Below, piece after piece: positions 1 to 64,000 of a stretch of 64,000 bases of DNA. A program made the position numbers and the translations under genes. The stretch lies in the IMG/VR virus record IMGVR_UViG_3300035698_034402, positions 20,989 to 84,988 of that record; one strand, 5' to 3'. The notes under the pieces are model-generated. The model saw only the letters and a program-made list of their open reading frames with translations. It did not search any database and had not been told where the DNA came from. The DNA is from a virus. Every line of letters starts with the position of its first letter. Within the stretch, counting starts at the first letter, position 1.

Positions 1-170
1 TGCACGATCCGGACTTCTTTCGGCGACTGGGTGGCTTTTACATCGGGAAAGGGTTCATGGACGCGGCGCAGCGGGGAGGCAAATCAGAAATCCACGGTCA
101 GAACTGGGGGCACTCTTTGGCGCAGGGGCAGGAGTTTGGTAAGCAATTGGCTACTAAGGGTGTGTATTAA
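1..170 (+). CDS. C-terminal end of an unidentified phage protein (cut by window edge)
   Basis: The reading frame beginning at base 3 is open from the window edge to the TAA at 168-170 and gives about 55 residues ending in ATKGVY. The peptide is Gly, Gln and His rich and matches no family I recognise. The frame is favoured over the overlapping 31-213 frame because its composition looks like normal protein and it stops just before a promoter-like site and the endonuclease gene. It lies upstream of the head genes, where portal or terminase genes are common, but nothing in these residues identifies either. Confidence 0.5.
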   Translation, partial: HDPDFFRRLGGFYIGKGFMDAAQRGGKSEIHGQNWGHSLAQGQEFGKQLATKGVY

Positions 171-181
171 AACTAATGGTT

Positions 182-211
182 TTGAGGGGTCCGAGGTCGG
201 CTTAGTATACT
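182..211 (+). promoter_or_regulatory. Candidate sigma70-type promoter
   Basis: TTGAGG (182-187) and TATACT (206-211) are separated by 18 bp, a 4/6 and 5/6 match to the bacterial consensus. The site lies in the 104-bp gap before the endonuclease gene and would transcribe it and the genes that follow. Only two boxes support it, so it is tentative. Confidence 0.35.
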
Positions 212-274
212 GACGAGTATGTCTGGGTGGTTCAACAGGGGAGTTCTCCAGGACGATTTTTGACAGGGTAGCTA

Positions 275-1417
275 GTGCTTACAGCTGAAACAGCTATTTT
301 GCTTGATGATTTTAGCCAATGTCCTGCGGGGGCTGTTCGTATCGGCGACCGTGTGATGACCGCGGACGAGAGCAGGCAGCTGCAATCGCAGCCGGTAGTG
401 GGGCTTCGTAGTGCTTCCGCGGATTGCTATCATGCGGAGTTTTCCGAGCAGAACCGAAGGAAAGAGCGAAAGACTTATGTAGTTGCTGCGTCTCCAGAAA
501 CGGAGATTTTGTCTTTATACGATCCGGGATCGCGGGAGATGTCGGGGCGAACACCCAGTTTTAATGCCTTTGTTGCGGGACCTCGTTCGGCGCAGTTCCG
601 TGGCGTGTTGCATGGCGGTCTGTATGACGATGCCTCCATGCCTAGCGACTCTCGCGATTTATTGTTGGGAATGTTATTGGGCGACGGCTATTACGCGCCT
701 AGTAGCCAGTCTGGAGTGTATCTTTCATGTTACGATCCTACGTTGATAGACGATACCCGGGAGTATTTGCACGGCTTGGGGCTTGTGGCACGGAGTACTG
801 CAGCGCGCCCGGAGTTATATCGCCTGGTGCCTTTCGGACGAAGTGAGGGGCGTTATTACGCATTTGCTAGTAACGATCCGGCACTGGCTATGCTTAGAGA
901 TTTGGGCGTTGAGCGCAAGCTTGCCCACGAAAAGGTGATTCCCGAGGTAGGCTATAGCTGGTCGAATGCGTCCGTGGCTCGTTTGCTATCCGGGCTGCTA
1001 GTGACTGACGGATCAATTTTCTCCCCGTGTGACAGAAGTCACGGCGCGGTGTTTGTTTCGTTTGCTTCAACATCGGAACGTATGGTTCACCAGATCGCGG
1101 AATTGCTTAAGACGCGATTTGGCGTTCACGATTGTCGATTTGTCTCTCATAGCGGCGAGAGAAACAACGCTCTGCATACGTTGAGAGTTATGTCGGCTTA
1201 CTCGGTGCGGAGATTGCTTCGCACGATACCGCTATTCGGCGTAAAGAAATTGCGGGCGGCACAACTTATGCGTTCGTGGACAACGAAGAAAGAACGTCTG
1301 TACGGCTGTTTGAAGCGCGGACCGGTAGTGCATCGCGGGAGCGAAGAGTGCGTAAGCATTCAGATCCCAGCGGAATCGGTGGTGCTCGGCTGCGGACTTA
1401 TTGCGAGGGTTGATTAA
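275..1417 (+). CDS. Free-standing LAGLIDADG homing endonuclease with intein-like (Hint) ends
   Basis: The 380-residue protein has two LAGLIDADG helices, LLLGMLLGDGYY (acidic D137) and LLSGLLVTDGS (D245), the usual pseudo-dimer of a DNA-cleaving homing endonuclease. The first 30 residues resemble intein block A (LTAETAILLDD, then a GDRVMT turn), and the last 20 resemble blocks F/G (SVVLGCGLIARVD). The GTG start sits where the catalytic Cys1 of an intein would be, and the C-terminal His-Asn is replaced by Arg-Val-Asp, so splicing is not expected. A TAG codon lies two codons upstream in frame, and the next gene starts directly after the stop, so this is a separate gene and not an in-frame intein. 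It probably spreads by homing into this intergenic site. Endonuclease confidence is high; the intein-relic reading is inference. Confidence 0.8.
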   Translation: MLTAETAILLDDFSQCPAGAVRIGDRVMTADESRQLQSQPVVGLRSASADCYHAEFSEQNRRKERKTYVVAASPETEILSLYDPGSREMSGRTPSFNAFVAGPRSAQFRGVLHGGLYDDASMPSDSRDLLLGMLLGDGYYAPSSQSGVYLSCYDPTLIDDTREYLHGLGLVARSTAARPELYRLVPFGRSEGRYYAFASNDPALAMLRDLGVERKLAHEKVIPEVGYSWSNASVARLLSGLLVTDGSIFSPCDRSHGAVFVSFASTSERMVHQIAELLKTRFGVHDCRFVSHSGERNNALHTLRVMSAYSVRRLLRTIPLFGVKKLRAAQLMRSWTTKKERLYGCLKRGPVVHRGSEECVSIQIPAESVVLGCGLIARVD

Positions 1418-3748
1418 ATGCGTAAACAAGCGACTGGTGTAGGTTCGCCATCCGACGGTGACTTCGAGGTCACGCTTTCTGATTTAGCCCATGCACAATT
1501 GCGGGATCGTGCTCCGGCGCTGTTGGACTACTTGCTCGGGTTCCAGGTGCTGGACCAGAACGAAGATCAAACACACGGCATCGGGATCATGGGCTTCAAG
1601 ATCGGCGAGCAGATGTTGTTTGTGCCGAGCTTTTTCCTCAACGGGGAGCTGAAACAGAGTCTTATCTACATCAAGAATCAGGATCTGTTTGTTCCACTGC
1701 AGGACAATTGGGTGACTTATCTGCTCAATCGACGTCCGTTTACCATGGGCGAGCCCGAACCGCGCAAGGAGCAGGAATTGGGCGTGCAGCAGCCGGATCT
1801 GTCGGTATTGTCCAATACTCGTACGGGGGCAGCTGGCGGGGCAGATCTTTTTTCTCAGCGACAGGCCAGCTGGGAGCCTTGGACTGCGGGCATCGAACAA
1901 ATGCTCGTTAGAATCGGCGGGCGGTACCAGGAGCTTCCCACTTTGCCGGGATTTTTGTCCAAGACGGCAGCTTATGGGACTTCGCGTGCTTTGCTATGCA
2001 CTATGCGTTCCGATCCTCCGTTTGCCGAAGTGGTGTTGGCCCAACGCCCTTTGCACGAGCTGGCGCACAAGCCCTCCGCGAAGGAGGGTTGTAGTTCGAG
2101 TCGTAAAAAACAGCGGCGGGTGGATCGATGGCATAAGCCTCCGCAGCAGAAGCGCTCCGCGTTACTATTTGACGAAGAAGACTTTTACGAGCGGAACGGT
2201 CCGCAGCGGGTGCGGGCGCTATACGGGCACGTCGAAGATCTGCTGCTATCCGATACGGAAAAGAGTGCGCTAGTCCGCGGGGAGTTCGTGTTCAAGGATG
2301 CGCGGGAGAAGGCTAACCAGGCCTACGCTGCGGAGACCGCGGAGCCCAAGAACCTGGCTAACCCTACCGAGAGCGGGCGTCATGAAATGTTGATTTCCAG
2401 CGGGGAGTATCGCGATGTGCTTATTGGCATCGGCCCCCGTGCTCTAGGCAAAGGTTATCTCCGTGTGGCCCTGGTGGTCGATCGGGATACCGGCAACTAC
2501 GGATACTGGTGGCCGGAGAGCATCTGGGTTAAACCCAAGGAAGAGGTCTGCGAGGACGATGGGGACTACTTTTCCGCCCTTGCTGGCGCTGAATCGGCCG
2601 AGCCGAATAAGACCTACGCGTTAATCAGCAAGACTCGCCAGATGTCGGTCGCTTTCCGGGTGAAGCGCAAAGTTCGTACGGCGGACGGCAAGGTGGAGCT
2701 GTTCGTTCAGCCGATGGTAACTGACCCGGGAGCCAAACCCAGCGTGCTGGAGCCTTATAGGCAGGAAGATGTAGTCCAGTTCGGTGACGGACCGCATCTG
2801 GCTCATGTTGGTAATGTAACCAGTGGCGCCCCTTCCGACTCCGGCTTCGACTCCGAACCCGACTCCGAACCCGATTCGGGCTCTACGCCGGAGTTTGCTC
2901 AGCTATCTCATATTGTTCTGGTGGACGATGACCGAGATCTTCGGGTTGTAAGACAGACCTTATTTGCTCCCAAGACTGCCAAGCTGATCTCGTTGAAAGA
3001 GGGCGAGGCGCTGGAAAGCTGGGGCATGAACGATCCCACCGGCTTGTTAGATGTAGAGATCAAATTGCTCAAGTCCGGCGCGGTCGAGCCCTTGGAGCTG
3101 CTGAAGAAGAGCGAGGGGGTCTATTTGAACAACGTTGGCCCGCACACTCGGGAGCAGGCCGTGCTTGCCTTGGTTAAGTGTGCTGGGTTACGTGGCCCGC
3201 AGGCTGTAGGCATGCTCAATCAAGCGCCGCTGGACCGGCGTCAGCAATTTTTGGTCAAGAATAATATCGGTATGTCAGGGGGGTTTCCGGAACCGGCATA
3301 TGGCTATGACGACTACTCCGGGGCGCTGGAGCAATATCCTACTGAGGACCAGGTGCCTGTGGATATGCCGATGGGAGCTGGGCCGGAGGCTTATCTGGGC
3401 AAGCCCGAGAAACACCAGATCATGGAAGCGGCTCAGACCGGGCAGAAGGATATTTTTGACGCTTCGGCTATTGCCTCCCTGGTGCGTACCTCTGATAGCG
3501 AGGATCTGATCACCCAGTACCTGTCCGACATTATTCTGGGCCTGGACCGGGTCGGGAGAATTCTGTTCATGTACTACTGGCTCAATGAGCAGTTCCGCGA
3601 TCGCTACGGGCAGGAGAACATGGTCGAATTGGAGGACCAGCTCAAATCCGTGCTGAAGGGCACTGGGGACCTGGTTCTCTTCCTTAAGCAGCGGCAGGTG
3701 GAGGGATCGCCGACGGACTCGATGGATATTGATCTGGGCGTGAGATGA
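1418..3748 (+). CDS. Conserved phage protein of unknown function (776 aa)
   Basis: This is a large soluble protein with ATG directly after the endonuclease stop codon. The N-terminal about 110 residues form a compact domain (motifs MGFKIGEQMLFVP, YIKNQDLFVPL, YLLNRRP). A central beta-rich part follows. Near residue 480 is an acidic linker of DSEP repeats (12-bp units at 2849-2872), and the C-terminal 100 residues are helical and hydrophobic-aromatic (LFMYYWLNEQF). I recognise it only as the type of large protein found next to packaging and portal genes in big phages. It has no portal or terminase motif that I can defend. It is probably virion associated, from its position upstream of the protease-scaffold-capsid genes. 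Confidence 0.6.
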   Translation: MRKQATGVGSPSDGDFEVTLSDLAHAQLRDRAPALLDYLLGFQVLDQNEDQTHGIGIMGFKIGEQMLFVPSFFLNGELKQSLIYIKNQDLFVPLQDNWVTYLLNRRPFTMGEPEPRKEQELGVQQPDLSVLSNTRTGAAGGADLFSQRQASWEPWTAGIEQMLVRIGGRYQELPTLPGFLSKTAAYGTSRALLCTMRSDPPFAEVVLAQRPLHELAHKPSAKEGCSSSRKKQRRVDRWHKPPQQKRSALLFDEEDFYERNGPQRVRALYGHVEDLLLSDTEKSALVRGEFVFKDAREKANQAYAAETAEPKNLANPTESGRHEMLISSGEYRDVLIGIGPRALGKGYLRVALVVDRDTGNYGYWWPESIWVKPKEEVCEDDGDYFSALAGAESAEPNKTYALISKTRQMSVAFRVKRKVRTADGKVELFVQPMVTDPGAKPSVLEPYRQEDVVQFGDGPHLAHVGNVTSGAPSDSGFDSEPDSEPDSGSTPEFAQLSHIVLVDDDRDLRVVRQTLFAPKTAKLISLKEGEALESWGMNDPTGLLDVEIKLLKSGAVEPLELLKKSEGVYLNNVGPHTREQAVLALVKCAGLRGPQAVGMLNQAPLDRRQQFLVKNNIGMSGGFPEPAYGYDDYSGALEQYPTEDQVPVDMPMGAGPEAYLGKPEKHQIMEAAQTGQKDIFDASAIASLVRTSDSEDLITQYLSDIILGLDRVGRILFMYYWLNEQFRDRYGQENMVELEDQLKSVLKGTGDLVLFLKQRQVEGSPTDSMDIDLGVR

Positions 3749-3887
3749 TGGCTTTACGTGTCTTCTTTGGGAGCTGAAACGGCTGACTACTGCTCTAGCT
3801 CATTTTAGCCGAAGAGAACTTGTCCCGCTGCCTACTGCGACGGAGCTGGAGGAGGTACGCCGCCGCGCCTACAGCCTGCGCTCTCTG

Positions 3888-4751
3888 TTGGATCCGGAGT
3901 GGCGTTATACCCGCAGCCGCAGTTTACATACTGAGGGCGTTATCCGGTATCGCAGCTCGGAAGATCCCTGGGTGGCCCAGTTGGGCAGTTTTTTGCGGGC
4001 ATTTCATAGTTCAACGGTCGCAGGATTGAGCGCCATAGAAGACCGGTTCCCCGATATCTACTGGGCCTATCAGACGCAGACTATGGAGACTCGTGGCCCG
4101 CGGTACCATCTGGAAGCTTTGGTGCTTACTAGCCTTCCTACTGACGAAATCGCCGATTATTTGGGTCTGCCACCTGCTGTAGTGCTCGCTTATGAGCAGT
4201 GTTTCTTTGATCTGCGCCAACATTTAGCTCGTCCGGAGGCCATTCGCACCTATATTGGCGCTCGTTCACGTGCCCGGGGTATGCGGGACCTGGATCCGGA
4301 TCCGTTTTGGAAGCGGATAGCTCTGTCGGAGGGCGAAGCTTTGTTGTTCTCCTTATGGGATGACGGTGTGCTCGGTCCGGCGGATCGCAAGAAGCTCGAC
4401 GCCCTTATCGAATCGGATGCCCGGCGTAACGCCTTGGAAGCTATGCGGGTTCGACACATCAATTCGGCCAACGCTCACGAGGTCATGGAAGAGTACATCG
4501 CGATTTGCCGGAACGAAACAGAGCGGCTGAAGGCGGAAGCGGAGGTGGGAGAGGCTGCGGGCAGTGTACAAGAATTTGTTGCAGGACTGTTCCACGCCGT
4601 ACAATTTTCAATAGCGCCGGTAGGAAAGGGCGCAGAACAGTCCTATATCGAATTGACGAGCGCGCTGGCGCAGGCTCCTGCTTTGCTAGAACGTTTGCAG
4701 GGCGCGGCTGTGGAGACTAAACATGTCGACATATCAGAAGGCAGCGAATGA
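3888..4751 (+). CDS. Conserved phage protein with helix-turn-helix-like segment; N-terminus uncertain
   Basis: The open frame from TTG 3888 encodes 287 residues. Around residue 80 the segment PTDEIADYLGLPPAVVLAYE has a helix-turn-helix pattern and is followed by CFFDLRQ, a combination seen in DNA-binding-like phage proteins. The rest is helical and charged. The same frame stays open upstream to 3744 with natural-looking sequence (for example ELKRLTTALAHF) but has no ATG/GTG/TTG. An ATG ATG at 3745 in the next frame gives only MMALRVFFGS before a stop. One missing base near the T/G run at 3764-3770 would join the two, so the TTG start is probably not the native one. It overlaps the next gene by 29 bp. 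Role unknown. Confidence 0.55.
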   Translation: MDPEWRYTRSRSLHTEGVIRYRSSEDPWVAQLGSFLRAFHSSTVAGLSAIEDRFPDIYWAYQTQTMETRGPRYHLEALVLTSLPTDEIADYLGLPPAVVLAYEQCFFDLRQHLARPEAIRTYIGARSRARGMRDLDPDPFWKRIALSEGEALLFSLWDDGVLGPADRKKLDALIESDARRNALEAMRVRHINSANAHEVMEEYIAICRNETERLKAEAEVGEAAGSVQEFVAGLFHAVQFSIAPVGKGAEQSYIELTSALAQAPALLERLQGAAVETKHVDISEGSE

Positions 4752-5661
4752 CGCTTTGGCTACTCTGGATCGGCTGGAAACGGATTCAGAGGCAATAAAC
4801 CAATTAGGTCCCCTGTGCAAGCAAGCGGGGCTTGGCGACGACGAGGCCGTGTATCTCGTTAAATTCGCCCGTTCCTTTGAAGAGGTTACTGCTCTGTCTA
4901 CTGAGGACCTGGTGAAACGGGCGTTGAGGAAGTTTCTCCAGGGTCGCGATTCCGATGCCATCTACCGGGGGATCTCCCTTAGGCAACCGTCGGATTCGGT
5001 CAAATGTGCGGCAGCCTGCGAGATGCTTGGTATACAGGACCTGCGTGAACGTCCCGAGGACGCGGCTCTGGCCGTCGAGCTGGAAAAGCGCGCTATTGGC
5101 GGAGGGATCAGGGCGCTTGGACAGTTGGGGAGGTCGATGGGTCGAGCGGGGCGTTCAGGGGGAAGTTTGATCCGTGGAGGCTCGCGTGCATCTCGTCCGA
5201 GTATTGCGTCTCGCGTGTCCGGTTTGAGAGGAGCGCGTGGCGGAAGAGGCGTCGGTGAAGTAGCCGGGCTGGGGACTGGCCGAATCGGGGGTGTTGCCGG
5301 AGCAGCTGAGGCAGGCGGCGCTGGTGCGGGTGGGATCGGAAATATCGGCGGAGGAGGAGGCGCAGGTGGAGCAGCTGGAGGGGGCTGGGGGAGAACTGCG
5401 CTAGGGGTCGGTGCCGGAGGTGGAGCGGGTTACGGCCTGTCCGAGTTGTCGGGTCCCTCCCGGGAGGAAATGCAGCGAGAATTTTTTCAACAGTACGCTG
5501 TGCCAGCGGTGCAAAGCATGGCCCGGCAGGGGGATATCCCGGGAATTGTGGACTTGATTCAGCAGGCTAAAAGTGCGGATATTCCACCAGAACTTTGGCA
5601 GGCGCTGGCGCGGGCGATGCATTACAACCGCAATTCTTTTATTCCTCAGCACTGGGCATAG
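4723..5661 (+). CDS. Glycine-rich protein of unknown function (312 aa)
   Basis: The first 125 residues are a helical, charged domain. Residues about 126-240 are extremely rich in Gly, Ala, Arg and Ser, with runs such as IGGGGGAGGAAGGGWG and no long hydrophobic stretch. The last 70 residues are helical again. The composition suggests a flexible or membrane-active linker, as in some virion or ejection proteins, but no family is recognisable. It starts inside the end of the preceding gene and is followed after 8 bp by the next one, so it belongs to the same transcript. Confidence 0.55.
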   Translation: MSTYQKAANDALATLDRLETDSEAINQLGPLCKQAGLGDDEAVYLVKFARSFEEVTALSTEDLVKRALRKFLQGRDSDAIYRGISLRQPSDSVKCAAACEMLGIQDLRERPEDAALAVELEKRAIGGGIRALGQLGRSMGRAGRSGGSLIRGGSRASRPSIASRVSGLRGARGGRGVGEVAGLGTGRIGGVAGAAEAGGAGAGGIGNIGGGGGAGGAAGGGWGRTALGVGAGGGAGYGLSELSGPSREEMQREFFQQYAVPAVQSMARQGDIPGIVDLIQQAKSADIPPELWQALARAMHYNRNSFIPQHWA

Positions 5662-5669
5662 GGCTAGTT

Positions 5670-7010
5670 ATGAAGACGTTATCAAGAACTCAGGAATTGC
5701 GCGTCATCGACGCTGCTGAACGGATGGTAGATCTGTCCAATCAGGGGGTTTCCCCTAACGACGCGCTTTTCAAGGTGGCCACGGACGAGAGCTTGAATCC
5801 GGAGTTCGTTCGGCGTCTGACGGAGGTTTACAATACCAGCCGCATGCTGGCTCATTTCCAGACGTGTGCTCCGGAGAAGCGGGCTGACGAGTTTCCGCTG
5901 GCCAGTGCCGAGATCGTGCTGAAGCGTATGTATCCTCAAACGATCGAGGCCGACGGGGTCAAGGCGGCTCGGGAACAATGCCATTCGACCTGGTTCAGTC
6001 CGCCTCCGGATTTCAACCGTCCGCAAGCCCTGGAGAAGACAGCGGTGGCTGCCGTTCCTATGGAGTCTTCATACGGACTCGCAGATCCGAATTTGCTAAT
6101 CAAACGTGCCCGTAATCATCTGGCGTCGTTAAAACGAAACGCGGAGATTGCCCGGACAGACGAGCAGTATTCTCGTGAGCTGGTGCGGGATAGCATCGCG
6201 AAGACGGCAGCATATTTTCGCTCGTTGGACCATGTGCCGTTCGAGCGGGTGGAGTCGGCGGTTCTGACACATTTTGGGGATACTGTTGCTAAGCCGCTGA
6301 TGAACGCGGTTTATTTGGCCTGTCGTGGAGAGACCTTCGGGGAGAAGCGCGGCGCGGCGGATGGTTTGCCGAAGGTATTCAGCCGGGAAGATGATCCTTA
6401 TAGCCATATTTTTGCCGCGGTAGAACGAGCGCGGGAATGGCACAAGGCCGCTGCGGAGGACCAGATGGTTCGTGCTGACGTCCGGCAGTTTGGCGCGGCA
6501 TTGCAAGAGCGCCTGCAAAAGCTCGCGGGGCCGAGGAGGACTCGCATCCCTTTCCCTTTTACTGAGATTGCCAAGAGCGCTGTAGGCCTGTTACCTACGT
6601 TGGCAAGTGGCACGTTTATCGGAAGCAAGCTGAACGAAATGATAGAGGATCCCGCGGAGTTCGAGCAGCGGGTGCAGGGGGCGGCGGATCCGGAGCAGGA
6701 TATTAAGTTGCGCGCGATTCAGACGCGGGCCATGCTGAACGAGTTCATGACCTCGGATCCGGTAATCTCCGGTTACCCTCCGGAAGCAATTATGGCGGCG
6801 TACAATGAGATTTCGCAGATGACCCCTCGGGTGGCCGATCAACCGATGCTTCTACGGGGGATGCTGGCTCGGCGGCTGGAAATGGGCCGGTCGGAACCAT
6901 TCGAGGCCGATCAGGCGATTACCGCGGAAACCGGACTCAAAAAACTCGAAGAACCTCAACGAGCACCGGATAGCCCATCGACATGGACAAGCAAGCCGCT
7001 GAAAAATTAG
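5670..7010 (+). CDS. Unknown helical phage protein (446 aa)
   Basis: An upstream TTG would add 25 residues inside the previous gene; the ATG at 5670 begins a natural N-terminus (MKTLSRTQELRVIDAAERMV) and is preferred. The protein is mainly alpha helical with many Arg/Glu pairs and a short Ala/Gly/Leu hydrophobic segment near residue 300 (AVGLLPTLASGTFIG). It has no catalytic motif. It sits between two glycine-rich proteins in a tight cluster (28-bp overlap with the next gene), which suggests a shared virion or assembly role. Function not assigned. Confidence 0.55.
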   Translation: MKTLSRTQELRVIDAAERMVDLSNQGVSPNDALFKVATDESLNPEFVRRLTEVYNTSRMLAHFQTCAPEKRADEFPLASAEIVLKRMYPQTIEADGVKAAREQCHSTWFSPPPDFNRPQALEKTAVAAVPMESSYGLADPNLLIKRARNHLASLKRNAEIARTDEQYSRELVRDSIAKTAAYFRSLDHVPFERVESAVLTHFGDTVAKPLMNAVYLACRGETFGEKRGAADGLPKVFSREDDPYSHIFAAVERAREWHKAAAEDQMVRADVRQFGAALQERLQKLAGPRRTRIPFPFTEIAKSAVGLLPTLASGTFIGSKLNEMIEDPAEFEQRVQGAADPEQDIKLRAIQTRAMLNEFMTSDPVISGYPPEAIMAAYNEISQMTPRVADQPMLLRGMLARRLEMGRSEPFEADQAITAETGLKKLEEPQRAPDSPSTWTSKPLKN

Positions 7011-8065
7011 CCTCTGAACTAGCCGAATTGGCCATGGAAAAGCGGGCGCTAAGCCCTCAAGAGTGGCCGAGTTGGTTATGGCAGAAGTTCAATGAACTGC
7101 CTCGGGAGCAGCGTAACGCCCTCGTTGCGAGTCTTGCTGGAGGGGCGGCTACCGGCGGAGGATCTGCGCTGACTGGCGGGAACGTTCCTCTGGATACGAT
7201 TTTGGGGCTGTTGCTTGGCGGGGGCGCGGGCTACGCGGGTACTCGCTTGGCGGACTATTTCAAGGGGCGTACACCAATTCCGAGTCGTGAGTTACCGCCT
7301 GAAAGGTGGCGGGAGATTAATGAGGAGTTGCCTAAGAGTCCCTCTTGGGAGAAAGCAAAGCGCATTGGTGGAGCAGGCGCTCGTGGCGCTGCCGTTGGAG
7401 GAGCAGGCACAGCGCTAGGGCTGGGGGCAGCCGGGAGATTACAGCGCGGTGGAGCTGCCGCTATTGCCGAGTCGGTTGGGGGACTTCAAGAGGCGCGGGG
7501 AGAGCTGTCCGGGCTGCTTCAGACTTTGGAGCACATGCGGTCAGGGAATATTAAAGAAGTTCAGACGGCGCGAGGAGAAGTGTCCGAACTGCTTCATAAT
7601 TTGGAGCGCGTGCAGGCAGGGAAGCCTAAGGTAAAAAAGTGGCATTCTCTTGCGGAATTGGAGCGCGCAATTGACCTTAAAACCGAGGCTTTGGGGCACA
7701 CGATGCCGCAGCAGGCCGTTCAGAATGTTTACAAGGGCATGAACTGGAAGCAGCGCGCACGGGCGGCTGTCCCTGGGCTCGGAGGGCAAGCGCAAGCAAG
7801 GACCCAAGCCGAGGTCGCGAGGATGATAAGCGAGCTTAAGAAAGCGGGTCCTGCTGGCAGGCCGCTTAACCCGTTTCCTTGGCTCTCGTCCGGGTCCAAG
7901 GCCGAGAGTTTGAAGCATATTCGTCGCGCTTCGGGAAGACATCTGCGCGGCCTTGGAGCGATTAAAGGAAAAAAGGGTTGGTTGGCTGGGGGCGCTTTGC
8001 TCGCAGGTCTTTTGGGGGCAGGTTACGAGGCGCTTAAGAGCGGCGAGAAGGAGCCAGCAAAATGA
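6983..8065 (+). CDS. Gly/Ala-rich putative membrane-interacting protein with internal repeat
   Basis: The 360-residue protein has a helical N-terminus followed by Gly/Ala hydrophobic segments: about residues 50-85 (LDTILGLLLGGGAGYAG), about 128-150, and a C-terminal one near 333-350 (WLAGGALLAGLLGAGYEAL). Residues 168-217 are two 25-residue copies beginning LQEARGELSGLL and VQTARGEVSELL, probably a coiled coil. The mix of glycine-zipper segments and coiled coil recalls internal virion or DNA-ejection proteins, but this is inference. ATG 6983 lies inside the preceding gene, and the stop overlaps the protease start by 4 bp. Confidence 0.55.
   Translation: MDKQAAEKLASELAELAMEKRALSPQEWPSWLWQKFNELPREQRNALVASLAGGAATGGGSALTGGNVPLDTILGLLLGGGAGYAGTRLADYFKGRTPIPSRELPPERWREINEELPKSPSWEKAKRIGGAGARGAAVGGAGTALGLGAAGRLQRGGAAAIAESVGGLQEARGELSGLLQTLEHMRSGNIKEVQTARGEVSELLHNLERVQAGKPKVKKWHSLAELERAIDLKTEALGHTMPQQAVQNVYKGMNWKQRARAAVPGLGGQAQARTQAEVARMISELKKAGPAGRPLNPFPWLSSGSKAESLKHIRRASGRHLRGLGAIKGKKGWLAGGALLAGLLGAGYEALKSGEKEPAK
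7484..7633 (+). repeat. Two tandem 75-bp coding repeats
   Basis: Copy 1 (7484-7558) and copy 2 (7559-7633) each encode 25 residues with the shared core ARGE-[LV]-S-x-LL. They have diverged at the DNA level but keep the exact 75-bp period, pointing to an old in-frame duplication. Confidence 0.7.
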
Positions 8066-9429
8066 TCAAAGCTGTCTTAAGCGGATCATTTGAATTCGAT
8101 GACCGGGTAGCCGCTATTGTGCCTCTCCATAAAACGGGAGTTGATAGTGGCTGGATGAAGAAACGAGCTGCAGCGCCGTTGTTCGATTTTTCCAAGTTGG
8201 CTGCGGAAGCGCGACCTGACGAGACGTTGGTTCATCTGCTGGCGTTGGGGGACGGAGAGACCCATGGATCTAACCGCAATGGCGATTTTTTCCCTAAGGT
8301 AGCGAATAAGAAATATCATCGCACGTTTTTGAAGGCGCACTATTTCCACGGCCACGACAACAAAGATCCGGCAAAAGCCTATGGGCGCGTAGCAGCTGCA
8401 GCGCATAACGAACCGATGGGTCGAGTGGAATTGGTGATCGGGCTGGATAATGATAAAGCTGCAAAGGATCTCGATGAGCTGAACAAGAAGGGCGAGTTCA
8501 GCGTATCGATGTCTTGCCGAGTGCCCTACGATGTTTGTTCGATTTGCGGCAATCGGGCAACGTCCCGCAAGGACTACTGCAAGCATGCCTCTTTGATGAT
8601 GGGGCAGATTATGGCTGACGGGAAGCAAGCCAGTGTGGTTAATGACCATCCAGATTTCTTCGATATTAGTAAGGTGTTTCGAGGGGCTGATCGAGTCGCC
8701 TTTACTTTCCGCAAGTTGGAGAAAGCAGCTTCTGAAGGCCGGACCCTTGGCGGGGCGGAACTGGCCGAATTGATGAATATCGCCGATCTCGCTGTTCCGA
8801 CGGTACCTTCGGCCTATGCGCGAAGGAAACAGGCCGTCTTGCAGCAAATGGCTAAGGCTGCGGGCGACATTCCGCCGGAATTCCGTAACGCGTTACGCGC
8901 TTCCAAGACAAACGGGGAAATTTTGGATTTGTTAAAGTCTGCGGGGGATCTGGAAGCGCTCTGCGGGGCGCTACATCGGGAAGGGGTATGCTTGCCGCTG
9001 AATGATTTTTTGGCGGTGACCGGCATGGACCAGCGGACCGCGGGAGCAGAAGTCCGGACAGCTATGCAAGGGCTGTTCGCTAAAGTTTCCGAGGACTCGG
9101 AATTGACCCGGCGATTGTGCTCTGATGGCTCCTACGACGGGGCTGTTTCTGCTGTGCCCATGAAGGTTAGTTCTGCGATACGTAGTTTGCGGGGGGAATT
9201 AGGATTGTTCCCTGCTGAAGCGCGCTGCCGGATTTTGTCGAAAGTGGCGGGCGACGGTTTGGGAGAAGTTCTCTTGGAAAAAAGTGCGGGAGAGGTTTCA
9301 TCCGCGGCGAAAGTGGCTGCGGAAGCGTACGCGGCCTATCTGCTTTCGTTTGCCGATGCTGCGGAAAGAACTGGAATTGGTTCTACAGGCTTTGTGCAAA
9401 ACTTGACGGCGCTCCGTGCCTTTGCTTAG
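8062..9429 (+). CDS. Prohead maturation protease-like protein
   Basis: The first about 220 residues look like a herpesvirus/T4-type prohead serine protease: GETHGSNRNGDFFP, a His pair in YFHGHDN (H96/H98), and a Ser-containing strand FSVSMSCRVP (S147-S151) that would hold the nucleophile. A small Cys/His cluster (C159, C162, C173, H175) directly after the Ser strand looks like a zinc site. The C-terminal half is helical and unassigned, possibly a scaffold-like extension. This enzyme type cleaves scaffold and capsid precursors inside the prohead. Its position directly before an acidic scaffold-like gene and the capsid gene supports the call. I did not confirm the exact catalytic triad. Confidence 0.68.
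   Translation: MIKAVLSGSFEFDDRVAAIVPLHKTGVDSGWMKKRAAAPLFDFSKLAAEARPDETLVHLLALGDGETHGSNRNGDFFPKVANKKYHRTFLKAHYFHGHDNKDPAKAYGRVAAAAHNEPMGRVELVIGLDNDKAAKDLDELNKKGEFSVSMSCRVPYDVCSICGNRATSRKDYCKHASLMMGQIMADGKQASVVNDHPDFFDISKVFRGADRVAFTFRKLEKAASEGRTLGGAELAELMNIADLAVPTVPSAYARRKQAVLQQMAKAAGDIPPEFRNALRASKTNGEILDLLKSAGDLEALCGALHREGVCLPLNDFLAVTGMDQRTAGAEVRTAMQGLFAKVSEDSELTRRLCSDGSYDGAVSAVPMKVSSAIRSLRGELGLFPAEARCRILSKVAGDGLGEVLLEKSAGEVSSAAKVAAEAYAAYLLSFADAAERTGIGSTGFVQNLTALRAFA
8885..8896. repeat. Palindrome copy 1, GTAACGCGTTAC
   Basis: An exact 12-bp palindrome, extended to 14 bp by a flanking C and G. It lies in the protease gene and is read as RNALR. Confidence 0.75.
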
Positions 9430-9489
9430 CTAGCAGGGTAGAGATAGTTTTTTAGTGTCGTCGGCCTATGTTGACGAAGGAGTGTACAC

Positions 9490-10698
9490 ATGAGTTCAGG
9501 CCAAGCTCTGATCGACGAAATCGACAGCTTCTTGAAAGCTGCCGGAACGGAGAAGGCCGCTGAGGAGTCCTCGTCCGACTCAGGGCGCGTCCAGAACCAG
9601 GGCGATACCGCTACTTCGCATCCGTCGAAGTCGGTGGACGACGGCACTCAGGAGGCCCCCGAGGGGGCGCGTTCGGCGGAGAATACGTCTGATGTCAAAT
9701 CGGACGTCCCCGGGCAGCCCGTGGATTCTGCTGCGGAAGATAAAATGGAAGGTGCTTCTGAGCATCCGTTGACCACTGCTAAGCCGACGGGGGAAGACCC
9801 GGCCAATGAAACCGGCTCGGCGAGCCCTAATATCGGCGGGGAGGCAGGTAAGGATTCAACGGGTAAAGACACGACTCATCCTGCCAAAGTTGATTTCGAT
9901 GGCAAGTATGCGTCGGTTAAGGAGGCAGCGGTTTGTCTCATGCAGCAGATCAACGATTACAACGCCAAGATTGCCGCGCTGGAGGCGCCGCTTGAGAGAC
10001 AGGAGGTTGCTGCGGACCCTAAGGTCGCCGGGTACGTGGAAACTGCTTCCCCGGAAAGCAAGGTGGTCAAACCTTCGCCTGACGAGGAAGCTGGGGCCAA
10101 AGCTGCTGAAATCGCGGCGGATAAGCTGGGTTTGACTACTCCGCCGGAGAAATCGGCGGAACTGGTGAAGAACCTTGTCAAGTCCGCGATTGCCGATGCG
10201 GATCGTTACGTCGACTTCTGCGTGGGTTTGCAGGAAGGCGCGACGGAGGAGACGCAGAAGCAGGCCGCTGCTGCGCGAGTTCGCGATGCCCAGAAGCTCC
10301 ACGGACAGGTCAAGACGGCCATCGAAGACGAGATGGCAGGGGCGGACATGCTGGCCGCAGGGGGCGAAGGCGAGGCTCCCGAGGAGATGGGCGAAGGTGC
10401 GGGCGCAGGCGGCGGGGAACTCGGCATGGGCGGCGGAGAACCCGGCATGGGCGGCGACGAGATCGAACAAATTCTTGCGGTTCTGCAAGAGGCCGGAATA
10501 GATCCGGAAGAACTTGCCCAAATTCCTCCGGAGGTACTCGCAGAGGCTCTCGCAGGCCTTACTGGGGGAGCGCCTGGAGGGGGGATGCCTGAGGAGGGGA
10601 TGCCTGAGGAGGGGATGCCCCCGGAAGGAGCGCCCCCGGAGGGAATGATGCCCGCTGGTGAAGGGGCCGCAGAAATGCTTCCTGCGGCGGCTATGTAA
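9490..10698 (+). CDS. Acidic scaffold-like head assembly protein
   Basis: The 402-residue protein is strongly acidic and low complexity, rich in Glu, Ala, Gly and Pro. It has a helical region near residues 135-275 and ends in Met/Pro/Gly/Glu repeats (GMPEEGMPEEGMPPEG, from 15-bp DNA units around 10580-10650). A good ribosome site (GAAGGAG) precedes ATG 9490. Composition and position between a prohead protease and the capsid gene fit a scaffolding protein that lines the prohead and is then cleaved. No homology is evident, so the assignment rests on context and composition. Confidence 0.55.
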   Translation: MSSGQALIDEIDSFLKAAGTEKAAEESSSDSGRVQNQGDTATSHPSKSVDDGTQEAPEGARSAENTSDVKSDVPGQPVDSAAEDKMEGASEHPLTTAKPTGEDPANETGSASPNIGGEAGKDSTGKDTTHPAKVDFDGKYASVKEAAVCLMQQINDYNAKIAALEAPLERQEVAADPKVAGYVETASPESKVVKPSPDEEAGAKAAEIAADKLGLTTPPEKSAELVKNLVKSAIADADRYVDFCVGLQEGATEETQKQAAAARVRDAQKLHGQVKTAIEDEMAGADMLAAGGEGEAPEEMGEGAGAGGGELGMGGGEPGMGGDEIEQILAVLQEAGIDPEELAQIPPEVLAEALAGLTGGAPGGGMPEEGMPEEGMPPEGAPPEGMMPAGEGAAEMLPAAAM

Positions 10699-10710
10699 GG
10701 AGATTGGACA

Positions 10711-11082
10711 ATGAGTAAGACAGTACAGATTCCTGTCGACCTGCTGCGCCAGAGTGTGCAGATCGGGGCCGAGGCCGCCGCGTTGTGCGAGAAAGTGGCA
10801 GCGGACCATACTGCCGTCGAGACCAAGGCCCCGCTGGTAGCGGACACCTTGATCGCGAACGGCTTGGTCGATGAATTGGACAAGCAAGCTACGGTCGATC
10901 TATTGCGGGATCCGACGAAAACGCTGGACGTTATCGCCAGCTTGGCCAAACAGGCGAAGCCGCGGACGATGGGTACGGCGACTACGGAGAAGCTGGCAAG
11001 CGAGGATTACAGCCCTCAATTTCCGGCGCCCCGGGAGTCCGATCGTGTGTTCGAGGACAAACTGCTCGGTGTGACGCCGTAG
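10711..11082 (+). CDS. Small head-module protein of unknown function (123 aa)
   Basis: This is a helical protein (MSKTVQIPVDLLRQSVQ) with a flexible Pro-rich C-terminus, preceded by AAGGAGATTGGACA. It lies 12 bp after the scaffold-like gene and before the probable decoration gene, so it is likely made with the head proteins. No family recognised; a capsid accessory or assembly role is inferred only from position. Confidence 0.6.
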   Translation: MSKTVQIPVDLLRQSVQIGAEAAALCEKVAADHTAVETKAPLVADTLIANGLVDELDKQATVDLLRDPTKTLDVIASLAKQAKPRTMGTATTEKLASEDYSPQFPAPRESDRVFEDKLLGVTP

Positions 11083-11129
11083 CATTGGACTAGAAGCTCT
11101 TTGCGGCTTCGACTTTAGCGAGGAAAATC

Positions 11130-11690
11130 ATGCCTGGTACATTTAATGCATACGGGCAGATGTTCGATCACGAACTCAACCCGCGGAAGGGCTGGTCCGG
11201 GGATCGCGGCATGTGCTTGGAGAAGACGCTGGGGATTGACGCGGACTTGGACAACAACGTTAACGCTGGCGCGGTAGTTCATATCAGCGCGGCTGGTGTG
11301 TTCAAGTTGGGGATAGACACGACTTTGAGCACGGCTACAGTAGCTTGTGTCCCCCTGTTTGCGTTCCAGAACGAGACCGACTTCGATGTAAACTCCGATC
11401 TGGGCAACATCGCAGGCGGGGTGCTCATGGCCTTGTGCTCGCTTGGTCCGTTCGAGTTGGAAAGCACCGAGGTGGCGGATGACCAGACGTTTGCTTACGG
11501 GTCTTACCTGACTAGCGATGATGGCAGCGGCACCGCAGGGACCGGCGCGATTCAGACCGGCACTTTGGCCACCGACATCATCTGCGGAATCGTCAGTGAG
11601 GTCGGCACTAACGCCGACGGAACTTTTGAGAATGAGCACGGCCAGAATGTCGTGCGCTTCTGGACCTATTTCGCTTCGGAGCACATCTAG
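11130..11690 (+). CDS. Probable capsid decoration protein
   Basis: The 186-residue protein is beta rich, Gly/Thr/Asp rich and low in Lys, with the texture of a head decoration or stabilisation protein (NAGAVVHISAAGVF, TYFASEHI at the end). It starts after a GCGAGGAAAA ribosome site and directly precedes the major capsid gene, the normal place for a decoration protein. No signature motif is visible, so the call depends on context. Confidence 0.5.
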   Translation: MPGTFNAYGQMFDHELNPRKGWSGDRGMCLEKTLGIDADLDNNVNAGAVVHISAAGVFKLGIDTTLSTATVACVPLFAFQNETDFDVNSDLGNIAGGVLMALCSLGPFELESTEVADDQTFAYGSYLTSDDGSGTAGTGAIQTGTLATDIICGIVSEVGTNADGTFENEHGQNVVRFWTYFASEHI

Positions 11691-11738
11691 CCTGTGGTTG
11701 GATGAGTTTTAGAGGCGCGCACAGAAAGAGGTGCAATA

Positions 11739-12677
11739 ATGCCTATTACCACGGACCCTACGGCTCGTATTACCGGCGCTCAGTTCTGGGATCATCTTTC
11801 CAGTGACAATCCACAGATTGTCAAGAACGCCGAGGACGCGGTTAACGCCTTTATCCGGGTGAAGATGCGCGAAGACGGTTTTACCCGGAAGATCATTCCC
11901 CCTCTTCCACTATCCAACGATGATCTGGATCGGCAGGTCGATACCGACAAGCCGGTCATCGTGCTGGATAAGGAGCCGAATTCTCCGGCTGCGGCCAGCG
12001 TGCCGTATGCGACTCAGCCGTTTGCGCGGTACATCAAGGCGCCGCGTTATCGGGTGATGTTCGACCGGATTGTCACTCCTAAGTTCATGAAGGACGTCGG
12101 CGAGCTGCGGACGTACGACATGGATATCCGGCAGATCCTGAGCGACAACGCCGTGAAGGACATGCTGGCGGAGGAGGACGGTAAGTTCATCGCGACGGTG
12201 AACACCTTGCTGGGGGCAGTTGATGTAGCTGTGCCCGAGACCGGCGTGGCGCAGTACCAGACGATTGCTGGCGGGATCACGCGTGATTCGGTCAACGATG
12301 CGCTGATGATCCTTCCAGGGACGCCTGCCCATTTGGAGGCGGCCACGGTCCTGGTGAACAATATCACCATCAAGAACGTGCAGAAGTGGGGCTATGACGA
12401 GATCGGCGGAGAACTGTCGGAGGAGATCCTGCGACAAGGTTTCGCCGAGCGCAACCTGCTGAATGCACGCTGGATCGTCACTATCAAGACGCGTCTGGTC
12501 GCCAATAACCAGATGTACTTTTTCGCAGAACCAAAATTTTTAGGCAAATTTTTTGTTCTCGAAGATACGACGATGCATATTAAACGCGAAGCGTTCATGT
12601 TGGAATTTTTCGCGTACGAAAGCATTGGGGCGGCTATTGCGAATGTGGCGGGCATTGGCCGCGCGGTCTACGTCTAG
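11739..12677 (+). CDS. Major capsid protein
   Basis: The 312-residue protein has the size and features of an HK97-fold capsid subunit: an N-terminal helical arm (QIVKNAEDAVNAF), an extended loop-like part (residues about 45-100), a long helical core (IRQILSDNAVKDMLAEEDGK) and a C-terminal beta domain with a sequence typical of phage capsids (NQMYFFAEPKFLGKFFVLED). A strong site (AAAGAGGTGCAATA) precedes ATG. It follows the protease, scaffold and decoration genes. There is no large N-terminal propeptide that I can identify, although the protease nearby may trim it. Confidence 0.72.
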   Translation: MPITTDPTARITGAQFWDHLSSDNPQIVKNAEDAVNAFIRVKMREDGFTRKIIPPLPLSNDDLDRQVDTDKPVIVLDKEPNSPAAASVPYATQPFARYIKAPRYRVMFDRIVTPKFMKDVGELRTYDMDIRQILSDNAVKDMLAEEDGKFIATVNTLLGAVDVAVPETGVAQYQTIAGGITRDSVNDALMILPGTPAHLEAATVLVNNITIKNVQKWGYDEIGGELSEEILRQGFAERNLLNARWIVTIKTRLVANNQMYFFAEPKFLGKFFVLEDTTMHIKREAFMLEFFAYESIGAAIANVAGIGRAVYV

Positions 12678-12697
12678 TCGAGAACTCGTGGGGCTGT

Positions 12698-12729
12698 GGC
12701 GCAGTTGCTGTAGTTGCAGTAACTGTGCC
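12698..12729 (+). terminator. RNA hairpin after the capsid gene
   Basis: GGCGCAGTTGCTG (12698-12710) pairs with CAGTAACTGTGCC (12717-12729) over 13 bp with two G-U pairs and a 6-base loop. There is no T-run, so it may be an mRNA-stabilising or processing hairpin that raises capsid expression, not a full terminator. Confidence 0.5.
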
Positions 12730-12755
12730 TCAGCTTCCCGCTAGGAGAAATATTC

Positions 12756-13121
12756 ATGGATGCTGCGCAAATGGAAAAGGCAGGCGAGCTGTTGTTTGAC
12801 CAGGTCTACGTCCCGACCTTCATGAAACAGTGCGCGGCCCGCGGGGTTGGATTCAATAGTTCGGACGAACTGGCCGTGGCTTTAGAAAGCACGCTGATGC
12901 TTAAACAGGAGGAGGCAACGGAGCAGGCCGACAACAACGGCGAGTTGCATAAGACTGCCAATGTAGCCATTCGGCAGCTCCTCGGCGAAGACGTTGCTGC
13001 TACGGAGAAGGCGGCTGCCGAGACTCGGCAGCTTACCGAGGCAGGCGCCGAGCTAAAGGGCAATACCGAAGTCAAGAAAGCTGCTGAGCTGCTCGCGAGT
13101 TTGTCGAACGAAACTGCGTAG
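12756..13121 (+). CDS. Small helical protein after the capsid gene (121 aa)
   Basis: The protein is acidic and almost entirely helical (EKAAAETRQLTEAGAELKG), with no Cys-pair or membrane segment. A clear ribosome site (CTAGGAGAAATATTC) precedes ATG 12756. It is placed between the capsid gene and the first poly-serine protein. No family recognised; a capsid-associated or chaperone role would be guesswork. Confidence 0.6.
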   Translation: MDAAQMEKAGELLFDQVYVPTFMKQCAARGVGFNSSDELAVALESTLMLKQEEATEQADNNGELHKTANVAIRQLLGEDVAATEKAAAETRQLTEAGAELKGNTEVKKAAELLASLSNETA

Positions 13122-13136
13122 CGAGGAGGGGGCGCC

Positions 13137-13664
13137 ATGCATCCGGGAACGGCGGTAGGCTACGGTAAGAAGGCCCAGGACTGGTCGTATCTGACGCCCA
13201 AGAATGCGTTATACGTCCAGACTGGGAATATCACCGATCCTACGGATATCCCCGATCTTGCGATTGTCGACACGACGGTGACTCGCAAGGGCGATCCGAT
13301 TGATCGAGCGCGCCAACAGACGCTAGTGATCTACGCCGTGCCTCTAACAGGGGTAACGTTGTCGAAGACTGCGACTTTGCAGCTTTGGATCGAGGTCGAT
13401 TGGAATACAGAGCAATGTTCAAATATCGGCAATCTTTCGTCTTCTTCGGACTGGGAGTGTCCGGCTTACGGACAACCGGAAGATCTTGATGAAGCGGATC
13501 ATTGGGCAGTTATCGGGGCGGCGGTACACGACGACAATAACTCGGACGGGGCTTTGTGTTTCTCGTTCCCCTGGTTGCCCGCAGGTAGATACAAGGCAGC
13601 AATGTCCGATGGCATCAGCGGCGGAACTACCAAAGTGCTAATCATTGAGCAGCATACAGAATAG
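13137..13664 (+). CDS. Beta-rich poly-Ser virion protein (175 aa)
   Basis: The protein is beta rich with a short poly-serine insertion (LSSSSDW, near residue 103) in the middle of otherwise ordered sequence. A GAGGAGGGGGCGCC site precedes the ATG. The serine insert is the hallmark shared by many virion proteins in this window, so a head or neck surface location is likely. No specific family is recognised. Confidence 0.6.
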   Translation: MHPGTAVGYGKKAQDWSYLTPKNALYVQTGNITDPTDIPDLAIVDTTVTRKGDPIDRARQQTLVIYAVPLTGVTLSKTATLQLWIEVDWNTEQCSNIGNLSSSSDWECPAYGQPEDLDEADHWAVIGAAVHDDNNSDGALCFSFPWLPAGRYKAAMSDGISGGTTKVLIIEQHTE

Positions 13665-13676
13665 GAGTAGCAAGTC

Positions 13677-14186
13677 ATGGCTTCCTATGCGGGGTGCGCA
13701 GACACCGTAATTGAAAATGTTAGCGGCGGCACGATCTCCCGTTTGTCGCTTTTTAGCCAGAGTAATCTTGTTGACGGCGCAAGATTTACGATACCGGGCA
13801 ATGTGTGGTCCTGGTTAGTTGGTAAATTTCCAGGCATCAAAGGACGCCGAGTAATACAGATATTCAGAGATCTTCTGGATCAGCAGGTTCTGTCGCTCGT
13901 ATCGTGTCCGGAATGCCCTTGTGGCCATCAGCAGTCTTCGTCGTCTTCGTCGAATGCTGGTACTGCGGCAGCGGAGCAGTCTTCGTCTTCGTTGGATGCT
14001 GGTACTGCGGCAGTGGAGCAGTCTTCGTCGTCTTCGTCGGATGCTGGTACTGCGGCAGTGGAGCAGTCTTCGTCGTCTTCGTCGAATGTTGGTACTGCGG
14101 CAGCGGAGCAGTCTTCGTCGTCTTCGTCGAATGTTGGTACTGCGGCAGCGGAGCAGTCTTCGTCGTCTTCGTCGAATGCTGGTTAA
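13677..14186 (+). CDS. Poly-serine repeat protein, copy 1 of a duplicated small virion family
   Basis: The first 85 residues form an ordered domain (GCADTVIENVSGG, VDGARFTIPGNVW) ending in a Cys cluster, CPECPCGHQQ. The remainder is five and a half repeats of the type SSSSSSNAGTAAAEQ. The 14226 gene is a near copy of it, and the 14683 gene is a diverged relative. The Cys cluster (CxxCxCxH) could bind metal or form disulfides. The repeat tail looks like a flexible, possibly glycosylated, surface extension. ATG follows AGGAGTAGCAAGTC. Function unknown; a virion surface protein is likely. Confidence 0.65.
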   Translation: MASYAGCADTVIENVSGGTISRLSLFSQSNLVDGARFTIPGNVWSWLVGKFPGIKGRRVIQIFRDLLDQQVLSLVSCPECPCGHQQSSSSSSNAGTAAAEQSSSSLDAGTAAVEQSSSSSSDAGTAAVEQSSSSSSNVGTAAAEQSSSSSSNVGTAAAEQSSSSSSNAG

Positions 14187-14540
14187 ATTCCGCTGGACGC
14201 GGTGGGTAAGCAGGAGTAATAGATTATGGCTTTATACACAGGGTGTGCGGACACCGTAATTGAAAATGTTAGCGGCGGCACGATCTCCCGTTTGTCGCTT
14301 TTTAATAAAAGCAATCTTGTCGACGGGGCGAGGTTCACGATACCGGGCGATGTCTGGGCCTGGCTGACGGGCAGCTTTCCAGGTATCAAAGGGCTTCGGA
14401 TGATTAAGACGTTCCGTGATCTTATGGATCAGCAGGTTCTGTCGCTCGTATCGTGTCCGGAATGCCCTTGTGGCCATCAGCAGTCTTCGTCGTCTTCGTC
14501 GAATGCTGGTACTGCGGCAGCGGAGCAGTCTTCGTCTTCG
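13876..14540 (+). repeat. Direct repeat: identical 116-bp segments 549 bp apart
   Basis: Bases 13876-13991 and 14425-14540 are identical by eye. A further identical stretch of about 50 bp lies around 13702-13754 and 14251-14303. The pair marks a recent duplication or ongoing recombination between the two genes. Confidence 0.85.
13933..14180 (+). repeat. In-frame tandem repeat of about 45 bp
   Basis: The unit encodes 15 residues (six Ser, then N/D-A/V-GTAA-A/V-EQ) and repeats five times plus a partial copy; the second unit is 42 bp. High DNA identity between units (TCTTCGTC blocks) implies recent slippage or unequal recombination, so copy number probably varies between isolates. Confidence 0.85.
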
Positions 14541-14567
14541 GTTGCGGGATCGTCTTCGTCGGCGTAG
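14226..14567 (+). CDS. Poly-serine protein, copy 2 of the duplicated family
   Basis: The 113-residue protein matches the 13677 product over its ordered domain (CADTVIENVSGGTISRLSLF identical) and the CPECPCGHQQ cluster, but it has one repeat unit and then ends SSSSVAGSSSSA. DNA identity is complete over 116 bp at the 3' end of the domain. It differs from copy 1 mainly in the middle (residues 27-65), suggesting divergence kept in check by gene conversion. Role as for copy 1. Confidence 0.65.
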   Translation: MALYTGCADTVIENVSGGTISRLSLFNKSNLVDGARFTIPGDVWAWLTGSFPGIKGLRMIKTFRDLMDQQVLSLVSCPECPCGHQQSSSSSSNAGTAAAEQSSSSVAGSSSSA

Positions 14568-14682
14568 CGCGCGCTATTTAAGGCGCAGTTTTGCAGCGTC
14601 GGTAGCGCGAGACAATGGTGTGATTCCCTACGGGCGCGGCGCTCGCTCAGAGCCCGTGCCCGTGTTGTTTAGAAGTGGCACT

Positions 14683-15042
14683 ATGGCTGATTTAGCTCGT
14701 TCTCACGGCGTGGATTACACGGTCGTTAAGAACCTGACCGGCGAAGCGCAGTTTCTGCCCTGGTTCCCTGGCACACAATCAGGCAGTTGGGGGCGAGAGC
14801 TGGAGCCGCATGCCAAGGTTCGCTTCTCCGGCAATCTGTTTGAGGCCCTCTCGGGGTTTCCCGATAAAAAGTCCAGCCTGGAGAATGATGCTCGGACCGG
14901 CAAAGTGGCCCTAGCGATCTGCGGTACGGCAGATCCTGACGCTTACGATGCGTTGACTCTTCAAGCTACGCCGGGTTTCGCCTGGTACGGTTGCTTGGAC
15001 TGGCATTACGAGTCTTCGTCCTCGGCCTGGGTAGTGGAGTAG
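14683..15042 (+). CDS. Diverged third member of the small poly-Ser virion family (119 aa)
   Basis: ATG 14683 is chosen over the far upstream in-frame GTG/ATG codons because these overlap the previous gene in another frame. The order of features copies the two preceding proteins: YTVVKNLTGEAQFL against DTVIENVSGG, then KVRFSGNLFEALSGFP against ARFTIPGNVWSWLVGKFP. It ends with HYESSSSAWVVE. It therefore appears to be an older paralogue that lost the Cys cluster. Function unknown; probably displayed on the particle. The 115 bp before it holds no other gene. Confidence 0.55.
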   Translation: MADLARSHGVDYTVVKNLTGEAQFLPWFPGTQSGSWGRELEPHAKVRFSGNLFEALSGFPDKKSSLENDARTGKVALAICGTADPDAYDALTLQATPGFAWYGCLDWHYESSSSAWVVE

Positions 15043-15046
15043 CTTA

Positions 15047-15955
15047 ATGCCTTTTGATGAAAGCGCCTATCGCAGAATACGTTGCACCGCAGGTACGCCG
15101 GTTCATCGTATGTCCCAGGGTCAGCAGGAGACCTTTACGCTAACTATCCGAGACGAGCAGGGCGACGCGGTCGATCTCAACCAGTTTCGTGAACCTGTTT
15201 CGACTTACTCAGCCACTGCCCCCGTGTGGATGTCCTCCTCATCCTTGGCGCAGACCGAGCTGTTGTCTTCGTCGGTGAGTCAATTCCTGGAGGTTCGGCT
15301 AGCGGCCAGCGCCTGCTTGCAGTCGTCTACGACGGAATTTGAGATCGACGGCACGATTATCGACGCGGAGCTGGGGGAGGTTGAGTTTACGATCACCCCG
15401 ACTGAATCGTCCAGCCCGGGCATTTTTGTAGCCTCAGTGGGGGTCTTCTGGGGCGATATTCTTCGCTTTCAACAGATGATCTATTTCGAGTTCATGCCTA
15501 CCACTTTTACGTTGTCCACCGGCGGGCCAATTACGGTGCCGGAAGTGCGTATGGACTTGATGGACGTGTGCCCGGACGCTAATTACCTGCTCGACGAGTT
15601 GGAGTTCACGGATGCCGAGATTATCCACGCCATGCGCAAAGCGGTGGATGTTTTCAACGAGACTCCGCCGCGCGTGGTGGGTTACACCGCGGAGACGTTT
15701 CCTTTCCGCGTAGTGTGGTTGGGCGCAACAGCCGGGTACCTGTTGCGTATGGTGGCCCATCGCTACCGGCGTAACGCGTTACGCTACTCGGCAGCCGGGG
15801 TGACCGTCGCGGATCAGGAGCGTTATGCCGAATACGAGAAGATCTCGAAAGAGGCCATTGAGAAATTTGAGGAGTGGGCACAAACAATCCAGGTGTCCTT
15901 TAACATTAGCCGAGGTTACGGATCGATTGCTCCGTCGCCGTATCGGCGGGGGTAG
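15047..15955 (+). CDS. Probable neck/connector protein with beta N-terminal domain
   Basis: Residues 1-165 are beta rich with several Ser blocks (WMSSSSLA, LLSSSVS) and resemble an immunoglobulin-like accessory domain. Residues 165-290 are helical (PEVRMDLMDVCPDANYLL, DAEIIHAMRKAVDVFNETPP, RRNALRYSAAGV) and look like the small helical adaptor proteins that bind the portal ring. It is the first of several genes between capsid and sheath, where connectors lie. The identification is by pattern and position, not by a defined motif. Confidence 0.5.
   Translation: MPFDESAYRRIRCTAGTPVHRMSQGQQETFTLTIRDEQGDAVDLNQFREPVSTYSATAPVWMSSSSLAQTELLSSSVSQFLEVRLAASACLQSSTTEFEIDGTIIDAELGEVEFTITPTESSSPGIFVASVGVFWGDILRFQQMIYFEFMPTTFTLSTGGPITVPEVRMDLMDVCPDANYLLDELEFTDAEIIHAMRKAVDVFNETPPRVVGYTAETFPFRVVWLGATAGYLLRMVAHRYRRNALRYSAAGVTVADQERYAEYEKISKEAIEKFEEWAQTIQVSFNISRGYGSIAPSPYRRG
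15771..15782. repeat. Palindrome copy 2, GTAACGCGTTAC
   Basis: An exact copy, again flanked by C and G to give 14 bp. It lies in the connector-type gene, read as RNALR. Confidence 0.75.
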
Positions 15956-15973
15956 TGCGGAGGGTAGTTTCTG

Positions 15974-16300
15974 ATGCCTGAAGTGACGAAGAAATGCGTG
16001 GTGAAGGAAGGCAACGGGGTGGCAGCCAAAATAGCTATGGCCCTGATAGGCATTCTGGCGACGATTGCTATTGCTCTTGCCGGGTTTGCTTTGAAGTGGC
16101 AGTTCGACGCTAACGCACGGATTGAAGTGATGTCCAAGGTAGTCACTGATTTGGTGGACGATACTGCAGAAGACACCCGGCAGAGCAAGAAGCTCCAACA
16201 GCACTGGAAGCTGCATAGCTGGGCGCGGGACCGTATTACTGAACTGCGCGCCTTACACAAGCTACCGGTGGAGCCCTGGCCGGATCTGGGGGGCGATTAA
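15974..16300 (+). CDS. Small single-pass membrane protein (108 aa)
   Basis: A hydrophobic helix spans about residues 17-42 (AMALIGILATIAIALAGFAL), after a short basic N-terminus and before a soluble helical tail of 65 residues ending PWPDLGGD. The layout suits a type II inner-membrane protein, such as a holin or spanin-like lysis component or an ejection protein. There is no lipobox or second transmembrane helix. It overlaps no neighbour but stops directly before the next ATG. Confidence 0.5.
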   Translation: MPEVTKKCVVKEGNGVAAKIAMALIGILATIAIALAGFALKWQFDANARIEVMSKVVTDLVDDTAEDTRQSKKLQQHWKLHSWARDRITELRALHKLPVEPWPDLGGD

Positions 16301-16786
16301 ATGGCGAAGGGACCATCTCAGCTGGAATGCCTCTCCGATCAGCTGCACAAGCTCTGGATGGGATGGGCTAAAGCCGTCCAGGGCGAGGTATCGCCCGTTC
16401 GGGCCAAGCGCTGGAAGAAGTTGTTTGTTGCCTACGACAAACTGCCAGAAGTGGAAAAGGATAAAGATCGTAAGCTCGCTCGGCGCGTTCAGAAAGTAGT
16501 TAAGCTGGGCGCTGAGCAGCCAGGAGATGTTTCGATGCAGAAAGATAGTTTCGCTCGTGAACTGGGCCGGGCGTTGGCCAAGACCGCGCTTGATCGCCCG
16601 CGTCGAAGAATGGATCCGGGCGATCCGACTTGTTTGGAAGATCCGGAAGCGGCTCGAAAACGCCGGGCGCAGGCTGCGGTGCATCGGGCGGCGAGGGCGG
16701 CTGCTCGGGAAGAACGGCAGCAATCCAGTCCTTTGAATCAGAAGTCGGAGGCGCGAGAAGCCAGACGAACTAAGCTGCGCGAATAA
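16301..16786 (+). CDS. Basic, Arg/Ala-rich protein of unknown function (161 aa)
   Basis: The N-terminal half is a helical domain (HKLWMGWAKAVQGE, RWKKLFVAYDKLPEVEKDKD). The C-terminal half is almost all Arg, Ala, Glu and Gln and probably a long charged helix (HRAARAAAREERQQ). The charge could suit nucleic acid or capsid contacts. Its stop overlaps the start of the next gene (TAATG), suggesting translational coupling. No family recognised. Confidence 0.5.
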   Translation: MAKGPSQLECLSDQLHKLWMGWAKAVQGEVSPVRAKRWKKLFVAYDKLPEVEKDKDRKLARRVQKVVKLGAEQPGDVSMQKDSFARELGRALAKTALDRPRRRMDPGDPTCLEDPEAARKRRAQAAVHRAARAAAREERQQSSPLNQKSEAREARRTKLRE

Positions 16787-17643
16787 TGCCCTACGAGCAC
16801 GGTATAACCCGCAATCCCTTACCGGTAGTAACCCATAGCCGGGTCTTTGATCGTGTCGTGGTTACTCCGGAGATCCGCGGTGGCACCGTAGTTAGTTTCT
16901 GGCTGGATTTGGAGCGGTTCGACGCTGACGGCCCGTATACGTTTTACTTGGAGTGGGCGGAGCATCCCGACGGCGATTTCATTGGAGTTGCGGGTCCGAC
17001 TACTGGTACGGTGCTTGTGGACGTTGATCAGCGGCGTTTCAGCAAGCTGCCTCATAGCGTCTACCGTATCCGTCTGGAGACGCCCGGCGGTCTCTATTAC
17101 AGCGACGCCCATTTGGGGACCGGAAATCTTAATCGTCACCAGTGGCATCTCGCCCGGGAGATCGTCCGCCGGGAATATCTGCGCCTGGAACGTTTCGTAG
17201 GGACTCAAGGAAAATACCTGGCGCGGAAGCAATGGGGAGCCTGGTGTACCGAATGCCTGGATCACAACACGGGCATGCCCACCAACGACCATTGTCCTGT
17301 TTGCTACGGAACCGGCTTCGTTGGCGGGTACTACAGCGCTTCGGACCTCTGGCTAGGCGAGGACCGTGCAGCGGTGCGGGCGCAGCGAGGGGGCGCTGTC
17401 GGGGTGACGGCAGACCAGACTCAGCAGGCTCGGGCGGTAGCGTGCCCGTTCTTGACGGCCAAGGACGTATGGGTCAACTCCGGCACCGGAGAACGCTGGG
17501 TCATTCAGGGCAAGCAGGAATTGGCCGCGTTACAAGGTGTGCCTCTAGTGTATAACGTGGAACTACGGCTCGCCGAGCCTGGGAGCGTAGTTTACGAGGT
17601 GCCGCTGGCGGCTGCGGCAGAATCTAGTTCTGCAGGGTATTGA
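16786..17643 (+). CDS. Probable neck protein with four-Cys zinc site
   Basis: The first 125 residues are beta rich. A helix (LAREIVRREYLRLERFVG) leads to a zinc-ribbon-like site: C154-x2-C157 and C170-x2-C173 in CPVCYGTGF, the latter close to the DnaJ-type CxxCxGxG pattern. A beta-rich tail ends in ESSSAGY. Proteins with this helix plus CxxC/GTGF layout occur near head-tail joining genes of large phages, so a connector role is plausible. The zinc site is inferred from spacing only. Confidence 0.5.
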   Translation: MPYEHGITRNPLPVVTHSRVFDRVVVTPEIRGGTVVSFWLDLERFDADGPYTFYLEWAEHPDGDFIGVAGPTTGTVLVDVDQRRFSKLPHSVYRIRLETPGGLYYSDAHLGTGNLNRHQWHLAREIVRREYLRLERFVGTQGKYLARKQWGAWCTECLDHNTGMPTNDHCPVCYGTGFVGGYYSASDLWLGEDRAAVRAQRGGAVGVTADQTQQARAVACPFLTAKDVWVNSGTGERWVIQGKQELAALQGVPLVYNVELRLAEPGSVVYEVPLAAAAESSSAGY

Positions 17644-17644
17644 T

Positions 17645-17887
17645 ATGCCGAGTGCTTGGGGAGTACGGCGCAACGATGAACGTATCGGCCCGGTTCGTAA
17701 GCCTGAACCGGTAGCGCCGCTGAAGACTTCTGAACGTATTGCCGGGGAATTACGCAGTATGGAAAGTGCGATCGAGGAGGCACGGACCCGGGGGGCTCTC
17801 CGGGCAGCGGAGGACATGCTTCCGCAGATCTCCTTGACTCGTTATACGCCCCCGGAGGACGCGATCGAGCAGGCTTTGCGAGGCTGA
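17645..17887 (+). CDS. Small helical protein (80 aa)
   Basis: This short charged protein has a Pro-rich start and a helical body (RIAGELRSMESAIEEARTRG). It starts 1 base after the preceding stop and ends 1 base before the next ATG, so it is firmly part of the neck-gene operon. Nothing identifies its role. Confidence 0.5.
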   Translation: MPSAWGVRRNDERIGPVRKPEPVAPLKTSERIAGELRSMESAIEEARTRGALRAAEDMLPQISLTRYTPPEDAIEQALRG

Positions 17888-17888
17888 A

Positions 17889-18539
17889 ATGGCGACTGAA
17901 CCTTACAACGTGGACAAGGAAATCAGCAGCCTGTGCTCTACGGGCCTGCGTCCCCATATTTTGACAGGGGTAGTTTTGCGCTTACTAACCAGGCACTTTG
18001 CTTCCGAACGCGGAATCCAGGAGCCTCAGCTCAAAAGCTATATTTGGGACCCCGATCCTCGGGCAAGTAAAATCTTAATTGCGCCAGTGTGGCAGTGGTT
18101 GACGCCTGGTCAGCAGAAGCGCCCGGCCGCGGTGATCAAACGTAACGCATTACGTCCGCGGCAATTGGCCCTTGGTGACGGGCAGACCTTGGTCAGCGAC
18201 CTTAGCGAAGAACGGATTCCGGCGGACGGAGCGGTTTCTTCGCAAATTGCGATGGCGGGCAGTCATACGATATTTGCCATCGGCGCGGCGGCGGCACAAG
18301 CTGAATTGCTGGGTACCGAGATCTCGACGAGATTATTGCAGTACCAACAGGCGATTCAGAGGGAGTTTGGATTCAATCGGTTTCGGGTCGCGGAGATCGG
18401 CGCTTTGGCCAAACTGGAAGAGGCTGATGAAACTTTCGTCGTACCCGTAACGGTTGCTTACACGTATGTCGATGCCTGGCAGATCTGGGCAGCGGCGCCG
18501 TTCCTTAAGCGGCTCACCGTGGAAGCGAACGTGACATAG
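17889..18539 (+). CDS. Probable tail completion/terminator-type neck protein
   Basis: The 216-residue protein precedes the sheath gene by 12 bp, where myoviruses often encode the tail terminator or sheath-binding completion protein. Its N-terminal helical part (LTGVVLRLLTRHFASE) and C-terminal beta hairpin pattern (VPVTVAYTYVDAWQIW) are compatible with a small mixed-fold tail terminator. No diagnostic motif is seen, so position carries most of the weight. Confidence 0.4.
   Translation: MATEPYNVDKEISSLCSTGLRPHILTGVVLRLLTRHFASERGIQEPQLKSYIWDPDPRASKILIAPVWQWLTPGQQKRPAAVIKRNALRPRQLALGDGQTLVSDLSEERIPADGAVSSQIAMAGSHTIFAIGAAAAQAELLGTEISTRLLQYQQAIQREFGFNRFRVAEIGALAKLEEADETFVVPVTVAYTYVDAWQIWAAAPFLKRLTVEANVT
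18142..18153. repeat. Palindrome variant, GTAACGCATTAC
   Basis: One base from the exact site. The flanks extend it to ACGTAA and TTACGT arms of a 16-bp near-palindrome. It lies in the neck gene at 17889 and may be a weaker site. Confidence 0.5.
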
Positions 18540-18551
18540 AAGGATAAACTG

Positions 18552-21446
18552 ATGAGCTACGTTGTTCCCCAAGTCAAAGTGTTTCAGGAGTTCACGCAGA
18601 CTCCCGCGGCCATTACGAACCCGCTGTACGCGTTCATCGTCGGCCCGAATTTCTATCTATGCAAATATGCCGACGGTGAGGGGGAGCTGGGTCAATATGA
18701 TCCGGATGCTGATACCGCGTACAGCTGGCCGAATCGCCCCGCTGGAGCTGTTGTGGACCAGAGTTTCACCAAGGTGTACGTGAAGGACGCCTTGTTGCGC
18801 TTCTACAGCAATACCGCTGGAGACGTGTCCGACGAAATTCTGGCGGTGTATGGCTACAACAATCGCGTCCGGGCTACAGGTGTGAATTTTGCGGCTAACG
18901 GTACCACGTATCCGCGGGACACCGGATTGCCTGCTCGCGACGTCACCGTGGGCGACATCGCCCGGGTCTTCGCTAACGTGGGCGGTACTACTTACGAGCT
19001 GTGGTCTAAAATTACCGCTCTTGTAGCGGATCAAGCTACCCCGGTAGTCGGCTCGGCAACCGCGGACTCCGACAATTCTCCCGATTACGCTGTTAACTGC
19101 TGTGGCGCGGCTAATGGGCTGGATAACGGGGCCGACGCTGCGGTATCAAACACCGGCACTGGCGGAGGGCTGCGCAGCATCGCTGTAATCGCTGATTCTG
19201 CCGGGTACGCTGGTGTCGTTGCGGGTTATCCGCGGGAGATTTACACCGTCGTGATCACCACGGCTTCCGTGGGCGGAGCTGGTGCTTTGGCTACGGTAAC
19301 TAGCGGCAGCGGCACAGACGACGCCACGAGTGTGGCTATCGCGGCTACTGGCCAGGAAATCGGCTCCCGGGGGTTGACCTTCGATTGGGGCGGCTCCGGG
19401 GAATGGCGGGTCGGCGATACGTGGGTGATTTACGCGCGGCAGGACTTCCGGGCGCCGTCTCTGACCACCGGCGGAGGGTTCGACAGTGACGAGGACACCA
19501 CCTACATTCTCGAAGTCACCGCGGGCGGTGCTGGCGGCAGCGCGCAGGTTTCGGTGTCCACGACCAATGGCCTGGACGTCAGCGGACCGCACACTGTGAC
19601 CGAGGACGTACCGGTCACGATCGGCACTAAGGGGGTAACGGTCACTTTCGGTGACGGGGTGGGCGCGTGTTACGGCGACAGCTCGTCATCATCGGCGTCT
19701 CCCTGCCCGGCGCAATTCAACAAGGGCGACAAGTGGTATGTCGCGTGTACCGGTCGGGAGGGCGAGGGATACAAGACCCTGGTGTTAGCTGACGATTTGC
19801 CGTCGCAGCTACGTGCGGCTTTCAACTCGCAAGGAGGCGCGGGCTCCAGTTCTTCGTTGGTTGAGGCTTCGGATCTCAATTTGCAGTTATTTGTCAGCCG
19901 GGATATCCAGCTGCCGCGAGAGAACTTCCCTGACGCGCCTAATGTCAACTGGACCCAGAACGCCACACAGATCATCCTGGAATCCGGCGCTAAGGTGTAC
20001 CAGAGCGACTTCCTGGACGCCTTGGGCAACTCCGTGGCTTTGAATCTGGATGCGGATAGCGACGAACTCTACAGCATCTGTTATGTGGAGTACCGGGCGC
20101 TACTGCAGACCTACGCTACAGATATTAATACCATCTCCAGCATTAGCGACGTGGTCACCACTTTGGGCGAAGTAAGCACGGATAATCCGCTGGCGCTGGC
20201 AGTCTGGTACGCTCTACGAAACTCCAACGGTACAGCGGTCAAGTACATGGCCGTGCCGACTAATGATCTCGCTGGTTACAGCTTGGCCCTGGATAAGGCC
20301 ACCGGACGTCGGGACATCTACACCGTCGTACCGACGACGCGGAATGCTGTGATTCAGAATACTATTGCCGCCCACGTGGACGAGATGTCTGATGAAGAGA
20401 AGGGTCAATGGAGAATTGCCTTTTTCAACGGGGCTTCTTCGGCCATCGATCCTCTGGTTGCGGAGGACGAGTACTACCCGATCGGCGGTACTGACCAGTA
20501 TGAAGCAGACGACTTGCTGGCAACGATCGGCGATGATCCCGACGCTACAGGTACCCAGCACACCCGAGTGACTTGGGATCCGACGGCTTATCCGGCAGGT
20601 GGCGGATTCGTGGACAAGGGCGTCCGTGCGGGCGACTTGTTCCGAATTAATTACACCGGCGACGGATTTGGCGGCTCCAGCTACGATGACTACGTAATCG
20701 ACTCCGTCTTGAGCAATCAGACCTTGAGGTTGGTCAGCGGACCCAGTTCTCCGATCACTGTGGCCAGAAAGTTCTCTGTGCAACGGAGCTTTACTCGGGC
20801 GGAGGAGGCCGCGGAATACGGCGAGAAGGCTGGATCGTTCTCCGCTCGCCGAGTTTACTACGTGTGGCCCGACGTGATCGAAGATGCTTCGGGAGTTCAG
20901 GTCGAAGGGGTCTATCTCTGTGCGGCGATCGCCGGGCTGATTTCCGGAGTTGTGCCGCAGCAGGGGCTAACCAACGTGGCCATCGAGGGGTTCAGCGACG
21001 TGACGCGGACCACGGATTACATGGCCGAGTCGCAGCTGAACGCTATGGCCGGAGCGGGAGTGTGGGTCGTAGCCGAAGATCCGGATACCGGGCAGATCTA
21101 CTCGCGGCACGAGGTAAGTACCTGTACTACCGACCTGAACTGTCGCGAGCTGATGGTAGTGAAGAACGTTGACGCTATCTCGTATACATTCTTGAATCAG
21201 CTGGCGCCGTATATCGGGCGGGCCAACGTGACTCCTCGCTTTCTGATCCAGCTGCGGCGGGCCGTTATGGGCACAGTGGATTACCTGAAGTCCAATGGCT
21301 CGACTCCGAGTCTCGGAGGGCAGTTGATCGAGGCCGAGTTGACCGAATTGCGGCAGCATGCGGTGAATCTGGATCACGTGATTGCGACTCTTAGTATCAC
21401 GGTGCCCTACCCGCTCAACGTCGTGAGCCTGCATTTGGTCATCTGA
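18552..21446 (+). CDS. Contractile tail sheath protein
   Basis: The 964-residue protein has the sheath-type N-terminus (VPQVKVFQEFTQTPAAIT, AFIVGPNFY) and a conserved sheath C-terminal domain (VEGVYLCAAIAGLISG, QGLTNVAIEGFSDVTRT, PRFLIQLRRAVMGTVDYL). Between them are large beta-rich insertions with two poly-Ser blocks (GDSSSSSASPC near residue 380, GSSSSLVEA near 435), probably surface domains on the outside of the sheath. It assembles in a helix around the tail tube and contracts on infection. The length is on the large side for a sheath, explained by the insertions. The next gene is the tube, as expected. Confidence 0.82.
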   Translation: MSYVVPQVKVFQEFTQTPAAITNPLYAFIVGPNFYLCKYADGEGELGQYDPDADTAYSWPNRPAGAVVDQSFTKVYVKDALLRFYSNTAGDVSDEILAVYGYNNRVRATGVNFAANGTTYPRDTGLPARDVTVGDIARVFANVGGTTYELWSKITALVADQATPVVGSATADSDNSPDYAVNCCGAANGLDNGADAAVSNTGTGGGLRSIAVIADSAGYAGVVAGYPREIYTVVITTASVGGAGALATVTSGSGTDDATSVAIAATGQEIGSRGLTFDWGGSGEWRVGDTWVIYARQDFRAPSLTTGGGFDSDEDTTYILEVTAGGAGGSAQVSVSTTNGLDVSGPHTVTEDVPVTIGTKGVTVTFGDGVGACYGDSSSSSASPCPAQFNKGDKWYVACTGREGEGYKTLVLADDLPSQLRAAFNSQGGAGSSSSLVEASDLNLQLFVSRDIQLPRENFPDAPNVNWTQNATQIILESGAKVYQSDFLDALGNSVALNLDADSDELYSICYVEYRALLQTYATDINTISSISDVVTTLGEVSTDNPLALAVWYALRNSNGTAVKYMAVPTNDLAGYSLALDKATGRRDIYTVVPTTRNAVIQNTIAAHVDEMSDEEKGQWRIAFFNGASSAIDPLVAEDEYYPIGGTDQYEADDLLATIGDDPDATGTQHTRVTWDPTAYPAGGGFVDKGVRAGDLFRINYTGDGFGGSSYDDYVIDSVLSNQTLRLVSGPSSPITVARKFSVQRSFTRAEEAAEYGEKAGSFSARRVYYVWPDVIEDASGVQVEGVYLCAAIAGLISGVVPQQGLTNVAIEGFSDVTRTTDYMAESQLNAMAGAGVWVVAEDPDTGQIYSRHEVSTCTTDLNCRELMVVKNVDAISYTFLNQLAPYIGRANVTPRFLIQLRRAVMGTVDYLKSNGSTPSLGGQLIEAELTELRQHAVNLDHVIATLSITVPYPLNVVSLHLVI

Positions 21447-21495
21447 TTAACAGAGTTAACGATGCCTGCGTTCGTGCGAAATTAAGAAGAGTAAG

Positions 21496-21512
21496 CTGGC
21501 CGCATAGGCCAG
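21496..21512 (+). promoter_or_regulatory. Hairpin immediately before the tail tube ribosome site
   Basis: CTGGCC (21496-21501) and GGCCAG (21507-21512) form a perfect 6-bp stem with loop GCATA, followed at once by AAGGAG and ATG 21526. It may protect the 5' end of a processed tube mRNA or set the tube-to-sheath ratio. Confidence 0.4.
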
Positions 21513-21525
21513 AAGGAGAGTTACA

Positions 21526-22032
21526 ATGGCAGATGGCACTTTGGATATTTTGGGCAGAACGCCCCAGGTAGCTAACCGGGCCTACAGTTCGGACTCTTTT
21601 CAGATCGCGATTGCCGGGCCAGATCATGATTTCCTTTTAGTTCAGCAGGTGTCGATGAACTATGCCCAAAATGTTACACGGCTATTTGATCTGGAGAACG
21701 CAGACTTCCAGGCTTACGTGGCTTCGCGTCCTCAGGGGCAAATGACCATGGCGAATGTGGTCACCAACCTGGAGTCGATGATCGAGTTTTTGCAGACCTA
21801 CGGCGATGTCTGCACGGCGGACGTCAACAAGAACATCTTGATCGAGATCCAAGGTCGCACGGAAGACACTGGGCTTTGCCGGGTTCAAGGCGGCTCGATC
21901 TCGCTTAGCCAGCCTGTTCTGGTCTCAACTGCTCTGTCCATCGCCGTAGCTGATTACGTGGTCAATAACAATATGGCCTTCATTTTTGCCAGCGCGAAGT
22001 CAGCGGGATCTACGTCTGGTCAGATCGCCTAG
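21526..22032 (+). CDS. Tail tube protein
   Basis: The 168-residue beta-rich protein (MADGTLDILGRTPQVANRAY; FLLVQQVSMNYAQNVTRLFDL) has the size and character of a myovirus tube subunit and directly follows the sheath gene. The central helix NVVTNLESMIEFLQTYG is also usual for tube proteins. It would stack in hexameric rings inside the sheath, at a length set by the tape measure. A strong AAGGAG site supports high expression. Confidence 0.7.
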   Translation: MADGTLDILGRTPQVANRAYSSDSFQIAIAGPDHDFLLVQQVSMNYAQNVTRLFDLENADFQAYVASRPQGQMTMANVVTNLESMIEFLQTYGDVCTADVNKNILIEIQGRTEDTGLCRVQGGSISLSQPVLVSTALSIAVADYVVNNNMAFIFASAKSAGSTSGQIA

Positions 22033-22102
22033 TAGGGCAGTAACATGAGTTTCGCGCCAGGGCAATCTGCGTAATACATCCGACGGGCTCTTTGCCGCAG
22101 CT

Positions 22103-22142
22103 AGCGGTTGCCGCATAATACATGCCGCAACCGCTATCTTTT
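22103..22142 (+). terminator. Terminator-like hairpin after the tail tube gene
   Basis: AGCGGTTGC (22103-22111) pairs with GCAACCGCT (22127-22135); an inner GCAT/ATGC stem with loop AATAC extends it across one C-C mismatch. ATCTTTT follows. The hairpin would end or trim many transcripts after the abundant tube message. The following ribosome site (TTTTAGGAGC) partly overlaps the T-run. Confidence 0.55.
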
Positions 22143-22153
22143 AGGAGCTTACT

Positions 22154-24991
22154 ATGAGCGGTCTTTCCGGAATGGGACTTGGGGTCGCAGCACTTCGTCA
22201 GGATCGCGCAGCACATCCTATCCTTTCGATGCCGCCCGGCACTTTGTTCGTTTCCGAAGTGGTCGATTGCATTGCTCATTACGGCACGGTCAAGGTAAAT
22301 CCGGCGGTCGGTGGCGTCACCACCGGGGTGCCCTTGTGGGGGTCCAGTGGCATCTGGGGTCCGCGACGGATCGGCGCCGCTTACCCGCCGCATACTAAAG
22401 TGCTCTGTTTGCGCCCCCCAGGCGAAGACTTCTGTTATGTGCTGGGGGCGATTCCTCACTGGATCATTTCTCCCCAGTTCAATATGGTTCCCGATTGGCT
22501 AGTGATGGGCTCGATGTCCGGATTGGGGTTCGATCGGGTCCATTCCGGGCTTACTGAGCGTCCCAAAGGAGTCTCCCCGGACATCAATTTCGGCGCCGGG
22601 CGCCCAGCTGACGAATTGCCCGGAGATGACGGGTTCATTAATGAGTTAGGGGTGAGCTACGGGATGGGGCGTTTGATGGCCTGGTTACGCGCCAGCCATT
22701 TTTGTGGCGTCGAAGCCCACTGGGTAGACGATCTGCTGCGGCTCAAGGGAGTGAATCTGGAGATAATGACCTCGTCCAGTGAGCTGCGCGCTTTCAACGA
22801 CGAGGGAGAATTTACCGAGCTGTTGCGCTGGGGTCCGTATCCTTGGGAAACAACGGGGATTTACCTTCCGAACACGGATTTCACGAAACACGGGCACGGG
22901 CGGTGGGAGACCGCAGCGGACGGGATCAACCGAGCCGGTCGTGAGCCTCAAGAGGACGACCAGGCGGGTATCTGGAGAGTACAACGTTTCCGCGGGTACC
23001 TGGGGGATTTGGAACGTACCGTTGTGGCCTTGCCAAAGGCCAGCACCTTCGCCGAAGGCGTGGAGCAAATGTCCCGGGACACCGTGTTGCCGGGACTATT
23101 GGACGCAGGCTTCGGAATCGACGGCGCTTACCATATCCGTTCAGCTAAGAGAGTGCTCTTCGAGAAAACTATAGTGCTACCTGTCCCCAAGGAGAAGATT
23201 GCTCCTGACGACCCGACAGGAGACAGCGCCGACGACTACAAAGCTGCGGGCATCTTTGGCACCGGCGAGGACCACACCAAGCAAGAGCCTGAACTACTCG
23301 ACGATCAAGCCGGGCTGCGCTCTTTCTTGTTCTACGAGCGTCACGCTTTGCTTTACGGCTACAACGCCAATCTTCCTTTCATCCGGCACACCAAAGACTG
23401 GTTTCTACCTGAAGAACTGGATGTGTTGAATGAGCTGGGGGTCCGTTCCGGGCTCTACTACTCGGACGAACCAGTCGATGACATAGCGTTCTGGATGCCG
23501 CTGCCTGCCAGCGTGGACCTGGACGTGGACCATCGAGGGAAGGCTAAATACTTTGTCGGACGAGCTTTGCAGTTGTTCGACGAGGACGGCAGCATCATTT
23601 TGGAGGACGCTTACGGCAGCCAGATTCGTATGGAGGGCGGTAACATTATCCTGGCCGCGCGGAACGACGTGCTTTTGCAGCCGGGTCGGAATGCCGTACT
23701 GATGCCTCCGAACGACCTGATTCTACGTTGCGGTCACTCTGCGGATCTAACAGCCAGCCACGGGGACGTGCGGATCAAAGCCCAGGGCAATTTGATGATG
23801 GCCGCAGTGGACAAGGGAGTGCTCATCGAAGCCCGAGACAGCGGCGGCACTCCGGATTGGGAACAGCTGGGCGAGGGCGTCGAGAGTCGGGGGGTATTGG
23901 TCAAGGCGCTCAATTCCAGCGTGATTACCATGAGCAAGGACGCCTACTTCCGTGCCGGGGCTTTGGAAAGTGACCGGACGTCGGGGCAGTTGCATCTGGA
24001 CGCGGGAGAAGGCGCTGGGCCGCTGTATCTGCACGGCGGGACAATTGCCGGGCGGGCGCTAACTCGGGTCGAGTTCGTTACCGGCACTACGGGGGAGTCA
24101 GAGAACGCGGTGTCCATGGACCTGACTACCTCCGAGTTTCTCCTGGGCGGCAAGGCCTTGCTCAACGCCACGATCGGGGCGGCCAACGTTAATCTGACCC
24201 ACGAGGAGTATGACACCAGTCTCAAGGTTATCGGCAGCATTTTCGCCTCTAAGGATGCGTGGCTTGGCGGCGGGTTGGTAGTCGGCGGGATCATTCGTGG
24301 CAATGGGCAGTTGTTGCTGCATGGTAGTATTACCGCTGACGGAAACGGCCTGTTTACGGGATCGCTCGTTGCCCATGGTATTGCAGCTGATACCGGGGCT
24401 CCGTTCTTGGCGTCGACCGGCGATTCGTTTAACGCTTCAGAGCAGGTCCCGCCGGACCATCCAACGATGGGCCAGGATATTACGGATTCCGAGGCTGAGC
24501 GCTCGCGTAACGCGTTACAGCAAGCGAGAGTTAGCGACAACCAGGCAATAACTCAGCTCAAAGAGGATCTTTACGGGGACGACAGTCGGTTCGCCAGCGA
24601 GATGTTAGTAGATCAGGCGGTATTCTCTTTCCGTACTCCGGACGATTACGGCACAGCGCAGGATTTCGTCTGGTTCGAGTCGCGTTGGCAGGAGCTAAAC
24701 CGCAAGATTTTCGGGAAAACTGCGGTCTGGGACGAGATCGCTTTACGTACGCCGGGGACTGGGCGGCAGACCATGCCCTATCCTGGTTACGAGGTTTGGG
24801 GAGAGGAAACTGCCTTTCGTATACTGGAAAGCAAGTTGTTCGACTTCTCGACGGGTACGGCCAAACGACGCACTGGTGGAGAAGATGCGGGGGCGGAAAC
24901 TAGTCAGCCGGGGATCGAGGACGACCTGGCGCTAGGCGAAGTGCAGAGGCGGACTCTTGCTGATGCTTACATTGTGACCTTACAGAACTGA
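22154..24991 (+). CDS. Large baseplate spike/hub-type protein with beta-helix
   Basis: The 945-residue protein begins with a beta-rich domain (residues about 20-110, LFVSEVVDCIAHYGTVKV, possibly OB-fold) and has a long middle part. Near residues 480-560 are short alternating strands (GSIILEDAYGSQIRMEGG, NIILAARNDVLLQPGRN, DVRIKAQGNLMMAA) like the VgrG/gp5 spike beta-helix. Further Gly-rich strands follow, then a charged helical C-terminus. This supports a trimeric cell-puncturing spike or hub. The position between tube and tape measure is unusual but seen in large phages. It has no recognisable lysozyme domain. Confidence 0.5.
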   Translation: MSGLSGMGLGVAALRQDRAAHPILSMPPGTLFVSEVVDCIAHYGTVKVNPAVGGVTTGVPLWGSSGIWGPRRIGAAYPPHTKVLCLRPPGEDFCYVLGAIPHWIISPQFNMVPDWLVMGSMSGLGFDRVHSGLTERPKGVSPDINFGAGRPADELPGDDGFINELGVSYGMGRLMAWLRASHFCGVEAHWVDDLLRLKGVNLEIMTSSSELRAFNDEGEFTELLRWGPYPWETTGIYLPNTDFTKHGHGRWETAADGINRAGREPQEDDQAGIWRVQRFRGYLGDLERTVVALPKASTFAEGVEQMSRDTVLPGLLDAGFGIDGAYHIRSAKRVLFEKTIVLPVPKEKIAPDDPTGDSADDYKAAGIFGTGEDHTKQEPELLDDQAGLRSFLFYERHALLYGYNANLPFIRHTKDWFLPEELDVLNELGVRSGLYYSDEPVDDIAFWMPLPASVDLDVDHRGKAKYFVGRALQLFDEDGSIILEDAYGSQIRMEGGNIILAARNDVLLQPGRNAVLMPPNDLILRCGHSADLTASHGDVRIKAQGNLMMAAVDKGVLIEARDSGGTPDWEQLGEGVESRGVLVKALNSSVITMSKDAYFRAGALESDRTSGQLHLDAGEGAGPLYLHGGTIAGRALTRVEFVTGTTGESENAVSMDLTTSEFLLGGKALLNATIGAANVNLTHEEYDTSLKVIGSIFASKDAWLGGGLVVGGIIRGNGQLLLHGSITADGNGLFTGSLVAHGIAADTGAPFLASTGDSFNASEQVPPDHPTMGQDITDSEAERSRNALQQARVSDNQAITQLKEDLYGDDSRFASEMLVDQAVFSFRTPDDYGTAQDFVWFESRWQELNRKIFGKTAVWDEIALRTPGTGRQTMPYPGYEVWGEETAFRILESKLFDFSTGTAKRRTGGEDAGAETSQPGIEDDLALGEVQRRTLADAYIVTLQN
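24507..24518. repeat. Palindrome copy 3, GTAACGCGTTAC
   Basis: An exact 12-bp copy in the spike-type gene, read as RNAL. Confidence 0.75.
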
Positions 24992-24994
24992 AAT

Positions 24995-25239
24995 CCTGGA
25001 GAACGCCAATCGACTGCCGCCAATTTTTTGACGGTATGAAAGAAGGAGGAAGCCAACCTCCGACTTTCATCGTAAGAGTCGATTAGACAGGAGATCTTCG
25101 AGGTCTCAACTAGCCACCTGGACGTGGCAGTCCGAAGTATGATGCTGGATGCCTCCCTAGTCTGCATCCTCTACGGTGGTGAGTGTCGAAGGGATTAGTT
25201 GCCGTCTCCGAAAGGAGACGAGAGGAGAGGTAACTCTCA
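24995..25239 (+). ncRNA. Putative omega RNA (HEARO-like) guide RNA of the IsrB-type nuclease
   Basis: The 248 bp before the nuclease gene have no coding frame but are full of perfect stems. AATCGACT (25008-25015)/AGTCGATT (25077-25084) encloses a long hairpin of ATGAAAG/CTTTCAT and GGAGG/CCTCC (25036-25070). Further stems are GAGATC/GGTCTC (25091-25107), GCCAC/GTGGC (25113-25128), GGATGC/GCATCC (25147-25169), CGTCTCC-GAAA-GGAGACG (25203-25220) and GAGAG-GTAA-CTCTC (25225-25238), the last two closed by GNRA-type loops. IscB and IsrB proteins use such a 5' RNA whose guide is at its 5' end. The guide would therefore come from bases upstream of about 25008, at the end of the spike gene. The last hairpin also contains the GGAGAGG ribosome site. 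Confidence 0.72.
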
Positions 25240-26286
25240 ATGTTTGTACCTGTAATTAGCAGTACAGAAAATCCTTTAATGCCTTGTCATCCGGCAAGGG
25301 CCAGGGAACTTCTGGCGAAGGGTAAAGCTGTACGGAAGTTTGACCGAGGATTGTTTTATCTCCGATTGGCCGATCGTGAAGATGGAAAGGTTCAACCGGT
25401 GACTGTAGGTATCGATCCTGGCTCCAAGAAGGAAGCTTTTAGTGTCAAGTCCGAAGCTCATACCTATTTGAACATCCAAACGGATGCTGTGACTTGGGTT
25501 TCCAGACATATTAAATCCCGGAGAGAAGCCCGTAGAGCCCGGCGTTCTCGGAAGACTCCTTATCGGAAATGTCGCCGAAATCGAAGTGTCAAAAATCGGC
25601 TTCCTCCTTCAACCCGAGCCCGTTGGGGCTGGAAACTGAGGATCTGCAATTGGTTGGCTCGAAGGTACCCGATTACAACTTTTGTAGTCGAGGACATTAA
25701 GGCTGTCTCTCGAAAAGGACAGCGCCGCTGGAATCGATCCTTCAGTCCTCTACAGATCGGCAAGAACTGGTTCTATAAAGAGCTGGAAAAGTTAGCTAAA
25801 GTCAAAACTTACTTCGGTTATGAAACCAAGGAGTTTCGGGATTCTCTAGGTCTCAAGAAGATCAGTAAGAAGCTGTCGGATCGATTCGAGGCCCACTGTG
25901 TTGACAGCTGGGTTCTGGCAAACTCCGAAACAGGAGGACATCTTCGGCCAGATGATACCGAGATAATGTATGTCGTTCCTCTGCAATTTCATCGCCGACA
26001 ACTTCATCGTTTCTTGTCAAAAAATGGAGAGCGTAAACGTTACGGGGGGACAATTAGCCTGGGATTTAAGAGGGGGACTTGGGTAAAACATCCAAAGCAC
26101 GGGGTGGGATATATCGGCGGCTGCAAAAATGAGAGGCTTAGTTTACATGGACTTTGGGGCGGAGAGAGACTTTGTCAGAATGCAAGACCCGAGGACTGTG
26201 TTATGCTGACTCGGTGTTCTTGGCGGGTGCGCAAGGGCGAGGTATCCCGAGAGAGCTTGAGTGGGAAATCGCAGAGAGCAGCGTGA
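25240..26286 (+). CDS. isrB: IsrB-type RNA-guided nuclease (IscB relative lacking HNH)
   Basis: The 348-residue protein starts with the PLMP domain (NPLMPCHPARARELLAKGKA), then RuvC-I (VGIDPGSK, D59), an Arg-rich bridge helix (SRREARRARRSRKTPYRK, residues 93-110), RuvC-II (FVVEDI, E151) and RuvC-III (EAHCVDSW, H219 and D222). The segment between RuvC-II and RuvC-III is short and has no HNH domain, which separates IsrB from IscB; IsrB members are about 350 residues and act as RNA-guided nickases. All RuvC acidic residues are present, so it may be active. The C-terminal 110 residues (FHRRQLHRF, GGTISLGFKRGTWVKHPK) would include the RNA/TAM-contact region. It likely nicks alleles lacking the element, in the manner of a homing enzyme. 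Confidence 0.85.
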   Translation: MFVPVISSTENPLMPCHPARARELLAKGKAVRKFDRGLFYLRLADREDGKVQPVTVGIDPGSKKEAFSVKSEAHTYLNIQTDAVTWVSRHIKSRREARRARRSRKTPYRKCRRNRSVKNRLPPSTRARWGWKLRICNWLARRYPITTFVVEDIKAVSRKGQRRWNRSFSPLQIGKNWFYKELEKLAKVKTYFGYETKEFRDSLGLKKISKKLSDRFEAHCVDSWVLANSETGGHLRPDDTEIMYVVPLQFHRRQLHRFLSKNGERKRYGGTISLGFKRGTWVKHPKHGVGYIGGCKNERLSLHGLWGGERLCQNARPEDCVMLTRCSWRVRKGEVSRESLSGKSQRAA

Positions 26287-26311
26287 TTTTGGTACTTTAA
26301 GAGGCAGAATA

Positions 26312-27352
26312 ATGAAGAAACAAGGCCATCTGAGTAAATTTCCTGAGGAGCAGCTGGTCGAAGCCAAGAGTTTGTCTGGCAGATTTGATCGTGCGGACCA
26401 GTCTCTCTCCCCTCTGGAACGTGCGGTAGCGGAGCACCAAGGCCTGTTGAACGAAGAGGGGCAGATTAAACCGGAGCACCTGCGGTCACAGGTGACGGCC
26501 CCAGAGTTAAATTTGCCGCCGGGGGTCACTGCTCCCGTGCCGCTGGAAGATCTAAAGCCGGAGATTGCCGCGCAGGTGGAAGAGCAGGTGCAGGAGATTC
26601 GAGGCGAAGCGGCGCCGTCAGCGGACGTCGACGCCGACAAGCAGGTCAGTGCGCCGCTGCCCCCACCGGACTTCAGCGACGGCGAGCCGGAGGACCCGGG
26701 GCTTCCACCGGGGGATCCCGGAGAGATTAAAGGCGCCGGAAGCAAGGTAAGCATTGATGTAGGCGCCGTGGTGGCCAACGCTCTGGAGCCGGTGCGATGC
26801 AGCCATTGCGGCTGGGACATCCGCGGAGCCTTTCAGAGCCCCCCGTTTACCGAAGACGACAAACTGGCTTTTGTTCGCCATATCATGAGCAAGACTGGTC
26901 GTTTCTACAAGACTTTCGAGGTATTTGACGGCCAGTTGAAAGTAACTTTGAGATCCCGTTCTCAGCGCGAATCGGAGATGATCCTGGATCGGGCGCGTAA
27001 GGATCTGCACGAGGAAGCTGTAACCAGCATGGGAGATATGGCCGCTCAGATGCAGCGTTATCACATGTCGGCGGCGGTGCACAAGTTGGCCCCCGCTGTG
27101 GACGCAGGAGAGATAGAGAAATTCCCGTTCCTGCAGGATGTAAATCCTCCGGAGGCCTATGACAGCGATCCCCAGCCGGAGTTTGATGCAGTGAAAGCAG
27201 TTGATAATGAAGTGTTCAGCAGCGGGCGGCCGACTGCTTTGTATACGGTAGTTTTCGCGCTGTGGTTGGAGTTCGAGAAGCTCTATGGTTGGTTCTCATC
27301 CAAGGCCCATGAACCGGATTTTTGGAAAGCAGCCGCTGGGGATCACTCTTAG
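26312..27352 (+). CDS. Tail assembly chaperone, first frame (gpG-like)
   Basis: ATG 26312 (after AAGAGGCAGAATA) is chosen over an upstream GTG/ATG in frame that overlaps the nuclease gene. The 346-residue protein has a charged, Pro-rich N-terminal half, a CSHCGWD pair (residues about 163-166), and a folded C-terminal half ending with helix LYTVVFALWLEFEKLYGWF and HEPDFWKAA. Tail assembly chaperones end with such a segment, lie just before the tape measure and are extended by a -1 frameshift. The overlapping 149-residue frame and the next gene fit that layout. The long N-terminal half is atypical. Confidence 0.55.
   Translation: MKKQGHLSKFPEEQLVEAKSLSGRFDRADQSLSPLERAVAEHQGLLNEEGQIKPEHLRSQVTAPELNLPPGVTAPVPLEDLKPEIAAQVEEQVQEIRGEAAPSADVDADKQVSAPLPPPDFSDGEPEDPGLPPGDPGEIKGAGSKVSIDVGAVVANALEPVRCSHCGWDIRGAFQSPPFTEDDKLAFVRHIMSKTGRFYKTFEVFDGQLKVTLRSRSQRESEMILDRARKDLHEEAVTSMGDMAAQMQRYHMSAAVHKLAPAVDAGEIEKFPFLQDVNPPEAYDSDPQPEFDAVKAVDNEVFSSGRPTALYTVVFALWLEFEKLYGWFSSKAHEPDFWKAAAGDHS
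27313..27352 (+). other. Likely -1 programmed frameshift window
   Basis: The -1 frame has a stop at 27310-27312 and opens at 27313; the first frame ends at 27350-27352. A shift must therefore happen in these 40 bp. The best slip site is T-TTT-TGG at 27319-27325, where TTT can re-pair perfectly after moving back one base; the A-site match is imperfect. Confidence 0.5.
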
Positions 27353-27771
27353 TACGGGCCGCCGCCAGAGGACTGCTTGATCCAGGAGATGGCTGCCCGT
27401 TGACGCGCCATTACTCGTTCCGCGAGGCGCTGATTATCAATGAGCTGGCTCGGGAAGAGGGAGTAGAACTCAGCAAGACCATGGCCCAGATGCAGGCCAG
27501 CGGTGCCCAGGTGTTGACTGTCGGAGCTTATGAGAAAGTTTGGTGGAAGCTGTTTGAGCATGCCAGCGATCAGGCCTTACTGGCTTATCAAAGAATGGGC
27601 CGACTGATGATGCCCTGGGACCAGAGTTGGAGTGAAGCTCTGGATCGTACGCAACAACGGGTCTATGAAAGAACCAACGAGATCGGCACTACCGGCCTGA
27701 GCGATCAGAGCATCGTTAAATTGGTCTCGGAATACGAACGGGAAAAACAACGGCGGGAGCGACAGCCCTAG
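27322..27771 (+). CDS. Tail assembly chaperone extension (gpT-like), probably made as a frameshift fusion
   Basis: The frame overlaps the first chaperone frame by 31 bp and has only a TTG start with no ribosome site, so it is probably translated as the C-terminal part of a -1 fusion product. It encodes about 149 residues, helical and rich in charged and aromatic residues (YEKVWWKLFEHASDQALL, RTQQRVYERTNEIG). In lambda-like systems the extension binds tail tube and the G part binds tape measure. The tape measure starts 1 bp after its stop, as expected. Confidence 0.55.
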   Translation: MESSRWGSLLVRAAARGLLDPGDGCPLTRHYSFREALIINELAREEGVELSKTMAQMQASGAQVLTVGAYEKVWWKLFEHASDQALLAYQRMGRLMMPWDQSWSEALDRTQQRVYERTNEIGTTGLSDQSIVKLVSEYEREKQRRERQP

Positions 27772-27772
27772 G

Positions 27773-30700
27773 ATGAATCCAGCCGATCAAGCTCAAATTG
27801 ACACTCTATTGCGGGCGCTAGGTCACCAGCCCTTCGGTACGCCGGGCTTCGGACCGGCTTTCGGCGATTTACCTGCTATGTATCCTATGCCGCCGGGGGC
27901 CTCGTTCCTGGGTGGCGGTACTTTCTTTGGCCCTCAGCTTCCCTCTCCACATCACCTATCTTTCGGCGCTGGCCCATTCGGACAATTCGCCGGGATGGCG
28001 ATGGAAAATACGATGGCGGCCCGCGGATACCAGTACTTTCCGCGGGGGGTCAATGTTGGGGATGTGCTGCAAGGCCGTCAGTTTGAGCGGAACATGGAGA
28101 GCGTGGCCGGGTTGGGGCGCGAGTTCGACGAGCAGCGCTGGGCTAGGGTTATCGAGGCCGGGCTAAGCCAGTTTATGGACCGCCGCCCGGCAATGGCCCG
28201 GGCTGGCGCGTTGTCTGAAATGACTGCCGGGCCGATGTCCGCTCTCGGGCTCATGCGCCATTTGCCCGGCGGTTCTGCCGAGGACTTTGCCCGCAACATG
28301 TTCCTGGCCACGCAGAACATGCAGGACTACACCCGGACTACTTACGGGCTGGGACTGCCGGTTGGAGAAGCACAAGGCACGGTGCGCCAACTGATGGACT
28401 TCTTCATGCCGGTGTCTGGTGTCGTTAGCCCTCGACGAACCCGGGGGATGAAACTGGGGGACATCGGACAAATGGGCGCTGCTCTGACCAGTTTCGGCCT
28501 ATTACGAACTGATGTAGAGCCCGGTCAAATTGAAGAAATGGCCAAACAGCTGCAGGTTGATCCAGCAACTCTTACCGCTCCGGAGACGGAAAGACTGCGT
28601 GGGGCAGCACGTGCGACCAACATGGGGCAACAGCTCCGGGCTTACTCCGAGGTCATGGGCACGATGCGGGAGATCATGGGGTCTCCTGATGCTCCGATTC
28701 CGCAGATCATGAATCAGCTTCAGCAGCTCACCGGCGGCATGTTCCAACAAATGGATCCCGGGCAATTGCAGAATCTGCTTTACAAGGTCAAGGAGACTGC
28801 TCGGGCCACTAATGTGTCCATGGATGCGATGATGTTAGTGCTTCAGGAGGGGTCCAACATGGCCCAGCAGATGGGTTTACCGGGGCTGTCCGGTGCTCAG
28901 ATGACTTTGGGGGCCGTCGGCGCTACGGTAGCCGCTCAAACGGTAACTACCGGGCCGTTCCCCGGCCGTATGGACCCGATGGAGCATTTGAACTTGCAGA
29001 ATCAGATGATGGCCCGCGGGCGAGTGTCCCCCGCGGCGCGGGTCAATGTCCAGATTATGCAAATGTTGGAAGAGGTCGAGGCAGGATCGACTTTAACGCC
29101 TACAGAGCAGACTGTAGTTAATCAATTGAGACAACGGGCCGGAGTCGGGGAGTTCGACGAACGGAATTGGGGAGAGGCCGCTGGACTGCTTGAGCAATTG
29201 AACATATCGCCTGCGCAGTCTATGCGGCGGATGCGTAGTAATGTCGGTGTACAACCTTGGCTGATGGAGCACCCTGACTTCGATACGGTAATCCGCGGTC
29301 GGTCATACGGAGAAACCGAAGAAGATTATTTTCAGGAGCTGCGATTGAATTTCGCTAGGGGAGGCACCGGCGATGTCCACGAGGAACTGGCACGTGCTGC
29401 CGTAACAAACAACATGAGCGTGGCAGATTTGGTTAATCAATTGGGCACTGCAGTCTTCGAGAGCGGGTCTGGCGAAATCGGGGAGATGCGGAACTGGCTG
29501 ACTAATCAAGGAATAGACTTGCAAGATATCAATTTGGAGAGATTCTACGGCGAGGCCGAATCACAAGGGGGAGTACAGTCAGTTTATCGAAAACGTTCGA
29601 TAACCAAGGGGCGGCGCCAGTTTGCTCAAATGTTCGGGAGAAAGGGACGGCGGGCCGCTACGGAGATGGCCCGGGTTCGTGATCAGGGGGTAGCGGGGCA
29701 GAAACTATTGTCGGACATCAACGCCGAGTTCCGGGGTGGGGCGTTGGAAAGGGTCATGGGAGCGATCGCTGGAGGGGCAGGCGCTCGGGGCACTGCCTTG
29801 CAGCGGATCGAGGCGATATCCATGGCCGCATTCGGCTTCAAGTCCACCGAGGAGCTTCAACAAGCAGTCGGTAAAGACTGGGTTAGAGATATGACCAACT
29901 TGAACACTCGGCTGCAAGAGCTGCAGGGCAGTAATAATCCGGAAGACATTAGAGAAGCGGATAAAATTCGGGAGGAAATGAGGGATCTTAATGTGCGCGC
30001 GAAGGATCTCGCTCCAGGAGGGCTCTACGCTGGACTGGACCGCACCCGAGGTGCTCGGCAGGTTCTGGAAGAGCTGGACCAGGATGCAATAGATGCGGCG
30101 AGGACCTTGGCTGACGATACCAATACCGACCAGGAGCGCATCCAAGCCGCTCAGCTGCTGACGGGGCGCATGGGAGAGATCGACTCCGAGGCTTACGAAG
30201 CCATGGCCGGGGAGATGCGCGGCCCTGGCGGCAAAGCTTTTCGTCACATGACCGGGATAGTTCAAGCGGACGTCTGGAGTTTGCGGGGCAGGTTACGGCA
30301 GTTGGATGACCCCAATCTCACCGATGACGAACGCAAACAAATGACCAGGGAAATCCTGGGTGAAGCTTCGAGGACCGTAGGATACGGAGCGCAGGAAATC
30401 AGGGCGGCTGCAAGGTCGCAGGAACGTAGCTTGCGGGGGCGGGCGCGGTTGCAGCCGCAGTCGCTGCGCGGTCGGGCCGCGTTGTATAACGAATTCATGC
30501 AGAGCTACAACGAGTTTTTGAACGCCGATCCGGACAAGGCTATCGATGCTACCAGGCGCCTGGTCGATATGAGTTTCGATACTGATGCCTTATTTACTAT
30601 GACGCCCGAGGGGGAGATTGTACCCGATGAGAATCTGATCAAGCAGCTTACTTTCATGAACGAGGATGTTTACGGCAAGAGGGAGGCGTCTGCAAAGTAC

Positions 30701-31468
30701 GCCAATAAAGTGCGGAATAATCTTACCCGCATGCTCGAAATTCAACAGACGTTGAAGCTTGCTCCCCTTCTTGATATGTCGCCTGAGTCTATTGCAGATC
30801 TGCAGGAAGAGATGAAGAAGTTAGGCACGATTGACGGTAAGCCGATAAATCTCAGGGCTCTTCCGGGGATGGATGAGCAGACACAGGAGGAGTATCGCGT
30901 GGGCCTCGGCGCTGGTGGCGCAATTAAGGGACAGATCGAGGCACTTGAACAGCTTTTGGATACCCCGATTCCGAAAGGCAAGGAGTCTGCTGCTCGACAG
31001 GCCCGGGCTCTAGGACGCATGGTCAGTGTCATGGCGAAGGATAAGCGGTTATACGGTGACAAAGGCCTGCTTACGAAAAAAGCTAAGGGAGTTATTTTCG
31101 GGAAATATTCTGAAGACGGAGAGCTGGTCGATCCGGACCGGGCATTTGCGCTTATACAGCAATTTGAGGAGATTGGACAGCTGGGACAGCAAGGGATGTC
31201 CACGCAGGAACAGGGTAAGGCTTTGTCAAGTATGCTGAAGGAATGGCAGGCCGAAGACGAAGCTGCTAAGCCGGACAAAGGCAAAGACGGCAAGGGCGGA
31301 AAAGGGCAGATCGAAATAAAGTTCATGCGTGGAGGAGAGGAAATTACAGATTCGCTTGTTGTCGAAGTCGGGGCTGGAGGAGAGGAAAATGTCGGGCGTG
31401 AGGCCACGCAGACTGGTAGTCGAACGGCGCAGATTTTCGGTCCGTTGCTGGGCAGCCTTGGTTTTTGA
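27773..31468 (+). CDS. Tape measure protein
   Basis: At 1231 residues this is the longest protein here and directly follows the chaperone frames. It is almost wholly alpha helical with many Gln/Met/Arg residues. The N-terminal 100 residues are Gly/Pro/Phe rich (FGPAFGDLPAMYPMPPGA); after that come long amphipathic helices (RERMQQ-type, GMKLGDIGQMGAALTSFG). There are no clear peptidase or lysozyme motifs. At about 1.5 angstrom per residue it would define a tail near 185 nm. The C-terminal part is Lys/Asp/Gly rich (KGKDGKGGKGQIEIK). Confidence 0.72.
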   Translation: MNPADQAQIDTLLRALGHQPFGTPGFGPAFGDLPAMYPMPPGASFLGGGTFFGPQLPSPHHLSFGAGPFGQFAGMAMENTMAARGYQYFPRGVNVGDVLQGRQFERNMESVAGLGREFDEQRWARVIEAGLSQFMDRRPAMARAGALSEMTAGPMSALGLMRHLPGGSAEDFARNMFLATQNMQDYTRTTYGLGLPVGEAQGTVRQLMDFFMPVSGVVSPRRTRGMKLGDIGQMGAALTSFGLLRTDVEPGQIEEMAKQLQVDPATLTAPETERLRGAARATNMGQQLRAYSEVMGTMREIMGSPDAPIPQIMNQLQQLTGGMFQQMDPGQLQNLLYKVKETARATNVSMDAMMLVLQEGSNMAQQMGLPGLSGAQMTLGAVGATVAAQTVTTGPFPGRMDPMEHLNLQNQMMARGRVSPAARVNVQIMQMLEEVEAGSTLTPTEQTVVNQLRQRAGVGEFDERNWGEAAGLLEQLNISPAQSMRRMRSNVGVQPWLMEHPDFDTVIRGRSYGETEEDYFQELRLNFARGGTGDVHEELARAAVTNNMSVADLVNQLGTAVFESGSGEIGEMRNWLTNQGIDLQDINLERFYGEAESQGGVQSVYRKRSITKGRRQFAQMFGRKGRRAATEMARVRDQGVAGQKLLSDINAEFRGGALERVMGAIAGGAGARGTALQRIEAISMAAFGFKSTEELQQAVGKDWVRDMTNLNTRLQELQGSNNPEDIREADKIREEMRDLNVRAKDLAPGGLYAGLDRTRGARQVLEELDQDAIDAARTLADDTNTDQERIQAAQLLTGRMGEIDSEAYEAMAGEMRGPGGKAFRHMTGIVQADVWSLRGRLRQLDDPNLTDDERKQMTREILGEASRTVGYGAQEIRAAARSQERSLRGRARLQPQSLRGRAALYNEFMQSYNEFLNADPDKAIDATRRLVDMSFDTDALFTMTPEGEIVPDENLIKQLTFMNEDVYGKREASAKYANKVRNNLTRMLEIQQTLKLAPLLDMSPESIADLQEEMKKLGTIDGKPINLRALPGMDEQTQEEYRVGLGAGGAIKGQIEALEQLLDTPIPKGKESAARQARALGRMVSVMAKDKRLYGDKGLLTKKAKGVIFGKYSEDGELVDPDRAFALIQQFEEIGQLGQQGMSTQEQGKALSSMLKEWQAEDEAAKPDKGKDGKGGKGQIEIKFMRGGEEITDSLVVEVGAGGEENVGREATQTGSRTAQIFGPLLGSLGF

Positions 31469-31477
31469 GTAGTCATC

Positions 31478-32059
31478 ATGGACCTCTTTCATCGTGATCA
31501 GGTCAGCGCAGGGACCCTGAGTGTCTTTACCCTGCCTCAAGTGCGGGGGCAGGCTAAGCTGTTCTTCTTCAACCAGCCTGCGCCTCGGGGCAATACCTTT
31601 GTGCCCGGCGCGATTATTACCAATGTGCAGTACGGACAGCAGACCAATACTCAATTTCAACAGAGCCTGGATAACACCATCTACGTCTATTCCTTCGGGG
31701 ACCAGATGGGCAACGTGACGATCTCCGGGCTGGCCTTTCCGCGGATATGCTCCGGTGACGAAAACGGTCTCCGGGAAGTGCTGGAGTTCTATCGTGCTCA
31801 TCGGGTATCCCGGAACGTTGAACGGGTGCGAGTTACTTTCGCGGACGAGATTATCGAAGGGTTTCTGGTCAGTATCTCCATGACCACGGCGGACGTCGCT
31901 TCTGGAGTGCACAACTTTCAGCTGGGCCTGCGGACCATTCCGTTGGCATTTCAACGCGGCAGTGGAGCTGGTTACGCCGCTTTAACAGGGTCCCCCGAAG
32001 ACACCCGCCGCTATTTTAATGAGCGTGACACTTCGTCGACTGAGGGCGCGGCAACATGA
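31478..32059 (+). CDS. Baseplate or tail-tip protein (193 aa)
   Basis: The beta-rich protein (GAIITNVQYGQQTNTQFQQS, MGNVTISGLAFPRICSG) directly follows the tape measure. The core resembles tube-like or hub-adaptor proteins found at the tail tip after tape measures in large myoviruses. A regular motif is not visible. Its stop overlaps the next ATG by 4 bp, showing an operon of baseplate genes. Confidence 0.45.
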   Translation: MDLFHRDQVSAGTLSVFTLPQVRGQAKLFFFNQPAPRGNTFVPGAIITNVQYGQQTNTQFQQSLDNTIYVYSFGDQMGNVTISGLAFPRICSGDENGLREVLEFYRAHRVSRNVERVRVTFADEIIEGFLVSISMTTADVASGVHNFQLGLRTIPLAFQRGSGAGYAALTGSPEDTRRYFNERDTSSTEGAAT

Positions 32060-32856
32060 TCAACCATGCGCGGACTTTGCTGTTAAACCGCCCGGGCGGA
32101 AAGCAGAATTTAACCGAACTCGGTGAGGAATTTATCCCTTCCGACTTCGCGGCCCAGGACTTAGTGCCTTGGATGGCGGATTATCGTCGGGTGCTGCTGG
32201 GCGCTGATCCGGGGCACGTTTATGCCAATTTCCAGCTGGCTCGTTTGTTGCGAGCTGTTCATGCGACGGAGTATGAGCCCTATTTGACTCTGTTCGACGA
32301 ACGCTTGACTTACGATCCGCGGGCTGCGGGTCCATTTGCTGAGGCGCAGTACGGGCTGAACTGGAGTAGCAGCGCCGGGAAGGTGACCGAGATCAACCGG
32401 ATCGGCGATATCGTGGCAGACGAAGAGCGCGGGCGTATGCAGCAGCGTTGGACGATCTCCATGACCGATGGCGAAGTTACAGTTTATAACGTTGCGACCG
32501 GGCAGTCTCGTACTGCTTCGGTTTACCGGGCCGCTGGGGCATCTTCGGCAATAACTCTACCCGGCAGCGATCTTCAATTGGTACTTACTGTCGGGACATC
32601 TGTCCTATCGGAGTGGACTGATGATTTAATGGTGGAAGTATTAGCACGCCCTACGCGGGAGTTGCACGAAGTGGCAGGGCGCCTGGAAAGCCTGCGTCAG
32701 CATGAGCGTACCTTATTCGGTACACAGTCCCAGCAACCTTATCTGACGTTCTACGGGCTGTGGCAAACCAGCAAGGTATTACCTGAGCGCCTTGCTGGCC
32801 TGTTGCTAGCCTTGATCTACCGGCTACACGCCCATCGCACCGGGAGTACCGCATGA
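32056..32856 (+). CDS. Baseplate-module protein of unknown function (266 aa)
   Basis: The N-terminal part is helical (LLNRPGGKQNLTELGEEFI); residues 85-190 are beta rich, and the C-terminus is helical (HEVAGRLESLRQHERTLF, LAGLLLALIYRLHAHR). It overlaps both neighbours by 4 bp. No family recognised; the location between a tip protein and the hub-like protein suggests a structural role. Confidence 0.45.
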   Translation: MINHARTLLLNRPGGKQNLTELGEEFIPSDFAAQDLVPWMADYRRVLLGADPGHVYANFQLARLLRAVHATEYEPYLTLFDERLTYDPRAAGPFAEAQYGLNWSSSAGKVTEINRIGDIVADEERGRMQQRWTISMTDGEVTVYNVATGQSRTASVYRAAGASSAITLPGSDLQLVLTVGTSVLSEWTDDLMVEVLARPTRELHEVAGRLESLRQHERTLFGTQSQQPYLTFYGLWQTSKVLPERLAGLLLALIYRLHAHRTGSTA

Positions 32857-34685
32857 CTGCCCTCGATGAAACCACCACTACTACGGTGTATGCCGGTATC
32901 CGGGGGCGGGTACTGCTGACCAAAGTAGACCCTTCCGGGGAAATTACTGGGACAGCCGAAGAATTGCCTATGTCTTCGATCCAGGCGACTTTCCTGGTCA
33001 ATACCTTCCCCCGTGCTCAGATTCTCATTCCAGTGGGAAAACCGGCGGACAGTGCTTCTAAAGCTGATGTGATAAAAGCTCGCGAATTAGCGGAGAAGCT
33101 GAAGACTTTCCAAACGATTGAATGTTTTGTCACTATCTCCGGGGAGTTTGCGCCGGGGGTCCGCTGGCCACAAGACGATATCAGGGTGTTTAATGGTTAC
33201 GTCACCGGCACCAGCACTACGCGGGCTACCGGGGTAATCAGCGTGCTGGTCGAAGCTACGCATTGGCTGATGGATCTGGACGCCTCCAGCGCGTTGAGTT
33301 CTGTGTTCGTCTCGGGCGCTCCGGTGTCCTTTAATCTTCCGGCAGCCGGTAACAACGCCGGAAGCCAGGTAGGCGAGATTCTCGATCCTGATTTAGTGGA
33401 TATCGGAGAGAATGTTTGGCTTGCGGCTATCAAACCCAAATTCGTTGCCTTGTGTAAAACGGCGGCCTTGGAGACGCGGCTGAAATGCGCTCCTACAGGG
33501 GTCCGAGCGGAAGCAGCAATGTCCAACGATATCGCTTTGCCACGACTCGACGGATCAGGCAATGGGCGTTTCGACAATAAAGCAGTAGTCGATGTACCTG
33601 ATCTCGCTTTTATTGTAGAGCTGGACCAGATGTTGGAAGGCTCGGCAACCAAGCATGCAGGAGTGTTAATCTACAGCGGCGCTTATGGTAACGCTACATT
33701 TTGGGACCAGCTAACCCGTTTGGCCGCCATGTTTCATTTCACGATTATTCCTACGATAGACTCCGCCGTGTGTGCGCCCTTGTCCAACTGCGTTGCGGGT
33801 ACCGACGTACCGCGGCACGTTACTATCAAAGCTAACGAATATCATCAGATGCAGCCGAGTCAGGGGGTGTTTCGGTTGCGCCGGGGCTTGTCCATTCACG
33901 GCAACTCTACGTCGCCTTGGGGATCTGGCGATGTAACCTTAGTGCCGATAATGGAGACCGGGGGGCAGGTCCGGCGGAAAGTGATCCCTTACGAGTTTTC
34001 CGACGGTTGCTACATCGCGGAGAACGATCCTGATTTACCTGCTGATGTAAAGAAGGCCGCGCGTAAGGGGGCAATGTACTACGATTCGGCGCCGGACTGG
34101 CTGGAGGATAAGGGGATGCAGGCTATATTAAACCGAAAGCAAACCGACCCTCCGCGTAATCCGACGACTACTGCTCAAGATGTCGAAACTGAGGAAGGTG
34201 AATCGACGGAAGAGGAGACAGCAGGACAAGCGGCCGCGGTTAAGAAGGACGCTGCTAAGTGCAAGGAGCTGGGCGACGCTTATGCCAAGTGGCGCTACTG
34301 GTACGATCAGCTGCTGCCGCGGACCGGGCAGCTGGTAGGCAAGCTGCGCTTCGACATTGCTCCGGGTTCAATTGTGAGGATCGAAGATCTCGACGGTAAA
34401 CTGTATGATGATCCGGCGGCGTTTGGCTATCTGTATGCCTGCGTGACCGCGGTGCGGTTTACCATCGATGCGGTCAATGCCAAGGCCTCTACGATGTTCG
34501 GGTTAAGCCATGTTCGCCGGGAAAGCGAGAAGCAGATGGGTACCGATCGGCATCCTCTTTATGAGGACCGTTGGGTCGGCACCGTTCTGCAACAGGTAAA
34601 CATGGTCGCTGGGGGCGCGGGTCCGGGCGCGGCGCAGGCCACGTTCGTCCCGTCCGTCGGCAAACACGAGCATAATCCACAGTGA
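32853..34685 (+). CDS. Probable baseplate hub protein
   Basis: The 610-residue protein begins with a beta-rich domain (TVYAGIRGRVLLTKVDPSG; VFNGYVTGTSTTRATGVIS), like the gp27/gpD hub type whose N-terminus carries a 'motif-GYV-G' beta barrel. A long Asp-rich middle section follows, then an acidic Glu/Thr linker near residue 440 and a C-terminal strand-rich part (GSIVRIEDLDGKLY). These features fit a hub that joins tube and spike, but there is no definitive signature. It follows the tape measure by two genes, the usual hub position. Confidence 0.42.
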   Translation: MTALDETTTTTVYAGIRGRVLLTKVDPSGEITGTAEELPMSSIQATFLVNTFPRAQILIPVGKPADSASKADVIKARELAEKLKTFQTIECFVTISGEFAPGVRWPQDDIRVFNGYVTGTSTTRATGVISVLVEATHWLMDLDASSALSSVFVSGAPVSFNLPAAGNNAGSQVGEILDPDLVDIGENVWLAAIKPKFVALCKTAALETRLKCAPTGVRAEAAMSNDIALPRLDGSGNGRFDNKAVVDVPDLAFIVELDQMLEGSATKHAGVLIYSGAYGNATFWDQLTRLAAMFHFTIIPTIDSAVCAPLSNCVAGTDVPRHVTIKANEYHQMQPSQGVFRLRRGLSIHGNSTSPWGSGDVTLVPIMETGGQVRRKVIPYEFSDGCYIAENDPDLPADVKKAARKGAMYYDSAPDWLEDKGMQAILNRKQTDPPRNPTTTAQDVETEEGESTEEETAGQAAAVKKDAAKCKELGDAYAKWRYWYDQLLPRTGQLVGKLRFDIAPGSIVRIEDLDGKLYDDPAAFGYLYACVTAVRFTIDAVNAKASTMFGLSHVRRESEKQMGTDRHPLYEDRWVGTVLQQVNMVAGGAGPGAAQATFVPSVGKHEHNPQ

Positions 34686-35404
34686 AGCCGAATCCCATAG
34701 ATCCGCTCAAAACGTCAGATGAAGTTGCAGATCCCTACGACGTCTGGCAGCGCTACCCCACTTCTACGAACTTGCAGCGAGTGCTGACTACCCTGAATCC
34801 TACGATCAACTCCGCGTTGACCACTTATGCAGGTAGCCAGAGTTCCCCACTGGTTCGCGGACGGGCTAAGACGTTAGCTGTTGGAGCGGTTAAGAACTAC
34901 GATCGACAGCGTGGAGCTTCGTTGTCGACTCATGTGATGTCTCAGCTGCACCCGCTGACCCGTTATGCTGCACAAGCTTCTCAGCCGATGAAGATGTCTG
35001 AACGCCGCATGCGCCAGCTTTCCTCGTTGAGGCGGGTCGAAGAGGATTTTTACGATCGGCATGGACGGGACCCGTCGGACATTGAATTGGCTGATCGTTT
35101 GGGGCTGAGCATGCGCCGGATCGGGCGTATTCGTGCCTACGCTACGCCAATTATAGGCGCCGAGGCGTCCGCCGGAGAGGCTGACCCGGTAACTGCCCGC
35201 CCGGATCCTATGGACGTTTGGGCCGACTACGTGTATTACGATCTGGATCCGATAAATCGGAAGATCTTGGATTGGAAAATGGGACGCAGCGGGCAGCCGG
35301 TTCTGCGTAACGTGGAGATCGCCCGGCGGCTGCAGATTTCGCCCGTCGCGATAACCAAGCGGGTCGCTAGAATTCAGCAAAAACTCATGGAGGGAATGGG
35401 CTGA
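34682..35404 (+). CDS. Sigma-70-family-like transcription factor
   Basis: The 240-residue protein has three sigma-like parts: a region-2-like block (AVGAVKNYDRQRGASLSTHV, residues about 62-82), a region-3-like block (EEDFYDRHGRDPSDIELADRLGL, about 120-142) and a region-4-like helix-turn-helix at the end (NVEIARRLQISPVAITKRVARI). Region 1 is absent, as in group 3/4 or phage sigma factors. It would direct host RNA polymerase to phage promoters, perhaps the late ones. Its place inside the baseplate cluster is odd; it may also be packaged, or serve as a late-gene timer. Confidence 0.65.
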   Translation: MKPNPIDPLKTSDEVADPYDVWQRYPTSTNLQRVLTTLNPTINSALTTYAGSQSSPLVRGRAKTLAVGAVKNYDRQRGASLSTHVMSQLHPLTRYAAQASQPMKMSERRMRQLSSLRRVEEDFYDRHGRDPSDIELADRLGLSMRRIGRIRAYATPIIGAEASAGEADPVTARPDPMDVWADYVYYDLDPINRKILDWKMGRSGQPVLRNVEIARRLQISPVAITKRVARIQQKLMEGMG

Positions 35405-35892
35405 TGTATGACGTAATTCAGAAATTCCAGGAGCGCTTGGACGAGTTAAAAGGTGATTGCCAGGAACTAGCTGGCGGGCTCCGTGGAATAGCTCAGCCGC
35501 GCTGGATGTTTTCTGGAAAGGACGGGGATACGGTCAAACCAGGCCGTTTCGATTTTGCCGGGGTTCATGCGCTCTTCGACCGTTCTGAGGCTGCAGACAC
35601 TTACATGGAAGCGATCGAGGAGTCTACTGCAGCAGTTGAAGCGGGCGAGGACTCTAAGCGCACCAAGCAAGAACTAGCTATCGCCAAGTTCCAGAGTGAT
35701 TACCTATCCGGCATGGAGCGCGATTTTTTCATGCGTAAACGCAGCCGTGTACGGATGTTGGCCCACGAAGCGACTGCGCGAAAGCACGCGGGCTCGGGAG
35801 CGGGAGTGTTCCAATCCTGTATTTTGGCTTATTTACAAACTCAGGCCCAGCGAGCGAGCGGGAGCGCCGGTAATGGCAACAGCGACTCGTGA
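35404..35892 (+). CDS. Unknown small protein between sigma-like and baseplate genes (162 aa)
   Basis: This is a helical, charged protein (FQERLDELKGDCQELAGG; KQELAIAKFQSDYLSGMERD) that begins at the last base of the sigma-like gene (TGATG) and overlaps the next gene by 20 bp. No family recognised. Spacing shows co-translation with the baseplate genes. Confidence 0.45.
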   Translation: MYDVIQKFQERLDELKGDCQELAGGLRGIAQPRWMFSGKDGDTVKPGRFDFAGVHALFDRSEAADTYMEAIEESTAAVEAGEDSKRTKQELAIAKFQSDYLSGMERDFFMRKRSRVRMLAHEATARKHAGSGAGVFQSCILAYLQTQAQRASGSAGNGNSDS

Positions 35893-36346
35893 CTATACCG
35901 GCCGCTCGGTCGACCTCTTTATTATGCAAGGCGCTGAAGAGACCGGCATGCGAAGAATCTCTCCCGGCCTGGGCGGAGAGGACGGCGGGCAAGTCACTGC
36001 GGGCGCTCAGAAGGCTGCCCAATTTTTTGCAGTTGTTTTCCTGACGGAAAGGGGGACGGCTGCTCATGACGAGGAATTCGGCACTAACTTCCTGTCTAGT
36101 CTGCGGCGCTCGAACCTGTTGGATTCTCAACTACAGCTGGCCTTTCGGGAGGCTGTGCAGGATGTGTTAAATCAGCAGGATAGTTACCGCCAGAGTGGAG
36201 ATCCGGACGATGAAATTCTGGCGGATGCCGAGTTGACGAGTTTCGCGACACCCAGCCCCGCTGAACTGCAGCTGACCGTGCAGTTGATTACGGTGGCAGG
36301 TGCTCAACGTACGATAATTCTTCCGGTCTCTTTGGCGATTCAGTGA
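35873..36346 (+). CDS. gp25/W-like baseplate wedge protein
   Basis: ATG 35873 is preferred over the earlier in-frame start inside the previous gene. The 157-residue protein has the gp25-type pattern: a strand and short helix leading to FLTERGTAAHDEEFGTNFL, then helix LLDSQLQLAFREAVQDVL, and C-terminal strands (LQLTVQLITVAGAQ). In T4 and P2-like phages this small protein is the wedge core that contacts the sheath. The next gene is gp6/J-like, giving the usual W-J order. Confidence 0.55.
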   Translation: MATATRDYTGRSVDLFIMQGAEETGMRRISPGLGGEDGGQVTAGAQKAAQFFAVVFLTERGTAAHDEEFGTNFLSSLRRSNLLDSQLQLAFREAVQDVLNQQDSYRQSGDPDDEILADAELTSFATPSPAELQLTVQLITVAGAQRTIILPVSLAIQ

Positions 36347-36347
36347 T

Positions 36348-38006
36348 ATGTTAGCTATCAGCGATTTGACGACTACGGACGTGGCGCAGGCGGAGCTGGC
36401 CCTGGTAGAATTCCTTCAGGATGAATATCCCAGCCTGGATCTGTCTAAAGGCCGCGTACTGCGCGACTTGCTCATTCGCCCGGCGGCGATGTTCTATACA
36501 CTCAACGAAGAGAACCTGGATCGCTTACGGCGCTCCATGTCGTTGCAGCAAATCTCTGCGGATCCAACTTTGGCCAACGCCGATATTGTCGACGGAGTGC
36601 TGTCCAATTTGCTGTTAGCCCGTGACACCGGCGCTGCTGCTTCCGGTCAACTGCGGGTCATTGTCACCGCCAGCGTAACCACTCCGGTCGACTCGGACCT
36701 GGTTTTTGCAGCCACAGGGATCAATTATGTTCCGACTCGTGCGTTTGTAGGGGTTACTGACCAGGCTAACGTGGTTAACACGGGTTCGCGATTGATCAGC
36801 CAGCGAAGCGACGGCAATTATGAGTTTCTGATTGATGTCCAGGCGGAGGACACCGGCGCGGAGGGCAATATTGCCGAGGGCACTCGGTTTACCGTATCTG
36901 CGGCCATTCCTCGATTGATAGACGTCCTCGCGGCCAACGACTTCTCCGGGGGTCGAACCACCGAGAGCAACGCGGTATTAGCTGCAAAAGCGCAACAAGG
37001 GCTGAGCCCACGAGTGCTCAGTGGGCGCAGCCATATCGAGGCGCTGTTGGAGGAGACCTATGACGATCTGCAGGCCGTTTCTATCGTCGGCTTCGGCGAC
37101 GTGGAAATGACTCGCGATCGGCACAATCTGTTTTCGCTTAGTAACGGCGGAAAAGTGGATGTCTACGCTCGAACCGCGACGGTGCCTCAGCGGGCGCTGG
37201 TGGAAATAACTGCGACCATGCTGGACAGCGACACTAATACCCTGGCGGTCTCGCTGGACCGAGACACGATGGCTGGAGTTTATGCGGTGTTGGCGGTTTA
37301 TCGGGAAGGGGCTACCCCGTTCCAATTGAATAGCGAAAGTGAGCCCTCTCTGCTGGATTCCTTGGATATCACCAGTCGAGTATGGGCGCATAATGCAACG
37401 CAAACGGGGGACGAATTTGTACCCGATATCGTTAGCGGCAGCGAGGCAGCTTTCACTCGCTACCGGACCATGGTGCTGCAGTTCAAAGATCCTGCTGCAA
37501 CTTTGGAGGCGGGCGGTACGGCCATTTATCAGGTATACCTGCTGAAGATGCCGGATATTGCTTCCATGCAGGATTTTGTTAACGCCCGCGATCGGCGGAG
37601 CCCGGCCTCCGATTATTTAATCCGGGCGCCGGTCCCGGCAATTTGTAGCGTGGGCATTAAAGTGCGAGCGCGGAGCACTGGGGAGGTAGATAGCGACGCG
37701 GTGAAGAACGCGGTGGCCAACCGGATCAATGGTCTAGGCTTTTCTGTGGGGCACCTGCCCGGTTCAGCGATTATCGACGCTGCTCAGGGGCAACTGCCTT
37801 CCGATGCGGTGTTGGATTTGCCGATTAACATGCTGGCCGTGTTGTATCTGCCGGATGGAACTACTCTGGCGCTGACGGGCACGAACGAGCTGCGGGTGCC
37901 AAGTACGGCGGGAGATGCTACAGTGTCGGCGCGGACCGTAGGTTGGTTCCTGCGGACTAGCAATGTTGACGTGAGCGTGGAGGAAATCTCCACGCCGGAA
38001 ACTTAA
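36348..38006 (+). CDS. gp6/J-like baseplate wedge protein
   Basis: The 552-residue protein has features of the baseplate J family: a helical start (LVEFLQDEYPSLDLSKGRVLR), the beta-rich section with a TGAEGNIAEGTRFTV-type segment (residues about 175-190), and the later FSGGRTTESNAVLAAKAQ region usual in J-like proteins, followed by a helical region and strands. Members dimerise to link wedges into the baseplate ring. It is preceded by a gp25-like gene and followed by a wedge/fibre candidate. Confidence 0.65.
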   Translation: MLAISDLTTTDVAQAELALVEFLQDEYPSLDLSKGRVLRDLLIRPAAMFYTLNEENLDRLRRSMSLQQISADPTLANADIVDGVLSNLLLARDTGAAASGQLRVIVTASVTTPVDSDLVFAATGINYVPTRAFVGVTDQANVVNTGSRLISQRSDGNYEFLIDVQAEDTGAEGNIAEGTRFTVSAAIPRLIDVLAANDFSGGRTTESNAVLAAKAQQGLSPRVLSGRSHIEALLEETYDDLQAVSIVGFGDVEMTRDRHNLFSLSNGGKVDVYARTATVPQRALVEITATMLDSDTNTLAVSLDRDTMAGVYAVLAVYREGATPFQLNSESEPSLLDSLDITSRVWAHNATQTGDEFVPDIVSGSEAAFTRYRTMVLQFKDPAATLEAGGTAIYQVYLLKMPDIASMQDFVNARDRRSPASDYLIRAPVPAICSVGIKVRARSTGEVDSDAVKNAVANRINGLGFSVGHLPGSAIIDAAQGQLPSDAVLDLPINMLAVLYLPDGTTLALTGTNELRVPSTAGDATVSARTVGWFLRTSNVDVSVEEISTPET

Positions 38007-38032
38007 GGAGTCGGTGTTCTGGGGGCCGATTT

Positions 38033-39805
38033 GTGAAGCTCGATCAAACAATAATGAAGCTTCCGCCGGAAGAAGAGCTAGACGACTCGTTAGCTATCCC
38101 TCGCGGGTATCTCTCGGCTTTTGGCAAGCATGTTCCGGTTTACCCCAAGGGGGATTACTCCACTGGCTGGCAGGTGTTGTCGGCTCTAGGTTCGTTCTGG
38201 TCGCGGCATTTTGGGGATCGCGGAGAGTTGCTGGCGCTTTATCGCGGGGAGGCTGCTTTAGCGGTTCAGAGCTACATCGATTACTTGGAAGCGGTAGCCT
38301 GTGTCAGTAAAGAAGAGTGTCCGATTTTCCACCGGCGCACTTGGTACGCTTTAACTATTCTCGAAAGCGAATTGAGCAGCGGCAAAGCCGCTTTGCTGCG
38401 CTATGGCGACGCCCGCGGCGCAGGGTACGGCGAGTCTTACGCTTATGGGACGCCGGTGACCGACGATCTGTTAGTTGTCGATTTGGGCGAGATCAAGCAT
38501 GTCGGGCTGCTAACCAATCGTATTTTGGATCCCAGTCTAACTTGGGTGAATGGGACGGATTACTACCTGGAAGACGGGGCGCTGGCCTTGCGGGCTAATC
38601 CTTTTACGGACGGGCGCTTGCCGGTACAAAATATCTTGGACTCTGCCGGGAAGGTGACCGATCGCCAGGTGGTACTGTGGGGTTTCGACACTCAGCAGGA
38701 TCACGAGTACCTCTATCAACACTACGGCTTTGTCCTGCGGTACAAAGCTTCGTCCTCCCAAGGCTACAAGGATCTGATCAACGCGGTCTGGAACGGCTTC
38801 GTAGGTGGGTTGTCCACTCGGGATTTGGAGTGGATGCTTGCTGCACTGGCGGGGATTCCTGCAGTGAAGGAGTCCCAGGAAGTCGTCGAGGCTATTTTGC
38901 CTTACGCCTACAAGACCGTGGTGGTTACCGATCGACACAGCTATATCTACCCTCAGGGTTCCGTGGCCCGGGTGACCGTGGGCGAGCAAGTGTATGTAGG
39001 GCAGGCGTTGGTGGACACGGTTAGCGTATTTGACCTGGCAAACTTCGACGATTGTGTGGATCTTCTCACGCGCCCGTTCGTCAACGACACCGGTAGGGTT
39101 GTAACGCGTTACACTTTCGCCGATTCGTCCTCTTCAGAGGGAGCTGTGCAAGCGGTTACTCAGTATTTAGGGCACCGTTCGCCGTCTAAGGTGATCCCGG
39201 ACGCAGATACTGCTCCTCTACTGGTATTGTTGCCGATCGGTAAGGGCTTTTTAGGCACAGGCTACCAGGGTCCGCTGGGCTTTATGAACGAGCGCGGGGC
39301 CTACGACACTTCATCGATGGACGCTGCCGGGCGGATCATCGGTAAGGTGGCCCCGGTGCGGGGGACGGACGCGGACTTGGATTCATTTTGGAATGCTGCG
39401 CATTCCGCGGGGGTGGCCGAAGGCGAAACCTGGCTGCAAAAGCTCAAGCCGCTTCCGACGTACGTGAATCCGGCTGGCTTTGTCATCGAGCATTTTCTGC
39501 AGAATCACGGGCTGGTGGTATATTTGCGGTACACGCGCTTCGATGAAGACGCGCAGAACCTGGGGTTGCTACGTCTGTTGCGCGATACCTTGCCGCCGGA
39601 GAAGACGGTTATCTTCCTGCTGGATGTGGAGCAAGAAGACGACGGATCGCTGGGGGCGGAGGAGCATAAGAATTGCTACGCTGCGGTCACCAGCGAATGC
39701 TCCGTAGGCCACGAGCTGCTTTCGTCTTCTTCGGCAGAGACCTGTATGGGCGGTACCCGCATGACGGATGACCCTCAAAGTTATTATGTGAGTCGGTGTG
39801 GCTAA
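38033..39805 (+). CDS. Probable baseplate/tail fibre attachment protein (590 aa)
   Basis: GTG 38033 is taken as start; ATG 38054 would remove seven residues. The N-terminal 90 residues are helical. The middle has the pattern TGWQVLSALGSFWSRHFGD then DYYLEDGALALRANPF. The part from about 200 on includes a poly-Ser block (SSSSEG, near residue 365) and ends with a second one (LLSSSSAETCMGG). After W and J in myoviruses comes the I-type protein or fibre socket, and that is a reasonable guess here. No motif is strong. Confidence 0.42.
   Translation: MKLDQTIMKLPPEEELDDSLAIPRGYLSAFGKHVPVYPKGDYSTGWQVLSALGSFWSRHFGDRGELLALYRGEAALAVQSYIDYLEAVACVSKEECPIFHRRTWYALTILESELSSGKAALLRYGDARGAGYGESYAYGTPVTDDLLVVDLGEIKHVGLLTNRILDPSLTWVNGTDYYLEDGALALRANPFTDGRLPVQNILDSAGKVTDRQVVLWGFDTQQDHEYLYQHYGFVLRYKASSSQGYKDLINAVWNGFVGGLSTRDLEWMLAALAGIPAVKESQEVVEAILPYAYKTVVVTDRHSYIYPQGSVARVTVGEQVYVGQALVDTVSVFDLANFDDCVDLLTRPFVNDTGRVVTRYTFADSSSSEGAVQAVTQYLGHRSPSKVIPDADTAPLLVLLPIGKGFLGTGYQGPLGFMNERGAYDTSSMDAAGRIIGKVAPVRGTDADLDSFWNAAHSAGVAEGETWLQKLKPLPTYVNPAGFVIEHFLQNHGLVVYLRYTRFDEDAQNLGLLRLLRDTLPPEKTVIFLLDVEQEDDGSLGAEEHKNCYAAVTSECSVGHELLSSSSAETCMGGTRMTDDPQSYYVSRCG
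39101..39112. repeat. Palindrome copy 4, GTAACGCGTTAC
   Basis: An exact copy in the 590-residue wedge-type gene, read in a different frame as VTRY; its flanks (T and A) extend the palindrome to 14 bp. Confidence 0.75.
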
Positions 39806-39816
39806 GGATCGACATA

Positions 39817-40377
39817 ATGAGTATCGAGCAACCTGGAAGAATCGTTGGCGAAGTAGAGCTTGCTCTGGTAGATCGCTTTGGCCACAAGTTGGCTTCGCTG
39901 TACCACGGACGCAATACCTTAACCTACGAGGGTGCCGATGCAGTAGGGCAGATCTTGGCGGGCACGTTGGAGGGGCGCATCAGCGGCATGTACTTCGGGT
40001 TCGACAGCACCGGGGCCGGAGGTGCGCCGATATCGACCAATGCCTATAGCCGAGCAGCCGACTTTCGTAGTTTGAGTTCGCCTTATGACTTCGTCCGCGT
40101 GCGGATGGGCACTGGGGTAACCAGCGCCTCGGCCTCTCAATACCAGCACAACCGAGTGATCTTTACCGCGGTAGCCGAGGCGGGCGAGACGGGTTACAAC
40201 GGCCTGGCTTTTGCCGGAAGTACCGCGGAAGTTACCCATTTCGGTTTGGTAGTGATCCCAGATTGGAATGACGCGACGCAGGACCTGGTTTACGCGGTCT
40301 ACAGCCCAGCCGCGGTGATCGGGGTTCCTGCGAACACTGGCGTGGCTATGCGATGGCAAACAGCTTTCAGCTCGTAG
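39817..40377 (+). CDS. Beta-rich tail appendage protein (186 aa)
   Basis: ATG 39817 (after CTAAGGATCGACATA) is preferred over the longer in-frame start. The protein is beta rich (GEVELALVDRFGHKLASLYH; FTAVAEAGETGYNGLAFAG) without Cys clusters or poly-Ser. It resembles small fibre, collar or wedge-tip subunits by composition. It lies 12 bp after the wedge-type gene and 10 bp before the large fibre gene. Confidence 0.45.
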   Translation: MSIEQPGRIVGEVELALVDRFGHKLASLYHGRNTLTYEGADAVGQILAGTLEGRISGMYFGFDSTGAGGAPISTNAYSRAADFRSLSSPYDFVRVRMGTGVTSASASQYQHNRVIFTAVAEAGETGYNGLAFAGSTAEVTHFGLVVIPDWNDATQDLVYAVYSPAAVIGVPANTGVAMRWQTAFSS

Positions 40378-40386
40378 AGATTTATA

Positions 40387-42204
40387 ATGTCGATATGGCG
40401 CGAGAATCTTAGCCTAATCAGCGACGGCGATACGGTAGACGCGCAAACTACTAATCCACCGCTGATCCAGCTAGCCGAACGTACACAATACCTCAAGAAT
40501 CGAATGGACGCTCAGGCCAGCGGTGAGGGGGTTGTGCTCTTTTCCCAAACGTTGGATTCTACGGTTTCCGAGGGCGACGCAGTCTACTATGACATTGTCT
40601 CGGAGACCTTCAAGTCCGCCTTGGCTACTGCCGTCGATACCTCCGGGCAATTGAAGACCGCCCCTTCCGCCTTTGTAGTAGGTGTCGTTATCCGCAAGCT
40701 GACGACTACCAGCGGCGATATCCTCATCCAGGGGCGCTATGGGGACGTAACGCTGACTGATGCAGCGGGTGCGGCCTTGGCCTATGGGAACTACTACTTG
40801 TCGGCCAACGACGCAGGTAAGCTGGTAAGCACCCGCCCCGCAGTGGGAATTTACGTTTGCGCGGTTACTGATCAGGGCATCATCGTCAACCCCACACCGC
40901 GAGAGGTGCTGGAAGATCATCTGCACTACCGTTTCGAGCTGGATGTCGATCCGGCGGGGCAGGCCATCTGCTACGACGAGAACCGGGTAGGTATCGAATA
41001 TGCTGATTCCTCACGGGAGGGTTGGCTGCCTGCTGATGACGCGGTGTTTCAAGGCGCCGCTTCGACAGGCGCCCAGTTCGGATACAACCTCTGGCAAAAC
41101 GCCGAGTTGGCCGCAGCTTGGCCGCCGCAACCTTTAGGCGCAGCTTACCTTGAGCTGAACGGTGTCGGAGTCTCGCAGGATCTGTTCCAGATAGACGCTC
41201 ACGGGATCTGGTGGCTGAGCGCCTGCCGCACTCAGGTGCCTTGGGAGAGCAATATCTGCTTGAGCAGCAGCCTGTCAGTTGCCGAGTCAGAGGTCTCGTC
41301 CTCCTCGTCCCCGGCGGCTGCTGCGCCGGTATGCGGTCCGACCACGCGGCGCCTGATCCTGTGGTTCACTACGCTGCTATCTAAGACCGATCAGGCAGCA
41401 GTTACCGGGATCAAGGCAGCTACCAACGAGCCCATCATGGTTACGGGGTGCGCTGAACCAGACGCCAATGGCTACCTCCAGGGGCGCGTTGAAGTAGCAC
41501 TGAATATGGATTGGTCGCGAGCGGGAGATACCGCAGGTTCCGAGGTGCTCAAGACCATCACCGGCGACGGAGTCTTGGGAGTCGGCCACGTGGTCGAGGG
41601 CATTCGAGGAACCGGCCTGATCTCCGCGACGGGTTCCCAGAGGCTCTCTGGAGGCTATTCCGCTGGCTCTGTGACGCTTTCAGGGCTCGACCCTACTCAG
41701 ATCACCCGAAAAGTCGACGTGACGCTTGTAGCGCTTGCTGGCGCTGCTGAAGGCATCTACGAAGGGATTGTGCCTTATATCGGGTTGGTAGCCGGAAGGG
41801 ACAATTCCTTTGTTGGCCGGGTGCGTGTGGATCAGCTATCCATGACCAGCCCGCGATTGCGATTGACGCTGTGGTTTGCTACTCCGACCGCCGGTACTCC
41901 TCCATCTACGGTGTCGATCGCGTATGCACGGATTGCAGCCGCCGACCTGGTCGGCGAGTCGTCTTCTTCGCTGGTCGGGGGCGGATTTGCCACTTTGCCG
42001 ACTGCCTGGTCCAGCGCGGTCAACTTGAGTCTTGAGGATCTGGGTAATGTGGGGGCCGGAGAGTACTTCGCCCGGCGGTCTTTAGATCTCTCGGTGGCCA
42101 GCGATGAACTGCTGCTATTTCGACTAAGACGTTCTGCGACAGGAGGTTACAGCGGAGAACTAGCGGTCGTGAACATGGTGGCCTTACTTTACGATGGGGC
42201 GTAA
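40387..42204 (+). CDS. Large poly-Ser tail appendage/fibre protein (605 aa)
   Basis: The N-terminus (LAERTQYLKNRMDAQASGEG) is a helical neck seen in fibre proteins that attach to a baseplate; it is followed by beta-rich repeats (GDILIQGRYGDVTLTDAAG) and a long beta-rich body. Three poly-Ser blocks occur (CLSSSLS, EVSSSSSPAAAA, GESSSSLVGGG), at residues about 300-315 and 520. No receptor domain can be named. It begins the appendage module, which runs to 63.3 kb. Confidence 0.5.
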   Translation: MSIWRENLSLISDGDTVDAQTTNPPLIQLAERTQYLKNRMDAQASGEGVVLFSQTLDSTVSEGDAVYYDIVSETFKSALATAVDTSGQLKTAPSAFVVGVVIRKLTTTSGDILIQGRYGDVTLTDAAGAALAYGNYYLSANDAGKLVSTRPAVGIYVCAVTDQGIIVNPTPREVLEDHLHYRFELDVDPAGQAICYDENRVGIEYADSSREGWLPADDAVFQGAASTGAQFGYNLWQNAELAAAWPPQPLGAAYLELNGVGVSQDLFQIDAHGIWWLSACRTQVPWESNICLSSSLSVAESEVSSSSSPAAAAPVCGPTTRRLILWFTTLLSKTDQAAVTGIKAATNEPIMVTGCAEPDANGYLQGRVEVALNMDWSRAGDTAGSEVLKTITGDGVLGVGHVVEGIRGTGLISATGSQRLSGGYSAGSVTLSGLDPTQITRKVDVTLVALAGAAEGIYEGIVPYIGLVAGRDNSFVGRVRVDQLSMTSPRLRLTLWFATPTAGTPPSTVSIAYARIAAADLVGESSSSLVGGGFATLPTAWSSAVNLSLEDLGNVGAGEYFARRSLDLSVASDELLLFRLRRSATGGYSGELAVVNMVALLYDGA

Positions 42205-42206
42205 CG

Positions 42207-43142
42207 ATGGTTGCTGGAGCCATCACGCATACCGAATGGCTGAACGAGAACCGCAACCGGAGGTACCCCTTCTGGGATTATTGCTCGTTGAGGGATTCCT
42301 CCAGCTCGATGCAGCTGCCTAACGAGCTAATCGTGGATTTGGTCTTCCCGGTTCACGCTCTGGATCAGGACGTTTCTCAGTTCCATCTCAAAGAGCTGGT
42401 TGTCTTTGGGGGCGGAGTAACCATCACCCTGGGGTATGGCGGGGTAGCCATCGCTACTCGGACCATCACCGAGGCCGAGCACACCGAGAACAGGACCTAT
42501 TGCATCGAGGGCCTCGGAGATTTCGCCGATAGCGTGGGCCGAATCATCATCGGGCGCTTGGAGGACGTTAAAGATTACGGGGGAAGTTACGCGTTCAACA
42601 TTGCCGATGCCCGGCTCTTGCCAACGGTACTCCGCCCCAGTCTCAAAGGAGTCAGCAGTCTGCGGGTGGTTAGCGCAGATAATGACATCAGCGACCTGCT
42701 CCAGGGGGATATTGAACTGGTAGCGGGCGACAATATCCAGATGACTATTACCGACGCAGGCGGCGGAGTTAAACGTCTGAAGATATCCGCGGTGACCAAT
42801 TCCGACTTCCAAGAGAGCTGCGACTGCCCGGACGAGGCCCAGGGCGAGCCGATCAAAACTATCAATGGCGTGAGCCCCAACTCCAACGGGGAGTTTTTTA
42901 TCACAGGACTCGATTGCGTGACTATTGACAACGGTGCGGTAGCTAACGGTATTCGGATCGAGGATGACTGCGCGGAGCCATGCTGCGGCTGCAAGGAGCT
43001 GGATGTTCTACGGGACGAGATAGCCCGGCTGGGCGCTCAGCTCGCTACACAGCGAAATTTTGCTCAGCGAGCCACAGGCTCTATCGAGCAAATGCGGGAT
43101 GTAATTTTAGCTTCTAAGCTCGGGGCAGTAGTGCCGTGTTAG
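42207..43142 (+). CDS. YPF-family virion protein 1 (311 aa)
   Basis: This is the first of five neighbouring relatives. Shared parts: an N-terminal WLNENRNRRYPFWD motif (residues 11-24); a central GDIELVAGDNIQMTI segment near residue 170; and TINGVSPNSNGEFFI near 215, followed by a Cys cluster (CAEPCCGC, about 258). A helical tail ends the protein, with a heptad-like region (LDVLRDEIARLGAQLATQ) that could trimerise. One poly-Ser block (SSSSM) lies near the start. The pattern implies a modular fibre or whisker subunit. Function inferred from order only. Confidence 0.6.
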   Translation: MVAGAITHTEWLNENRNRRYPFWDYCSLRDSSSSMQLPNELIVDLVFPVHALDQDVSQFHLKELVVFGGGVTITLGYGGVAIATRTITEAEHTENRTYCIEGLGDFADSVGRIIIGRLEDVKDYGGSYAFNIADARLLPTVLRPSLKGVSSLRVVSADNDISDLLQGDIELVAGDNIQMTITDAGGGVKRLKISAVTNSDFQESCDCPDEAQGEPIKTINGVSPNSNGEFFITGLDCVTIDNGAVANGIRIEDDCAEPCCGCKELDVLRDEIARLGAQLATQRNFAQRATGSIEQMRDVILASKLGAVVPC

Positions 43143-43152
43143 GAGGCTAACT

Positions 43153-44529
43153 ATGCCGAGCGTGGAAGGCGAGTGGTTAGAACGCAACAGGTATCGCAGC
43201 CATCCGTTCATCGTTACGCCCCAAGCAGTAGCATATCAGACCTTGATTGACGGGCTGTTCGTTGACGCCTATTTGGTTCACGAAGAGAGTCTGGGCGATG
43301 CGCCGCTGACGATCCAATTCGTCGATTTTACTGGCGACATATTAAAATTAGCCGAAGCGGACACTTCGGTGACTCTGCTCCAGCTAACCGCTCCCGACAA
43401 GACTAATTCCGATGACGGCCGCTACCGCACTTACTTATGGTCCGATGATGCGCTACGCGTCGCCGTAACGCTGATCGTTTCGTTGGATAGCCCCTTTTGG
43501 GATGAAGTGGTCAAGGAGACTGAGTTCACTGCAGATAATGCCCTAGTATCGAAGTGCGTGGAACAGCAAGCCCAACGTGTTGATCAACTTGGGGTACGTG
43601 CCGGGGCTATTGTCGTCGATATCGGCGAAGTTGGACATTACGTCGAGGGCTCCAATATTCGATTAGAGCTTGACCCGAACACTGCGCGTATGCAGGCTTT
43701 AGAATTGAGGGAGTCTGGGCTGCGGCCGAATCCATATCGCATTGTTATCGGCGCGGTAGCTGGGGCGGGGGAGGGTCGAACAGAGGTGGGCTGCGCAGCG
43801 ACGGCCGATGCGGTCTATAGCATCAACGGACAACGTCCTACAAACGGAGGGCTACAGCTGGAAGGCGACACGTGCTATAGGATTACACGTCCGACTGGGG
43901 CGCTGGTCATGGACGAATTCAAAAGTACCCGGCACACCTTACAGCTCGCTAACGATTGCCAAGCCTGCTGCGATTGCGCGGATTTTATTGAGGTGCTGGA
44001 ACAGATCCGCGACTTGAAGGACGAGGGCTTGCGCGTCCGCCGCGAATGGGAAGACGCCCGGGAAGCCTTCGAGCAGGTTTTGTCCGACTGGCAAGCGACG
44101 TTGACCTGCGTGGGCACCAGCTGTATTTCCCGGCTGTTCGGCTATTCGTTTACCGGCTGGCTGGTCACCGTGCAGATCTGGATCGGCAACCCCCAGGCTT
44201 GTCTGCGGCCGGGTGCCAGCATCGAAGTGCGTTTCAGCAACGGGGACTTCGACCCGGTTTACGTCGAAGGCACCGGTATGGCGTACAACGACCAAGACAT
44301 GTATGCCCAGGCGGAGGTTACCGAGGCTGCCGGGGTATTTACCATGGAAGACAACAATGCGATCAAGGGAGGGGGCTACAAGATCTTCGTGTTCTCGGTG
44401 CGAATGCAGCCGTCCGTTGACCGGGTGGATGGAAATACGGTGCAGATTGACGCTTCGGTCGCCGCTTGCGAGCAAGCTCCCGAGTTGTTGACGACCCTGG
44501 TAGAGCTGCGCGGCAATGCGAGTAAGTAA
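43153..44529 (+). CDS. YPF-family virion protein 2 (458 aa)
   Basis: The N-terminus WLERNRYRSHPFIV matches the YPF motif of its neighbours. It shares QRVDQLGVRAGAIV (residues about 140-153) with the 48368 product, SINGQRPTNGGLQLE near 220, and a CQACCDC cluster near 275 followed by a charged helix (FIEVLEQIRDLKDEGLRV). A C-terminal beta domain of about 135 residues (GWLVTVQIWIGNPQACLRPG) is unique to this copy. It looks like a neck-helix fibre with a distal beta head; the head may contact a host or a neighbour. Confidence 0.6.
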   Translation: MPSVEGEWLERNRYRSHPFIVTPQAVAYQTLIDGLFVDAYLVHEESLGDAPLTIQFVDFTGDILKLAEADTSVTLLQLTAPDKTNSDDGRYRTYLWSDDALRVAVTLIVSLDSPFWDEVVKETEFTADNALVSKCVEQQAQRVDQLGVRAGAIVVDIGEVGHYVEGSNIRLELDPNTARMQALELRESGLRPNPYRIVIGAVAGAGEGRTEVGCAATADAVYSINGQRPTNGGLQLEGDTCYRITRPTGALVMDEFKSTRHTLQLANDCQACCDCADFIEVLEQIRDLKDEGLRVRREWEDAREAFEQVLSDWQATLTCVGTSCISRLFGYSFTGWLVTVQIWIGNPQACLRPGASIEVRFSNGDFDPVYVEGTGMAYNDQDMYAQAEVTEAAGVFTMEDNNAIKGGGYKIFVFSVRMQPSVDRVDGNTVQIDASVAACEQAPELLTTLVELRGNASK

Positions 44530-47229
44530 ATGGTAGTTAGCCAGCATACCGTGGGGAGTCTAAACGATGTCCGAGCGTATCCCTTTGCGGACAACGCTAG
44601 CTGTTGCGCTGATGACGGCAGCGCTTTGCCTGAGAGCATTTTGAACGATTGCCACGTTTGGTGGCCGGATCTTTATGGTTCGACAGGTTTTATTGCCTCT
44701 ATCACAGTGAGCCCCAATCTTATGACTTTGACCATCGCAGCAAAGCACCTCGTGACCGGCGCGATTACAGTATTAGCGGCTGTTCAGATCGCCCGCTCGG
44801 CCACACCGTATCGCAGTTATCCGGTTGAAGCTCTACAGGCCGGAGTGGGCGGTTGGGTAGCGCCTGGAAAGATTCCCGAAGAAATGACAGGAGTGCGTAC
44901 CTGGTTGTTCAGCGACCCGGACCAGGCTGCTTTGCTACCCAGACTTGCCCACGCTTACCCCGTCGGCGGGGTGCTCTCTCTGGGCAAGGAAGACAGCGCC
45001 GAAGCGCTGGACGGAAGAGTGCGTTTTATCGCAGGCACCAATATGACCGTAGAGGAGGGCTACCGCTACATCGACGGAGCGCTGACTCGTTGTATTGTCT
45101 TCGGCTTGAACTCCGAGCAGTTGCCCGAGATGTACAAGCTTTTTGCTGGGCCGTGCGGCAAGCGCCCGGAAAGCGGCACCTGTGATCGTGAGCCTTTGCG
45201 GACTATCAACCAGGTAGAGCCGGATTGCGCAGGGCTCATTTATCTGGAGATCGACGACACCAACGGAGTTCTTGCCGGGTATCCTGATATTACCGACGAC
45301 GCAGGCGGCACCGGGATCGTGTTGACTACGCCGGTGGCCTATGGTGACGTGTGCGAAACAGTCGTGCGTTTTGATCCGCTGGCGGAGGACCAGTGCGCTT
45401 CTTCGTTAAGCGAGTACGTTCCGGAGGAACCGGAGGCAGAATCATCTGCTGCATTAGTACCACAATCCTCTTCTTCCTGGGTTGCTGCCCGGAGGATCGA
45501 ATATAGCTTTTCCGATTTAGAAGCTCTTCGCGACTGGTCGCCGTTCGAGGGACTCGGCAAGGTCTCGGGGTTTCATTGGGCCATGGATCATTTGGGCAGT
45601 GATTGGAGATTTGATCGAATACCCGGAACGGTTACTGATACGGCTTTACGAGTTGAAACCGGCGCCCTGGTAATTCCGTCTTATGAGGGACCTACTAACG
45701 TAATTCAAAGGGTATTGCGAAATAACAACTGGCGAATGGGACTCGATCGACACGGCGACTTTGTCGACGTAGAACTGGACTGGGAGATTTCCGCCCTTTT
45801 GCTTTCGGAGTTAGTTGAAGACGGGTACGGACATACGCGGTCGTTACAGTTTTACATCTCGTGCGGCCTAATGACCCGCGCGTATCCGTGGCTTGGGCGG
45901 GTGCTCCGAATGAACGTCGAGTACAGCCGGGTGAGCCAGCCCGGAGAACCGGCCTGTCCTTGGAAGCACGGGATCAAGGTGGAGGTCTCCTTACAAGCGA
46001 CCTATGTTCAAATTAACTGGTTGAAGTTAACCGACAGCCAAGTTAAGTATTTTTACCGGCTGCCTAGTGAAGGAGGATTGCTTTCGTCTTCGTCGTTCGA
46101 TGCCGACGAGCTATTGCGCGAGCGCGTTCATTTCCGTTTAACTCGTCGCAATCTTCCGGACTACGCCCTCCTTCGGGGCGAGCGTTCGTCTTCGTCTTCT
46201 ATAATAGGAAGGAGCCCGTACTTAGACTGGGAATACACTTACAACGACGAGACTACTGTCGACGGCCGTTTTGATCTTAGCTACCTGGCTGGAGACGGCA
46301 CCGAAAATTGGGAGTACATGAAATTTTTTGGCGTGCGTTACGCGACTGGCTCCCAGGATGCCCCGTTCATTCAGGTCCCGCTGCGTTTGCGGAACTTGGC
46401 ACTAACAGCCACTCGCCTGGCTCGCCAGGATTGCGACGACGAGGACTACCGCGGCGATGCAGACGCGGAAACAGTGGATTATGCAGTACGTTATGACCCG
46501 ACGAACCACTGGTCCAACGACTTTGGTACCACGCGGGCTCTACGGATGTTTCAACGTCTGCCGAGTTCAACGTACCTTTTGCCGCAACAGTTCTATCTTG
46601 ATGGCGCTTATCTGGTCTACCCCCGGCAGTATCTGGACGCGGGCTTTGGTACCAATCACAAGTACGGGGTGTTGCACTGCTCAGACAGCTCCGTAGATAC
46701 CTACGTTTATTCTGCGGCCTTCAAAGGCATCAGCGCGAACCCGAAAGTAGGCGTCTTGCTGGGCTACCAGAACGACGACGCCGACACTTTCTGGGCGGTG
46801 GTTGTCGATCTTAACCGCCGGAAGATCTCCTACGGCGTGCAAGCCTATGGAATCTTTACCCCGGTGAGTTGGGAGAACTTAGTTGGTCTAGGGGACCCGA
46901 CCGACTGGCATCGTCTAGTAGTGCATATTGCCCCCGGATACCCCGGATATGTCGTACGGGCTTGGGTGAACCCTTGGTCTCCGGGATCGTCATCTGGCGG
47001 CGGGCCAAATCTGACAAAGACGATACCGATAGATTACGCTAGTCCTACGTACGCGTTGACGTCAATCTCGGCCTGGGCGCCCGGTTCGCTGACGCCGCAG
47101 GACGAGTTCGCCGACGGAGCGCCTGGGTTTTATGTCTACGGGGGTACGGCGCGGATCGCCGAGTTTACTGCTTCCCCGGTTAATGAAGACATTGTGGTGC
47201 CTAACAAGGTGCCCTGGTTACCTCGGTAA
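44530..47229 (+). CDS. YPF-family large appendage protein with C-terminal lectin-like region (899 aa)
   Basis: The N-terminus has the family motif in degraded form (SLNDVRAYPFAD), then a GRVRFIAGTNMTV segment near 170 and TINQVEPDCAGLIYLE near 225. Poly-Ser blocks follow (PQSSSSWV, LSSSSFDA, RSSSSSIIG). The second half is beta rich; residues about 740-870 (GVLLGYQNDDADTFWAVVVD and WHRLVVHIAPG) look like a concanavalin/LamG-type fold. This suggests a tail fibre or spike that binds a glycan. The start ATG is adjacent to the previous stop. Confidence 0.55.
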   Translation: MVVSQHTVGSLNDVRAYPFADNASCCADDGSALPESILNDCHVWWPDLYGSTGFIASITVSPNLMTLTIAAKHLVTGAITVLAAVQIARSATPYRSYPVEALQAGVGGWVAPGKIPEEMTGVRTWLFSDPDQAALLPRLAHAYPVGGVLSLGKEDSAEALDGRVRFIAGTNMTVEEGYRYIDGALTRCIVFGLNSEQLPEMYKLFAGPCGKRPESGTCDREPLRTINQVEPDCAGLIYLEIDDTNGVLAGYPDITDDAGGTGIVLTTPVAYGDVCETVVRFDPLAEDQCASSLSEYVPEEPEAESSAALVPQSSSSWVAARRIEYSFSDLEALRDWSPFEGLGKVSGFHWAMDHLGSDWRFDRIPGTVTDTALRVETGALVIPSYEGPTNVIQRVLRNNNWRMGLDRHGDFVDVELDWEISALLLSELVEDGYGHTRSLQFYISCGLMTRAYPWLGRVLRMNVEYSRVSQPGEPACPWKHGIKVEVSLQATYVQINWLKLTDSQVKYFYRLPSEGGLLSSSSFDADELLRERVHFRLTRRNLPDYALLRGERSSSSSIIGRSPYLDWEYTYNDETTVDGRFDLSYLAGDGTENWEYMKFFGVRYATGSQDAPFIQVPLRLRNLALTATRLARQDCDDEDYRGDADAETVDYAVRYDPTNHWSNDFGTTRALRMFQRLPSSTYLLPQQFYLDGAYLVYPRQYLDAGFGTNHKYGVLHCSDSSVDTYVYSAAFKGISANPKVGVLLGYQNDDADTFWAVVVDLNRRKISYGVQAYGIFTPVSWENLVGLGDPTDWHRLVVHIAPGYPGYVVRAWVNPWSPGSSSGGGPNLTKTIPIDYASPTYALTSISAWAPGSLTPQDEFADGAPGFYVYGGTARIAEFTASPVNEDIVVPNKVPWLPR

Positions 47230-47243
47230 TAGGAGAAAAGATT

Positions 47244-47507
47244 ATGGACATCAAGACCCGCGGATACGCTACAACGGAGTTTTTACTGCAGATCGTCGCC
47301 GTCGTTTGTATCGTCGGAGCGACGGTAGCTAAAAACGCCTGGGGTTGGGAGATTCCGGAGGACTTGCTGAAGCTGCTTTGGGGGCTGGTCGGCGGTGCCT
47401 CGGTCTACACTGTCGGGCGATCGTATTATAAGGGCCAGAGAGTCAAAGCGATGCTGACGAACGGCGGAGCGCCGATAGCGCCGATAGCGCCGTCCAAGAA
47501 GAAGTGA
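47244..47507 (+). CDS. Holin-like small membrane protein (87 aa)
   Basis: This protein has two hydrophobic segments, about residues 13-31 (FLLQIVAVVCIVGATVA) and 43-60 (LLKLLWGLVGGASVYTV), and a positively charged C-terminus ending in KKK. Size, two transmembrane helices and Lys-rich tail fit a class II-like phage holin. No endolysin gene lies next to it in this window, so the call is tentative. It is flanked by appendage genes; GCGCCGATA repeats (47471 region) encode the APIAPIAP linker. Confidence 0.5.
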   Translation: MDIKTRGYATTEFLLQIVAVVCIVGATVAKNAWGWEIPEDLLKLLWGLVGGASVYTVGRSYYKGQRVKAMLTNGGAPIAPIAPSKKK

Positions 47508-47510
47508 TCT

Positions 47511-47522
47511 GTAACGCGTTAC
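47511..47522. repeat. Palindrome copy 5, GTAACGCGTTAC
   Basis: An exact copy in the short gap between the holin-like gene and the next ATG, so it is not forced by coding. T and A flanks extend it to 14 bp. Confidence 0.8.
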
Positions 47523-47526
47523 ACCA

Positions 47527-48366
47527 ATGAGAATTACCTACCCGTCTTACTACGAGGAGTCTGTTGATGCAGACTACCCCTTTGAATCCGGAGCCAGCCG
47601 GAACAACGGGGACGTTGTCATCGAGAACGACGTCTTTGTCGACGGACGCCTGTTCCCTCCGGACGGGCGGTACGATTTGTTCATCTCGGCAATCGAGGTC
47701 GGCGATGAAGTAAATATTACTTTGTCTGACGGGACCGGCGAAGTCGGGAGAGGATCTTTCGACCGTAATGCCCCGCCGTCGTTTCTTACTTTTTACACCG
47801 CAGATTTCGCAGTATATCTGGGCCTGCTGCAGTGTCTTTATCCGGAGACGTACGGGGGAGCGTCGCATGCCGGATTGAACAAGTTGGCTGGATGGCCGAA
47901 CGGAGTGTATCGCTTCGATCAAGAGCAGACGCGCTTTGCGGCCACTGTAGTAGTCCCCCAGCCGCAAGGCGTGGTCCGGTCCATCGTGCTGGACTCGGGA
48001 GCCGTATTTCGCGGGGATGTCGTGCTGTATGGCGAGCAGGGGGTGCAGTTAACCATCCCGAAGGAAACCGGATCTTCGTCTTCCAGCCGGGGTCCGTACT
48101 GCGGATTCGACGGGTACTTGGACAACCGTATCCGCGTGGACGTGGTTGGCGACCCATTGTTCGTCCGCCGGGGTTGCGAAGACCGCGGTGTGCAGACACG
48201 ACAGAATGTGCTGGTCAAAGGAATCGTTTTTGACAGTTCGGCTATCGAGCCGGACGCAACCGGGGCGTTTCATCTAACCCTGGCGACACTGGCTGCGGAC
48301 GAACGCCCGGGGTTGCGACTCACTACAGAGCGCCACGGGCTGCGGGTCGGCTTTCTAGGCGGCTGA
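47527..48366 (+). CDS. YPF-family virion protein 4 (279 aa)
   Basis: ATG 47527 follows the GTAACGCGTTAC palindrome by 4 bp. The N-terminus YYEESVDADYPFES is a variant of the family motif; the rest is beta rich with a GSSSSSRG block near residue 182. The TINGxxP motif is reduced to a DATGAFHLTL segment. It is a diverged family member without the Cys cluster. Function unknown, presumably part of the appendages. Confidence 0.55.
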   Translation: MRITYPSYYEESVDADYPFESGASRNNGDVVIENDVFVDGRLFPPDGRYDLFISAIEVGDEVNITLSDGTGEVGRGSFDRNAPPSFLTFYTADFAVYLGLLQCLYPETYGGASHAGLNKLAGWPNGVYRFDQEQTRFAATVVVPQPQGVVRSIVLDSGAVFRGDVVLYGEQGVQLTIPKETGSSSSSRGPYCGFDGYLDNRIRVDVVGDPLFVRRGCEDRGVQTRQNVLVKGIVFDSSAIEPDATGAFHLTLATLAADERPGLRLTTERHGLRVGFLGG

Positions 48367-48367
48367 T

Positions 48368-49270
48368 GTGGCAGACACTGACTTCTACAACCGGAATCTT
48401 TATCGGTCGTACCCCCTCGTGGGATCGCCGTATACGCTGACTGACGAGGATAGGTTCAGCCGATTTGGTTTAGTAGACTTTGGCATCGTTTTCAACGAAG
48501 CTGCCGGTTTCGACCCAGACGAGGACGAGCATCGGGTGTGGCCGGTGTCGACGAACTGGAGCGCTCCGAATGTAACCGTTACGCTAAAGATCAACGCCCC
48601 GGGTACTTTGGTACACGACGAAACGATCACGCTCCACGGGGCCTACTCCGCTTTCGAGGTAGTTCCTTTTTCTCATTCAGCGGGGGGACGATTACTTTTC
48701 TACGGCTTTGCGGTAATTGGAAGACCCGAGCTGATAGCCGCCGGGATGCTTGTACAAGTTTACGACGTTGCGCTTGAATTTATCGAACGTCGCTGCATCC
48801 AGGTTCAACAGGGACATCGGGTTGATCAACTGGCGGTAGCCAATGAAGCACGCACTGTCGCTTTACCGATGTGCCCATCGGAAAGCAGCTCCTCGCTTGC
48901 TGTTGCAGCTACTGCTTACGCGCCTGGCGGCGAAGCCCTGGAGGGGCATCTTCGCTTTCGCGCGGGGTACAACTGCAATCTCGCTGTATTGCCAACTGCT
49001 AACGCTGTCCGCTTCGGGGCTAAGGTGGGCGCAGGGGCTGGAGAAGCCTGCACAGAAATCGCTCGTACCCTCGAAGAGCAGGAGCGGTTGGATGCTGGGA
49101 TCACTTTGGACCGCGCGACGTGTTGCAATGAAGTGTTCAACAGTATCAACGGGATCCCGCCGAACGCTTCCGGAGATTTCGTTTTGCAGCCCGGCCGCGG
49201 GGTAGAAATCACTAACCCCAGCGCCCATACGATTCGGATTGCTGGACGGACGTCAATGGAGGAGTGTTGA
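48368..49270 (+). CDS. YPF-family virion protein 5 (300 aa)
   Basis: GTG 48368 lies 1 base after the previous stop. The family features are DFYNRNLYRSYPLVGS near the start, HRVDQLAVANEA (residues about 155-166), SESSSSLA, then GHLRFRAGYNCNLAV near 198, and SINGIPPNASGDFVL near 262. The C-terminus carries single Cys residues (TCCNEV) but no CCxC cluster. It sits directly before the C-x11-C protein and its stop overlaps that gene's ATG. Confidence 0.6.
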   Translation: MADTDFYNRNLYRSYPLVGSPYTLTDEDRFSRFGLVDFGIVFNEAAGFDPDEDEHRVWPVSTNWSAPNVTVTLKINAPGTLVHDETITLHGAYSAFEVVPFSHSAGGRLLFYGFAVIGRPELIAAGMLVQVYDVALEFIERRCIQVQQGHRVDQLAVANEARTVALPMCPSESSSSLAVAATAYAPGGEALEGHLRFRAGYNCNLAVLPTANAVRFGAKVGAGAGEACTEIARTLEEQERLDAGITLDRATCCNEVFNSINGIPPNASGDFVLQPGRGVEITNPSAHTIRIAGRTSMEEC

Positions 49271-51306
49271 TGAATTCCAGCTCTTCCTCCTTGCTTCCTG
49301 AATTGCTGTCGTCTTCTTCGGTTATCCCGCCCCCTCCGCCGCGGGCTTTTGACAAGGAATGCGTTCCTTCAGCAACGCCTATCGGGGACTACGATCTTAT
49401 CGACGACTGCAATTTCCCGCAGCCGCCGGACATGATTTTGACCCCGGTTGACCCGCCGATTCCCATCCCGCCGGTGGATCAAGGCTGCTTCTCCTTAAAC
49501 ATCGACGGTGAGTTGTATGTGCCGGGCGAGAGCAGCGCTATCGAGGGCGGGTTGGAGATCACTACGACTTACCCAACCGGCGACGTCTGCGAACCGGAAA
49601 TCGATATTCGCCTGAATGTCCCTTGCTTCGTAGGTTTTTCCGCGGGCGAGGGCAATGTAAGCTGGGATCCGGCAGCCGATTCTGCCTCTTTGGACTTCAG
49701 TGTTATCGAGGGAGAGGAATGTGACTTCACTCTCGACATAGATCTAACGTTGCCCTGTCCTACAGATCTGACCGGCGGCGGAGGCAGCGTGGATTACGTG
49801 CCCGGCGCCGCAGGGTCCGCGGTAGTCCGGGCTTCTGCATTGCCGGATAGCTGCGACTTTGAATTGGCCGTGGATGTGGTACTGCCCTGCCCGGGAGTAA
49901 TTACTGCCAGCGTGCGATCGGTCGGCGAGGAATGCGTGCCCCACCCGCCGACTCTGACTGTCCAAGTTACCAATCCTCCAGAGATTGTCTCTTCGTCCAG
50001 CGCACGCGAAACTTGTAATTATCATCTGGATTTCCAGCTGAATGTGCCGTGCCCAATTGATTGGCAAGGCGGTACGGTAGTTCCTGCTCTGGTCAACGCC
50101 GTAGGGTTACCTACCGGCAGTTTGATCGTTAATCTGGCCGGGATCTCTTCTTCCGTGCCTTGCGATAATGCCGCCTGTGAGCCTTATTTTACGCTGAGGC
50201 TAAACATGCCCTGCCCGGCGGACTTTTCCGGGATGGGCGGGCCGCTCAGTATTTACGCATACGATTCGGCGTCTGGTATCCCGGCGCCGTGGGCCACAGA
50301 GCCGGATGGCCGTCTCGCAGTAGACTATCAAGACGGCAGCGTATGCGCCCCGACTCTGGAGATTAGCCTGAATCTGCCTTGCCCGGTGGAGTTCGACGTC
50401 GGAGACGAGCCCTCGATCAACGTGTTGGACTCGGCTTTTTACGAGGGAGTCGATCCCCCGAAAGAACCGCCGGTGCGTAAATGGGCCTTTGGCCAGCCGA
50501 CTGGGCTATTAACTATCGATTTCGGCTCGGTAGGTGATGATTCAACGCAGTGTCTGCCTTCGTTGGATTTCTCTTTGAATCTACCTTGTCCAGCTGGCGG
50601 TTGTCATCATAGCCCGGTTACCGATGATGAGTTGAGTCTGCTTTCCTGGCGGCAAGAGCAGCCGCCGTATGACACCGATCATGAGCATCCGTACTACAGC
50701 GTTATCCCGAACGGCACGATTATGTGTGGGCAGCAGGATCCCAAGGAATACGGAGATCTGCTATATGAAGAGCCGTCCGGGCTGCTTGCGCGGATGGAGT
50801 TTGATGAGAGCTGCAATCTGGACTTCGACCTCAGTTTGTACATGCCCTGTTCGCATCGGGATCTGGGCGTCCAGCTCCGCAATTACGAAACCGGCAGTCT
50901 GCTAGGCTCGTTGGAGGGGTATTCGGTAGACGTCTCCCAGGACTACGCTGCGGCTGGAGACAATCCTTGCGCGTTCACCGACGACGTGGATATCTACCTT
51001 CCACCGAGCGGAAGCGGGGGTGGAGGGCGTTTCGCTGAAATTCTATCGGCTACGGGGCTGCGCGCGCCTTGGAACTACGTAGCTCAAGAAGTGACTTTCG
51101 AGGATTACGAGGATCCGGATTCAGTGGTCGTCGTAGAGGGGTCCTCTTACACCGGCGACAACTTTTTCAACATGGCCGAGTTCCTGCAGGACTGTCCGAC
51201 CGAGTTGTCCCCCGGCGAAATCGTGGTATTCTGGGTGACTACGGACGAGAATCAGGTGCAGATGAAAATGTTCTACAATCTCGGGCAGAAAGCGGTGTAT
51301 CTCTGA
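49270..51306 (+). CDS. Appendage protein with nine C-x11-C beta repeats (678 aa)
   Basis: ATG 49270 fits the GGAGGAGTGTTG ribosome site better than the upstream GTG. After a Ser/Pro-rich N-terminus (NSSSSSLLPELLSSSS, then a run of Pro) come nine repeats with the core C-x11-C, for example CDFTLDIDLTLPC, CNYHLDFQLNVPC and CAPTLEISLNLPC. The spacing is exactly 11 in eight; the ninth (CAFTDDVDIYLPP) lost the second Cys. Each repeat is a two-strand unit of 60-90 residues that would be held by a disulfide or metal. The last 100 residues form a different domain (DNFFNMAEFLQDC). The repeats look like a shaft in a fibre. I know no named family with this core. Confidence 0.62.
   Translation: MNSSSSSLLPELLSSSSVIPPPPPRAFDKECVPSATPIGDYDLIDDCNFPQPPDMILTPVDPPIPIPPVDQGCFSLNIDGELYVPGESSAIEGGLEITTTYPTGDVCEPEIDIRLNVPCFVGFSAGEGNVSWDPAADSASLDFSVIEGEECDFTLDIDLTLPCPTDLTGGGGSVDYVPGAAGSAVVRASALPDSCDFELAVDVVLPCPGVITASVRSVGEECVPHPPTLTVQVTNPPEIVSSSSARETCNYHLDFQLNVPCPIDWQGGTVVPALVNAVGLPTGSLIVNLAGISSSVPCDNAACEPYFTLRLNMPCPADFSGMGGPLSIYAYDSASGIPAPWATEPDGRLAVDYQDGSVCAPTLEISLNLPCPVEFDVGDEPSINVLDSAFYEGVDPPKEPPVRKWAFGQPTGLLTIDFGSVGDDSTQCLPSLDFSLNLPCPAGGCHHSPVTDDELSLLSWRQEQPPYDTDHEHPYYSVIPNGTIMCGQQDPKEYGDLLYEEPSGLLARMEFDESCNLDFDLSLYMPCSHRDLGVQLRNYETGSLLGSLEGYSVDVSQDYAAAGDNPCAFTDDVDIYLPPSGSGGGGRFAEILSATGLRAPWNYVAQEVTFEDYEDPDSVVVVEGSSYTGDNFFNMAEFLQDCPTELSPGEIVVFWVTTDENQVQMKMFYNLGQKAVYL
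49588..51005 (+). repeat. C-x11-C protein repeats (nine units)
   Basis: The conserved unit has alternating hydrophobic residues between two Cys, ending L-[NVT]-[LVM]-P-C. The DNA identity between units is low, so the repeats are old and kept by protein selection. Linkers vary in length. Confidence 0.75.
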
Positions 51307-52214
51307 TGGAAGGGAAGGGGCAGTTTGCTTTGGCACTGTATGACCGGGGCGGGCGCCGTCTTTGGAGAGACGTGCAGAAGAACATGCTCCATTGGGACGC
51401 TCGGCAACTAGCCTATGATGTTTTGCTCACTGGCGATCAGTCTCCGGACACCACGAGCTACTTTATCGCCCTGGATATGCGAGGCACCGGCGGCAAGGAA
51501 AACAACCCGATTTCTTACTTGATGGGTGGCGGCGGGGCGCAGAGGGACGACGACATGTCCCGGATGAGCCAGTACGAGGACTTCCTCGGCGCCCAGTATT
51601 ACCACGTGGAGCAGGCCTCTCCTCGCCACGATCTTGATTACGATACCGGATACCGCAGGGTGAAGAGGACCCCGGCGGTTCAGCGGTTCGGTAACGTTTG
51701 GCGGGTTAGGCTGCAGGCCTGGTCGGGATTCCAATGCTTAACCAGTGCCACTGCGGCGGAGGGGGCTGACGCGGACGATTGGTACTGGAAGCAAATCTGG
51801 TATCCCGGAGGTCTGGACGAGAGCTACCAAGCGCCTTGGCGCGAGGAGCAGAGTTACGGGGGGACCGCCGACGGGGGCGCGGCGCGGCAGAAGTCCGTAT
51901 GGGAAAGCGAGGTCGGTTACCCCTGGCAAAGACCGGAGGTCTACCCTGCAGGATTCTTCGACGATGGCTGGGACTTTAGATTCGATGCGCCGTACATGAA
52001 CCAAAATGCCTGGAAGACCATGTGGATGCCGATTGGGAGAGTTTCGATTATGGCCTGGGTCGGGCACTCGGGTACGCCGGAGTACAACTACGTGCCCACC
52101 TACGGTGATCCGGATTGGCGGCTGCTATGTTCCGTAGCGACTCGTAACAAGATCCTCATGAAGCCCGGGCAGTCTTTGTCCGTGGACTTCGAGGGCTTCG
52201 TGAGCGGGAGCTGA
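51306..52214 (+). CDS. Appendage protein, Trp/Tyr/Asp rich (302 aa)
   Basis: ATG 51306 overlaps the preceding TGA. The protein has many Trp, Tyr and Asp residues (DWYWKQIWYPGG, VYPAGFFDDGWDF), with a GKENNPISYLMGGGG turn near residue 68. Such aromatic content is common in tail-fibre tips or glycan-binding domains. It contains no poly-Ser block or Cys cluster. No family recognised. Confidence 0.45.
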   Translation: MEGKGQFALALYDRGGRRLWRDVQKNMLHWDARQLAYDVLLTGDQSPDTTSYFIALDMRGTGGKENNPISYLMGGGGAQRDDDMSRMSQYEDFLGAQYYHVEQASPRHDLDYDTGYRRVKRTPAVQRFGNVWRVRLQAWSGFQCLTSATAAEGADADDWYWKQIWYPGGLDESYQAPWREEQSYGGTADGGAARQKSVWESEVGYPWQRPEVYPAGFFDDGWDFRFDAPYMNQNAWKTMWMPIGRVSIMAWVGHSGTPEYNYVPTYGDPDWRLLCSVATRNKILMKPGQSLSVDFEGFVSGS

Positions 52215-52657
52215 TGATCACCGTCGATTTCGCAGAATTGCTCGCCAAGGCCGTGTTTTCCGGCGCCTCCGCCACGTATCCCAGCGCAATTCATTTCGGG
52301 CTGGCCTGGATCGCGCTTGATAACGAAATCCTGGCGGATCCGCTGATCGACATGTCCATGGTGGCGCCTTACGAGATCACCGGCGTGGGGTATGCGCGGG
52401 ACGAGATACTCCGGGGAGGATGGGCGGTCACCCCGGGAGTACATCCCGTGAGCCCGTACGCCGCGTGCACTTTGCAATGGAACAACACGTCCCCGGAGTA
52501 CGCGTGGCCGGTCTGCAATCACACTTTTTTATCCACCGCGGCCAGCGGGGGGACGCTGCTTGCGTTACAATACCTGGGGCAAGATGTGGTGGTGCCCTTC
52601 GACGACTTCTTCCGTATTGAAAGTTTTCGTTTCTGGTTCCGTGACTACGACGAGTGA
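52214..52657 (+). CDS. Small appendage-module protein (147 aa)
   Basis: This is a beta-rich protein (MITVDFAELLAKAVFSGASA; GTLLALQYLGQDVVVPFDDF) starting at the last base of the previous gene and overlapping the next by 4 bp. The texture is similar to small fibre-associated proteins. No specific function can be assigned. Confidence 0.45.
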   Translation: MITVDFAELLAKAVFSGASATYPSAIHFGLAWIALDNEILADPLIDMSMVAPYEITGVGYARDEILRGGWAVTPGVHPVSPYAACTLQWNNTSPEYAWPVCNHTFLSTAASGGTLLALQYLGQDVVVPFDDFFRIESFRFWFRDYDE

Positions 52658-55275
52658 CCCCGATGCCCAAGACTATCAGCACCCTGTATCTGCAGGCCAA
52701 TTGGAAGGAGTCGAGGGCGGCGGAGCGCTCCGATCCGGCGTATAGCCCGGACCCCTGCGCCTACCCCACCAATGCTGCGGTCAAGTCCGCGTTCCAGCGC
52801 CTGGAGCAGATGATCTACGCTCTATGCGGGGCGATCCCGACTCCCGACGGGGGGACCACTTGGATGACGCCGCATGACAAAGCTCATCCACGGGCAATGT
52901 GGCCCAAGCTGTACCGGTTCCACGGCCTGGAGATACTCGAAGACGAGTACTATAATCGGAACGAATACTTGTCTCGCGGCGAAACGGATTCCCCGACTTT
53001 TTTCCCCACGTTGCCCTCTTCGAGGCCGACCTACGCCAATCACGTCCCGGTACGGCCGCGCAGCGTGCAACATGCCCGGCAATTCATGACATACTCACAT
53101 CACGAGCGGGTAGTTTTAGTCTCTCGGAATCAGGACGTGTTTCCTTACGATGTAAAAGATGACCAGGATGTAGTTTTCCTTGTTGTTGTGCAGCAAGCTA
53201 ATTTGACTGGCGCAGAAATGATCTGGCGAAAGAAGCCGGATGGCGGCTCGTGGAGCGGACTGACCCATGTCAACCTCACGCCCCCGGACTTTCCAGAGGC
53301 GACCCTTCCATCCGCTGATTTCACGCGGCTGGATGAATATGAGCTTCATTTCGAGTTTAGCTACACGGATATCCATTCCATGTGGGATCCGGATCCGCCA
53401 GCCCAGGACAGGTATAGTTTCGTGGTACTGAACCACGAAAATCCCTACGCGTACGGTTTGCCGGAGTTCGTTACTTCTGAGAACGACGATAGCTGGTTCC
53501 CGGAGGCGCCTTTCGAGGGCTGCCTGTACCAGCCGCAGGCTCACCATATCAACATGGTGCGCTGGGCGCTGAACTATTTCGGGCAGCAAGGCATACAGTT
53601 CGACCCGCGGGATCGCGACAGTCCGGAGAGTTGTTGTTACGAACAGGAGATAAAATTCCGTTGGATGGGGTCCAATGTGCCGGGGCACTATGTCTACGGG
53701 GGCAAAGGGACGACCGATTCGATCGCCTATCCCTATGCCTCGACAACTGCCGCACGACATGGCCTAAGTTCTGGCAGTCGGGGATCGCGGATGTGGTGGA
53801 GGGGGCACCCCCGCAACGTGTACAGCGATAGCTACGGGGTCAACTCTGAACCTCCGGTAACTCTGTTGGCGGAGAAGACGACGGGGGACGACGGATTCCC
53901 GTGCCACCCGTATCGTTATCAACAGGATTATCTGGGCGGGGATGAAAGTTGGATGTCCTTGCCCAATCAGTTCCCCAAGTCCGACCAGATGACTTGCGAC
54001 GACTTGCCGGAAGCAGACATGGTTGACTACATTGCGCGTCGGGGCCTGTTGGAATGCGACGAAGTGACCCCGGAACATGTTCATGAGATGGTAGATTCGA
54101 TCAACTGGTTGTGGAACAATGGACTGTGGTTCGGGGACCCGAACCTGGTAAGAGTGCGCATGGCCACGCCGTCGGCGGTGTTTGGTTCGTACTGCGGCCA
54201 CGTGATTCACCCGTTTTTTGGAGACTACGCGGAATGCGACCAGTACCATAACGAGTGCTTCATGTGTCATGTTGACGATCCGGATATCGAGCCGGGGGTA
54301 GGCGAAGTTATCGAAGGCCCGAGCAGCGCAGAATGCGACTCCCCTACCTGGGATACGGACCACCTGCTAAACAACAAAATATGCAAGTATACACTTAGTT
54401 GGAGCTTTGGGGTGCCCGATCCGGAGGACGCTACCGAAGCGGCGGTCTGCATCCGGGGAGGTCCAGGCGGCGCGCCGGAACATGGCATGAACGGAGGATA
54501 CAACCAGTGTTGCTACGGCGGAGAGAGCGCGACTAAAGCGCTTGAGGGCCAGTTTCTTGCCGAGGATTGCGGCCAGTGCACTAATTGGGATTATTCCGGC
54601 GTCCGGGGATACGAATACTGGGCTTGCGGCCCTGTAGAATGCCGGGCCAATGGGGTGGACGACTATCTCGCCACGCTTAACCCTACGAATCACGGGAACT
54701 ACTGGGACGACGGCCCCGATAGAATACAGCCCGGAGAATTCCCTTGTTGGGCGCAGTCCACCCGCGGCGGCGGCACCGATCACCGGGCTACTTCGCTGGG
54801 CAATTGTTTCGACAAGGTCTATTACTGCAACGACACGATGTACAATCTTGCGGGAGCCCCAATCGGAGAGCCTGGTTTCGGGGAGACCGTGCGCGTCAAG
54901 TGGAACGGCGTAGTGCCCGGCTGGGCGAGGGCAAGCGGCGGTTGCGGGCCGTCTCTCCCGGGAAACCCTCGGGGGCTGCATAATCTGCAAGCTGCAGAGG
55001 GCTCCTTTTACTACGGGAACCCTGATTATCCCGGGCATGAGCTTTGTGGCAGCTGTAGCGGCGATCCTCCTAATGAAGACGATACCGAACTCTGGTGTAT
55101 GGTCCGCGCCGAGCATTACCCTTCGGCGGAGATGTGCTCGCCCACGGCGGGATATTTGCGTGTCAGGGTGCCGGATGTCGGGACTAACCCGTTGACTTCG
55201 TATCCGTCCGAGGCTTCCTGGGACAGAGAATACCCGGACCACTATTGCTCCGTGTTTCAGGTGTTGACCTACTAG
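52654..55275 (+). CDS. Large Cys-rich appendage protein (873 aa)
   Basis: GTG 52654 overlaps the previous stop (GTGA); ATG 52663 is an alternative. The protein has ordinary composition at first (TISTLYLQANWKES) and becomes Cys rich after about residue 500, with CFMCHVDD, YNQCCYGGES, DCGQCTNWDYSG and CGSCSGDPPN. Some 30 Cys residues may form disulfides or bind metal. Aromatic residues are also common. It may be the distal part of an appendage, exposed to the medium. No family recognised. Confidence 0.45.
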   Translation: MTPMPKTISTLYLQANWKESRAAERSDPAYSPDPCAYPTNAAVKSAFQRLEQMIYALCGAIPTPDGGTTWMTPHDKAHPRAMWPKLYRFHGLEILEDEYYNRNEYLSRGETDSPTFFPTLPSSRPTYANHVPVRPRSVQHARQFMTYSHHERVVLVSRNQDVFPYDVKDDQDVVFLVVVQQANLTGAEMIWRKKPDGGSWSGLTHVNLTPPDFPEATLPSADFTRLDEYELHFEFSYTDIHSMWDPDPPAQDRYSFVVLNHENPYAYGLPEFVTSENDDSWFPEAPFEGCLYQPQAHHINMVRWALNYFGQQGIQFDPRDRDSPESCCYEQEIKFRWMGSNVPGHYVYGGKGTTDSIAYPYASTTAARHGLSSGSRGSRMWWRGHPRNVYSDSYGVNSEPPVTLLAEKTTGDDGFPCHPYRYQQDYLGGDESWMSLPNQFPKSDQMTCDDLPEADMVDYIARRGLLECDEVTPEHVHEMVDSINWLWNNGLWFGDPNLVRVRMATPSAVFGSYCGHVIHPFFGDYAECDQYHNECFMCHVDDPDIEPGVGEVIEGPSSAECDSPTWDTDHLLNNKICKYTLSWSFGVPDPEDATEAAVCIRGGPGGAPEHGMNGGYNQCCYGGESATKALEGQFLAEDCGQCTNWDYSGVRGYEYWACGPVECRANGVDDYLATLNPTNHGNYWDDGPDRIQPGEFPCWAQSTRGGGTDHRATSLGNCFDKVYYCNDTMYNLAGAPIGEPGFGETVRVKWNGVVPGWARASGGCGPSLPGNPRGLHNLQAAEGSFYYGNPDYPGHELCGSCSGDPPNEDDTELWCMVRAEHYPSAEMCSPTAGYLRVRVPDVGTNPLTSYPSEASWDREYPDHYCSVFQVLTY

Positions 55276-55281
55276 ACCGTT

Positions 55282-55665
55282 ATGCAAAAGCTGGGCAATC
55301 TTAAAACCGTAGAGGCTGTGGACCTGGACCGCTACACGATCTGGGTGGGGGCGTATAACCCGCTGGATATCTACTCCCTGATGGTCTGCGCTTTCGTAGT
55401 TGCCCAGGTCAAGAAGTCGCTAGCGGGTATTCCCATGGAAGAGATCGAGCAGTGGATGCAGGACAATGTCGACGGAGCCGAGGAAATCTTGCAGGCCAAG
55501 CACGAGGGCAGGTTGATCCCGCTAACCCCGCCTGGCAAATGGCCTATTTCCCCGGGGAAGGCATTTGTTGAACTTCCCATTGTTCAAGAAATTCACAGAC
55601 GAGGAGGCGCTACTTGTGACATCCCCCGCCGTCCCAAATTTTCTGCAGATAACGAGCCTGAGTGA
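55282..55665 (+). CDS. Unknown small protein (127 aa)
   Basis: The protein is mixed helix/strand (LDRYTIWVGAYNPLDIYSLM) with a helical middle (EEIEQWMQDNVDGAEEIL) and a Pro-rich end. It lies 6 bp after the Cys-rich protein and overlaps the next gene by 50 bp. Not recognised. Confidence 0.5.
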   Translation: MQKLGNLKTVEAVDLDRYTIWVGAYNPLDIYSLMVCAFVVAQVKKSLAGIPMEEIEQWMQDNVDGAEEILQAKHEGRLIPLTPPGKWPISPGKAFVELPIVQEIHRRGGATCDIPRRPKFSADNEPE

Positions 55666-56122
55666 ACTGCTCCACATGTTAACGGTCTGCGTTTTCGTGA
55701 TCGGAGTTCACTACGTTCTGTTCAGTTCCTTGCTGACCAAGGAAATAGGGAGATGGTGGTATCGGCGCCATCACGAGTACTACGAAGAGACGCGACGGCT
55801 GCAATACGAACTTAGACGCGGCCAGGAATATCGCGAGAACGCTACTCATCCCGCGCTGGAAGCTGCAAAGCGGCTAGAAGATACCGAACTGGAAGAGCGC
55901 AAAAAACGTCTGATTGCGCTACAGACCCGGCGCCCGGGTAACCGGTGGCTGAGTTACTTTCTGGGTTGCTTCTTTTGCCAGACCTCGTGGATGGTGCTAG
56001 CGGTTAGCTTACTAGCAGGTTGTGGCTGGCACAGTCTGGCAAACATGCCGGGGTATGCCATGGTTATCGTGTGGATGAATTCTCTGATCTACCGGAGCAC
56101 TCCTCACGAGCGGACCCGATGA
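55616..56122 (+). CDS. Membrane protein with cytoplasmic helical hairpin (168 aa)
   Basis: GTG 55616 is chosen because it has GAGGAGG nine bases upstream; a TTG 51 bases earlier is also in frame but lacks a site. Hydrophobic segments lie at about residues 22-43 (LTVCVFVIGVHYVLFSSL), 115-138 (YFLGCFFCQTSWMVLAVS) and 143-158. Between the first two is a charged coiled-coil-like segment (HHEYYEETRRLQYELRRG). The CFFCQTSW core recalls DUF1360-type small phage membrane proteins, but I am unsure. It ends overlapping the glycosyltransferase ATG, so both may act at the envelope. Confidence 0.5.
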   Translation: MTSPAVPNFLQITSLSELLHMLTVCVFVIGVHYVLFSSLLTKEIGRWWYRRHHEYYEETRRLQYELRRGQEYRENATHPALEAAKRLEDTELEERKKRLIALQTRRPGNRWLSYFLGCFFCQTSWMVLAVSLLAGCGWHSLANMPGYAMVIVWMNSLIYRSTPHERTR

Positions 56123-58107
56123 AGACCCCTCAGCAGTATCTCTTCCGGAATATGCAAGCGCCGGGTGACGTGCTAATGATGACCGCGGCGATCCGGGATT
56201 TACACCGGTGTTACCCTGGGCGGTTTATTACAAATGTGGAAACCACCGCGAGCGAACTATGGCAGCATAATCCTTACTTGCAGAAGGTGAACAAGAGACA
56301 CGCCGCTAAAATTACTCTGGGGTATCCGCTGATTCAGCAATCTAACCAGTGCGGGTTGCATTTTATTCAGGGGTTTATTGACGATCTTAACCGGAAGCTC
56401 AAGCTTAAGATCCGGTTGACCGAGTTCCGTCCGGACTTGCATTTTTCCAAAGAGGAGATGGAGAAGCCGCTTGTTGAGGGGCAGTACTGGGTACTGCTCT
56501 CGGGAGGGAAAGCTGATTTTACCACCAAGTGGTGGGATCCGGGGCGCTGGCAACAAGTCGTAGATGACTTAGAGGGGCAAGTCGCCTTCGTCCAGATCGG
56601 CAATAAGCCGAGCGGTGGAGGCGCTCGACACTACCATCCGCCGCTCACTAAGGTAGTTAATCTGGTGGGCAAGACCAATCTGCGGCAGGCTATCCGGGTC
56701 CTGCTGCATTCGTGCGGAGTGGTAACCCCTGTAACCTTCGCGATGCATGCAGCGGCTGCAATGGCCAAACCCACTATAGTTATCGCCGGGGGGCGCGAGC
56801 ACTGGACCTGGGAGGCGTATACCGAAGAGACTTTGCGACGCAATTTGGCCTACGCAGCGGGGTTGCTGTCCAAACCGCCGGGTAAACCCAAGGAATGGAA
56901 GCGTTGGTCTCCGCACACTGACGGGCGGTTCGTAGATCACGCGTTTGTGCCGCACCAGTTTCTTCACACTGTCGGCCAGCTAAGCTGTTGCAAGAACCAG
57001 GGATGCTGGAAGACCAAAGTTACCGAAGGGAGGCCGGAGCAGAACTGTAAAGACGTCGTACGCAGGCCGGGTCGTACGCCGCTGCCGCGTTGTCTGGACA
57101 TGATCACTTCTGCTATGGTAGTGAAAGAAATCTTGGAGCATGAAAAGCGAGTTAACCAAGGGGGACTTATGCCCACTGTCAAGGATCTGATTGTCGCTAT
57201 TCCCGGGGCCGACGCGCCGCCGCCTCCTCAAGATCCGTCTCCGGTGACTGATAAGCCTTCTAAGAGCGAGAAAAAGAAGAAGAAGGCAAAGCAAGCTGTG
57301 GCCGGGCGGCCATTAGCTCCGGCTCAGCTGCAGTTCAAACATCTTACCTTTCCAATTACAGTTTGCGGTATTGCCTACGGAGATCATGAGAAGCTGATCA
57401 TGCGTTGTCTGGAGAGCATTTACCGCTGCCTGGATATCAACCTGTTTCGGCTGCGCTACGGGATGAACGCGGTGCCGCTGAAAATCGAGAAACGCATCAT
57501 CGCTTTTTTGGAGGACAAGCCCAATCTCGAACGGATTTACCGGGCTAATCCGCAGGTCTATAAATATCCCCTGATGCGTCGGATGTTTCGTGATCCGGAA
57601 TTGCCGCTGGAGACCGACTGGGTCATGTGGTTAGACGACGACAGCCATATTGTCGATCCAGAATTTATCCGGCGCTTGGGGGAGGTAGTCGATATAAAGT
57701 TCTTGGAGCAGAACGAACGTACGCCAAAGGGGCATCACTGTTTTGGAAAGGTGTACTATTTCCATCTTCGCGGAGAGCAGATCGCGGCTACAAGCAAGAA
57801 CGGTAACCTGGGTTGGGTGGAACAGGCTTCCTGGTATTCCGGACGTCCGTACAATTTGGACCGTACTAAGCATCCTCCTATGCCCAAAAGCGATTTCTGC
57901 ACCGGGGGCTTCTGGTTGGTAAGCCGACAAGCGCTCCAAGATTGCGATGGGCCGGACCCGCGGCTGCGACATCGCGGCGGAGATATCATGTTCGGAGCTG
58001 CGCTGCAGCAGCAGGGCTTCGGCGTAGCGCAATGTTACGAGGGGGTGAGGATCAGCGATGCTGGAAAACGAGGTTTCGACGAGCCCATTGCGGGTATCCA
58101 AAAATGA
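56119..58107 (+). CDS. Two-domain glycosyltransferase (GT9 heptosyltransferase-like + GT-A)
   Basis: ATG 56119 overlaps the previous stop. Residues about 1-270 resemble GT9 ADP-heptose transferases: APGDVLMMTAAIRDLHRCYP near the start and VVTPVTFAMHAAAAMAKPT near 210 (usual D-GxxH region changed). A Pro/Lys/Ser linker (residues about 370-400) leads to a GT-A domain with WVMWLDDDSHI (DDD at about 506-508), an acidic cluster that fits a metal-binding DxD. It would transfer a sugar to an acceptor that may be a virion Ser tract or the host envelope. The two-domain arrangement is unusual, and activity is not proven. Confidence 0.62.
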   Translation: MKTPQQYLFRNMQAPGDVLMMTAAIRDLHRCYPGRFITNVETTASELWQHNPYLQKVNKRHAAKITLGYPLIQQSNQCGLHFIQGFIDDLNRKLKLKIRLTEFRPDLHFSKEEMEKPLVEGQYWVLLSGGKADFTTKWWDPGRWQQVVDDLEGQVAFVQIGNKPSGGGARHYHPPLTKVVNLVGKTNLRQAIRVLLHSCGVVTPVTFAMHAAAAMAKPTIVIAGGREHWTWEAYTEETLRRNLAYAAGLLSKPPGKPKEWKRWSPHTDGRFVDHAFVPHQFLHTVGQLSCCKNQGCWKTKVTEGRPEQNCKDVVRRPGRTPLPRCLDMITSAMVVKEILEHEKRVNQGGLMPTVKDLIVAIPGADAPPPPQDPSPVTDKPSKSEKKKKKAKQAVAGRPLAPAQLQFKHLTFPITVCGIAYGDHEKLIMRCLESIYRCLDINLFRLRYGMNAVPLKIEKRIIAFLEDKPNLERIYRANPQVYKYPLMRRMFRDPELPLETDWVMWLDDDSHIVDPEFIRRLGEVVDIKFLEQNERTPKGHHCFGKVYYFHLRGEQIAATSKNGNLGWVEQASWYSGRPYNLDRTKHPPMPKSDFCTGGFWLVSRQALQDCDGPDPRLRHRGGDIMFGAALQQQGFGVAQCYEGVRISDAGKRGFDEPIAGIQK

Positions 58108-58480
58108 CTTCATTTGCAACGCAGAGAACGTGCTCTGGTTGCTGGGGCGCCCTCGTTTTTACCGCATGTGCCCCTCGTTTGCCCTGCTGCGGCCTCCGGT
58201 TCAAGAACTCTACCAGTACATGAAAGCGCACGGTCTGCTGGGCGGCTTGCAAGCCGGATGCGCCGGTTGCGACATATTCAAGGTGCGCCGGGCGCAGGGG
58301 CGGCTACTGGACGAGTTTGCCAGAATTTTCCTCTGGCTCTACGACGCCGGTAGAATGGACGAGCTGAATAAACTGCGGGCTTTGGCCGGTTCGGTGCGGC
58401 GCCAAGTATTTCGTAGGGTAATTTTGGCGTACTCCGGGCAAGCGACTAAAAAGCAGCATCGCCTTGTTATCGTGGAGTAG
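58058..58480 (+). CDS. Unknown small protein overlapping the glycosyltransferase (140 aa)
   Basis: The first 50 bp lie inside the glycosyltransferase gene in another frame. The protein has a CAGCD pair (residues about 68-71) and a helical, basic end (LRALAGSVRRQVFRRVIL). Ribosome site GAGG precedes the start. No family; a partner of the transferase is a guess. Confidence 0.45.
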   Translation: MLENEVSTSPLRVSKNDFICNAENVLWLLGRPRFYRMCPSFALLRPPVQELYQYMKAHGLLGGLQAGCAGCDIFKVRRAQGRLLDEFARIFLWLYDAGRMDELNKLRALAGSVRRQVFRRVILAYSGQATKKQHRLVIVE

Positions 58481-58485
58481 AGCGC

Positions 58486-60480
58486 ATGAGCAAGCTCGTC
58501 AATTGCTGGGCAGGCAACTTCGTTTCAGTCAATAACGAATATGTGAAAGTTGGCTCCTACTCCACGTTCAATTTCATTCCCACGCTAAATGCTTTCACTA
58601 TTCAGGCCTGGGTCCGCACCACCACGGGCAACGGCGAGCAGTACATTATCGGCAAAGGCGACGCGGTTGGTTTGCAGTATGCTATTTCCTTCGCGGACCC
58701 TGATCTTAATATCACCATCGGCGACGACGCATTCTCTTTCGATATCAACGCTCTTTTGGGATATGGCTTGAATAATGACGGCTGGCACCACATTGTCGTC
58801 GTGGTGAGCACGACTACTGCTACGCTCTACATCGCTGGAGCGCAAGTGGGAGCGGCGCAGGCTCTTTCTGGCGTAGTCACCCGGCCCCGGGATCTTCTGA
58901 TCGGCGGCATCCGGAACGTTGATAATACGGATGTCAAGGGCTCCTGGGACGAGTACATAGACGAGATCGGAATTTGGGACGAGGCTCTCGGGGCGGCGGA
59001 GATTACCGCGCTTTACAACGCCGGAGTGGGTATCGCGCTGGACGACGATTCGGGCAATTACACTAGTTCAGATCATCTGATCGGCTGGTGGCGTATGGGT
59101 GACGGCGCCACCGAAAACGCCGGAGGCGTGCCGACGGCTAATATCGCCGACGAGTCGGGTAACGAACACAGTGCTACAGTTGAGAGCGACGCTTTGGATC
59201 TGGAGGTCTTCTACGCCGCGACGGCCAGCGCAGGCGGGCCGGGCGAGTGCCCGGTATTCGATTCTTCCTCCTCGCTTTACCCGGCGATTCCCCCGCGTTT
59301 GACTATCACTCGTGCTGACCAGGGCAATTTGGAGAAACGCGTTGGATTTGAAGGGGATTTGCATCGTCTGGTAGTCACCGCTACTGGCAACCAGGACAGC
59401 GTGCCCACCAAGCTTTTTGTTTACGAACGCGCCCGGGTAACTATCGGGCTGCCGTTGCAACGCCCGACTTTCCGACGGGTAGCGACGCTTCGTGACTTAC
59501 AAACTATTCCGGAGGATGCCCCCGGCACCACGATTCCCTTTGCGTATCGACGTGAACAGGCTGAGATCCTGTGCGAGACTGCGGCTAAATTAGACGAAGC
59601 TTGGATAGAGATTCAACGCCAGACGGCCACTTTGGCTCTCGACCTGAATGACTTCGGGATACCTGATGCGGACGGTGTGCTGCGCGGCGGCAGAGACGAA
59701 GCTGCGACTACAGATACCGAGACTTTCGATTTGGTAACGCCTTCTCCAACGCCTCCAACGCCGAGCCCGTCGTCATCTTCGTCGTCTCCGGTGCCTATTC
59801 AGGCGCCGCTGCGGCTGTCCTCTTCGTCATCGTTGTTTGTCTCTCCGCCGCAGCTATCTTCCTCGTCCCTGTGGGTCGATCCGCACGCGCTTGGTACAAG
59901 ACTTTATCCAGCTGTTGCTACCGATGTCGTGGCCCGGTTGACCGATGCAGCTACCGGCGTCAAGACCCTCTTCACCGATCTGGGCTTTGTCCGCTTTGGA
60001 AGAGACAGCGATCCATTGCGCACTTGGGATACATTCTTCCGGGTCCAGTTAGATATCCCCAAGTGTTCTTTGATCCAGACAGCGTATCTCATTTTGGGGG
60101 CACATACTTCGGAGACCGGGGAAGACGTCGTAGTCCGACTGTCCGATATTTACGCTGACGCTGCCTTTGCTGCCGTCGGGGCTTTCTCCGGGACTGACGA
60201 TCCGGCTAAGACAAACCAAACTCTGGTCTGGTCTCGGATCGCTGCGACAGGGGCGGGAAGCGGCTTGATAACTCCGAGTTTGGCGGACATGTTACAATTC
60301 TTCGTGGATCGCGGGAATTACACACCGGGCAGCGATTATTTCGGTCTCTGGATCAAGGAAGAAGCTTCGGACGACGGTGCTCGGCGGGACGCAACCGTGA
60401 CCGTGTCCTCTACACCGTATCTCAGAGTAGAGTACCGAGATGACCGGGAATGCCGTTCGTCCTCGTACTTGGGAGCTTGA
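58486..60480 (+). CDS. LamG-like fibre protein with poly-Ser hinge (664 aa)
   Basis: Residues about 15-185 form a concanavalin/LamG-type domain: FTIQAWVRTTTGNGEQYIIG, WHHIVVVVSTTTATLYI, and DEYIDEIGIWDEALG. A segment near 285-390 has a motif repeated in the next gene (FAYRREQAEILCETAAKLDE-type). Then come Ser/Pro stretches (PSPSSSSSSPVP, SSSSSLFVSPP, LSSSSLW) and a C-terminal beta domain. The layout suggests a fibre with a sugar-binding tip at the N-end and a flexible hinge. Confidence 0.55.
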   Translation: MSKLVNCWAGNFVSVNNEYVKVGSYSTFNFIPTLNAFTIQAWVRTTTGNGEQYIIGKGDAVGLQYAISFADPDLNITIGDDAFSFDINALLGYGLNNDGWHHIVVVVSTTTATLYIAGAQVGAAQALSGVVTRPRDLLIGGIRNVDNTDVKGSWDEYIDEIGIWDEALGAAEITALYNAGVGIALDDDSGNYTSSDHLIGWWRMGDGATENAGGVPTANIADESGNEHSATVESDALDLEVFYAATASAGGPGECPVFDSSSSLYPAIPPRLTITRADQGNLEKRVGFEGDLHRLVVTATGNQDSVPTKLFVYERARVTIGLPLQRPTFRRVATLRDLQTIPEDAPGTTIPFAYRREQAEILCETAAKLDEAWIEIQRQTATLALDLNDFGIPDADGVLRGGRDEAATTDTETFDLVTPSPTPPTPSPSSSSSSPVPIQAPLRLSSSSSLFVSPPQLSSSSLWVDPHALGTRLYPAVATDVVARLTDAATGVKTLFTDLGFVRFGRDSDPLRTWDTFFRVQLDIPKCSLIQTAYLILGAHTSETGEDVVVRLSDIYADAAFAAVGAFSGTDDPAKTNQTLVWSRIAATGAGSGLITPSLADMLQFFVDRGNYTPGSDYFGLWIKEEASDDGARRDATVTVSSTPYLRVEYRDDRECRSSSYLGA

Positions 60481-60482
60481 GT

Positions 60483-61349
60483 GTGTCTCAGCAGCTTACA
60501 ATAACTCGGCAAGTCTACGCGCCTGATGCACGATTGGAACATATGGGCGCTAGGATGGATTTGACCGTTGAGCAAGGCCTGGCGGATACTCCGCTCATGT
60601 TCTCGTCTTCATCTTCGCGGATAGAAATAGTCTTTTCGTCTTCGTCGGCAGCTGCAATTGGGACCGTAGAAAGCCTCTTCCTTCACCGCGAAGTCGGCGG
60701 GGAAAGCTATTTCTTGGGAATTTGTAGCCCCCAAGATCTAGAGGCCCAGCTGGTAGACTTGCCGGACGTCGAAACAGGACTGTATCGTAAGGCCACTGTA
60801 TCTCTGACTTTCCGAACGGAGACGTTGCTGGAAGAAGCCTGGGAGGCCTTGTTAGCCGAGATTAACGCGCTCGCCGATGCCTTGACTATTCTGGCGAGTT
60901 TAGACGAGAGTGAAGAAGTTGTTTACGATTACGAACCTGCTGCCTGCCTCATTTTAACCCGAGACGCAGTACGGATTTACCCGACGAGTTCGCCGGTAGG
61001 CTACCGGCTACATGTAGCCTGTCGCCCTGGAGAACGGGGGGACAACGATCCGAAGATCTTTTTGCATCGCGACGACTTGCCGGACCGGGAACGAGAGAGC
61101 CATTCGCGGCCAATCGCTGTATGCAGCCCTGGCGATTTGGCAGACTATCCGGAGGACGCGGCAAATGCTCGCCAGTTCCCCAGCTTGTATCGAACAGCGG
61201 AATTTGATATTGTCTCGGGTGATTTGGATCTGATTCAAGAAACCTGGGCTAACATTCAAGTTGAGGTAAGCCAGCTGACTGCGGCGCTGGAATGGCAGCA
61301 AACTCAGCTTACCGGGGTGACTACTACGATAATAGGTTACAATGCCTAA
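60483..61349 (+). CDS. Appendage protein with two copies of a shared domain (288 aa)
   Basis: GTG 60483 is preferred (GGGAG eight bases upstream); ATG 60450 is in frame but inside the previous gene. Two related blocks cover about residues 55-130 (LFLHREVGG, SPQDLEAQLVDLPD, YRKATVSLTF, EEAWEALLAEINAL) and about 185-275 (IFLHRDDLPD, SPGDLADYPED, YRTAEFDIV, QETWANIQVEV). A related block is in the preceding 664-residue protein. Poly-Ser blocks (SSSSSRIEI, SSSSAAA) lie near residue 40. Role unknown; a fibre component. Confidence 0.5.
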   Translation: MSQQLTITRQVYAPDARLEHMGARMDLTVEQGLADTPLMFSSSSSRIEIVFSSSSAAAIGTVESLFLHREVGGESYFLGICSPQDLEAQLVDLPDVETGLYRKATVSLTFRTETLLEEAWEALLAEINALADALTILASLDESEEVVYDYEPAACLILTRDAVRIYPTSSPVGYRLHVACRPGERGDNDPKIFLHRDDLPDRERESHSRPIAVCSPGDLADYPEDAANARQFPSLYRTAEFDIVSGDLDLIQETWANIQVEVSQLTAALEWQQTQLTGVTTTIIGYNA

Positions 61350-61623
61350 AGTGATCACCCTAACTAATTCTGCCCTGTTGTCCACCTTGAGTAACCCGGA
61401 GGTAGCCAAAGCTTTTCCGGGGTTAAAAAAGGCCCGTAAGCGGGCGACTCGGCGCCGCGCCGGATGTTGTGGGGGCCGACGTCGGCATGAACAGGACGCG
61501 GCGGTCAACCAAATAAAACTCGCGATTAGTGCCTGGCCTGCGGGGGACAAGCAAAAGCTGAAACAGCTACTCAATGCCAAGAAACTGCGGATGTACGTTG
61601 GTAAACAAATGCTGGAGTTCTAA
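61342..61623 (+). CDS. Small basic protein (93 aa)
   Basis: The protein is rich in Arg/Lys (KKARKRATRRRAGCCGGRRR) with a Cys-Cys pair and a helical C-terminus. It overlaps the previous gene by 8 bp. It could bind nucleic acid or an acidic partner. No family recognised. Confidence 0.45.
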   Translation: MPKVITLTNSALLSTLSNPEVAKAFPGLKKARKRATRRRAGCCGGRRRHEQDAAVNQIKLAISAWPAGDKQKLKQLLNAKKLRMYVGKQMLEF

Positions 61624-61639
61624 AAAGGAGAACGAATGT

Positions 61640-62101
61640 ATGACTGCGCAACCTGATCCCAAGTCTATGGACGGTATCGAAGTTATTGACACGATTAGTC
61701 CGGCGAAAAGCCCGTCGGAACCTGCCCAATTACGCCCCAGCGAGTTGCCCCCGGAGGAGCCGGTGGAAATGGTGCCTGCTCCGCAATCTGTAGCGGCCCG
61801 AGAGCCGCCCAGCGGGACTAACTTGCCGGGGGTTACAAGCGCAGTCGCCAAGCAGTTGTGGGAAGAAAAACGACTGAAGATCGTGGACGCCGAACGGGAG
61901 GGCACTTATCTGTACCTGACAGTAGAAGGCGACTACCCTGAAGATGTCGGAGAAGCAGATGCACGCAAGTTGGCTTTCGACGCCCGTTTTGACTACGGCT
62001 TCGACAACGCCGGAATCGAGCCTTACGGTGGTCTGCTATTAGTGGCCGATACATCTCCGCAGCGTTATCGGCAGACTTGGAGGCTGACTCGGGGACTCTA
62101 G
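61640..62101 (+). CDS. Unknown protein with Pro-rich N-terminus (153 aa)
   Basis: ATG 61640 follows AAGGAG by nine bases; longer in-frame starts overlap the preceding gene. Residues 1-70 are Pro/Glu/Ser rich and probably disordered; residues 70-153 are an ordered domain (KIVDAEREGTYLYLTVEGDY). No match to a known family. Confidence 0.5.
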   Translation: MTAQPDPKSMDGIEVIDTISPAKSPSEPAQLRPSELPPEEPVEMVPAPQSVAAREPPSGTNLPGVTSAVAKQLWEEKRLKIVDAEREGTYLYLTVEGDYPEDVGEADARKLAFDARFDYGFDNAGIEPYGGLLLVADTSPQRYRQTWRLTRGL

Positions 62102-62626
62102 ATGATAGCAGCACGTGAAATCGCCCGCGAGGGCGTCAGTTGGGCGGCCATACGGCGGTATGGCCGTCAGCTTTTTCCGCAGGGGGTTGCTTGGCAAGAT
62201 CTGGACCGCCGTAGCGAGGTTCCAGCGGAGGCGGCCCTGTGCATTTGCGCGGTTTACCATTTGACCGAGCGCCGAGTGTTGACGGAGGCGGAGGCCCTAT
62301 CTGCCTTGGCCTTTCATTGTGAAAGCGTAACGCGTTACGCGCGGACTGTGGAAAAGAGCCTACTCCCGTTTTTGGATGGAGAAGCTGAGCTGGCGGATCT
62401 TGCGTTGCCCGCGGCAATGTTGGAAATTCTGGACGGGCGCTGGGTGCGTTTCGGGCGCGGGCAACTCTTCGATGTCGAGAAGCAGCAAGCGCTTGATTTT
62501 CACGCTCTGGCTACTCCAGAGCACTGGTGGAAGCATCTCTGGTCGCATTGCCTTAGCTTACTTCAATTGCTTGTTAGACTTTACCCATTAGAGGAGCGGG
62601 ACCATGATGCTGAACACGACGCGTAA
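62102..62626 (+). CDS. Unknown helical protein (174 aa)
   Basis: The protein starts directly after the previous stop and overlaps the next gene by 23 bp. It is helical with many Ala/Leu/Arg and some Trp residues (FHALATPEHWWKHLWSHC). The palindrome GTAACGCGTTAC lies in it (62327-62338) and is read as VTRY. Function unknown. Confidence 0.45.
   Translation: MIAAREIAREGVSWAAIRRYGRQLFPQGVAWQDLDRRSEVPAEAALCICAVYHLTERRVLTEAEALSALAFHCESVTRYARTVEKSLLPFLDGEAELADLALPAAMLEILDGRWVRFGRGQLFDVEKQQALDFHALATPEHWWKHLWSHCLSLLQLLVRLYPLEERDHDAEHDA
62327..62338. repeat. Palindrome copy 6, GTAACGCGTTAC
   Basis: An exact copy flanked by C and G (14 bp) in the unknown gene at 62102, read as VTRY. Confidence 0.75.
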
Positions 62627-63344
62627 GCAACAGCTGCAAGCGAAGATGCGGGATGAGGGGGCGTTTGCTACATCCCTGTTAGCAATTTGTCTGGACACCT
62701 ACGGTACGGACATTTTTACATGGGATCCTCGTACTTTGTGGATCAACATTGCCGAGGATTTTGGGGTAGAGCTGCTCCCGCTTAGTAAGGATAAGATCCA
62801 GGCGCTGATTCTGGTGTATACGACGGACTTGCCGCTTGTTTCTGTGGAGGCCTTTAACCATGTCTGCAACGTGCTTAGCGGCAGCGAAGCTAATTTTCGT
62901 AGCTGGGATAGGCTCGATGTTCACGAGGCCTTGTGGGGCATATACGAAATGCTGCTGCATATCGGCATCAACCGCGAAGAGGGCGAAGATCCTCCAGAGT
63001 TTGGCCACGAGGTGCGGCGCTATCTAGGCGTCATTCTACAGGAGGATGGCATTTTTGATCCTCCGGACATTTTGAAAATCGCGGAGATGGACGATGCCTT
63101 GGGACCGGAGATATGGGCTGACGACCCGCAGCTCTTTAACGCAGCCTACGATTTGCAAAAGACGAATCAGCGGGAGTTGCTGAATTTTCTGGCGCAACGC
63201 CTGGGGCAGATGATGCAGGAGATCAATAATCTACCTCTGCAACATAAAGATGCGGAGACCTGGCAGAAGTTCCGCGCCGCGACTGAGCAGTCTATTCCTC
63301 AATTACTTTCTGAACAGTCCGCTGCTACAAGTGCCCGGATGTAA
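62604..63344 (+). CDS. Unknown helical protein at the end of the structural operon (246 aa)
   Basis: GAGGAG precedes the ATG-ATG start. The protein is helical throughout (AFATSLLAICLDTYGTDIFTW; LNFLAQRLGQMMQEINNL) and acidic in parts. It has no poly-Ser block and no Cys cluster. It is the last gene before the first clear terminator. Not recognised. Confidence 0.5.
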   Translation: MMLNTTRKQQLQAKMRDEGAFATSLLAICLDTYGTDIFTWDPRTLWINIAEDFGVELLPLSKDKIQALILVYTTDLPLVSVEAFNHVCNVLSGSEANFRSWDRLDVHEALWGIYEMLLHIGINREEGEDPPEFGHEVRRYLGVILQEDGIFDPPDILKIAEMDDALGPEIWADDPQLFNAAYDLQKTNQRELLNFLAQRLGQMMQEINNLPLQHKDAETWQKFRAATEQSIPQLLSEQSAATSARM

Positions 63345-63398
63345 TTCTTGGTCACAAGCAGTGGCGTAGTATATAGTGAGTGTGGACTTTGTTCTCCT

Positions 63399-63445
63399 GG
63401 CCCCGGTGACCCGGCCGCACGCTGGTCGCCGGGGCCGCTTATTTT
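63399..63445 (+). terminator. Rho-independent terminator of the structural operon
   Basis: GGCCCCGGTGACC (63399-63411) pairs with GGTCGCCGGGGCC (63424-63436), a 13-bp GC-rich stem with one G-T wobble and a 12-base loop, followed by GCTTATTTT. It lies 55 bp after the last stop codon. Confidence 0.8.
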
Positions 63446-63460
63446 AGTCTACCAATAAGG

Positions 63461-63489
63461 TTAACTTTTGCCCTCTAGTGCGCTATATT
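63461..63489 (+). promoter_or_regulatory. Candidate promoter for the repeat-protein gene
   Basis: TTAACT (63461-63466) and TATATT (63484-63489) have the ideal 17-bp spacing and lie just after the operon terminator. Transcription would start near 63496. Confidence 0.45.
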
Positions 63490-63530
63490 TATATGCTAAA
63501 GGTATAGGTATCGTTTGGACATGTTACCTT

Positions 63531-63570
63531 GGCTCCCCGAGCATTGCCGTGCTCCGGGAGCCTTCCTTAG
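63531..63570 (+). terminator. Second hairpin, possible attenuator in the leader
   Basis: GGCTCCC-C-GAGCA (63531-63543) pairs with TGCTC-C-GGGAGCC (63550-63562) around a C-C mismatch, loop TTGCCG, then TTCCTT. It lies between the promoter candidate and the ATG at 63635, so it could end a short RNA or attenuate expression. The rest of 63345-63634 holds no gene that I can see. Confidence 0.55.
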
Positions 63571-63634
63571 TTGTCGAGCGTTCGGGCAGCCATCACTTTC
63601 CGTTCTTTGTCCTTATGTCGCAGGAGTAAACCTT

Positions 63635-64000
63635 ATGCAAACGGTCGAAGTTAAAACCCAGGAGGAACTTGACGCTGCGTTGCGGCGCGACAATGCAGTA
63701 GTTTATTGTAGGGGGAACAGTTCGTTTATAGTTCGTGGCTCGTCCACGGTGCACGCCTACGATTCGTCCACGGTGCACGCCCACGATTCATCCACGGTGC
63801 GCGCCTACGGTTCGTCCACGGTGCACGTCCACGAGTCGTCCACGGTGCACGCCTACGATTCGTCCACGGTGCACGCCCACGAGTCGTCCACGGTGCACGC
63901 CCACGAGTCGTCCACGGTGCACGCCCACGAGTCGTCCACGGTGCTCGCCTACGATTCGTCCAAGGTGCACGCCTACGATTCGTCCACGGTGCGCGCCTAC
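63635..64000 (+). CDS. Octapeptide-repeat protein (incomplete at window edge)
   Basis: ATG 63635 follows CAGGAGTAAACCTT. The first 35 residues (QTVEVKTQEELDAALRRD; VVYCRGNSSFIV) lead into regular eight-residue repeats of the form SSTVHAYD / SSTVHAHE, eleven in view, open to the window edge. Proteins of this kind (SATVEAYG-type repeats) occur in phages and gut bacteria and are predicted beta-solenoids. The start is ordinary; the gene is separated from the structural operon by terminator and promoter signals, so it may be regulated on its own. Function unknown. Confidence 0.65.
   Translation, partial: MQTVEVKTQEELDAALRRDNAVVYCRGNSSFIVRGSSTVHAYDSSTVHAHDSSTVRAYGSSTVHVHESSTVHAYDSSTVHAHESSTVHAHESSTVHAHESSTVLAYDSSKVHAYDSSTVRAY
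63740..64000 (+). repeat. 24-bp tandem repeat array
   Basis: About eleven units of TCGTCCACGGTGCACGCC followed by a two-codon variable end (TAC or CAC, then GAT or GAG). Low divergence suggests recent expansion. The array continues past the window. Confidence 0.85.

Follow-up and report, generated by a model that had tools for sequence, protein, structure and literature searches.

A Cysteine-Bracketed Hairpin Repeat, Candidate Shaft Module of Virion Fibres in Uncultured Jumbo-Type Phages

The window, i.e., the complete stretch of 64,000 nucleotides analysed here, belongs to a virus record of 84,988 bp (IMGVR_UViG_3300035698_034402, positions 20,989 to 84,988). Downstream of its tail genes lies a gene for a repeat protein (Table 1). 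The stop codon of this gene ends at 51306; residue numbers are counted from the codon at 49264, not from the ATG at 49270. With 25 Cys the protein has a cysteine content of 3.7% vs. about 1.3% across the proteins of the window. Eight C-x10-P-C motifs start at residues 109, 153, 197, 251, 305, 361, 430, and 517. A ninth motif, CAFTDDVDIYLPP, at residue 569 keeps the first Cys and lacks the second. In the following C1 and C2 denote the first and the second Cys of a C-x11-C motif. The initial annotation had described exactly this, eight Cys-x11-Cys repeats ending in Pro-Cys and a ninth without the second Cys, and the motif scan and shuffling agree. Shuffled proteins of the same composition contained a mean of 0.1 C-x10-P-C motifs, with a maximum of 2 in 2000 shuffles, compared to the 8 observed. 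That the repeats are a chance product or a compositional artefact of a Cys/Pro-rich protein is already refuted by these shuffles, by conservation in orthologs and by the presence of the repeat in dozens of phages; this possibility can practically be dismissed.

Table 1. Features of the repeat-protein locus and of the tail and head genes in the window.
Feature	Position	Strand	Basis or remark
MCP-like protein gene	11739-12677		
Tail sheath gene	18552-21446		
Baseplate_J gene	36348-38006		11 kb upstream of repeat gene
Conserved upstream cassette, ORFs 42207, 43153, 44530, 47527, 48368	42207..49270	+	synteny in relatives
Shine-Dalgarno GGAGGAG	49258..49264	+	read in sequence, just 5' of ATG 49270
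Repeat-protein CDS, 678 aa	49270..51306	+	ATG overlaps stop codon of upstream gene; orthologs G002, G001
N-terminal module: Ser/Pro-rich start, C33/C49 pair, PPP segment, lone Cys 75	49270..49488	+	conserved in G001/G002
Hairpin unit 1, C75...C109	49486..49590	+	alignment of unit triplets, AF2
Strand-C core 1, CEPEIDIRLNVPC	49588..49626	+	motif scan
Hairpin unit 2, C121...C153	49624..49722	+	profile positions; best-modelled unit, pLDDT ~75-82
Strand-C core 2, CDFTLDIDLTLPC	49720..49758	+	motif scan, AF2
Hairpin unit 3, C165...C197	49756..49854	+	profile positions
Strand-C core 3, CDFELAVDVVLPC	49852..49890	+	motif scan
Hairpin unit 4, C209...C251	49888..50016	+	profile positions
Strand-C core 4, CNYHLDFQLNVPC	50014..50052	+	motif scan
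Hairpin unit 5, C263...C305	50050..50178	+	motif scan
Strand-C core 5, CEPYFTLRLNMPC	50176..50214	+	motif scan
Hairpin unit 6, C317...C361	50212..50346	+	profile positions
Strand-C core 6, CAPTLEISLNLPC	50344..50382	+	motif scan
Hairpin unit 7 with insertion, C373...C430	50380..50553	+	motif scan
Strand-C core 7, CLPSLDFSLNLPC	50551..50589	+	motif scan
Hairpin unit 8, large insertion with extra C447 and C488; C442...C517	50587..50814	+	motif scan
Strand-C core 8, CNLDFDLSLYMPC	50812..50850	+	motif scan
Hairpin unit 9, C529...C569	50848..50970	+	motif scan
Terminal strand-C core 9, CAFTDDVDIYLPP, C1 present, C2 absent	50968..51006	+	motif scan
C-terminal region	51007..51303	+	partly common to G002 ortholog (GGRFA..., VVFW)

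The spacing is constant only within the motif, where always 11 residues lie between the two Cys. Successive motifs are 44, 44, 54, 54, 56, 69, 87, and 52 aa apart. The exact spacing initially claimed therefore holds inside the motif and fails between motifs (44-87 aa). The DNA of the gene contains no direct repeat of at least 18 bases and no tandem repeat, in keeping with the low DNA identity among repeats noted earlier. This suggests that the array is old and is maintained by selection on the protein. In the N-terminal module the Cys, the Pro, and GC[FY] are retained in the alignment with the two orthologs; Cys 75 is the lone Cys which opens the repeat array.

In nearly all loci with enough flank the repeat gene is positioned directly 3' of homologs of the upstream cassette, which have the same order; L140 and L141 are the exceptions. 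The five cassette ORFs have some mutual similarity and their order is kept across the clade. They share similar N-terminal motifs, RRYPF, YRSHPF, VRAYPF, DADYPF, and YRSYPL (YRxYPF kind). Pfam returned no match for them and PHROG only insignificant ones. Downstream of the repeat gene, 52654-55275 (+) codes for a further protein rich in Cys (30 of its 873 residues), which may be one more fibre or a tip protein. It is fast-evolving, with only 21% identity to its syntenic counterpart in L013 (6694-9858, -). The downstream structural module further comprises a GT9-family glycosyltransferase (56020-58107, +) and a protein with a LamG-like lectin domain (58486-60480, +). Homologs of both are located downstream in several relatives, a glycosyltransferase in most. 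Runs of four or more Ser form linkers in many structural ORFs, e.g., 13677-14186, 44530-47229, and 58486-60480.

Three other ORFs of the window deserve mention. Among the tail genes, 34682-35404 (+) has a Sigma-70 region 3-like match. The tail gene cluster also contains, preceded by a gap of about 250 bp, an ORF at 25240-26286 (+) with an RRXRR domain (PF14239, E 8e-34), an HNH endonuclease PHROG match, and an IscB-like N-terminus (PLMP); an Rfam search for a HEARO/omega RNA nearby gave no HEARO match. Lastly, an ORF at 275-1417 (+), just ahead of a 776-aa ORF, carries two LAGLIDADG_3 stretches and an N-terminus of Hint/intein-like appearance. It is a possible intein or homing endonuclease.

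The repeat protein and its core have no match in Pfam, PHROGs, NCBIfam, or PDB sequences, nor did literature searches in open-access papers bring up a description of the repeat. The repeat thus appears to be undescribed in the searched libraries. The initial view that the core belongs to no named family is borne out by these searches together with Foldseek. Scans for relatives with single proteins of the window retrieved only its own record or nothing. A degenerate DNA pattern of the core identified two true relatives, contigs of 216,501 and 192,334 bp. Their repeat proteins are 40% (G002) and 30% (G001) identical to that of the window; the tail sheaths of the two contigs are 69% and 39-41% identical. 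Two other hits of the pattern, L002 and L003, were discarded as reverse-strand chance matches inside an unrelated ORF. With the sheath as query, 77 related contigs were then retrieved, the longest of 226 kb. A 57-column repeat profile detected the repeat in 38 of the 74 sheath-related contigs tested, all from uncultured phages (22/45 and 16/29); about half of the members tested in a large uncultured giant-phage group have this repeat, for which the searched family libraries contain no match. A second scan found it in 34 contigs. A tblastn search of the INPHARED isolates and pattern-based scans of the GTDB representative genomes produced no relative. The weak INPHARED match H1 is spurious and overlaps an AraC-like ORF on the other strand.

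Two types of the repeat can be distinguished. The short type, present in the window, G001, G002, G009, and G042, has C-x11-C and a basic period of 43-44. The long type has approximately C-x16-C and a period of about 60; most of its hairpins contain two additional Cys, and a collagen tail is frequent. Its proteins are headed by an N-terminus similar to that of the window protein. Arrays of relatives reach about 18 units compared to nine in the window protein. L138 (2588-10147, -) and L134 (7143-15206, +) encode giant repeat proteins of 2,519 and 2,687 aa with about 100 Cys and added domains.

Structure prediction indicates that the repeats are β-structures, as had been supposed; both AlphaFold2 models of consecutive repeats have, at modest confidence, three strands per unit. 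The first model covered residues 73-212 of the window protein with a 67-row alignment of unit triplets (mean pLDDT 61.6, pTM 0.48). The middle unit is best defined (pLDDT about 75-82), with strands E58-62, E70-77, and E82-91 placed around fragment residues Cys 49, Cys 81, and Cys 93. The second model, of a long-type triplet (mean pLDDT 72.2, pTM 0.34), has a regular A/B/C order of strands that recurs in all three units, beginning with E5-17, E28-36, and E45-58. In the predicted topology C-x11-C, or C-x16-C, flanks one straight strand C, and consequently its two Cys are far apart. C2 of a repeat and C1 of the following one come where strands A and C begin and would be expected at the same end of a predicted three-stranded antiparallel sheet. 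A Foldseek comparison of these modest-confidence models with PDB and BFVD gave no match of the repeat unit at E <= 1e-3. Weak matches to POTRA and penicillin-binding-protein folds (TM 0.15-0.3) were rejected.

Which cysteines pair? The initial annotation assumed that C1 and C2 of each C-x11-C are bonded and clamp one β repeat. The spacing of exactly 11 in the short-type subfamily is striking and needs a reason. Yet both models place one continuous strand between the two Cys, in the first model E82-91 between fragment residues 81 and 93, so that they reside at its opposite ends; a Cys pair far apart in the prediction is what the initial annotation had named as refuting its view. Further, the spacing is about 16 in relatives while the family is retained, and the two Cys are not lost together: among 53 C1(n)-C2(n) pairs of the five short-type proteins 8 are discordant and none lacks both, and at the array end C2 is often gone while C1 is kept. 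We consider such a clamp very improbable.

A different picture emerges when C2 is paired with C1 of the following repeat. In the same five proteins a hand count at profile positions shows both Cys in 50 of 53 hairpins, neither in 2, and one discordant hairpin. The hypergeometric p for this co-loss is about 0.002, a post hoc value from few events in related sequences, with the array ends of the window protein and its orthologs included and the hypothesis formed on part of the same data. One discordant hairpin occurs in the relative L132/L199. The Cys that bracket the hairpin are invariant or almost invariant in alignments of 67 and 61 rows. In the window, G002, and G001 the array begins with a single conserved Cys (GC[FY]) and finishes with a C1-only strand. 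Pairing of C2(n) with C1(n+1) takes up every one of these Cys; pairing within the motif leaves two over. A terminal strand with C1 and without C2 recurs in other family members as well: C2 is missing in 16/35 terminal vs. 13/365 internal strands (35 family proteins; Fisher 1e-11, a test that ignores relatedness, on automatically parsed arrays of which some are incomplete and one, L017, is mis-parsed at one end). L137 and L150 (L189 is from the same record as the latter) have a short stretch of Gly-X-Y between the strand and the following 'CP', which indicates that C2 travels with the following hairpin. In the long type, the two extra Cys co-vary within the hairpin and, nearly as well, between neighbours.

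Thus, C2 of a repeat is likely to have its partner in C1 of the repeat that follows, with a two-stranded hairpin enclosed between the two. Judged by where Cys are lost, where collagen-like stretches are inserted, and how the arrays end, the natural unit is C-P-hairpin-C-x-F-x-L-D-I-x-L-x-x-P, and the C-x11-C described initially is the junction between two units. On this pairing the ninth repeat would have no C2 because it belongs to the last unit; no hairpin follows and C2 is not needed. At the other end the first C1 (C109) would pair with the conserved Cys 75.

We propose, with somewhat more confidence than doubt, that the protein forms the trimeric shaft of a virion fibre, made of hairpins bracketed by disulfides, in a jumbo-type contractile-tailed phage. 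An N-terminal attachment module would be followed by nine units, each with a two-stranded hairpin usually opened by C-P and closed by C, and then a single strand, x-F-x-L-D-I-x-L-x-x-P, that connects to the following unit. At the hairpin base, C2(n) and C1(n+1) may bond with each other or, in a trimer, with a neighbouring chain. Chains would be formed in the reduced state inside the cell. Their oxidation would follow when the virion has left the reducing cytoplasm, and the bonded hairpins could result in a stiff, resistant shaft. Probably, the Cys pair locks each unit like a clip, and the fibre shaft so reinforced is widespread. The same repeat with the same partners might instead coordinate a metal (zinc or iron-sulfur) where units or chains meet; the shaft could then assemble in a reducing cytoplasm. 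The abundant Cys at near-invariant positions would fit, and metals are used by other phage spikes and fibres. However, each unit offers only two Cys, the alignments contain no conserved His partner, and a site with four ligands would require two units or several chains. Metal binding is, in our view, unlikely.

The trimeric state is suggested by the relatives. Collagen-like segments exist in the short-type L132 and the long-type L133, both of which pass the PF01391 threshold, and in the long-type L135 (below the curated cut-off). A collagen helix requires three parallel chains; hence the collagen-tailed relatives are likely trimers and, by extension, possibly also the window protein. As for its location, a fibre attached to the baseplate or the tail end is most likely. 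Genes downstream of those for the baseplate are the usual place of tail-end fibres, and the fibre or shaft role proposed at the outset gains support from this position and from the collagen-like tails of relatives. A head fibre or capsid decoration protein is a less probable assignment, if not quite as doubtful as the metal site. It could draw on L129, in syntenic position, which has four C-terminal copies of a domain matching PHROG families annotated as head decoration as well as tail fiber. Against this, the gene is located downstream of Baseplate_J and the tail genes, far from the MCP-like gene, and the collagen PHROG matches of relatives are mostly to tail fibre families.

Our broader proposal, a tentative one for which we would claim somewhat less than an even chance, is a new repeat-fold family: trimeric shafts of Cys-paired hairpins, with two pairs in the long form, which would be oxidised unit by unit after lysis and would serve an uncultured jumbo-phage clade as a standard block with interchangeable collagen-like or other tips. 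The reading clearly predicts the Cys partners and the time of their pairing, and the regular units might also find use as a rigid fibre scaffold.

Known systems share single traits with the repeat protein. The triple β-spiral of the adenovirus fibre shaft likewise has short repeated strands in a trimeric shaft, a state here presumed. Shaft repeats of the adenovirus type are shorter and without a conserved Cys pair, whereas those of the window are longer and bear a conserved Cys pair, with no Foldseek match at E <= 1e-3. Collagen-like phage tail fibres (PF01391; PHROGs 6320, 5073, and 819) resemble the relatives, which carry Gly-X-Y tails C-terminal to the repeats. The window protein, in contrast, has no Pfam match, hence no PF01391 collagen, and no Gly-X-Y tail; conversely, the Cys repeat is absent from these families.

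The closest parallel is the Agrobacterium phage Milano, in which tail components including a trimeric short tail fibre are disulfide-bonded (PMC10811340). Its gp31 has a slender segment of small bead-like domains made of β-hairpins from three subunits. Each bead contains two Cys at a distance of about 18 residues, and the disulfides listed are Cys84-Cys102 and Cys127-Cys144 (PMC10811340). A capsid disulfide network is reported for phage 7-7-1 (PMC12796354). Disulfide-supported phage fibres are known already; a Cys-bracketed hairpin repeat would be a new form. Two beads in gp31 compare with nine units here, and no common gene cassette is known to connect Milano with the repeat-protein locus. 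The Milano major capsid protein is Cys-rich, whereas the MCP-like protein of the window has 0 Cys, as has the 1231-aa putative tape measure; Baseplate_J has 1 and the sheath 10 in 964 residues. Cys-rich capsid and tail core proteins, as in a virion-wide network of the Milano kind, were not found in the window. Here it is the peripheral proteins in which Cys is concentrated, with 2-4% in several ORFs between 42207 and 55275. In hmmsearch the short and long repeat profiles gave no match to gp31 or a negative bit score. The likeness thus concerns the mode of working, not homology or membership: a contractile-tailed phage with Cys at both ends of a β-hairpin unit, here in modest-confidence models, and bonds, here presumed, in virions that are put together under reducing conditions; Milano is a precedent for oxidation after release (PMC10811340). 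If our reading is correct, the repeat protein would represent a second, sequence-unrelated case of disulfide-reinforced virions which assemble in a reducing cytoplasm.
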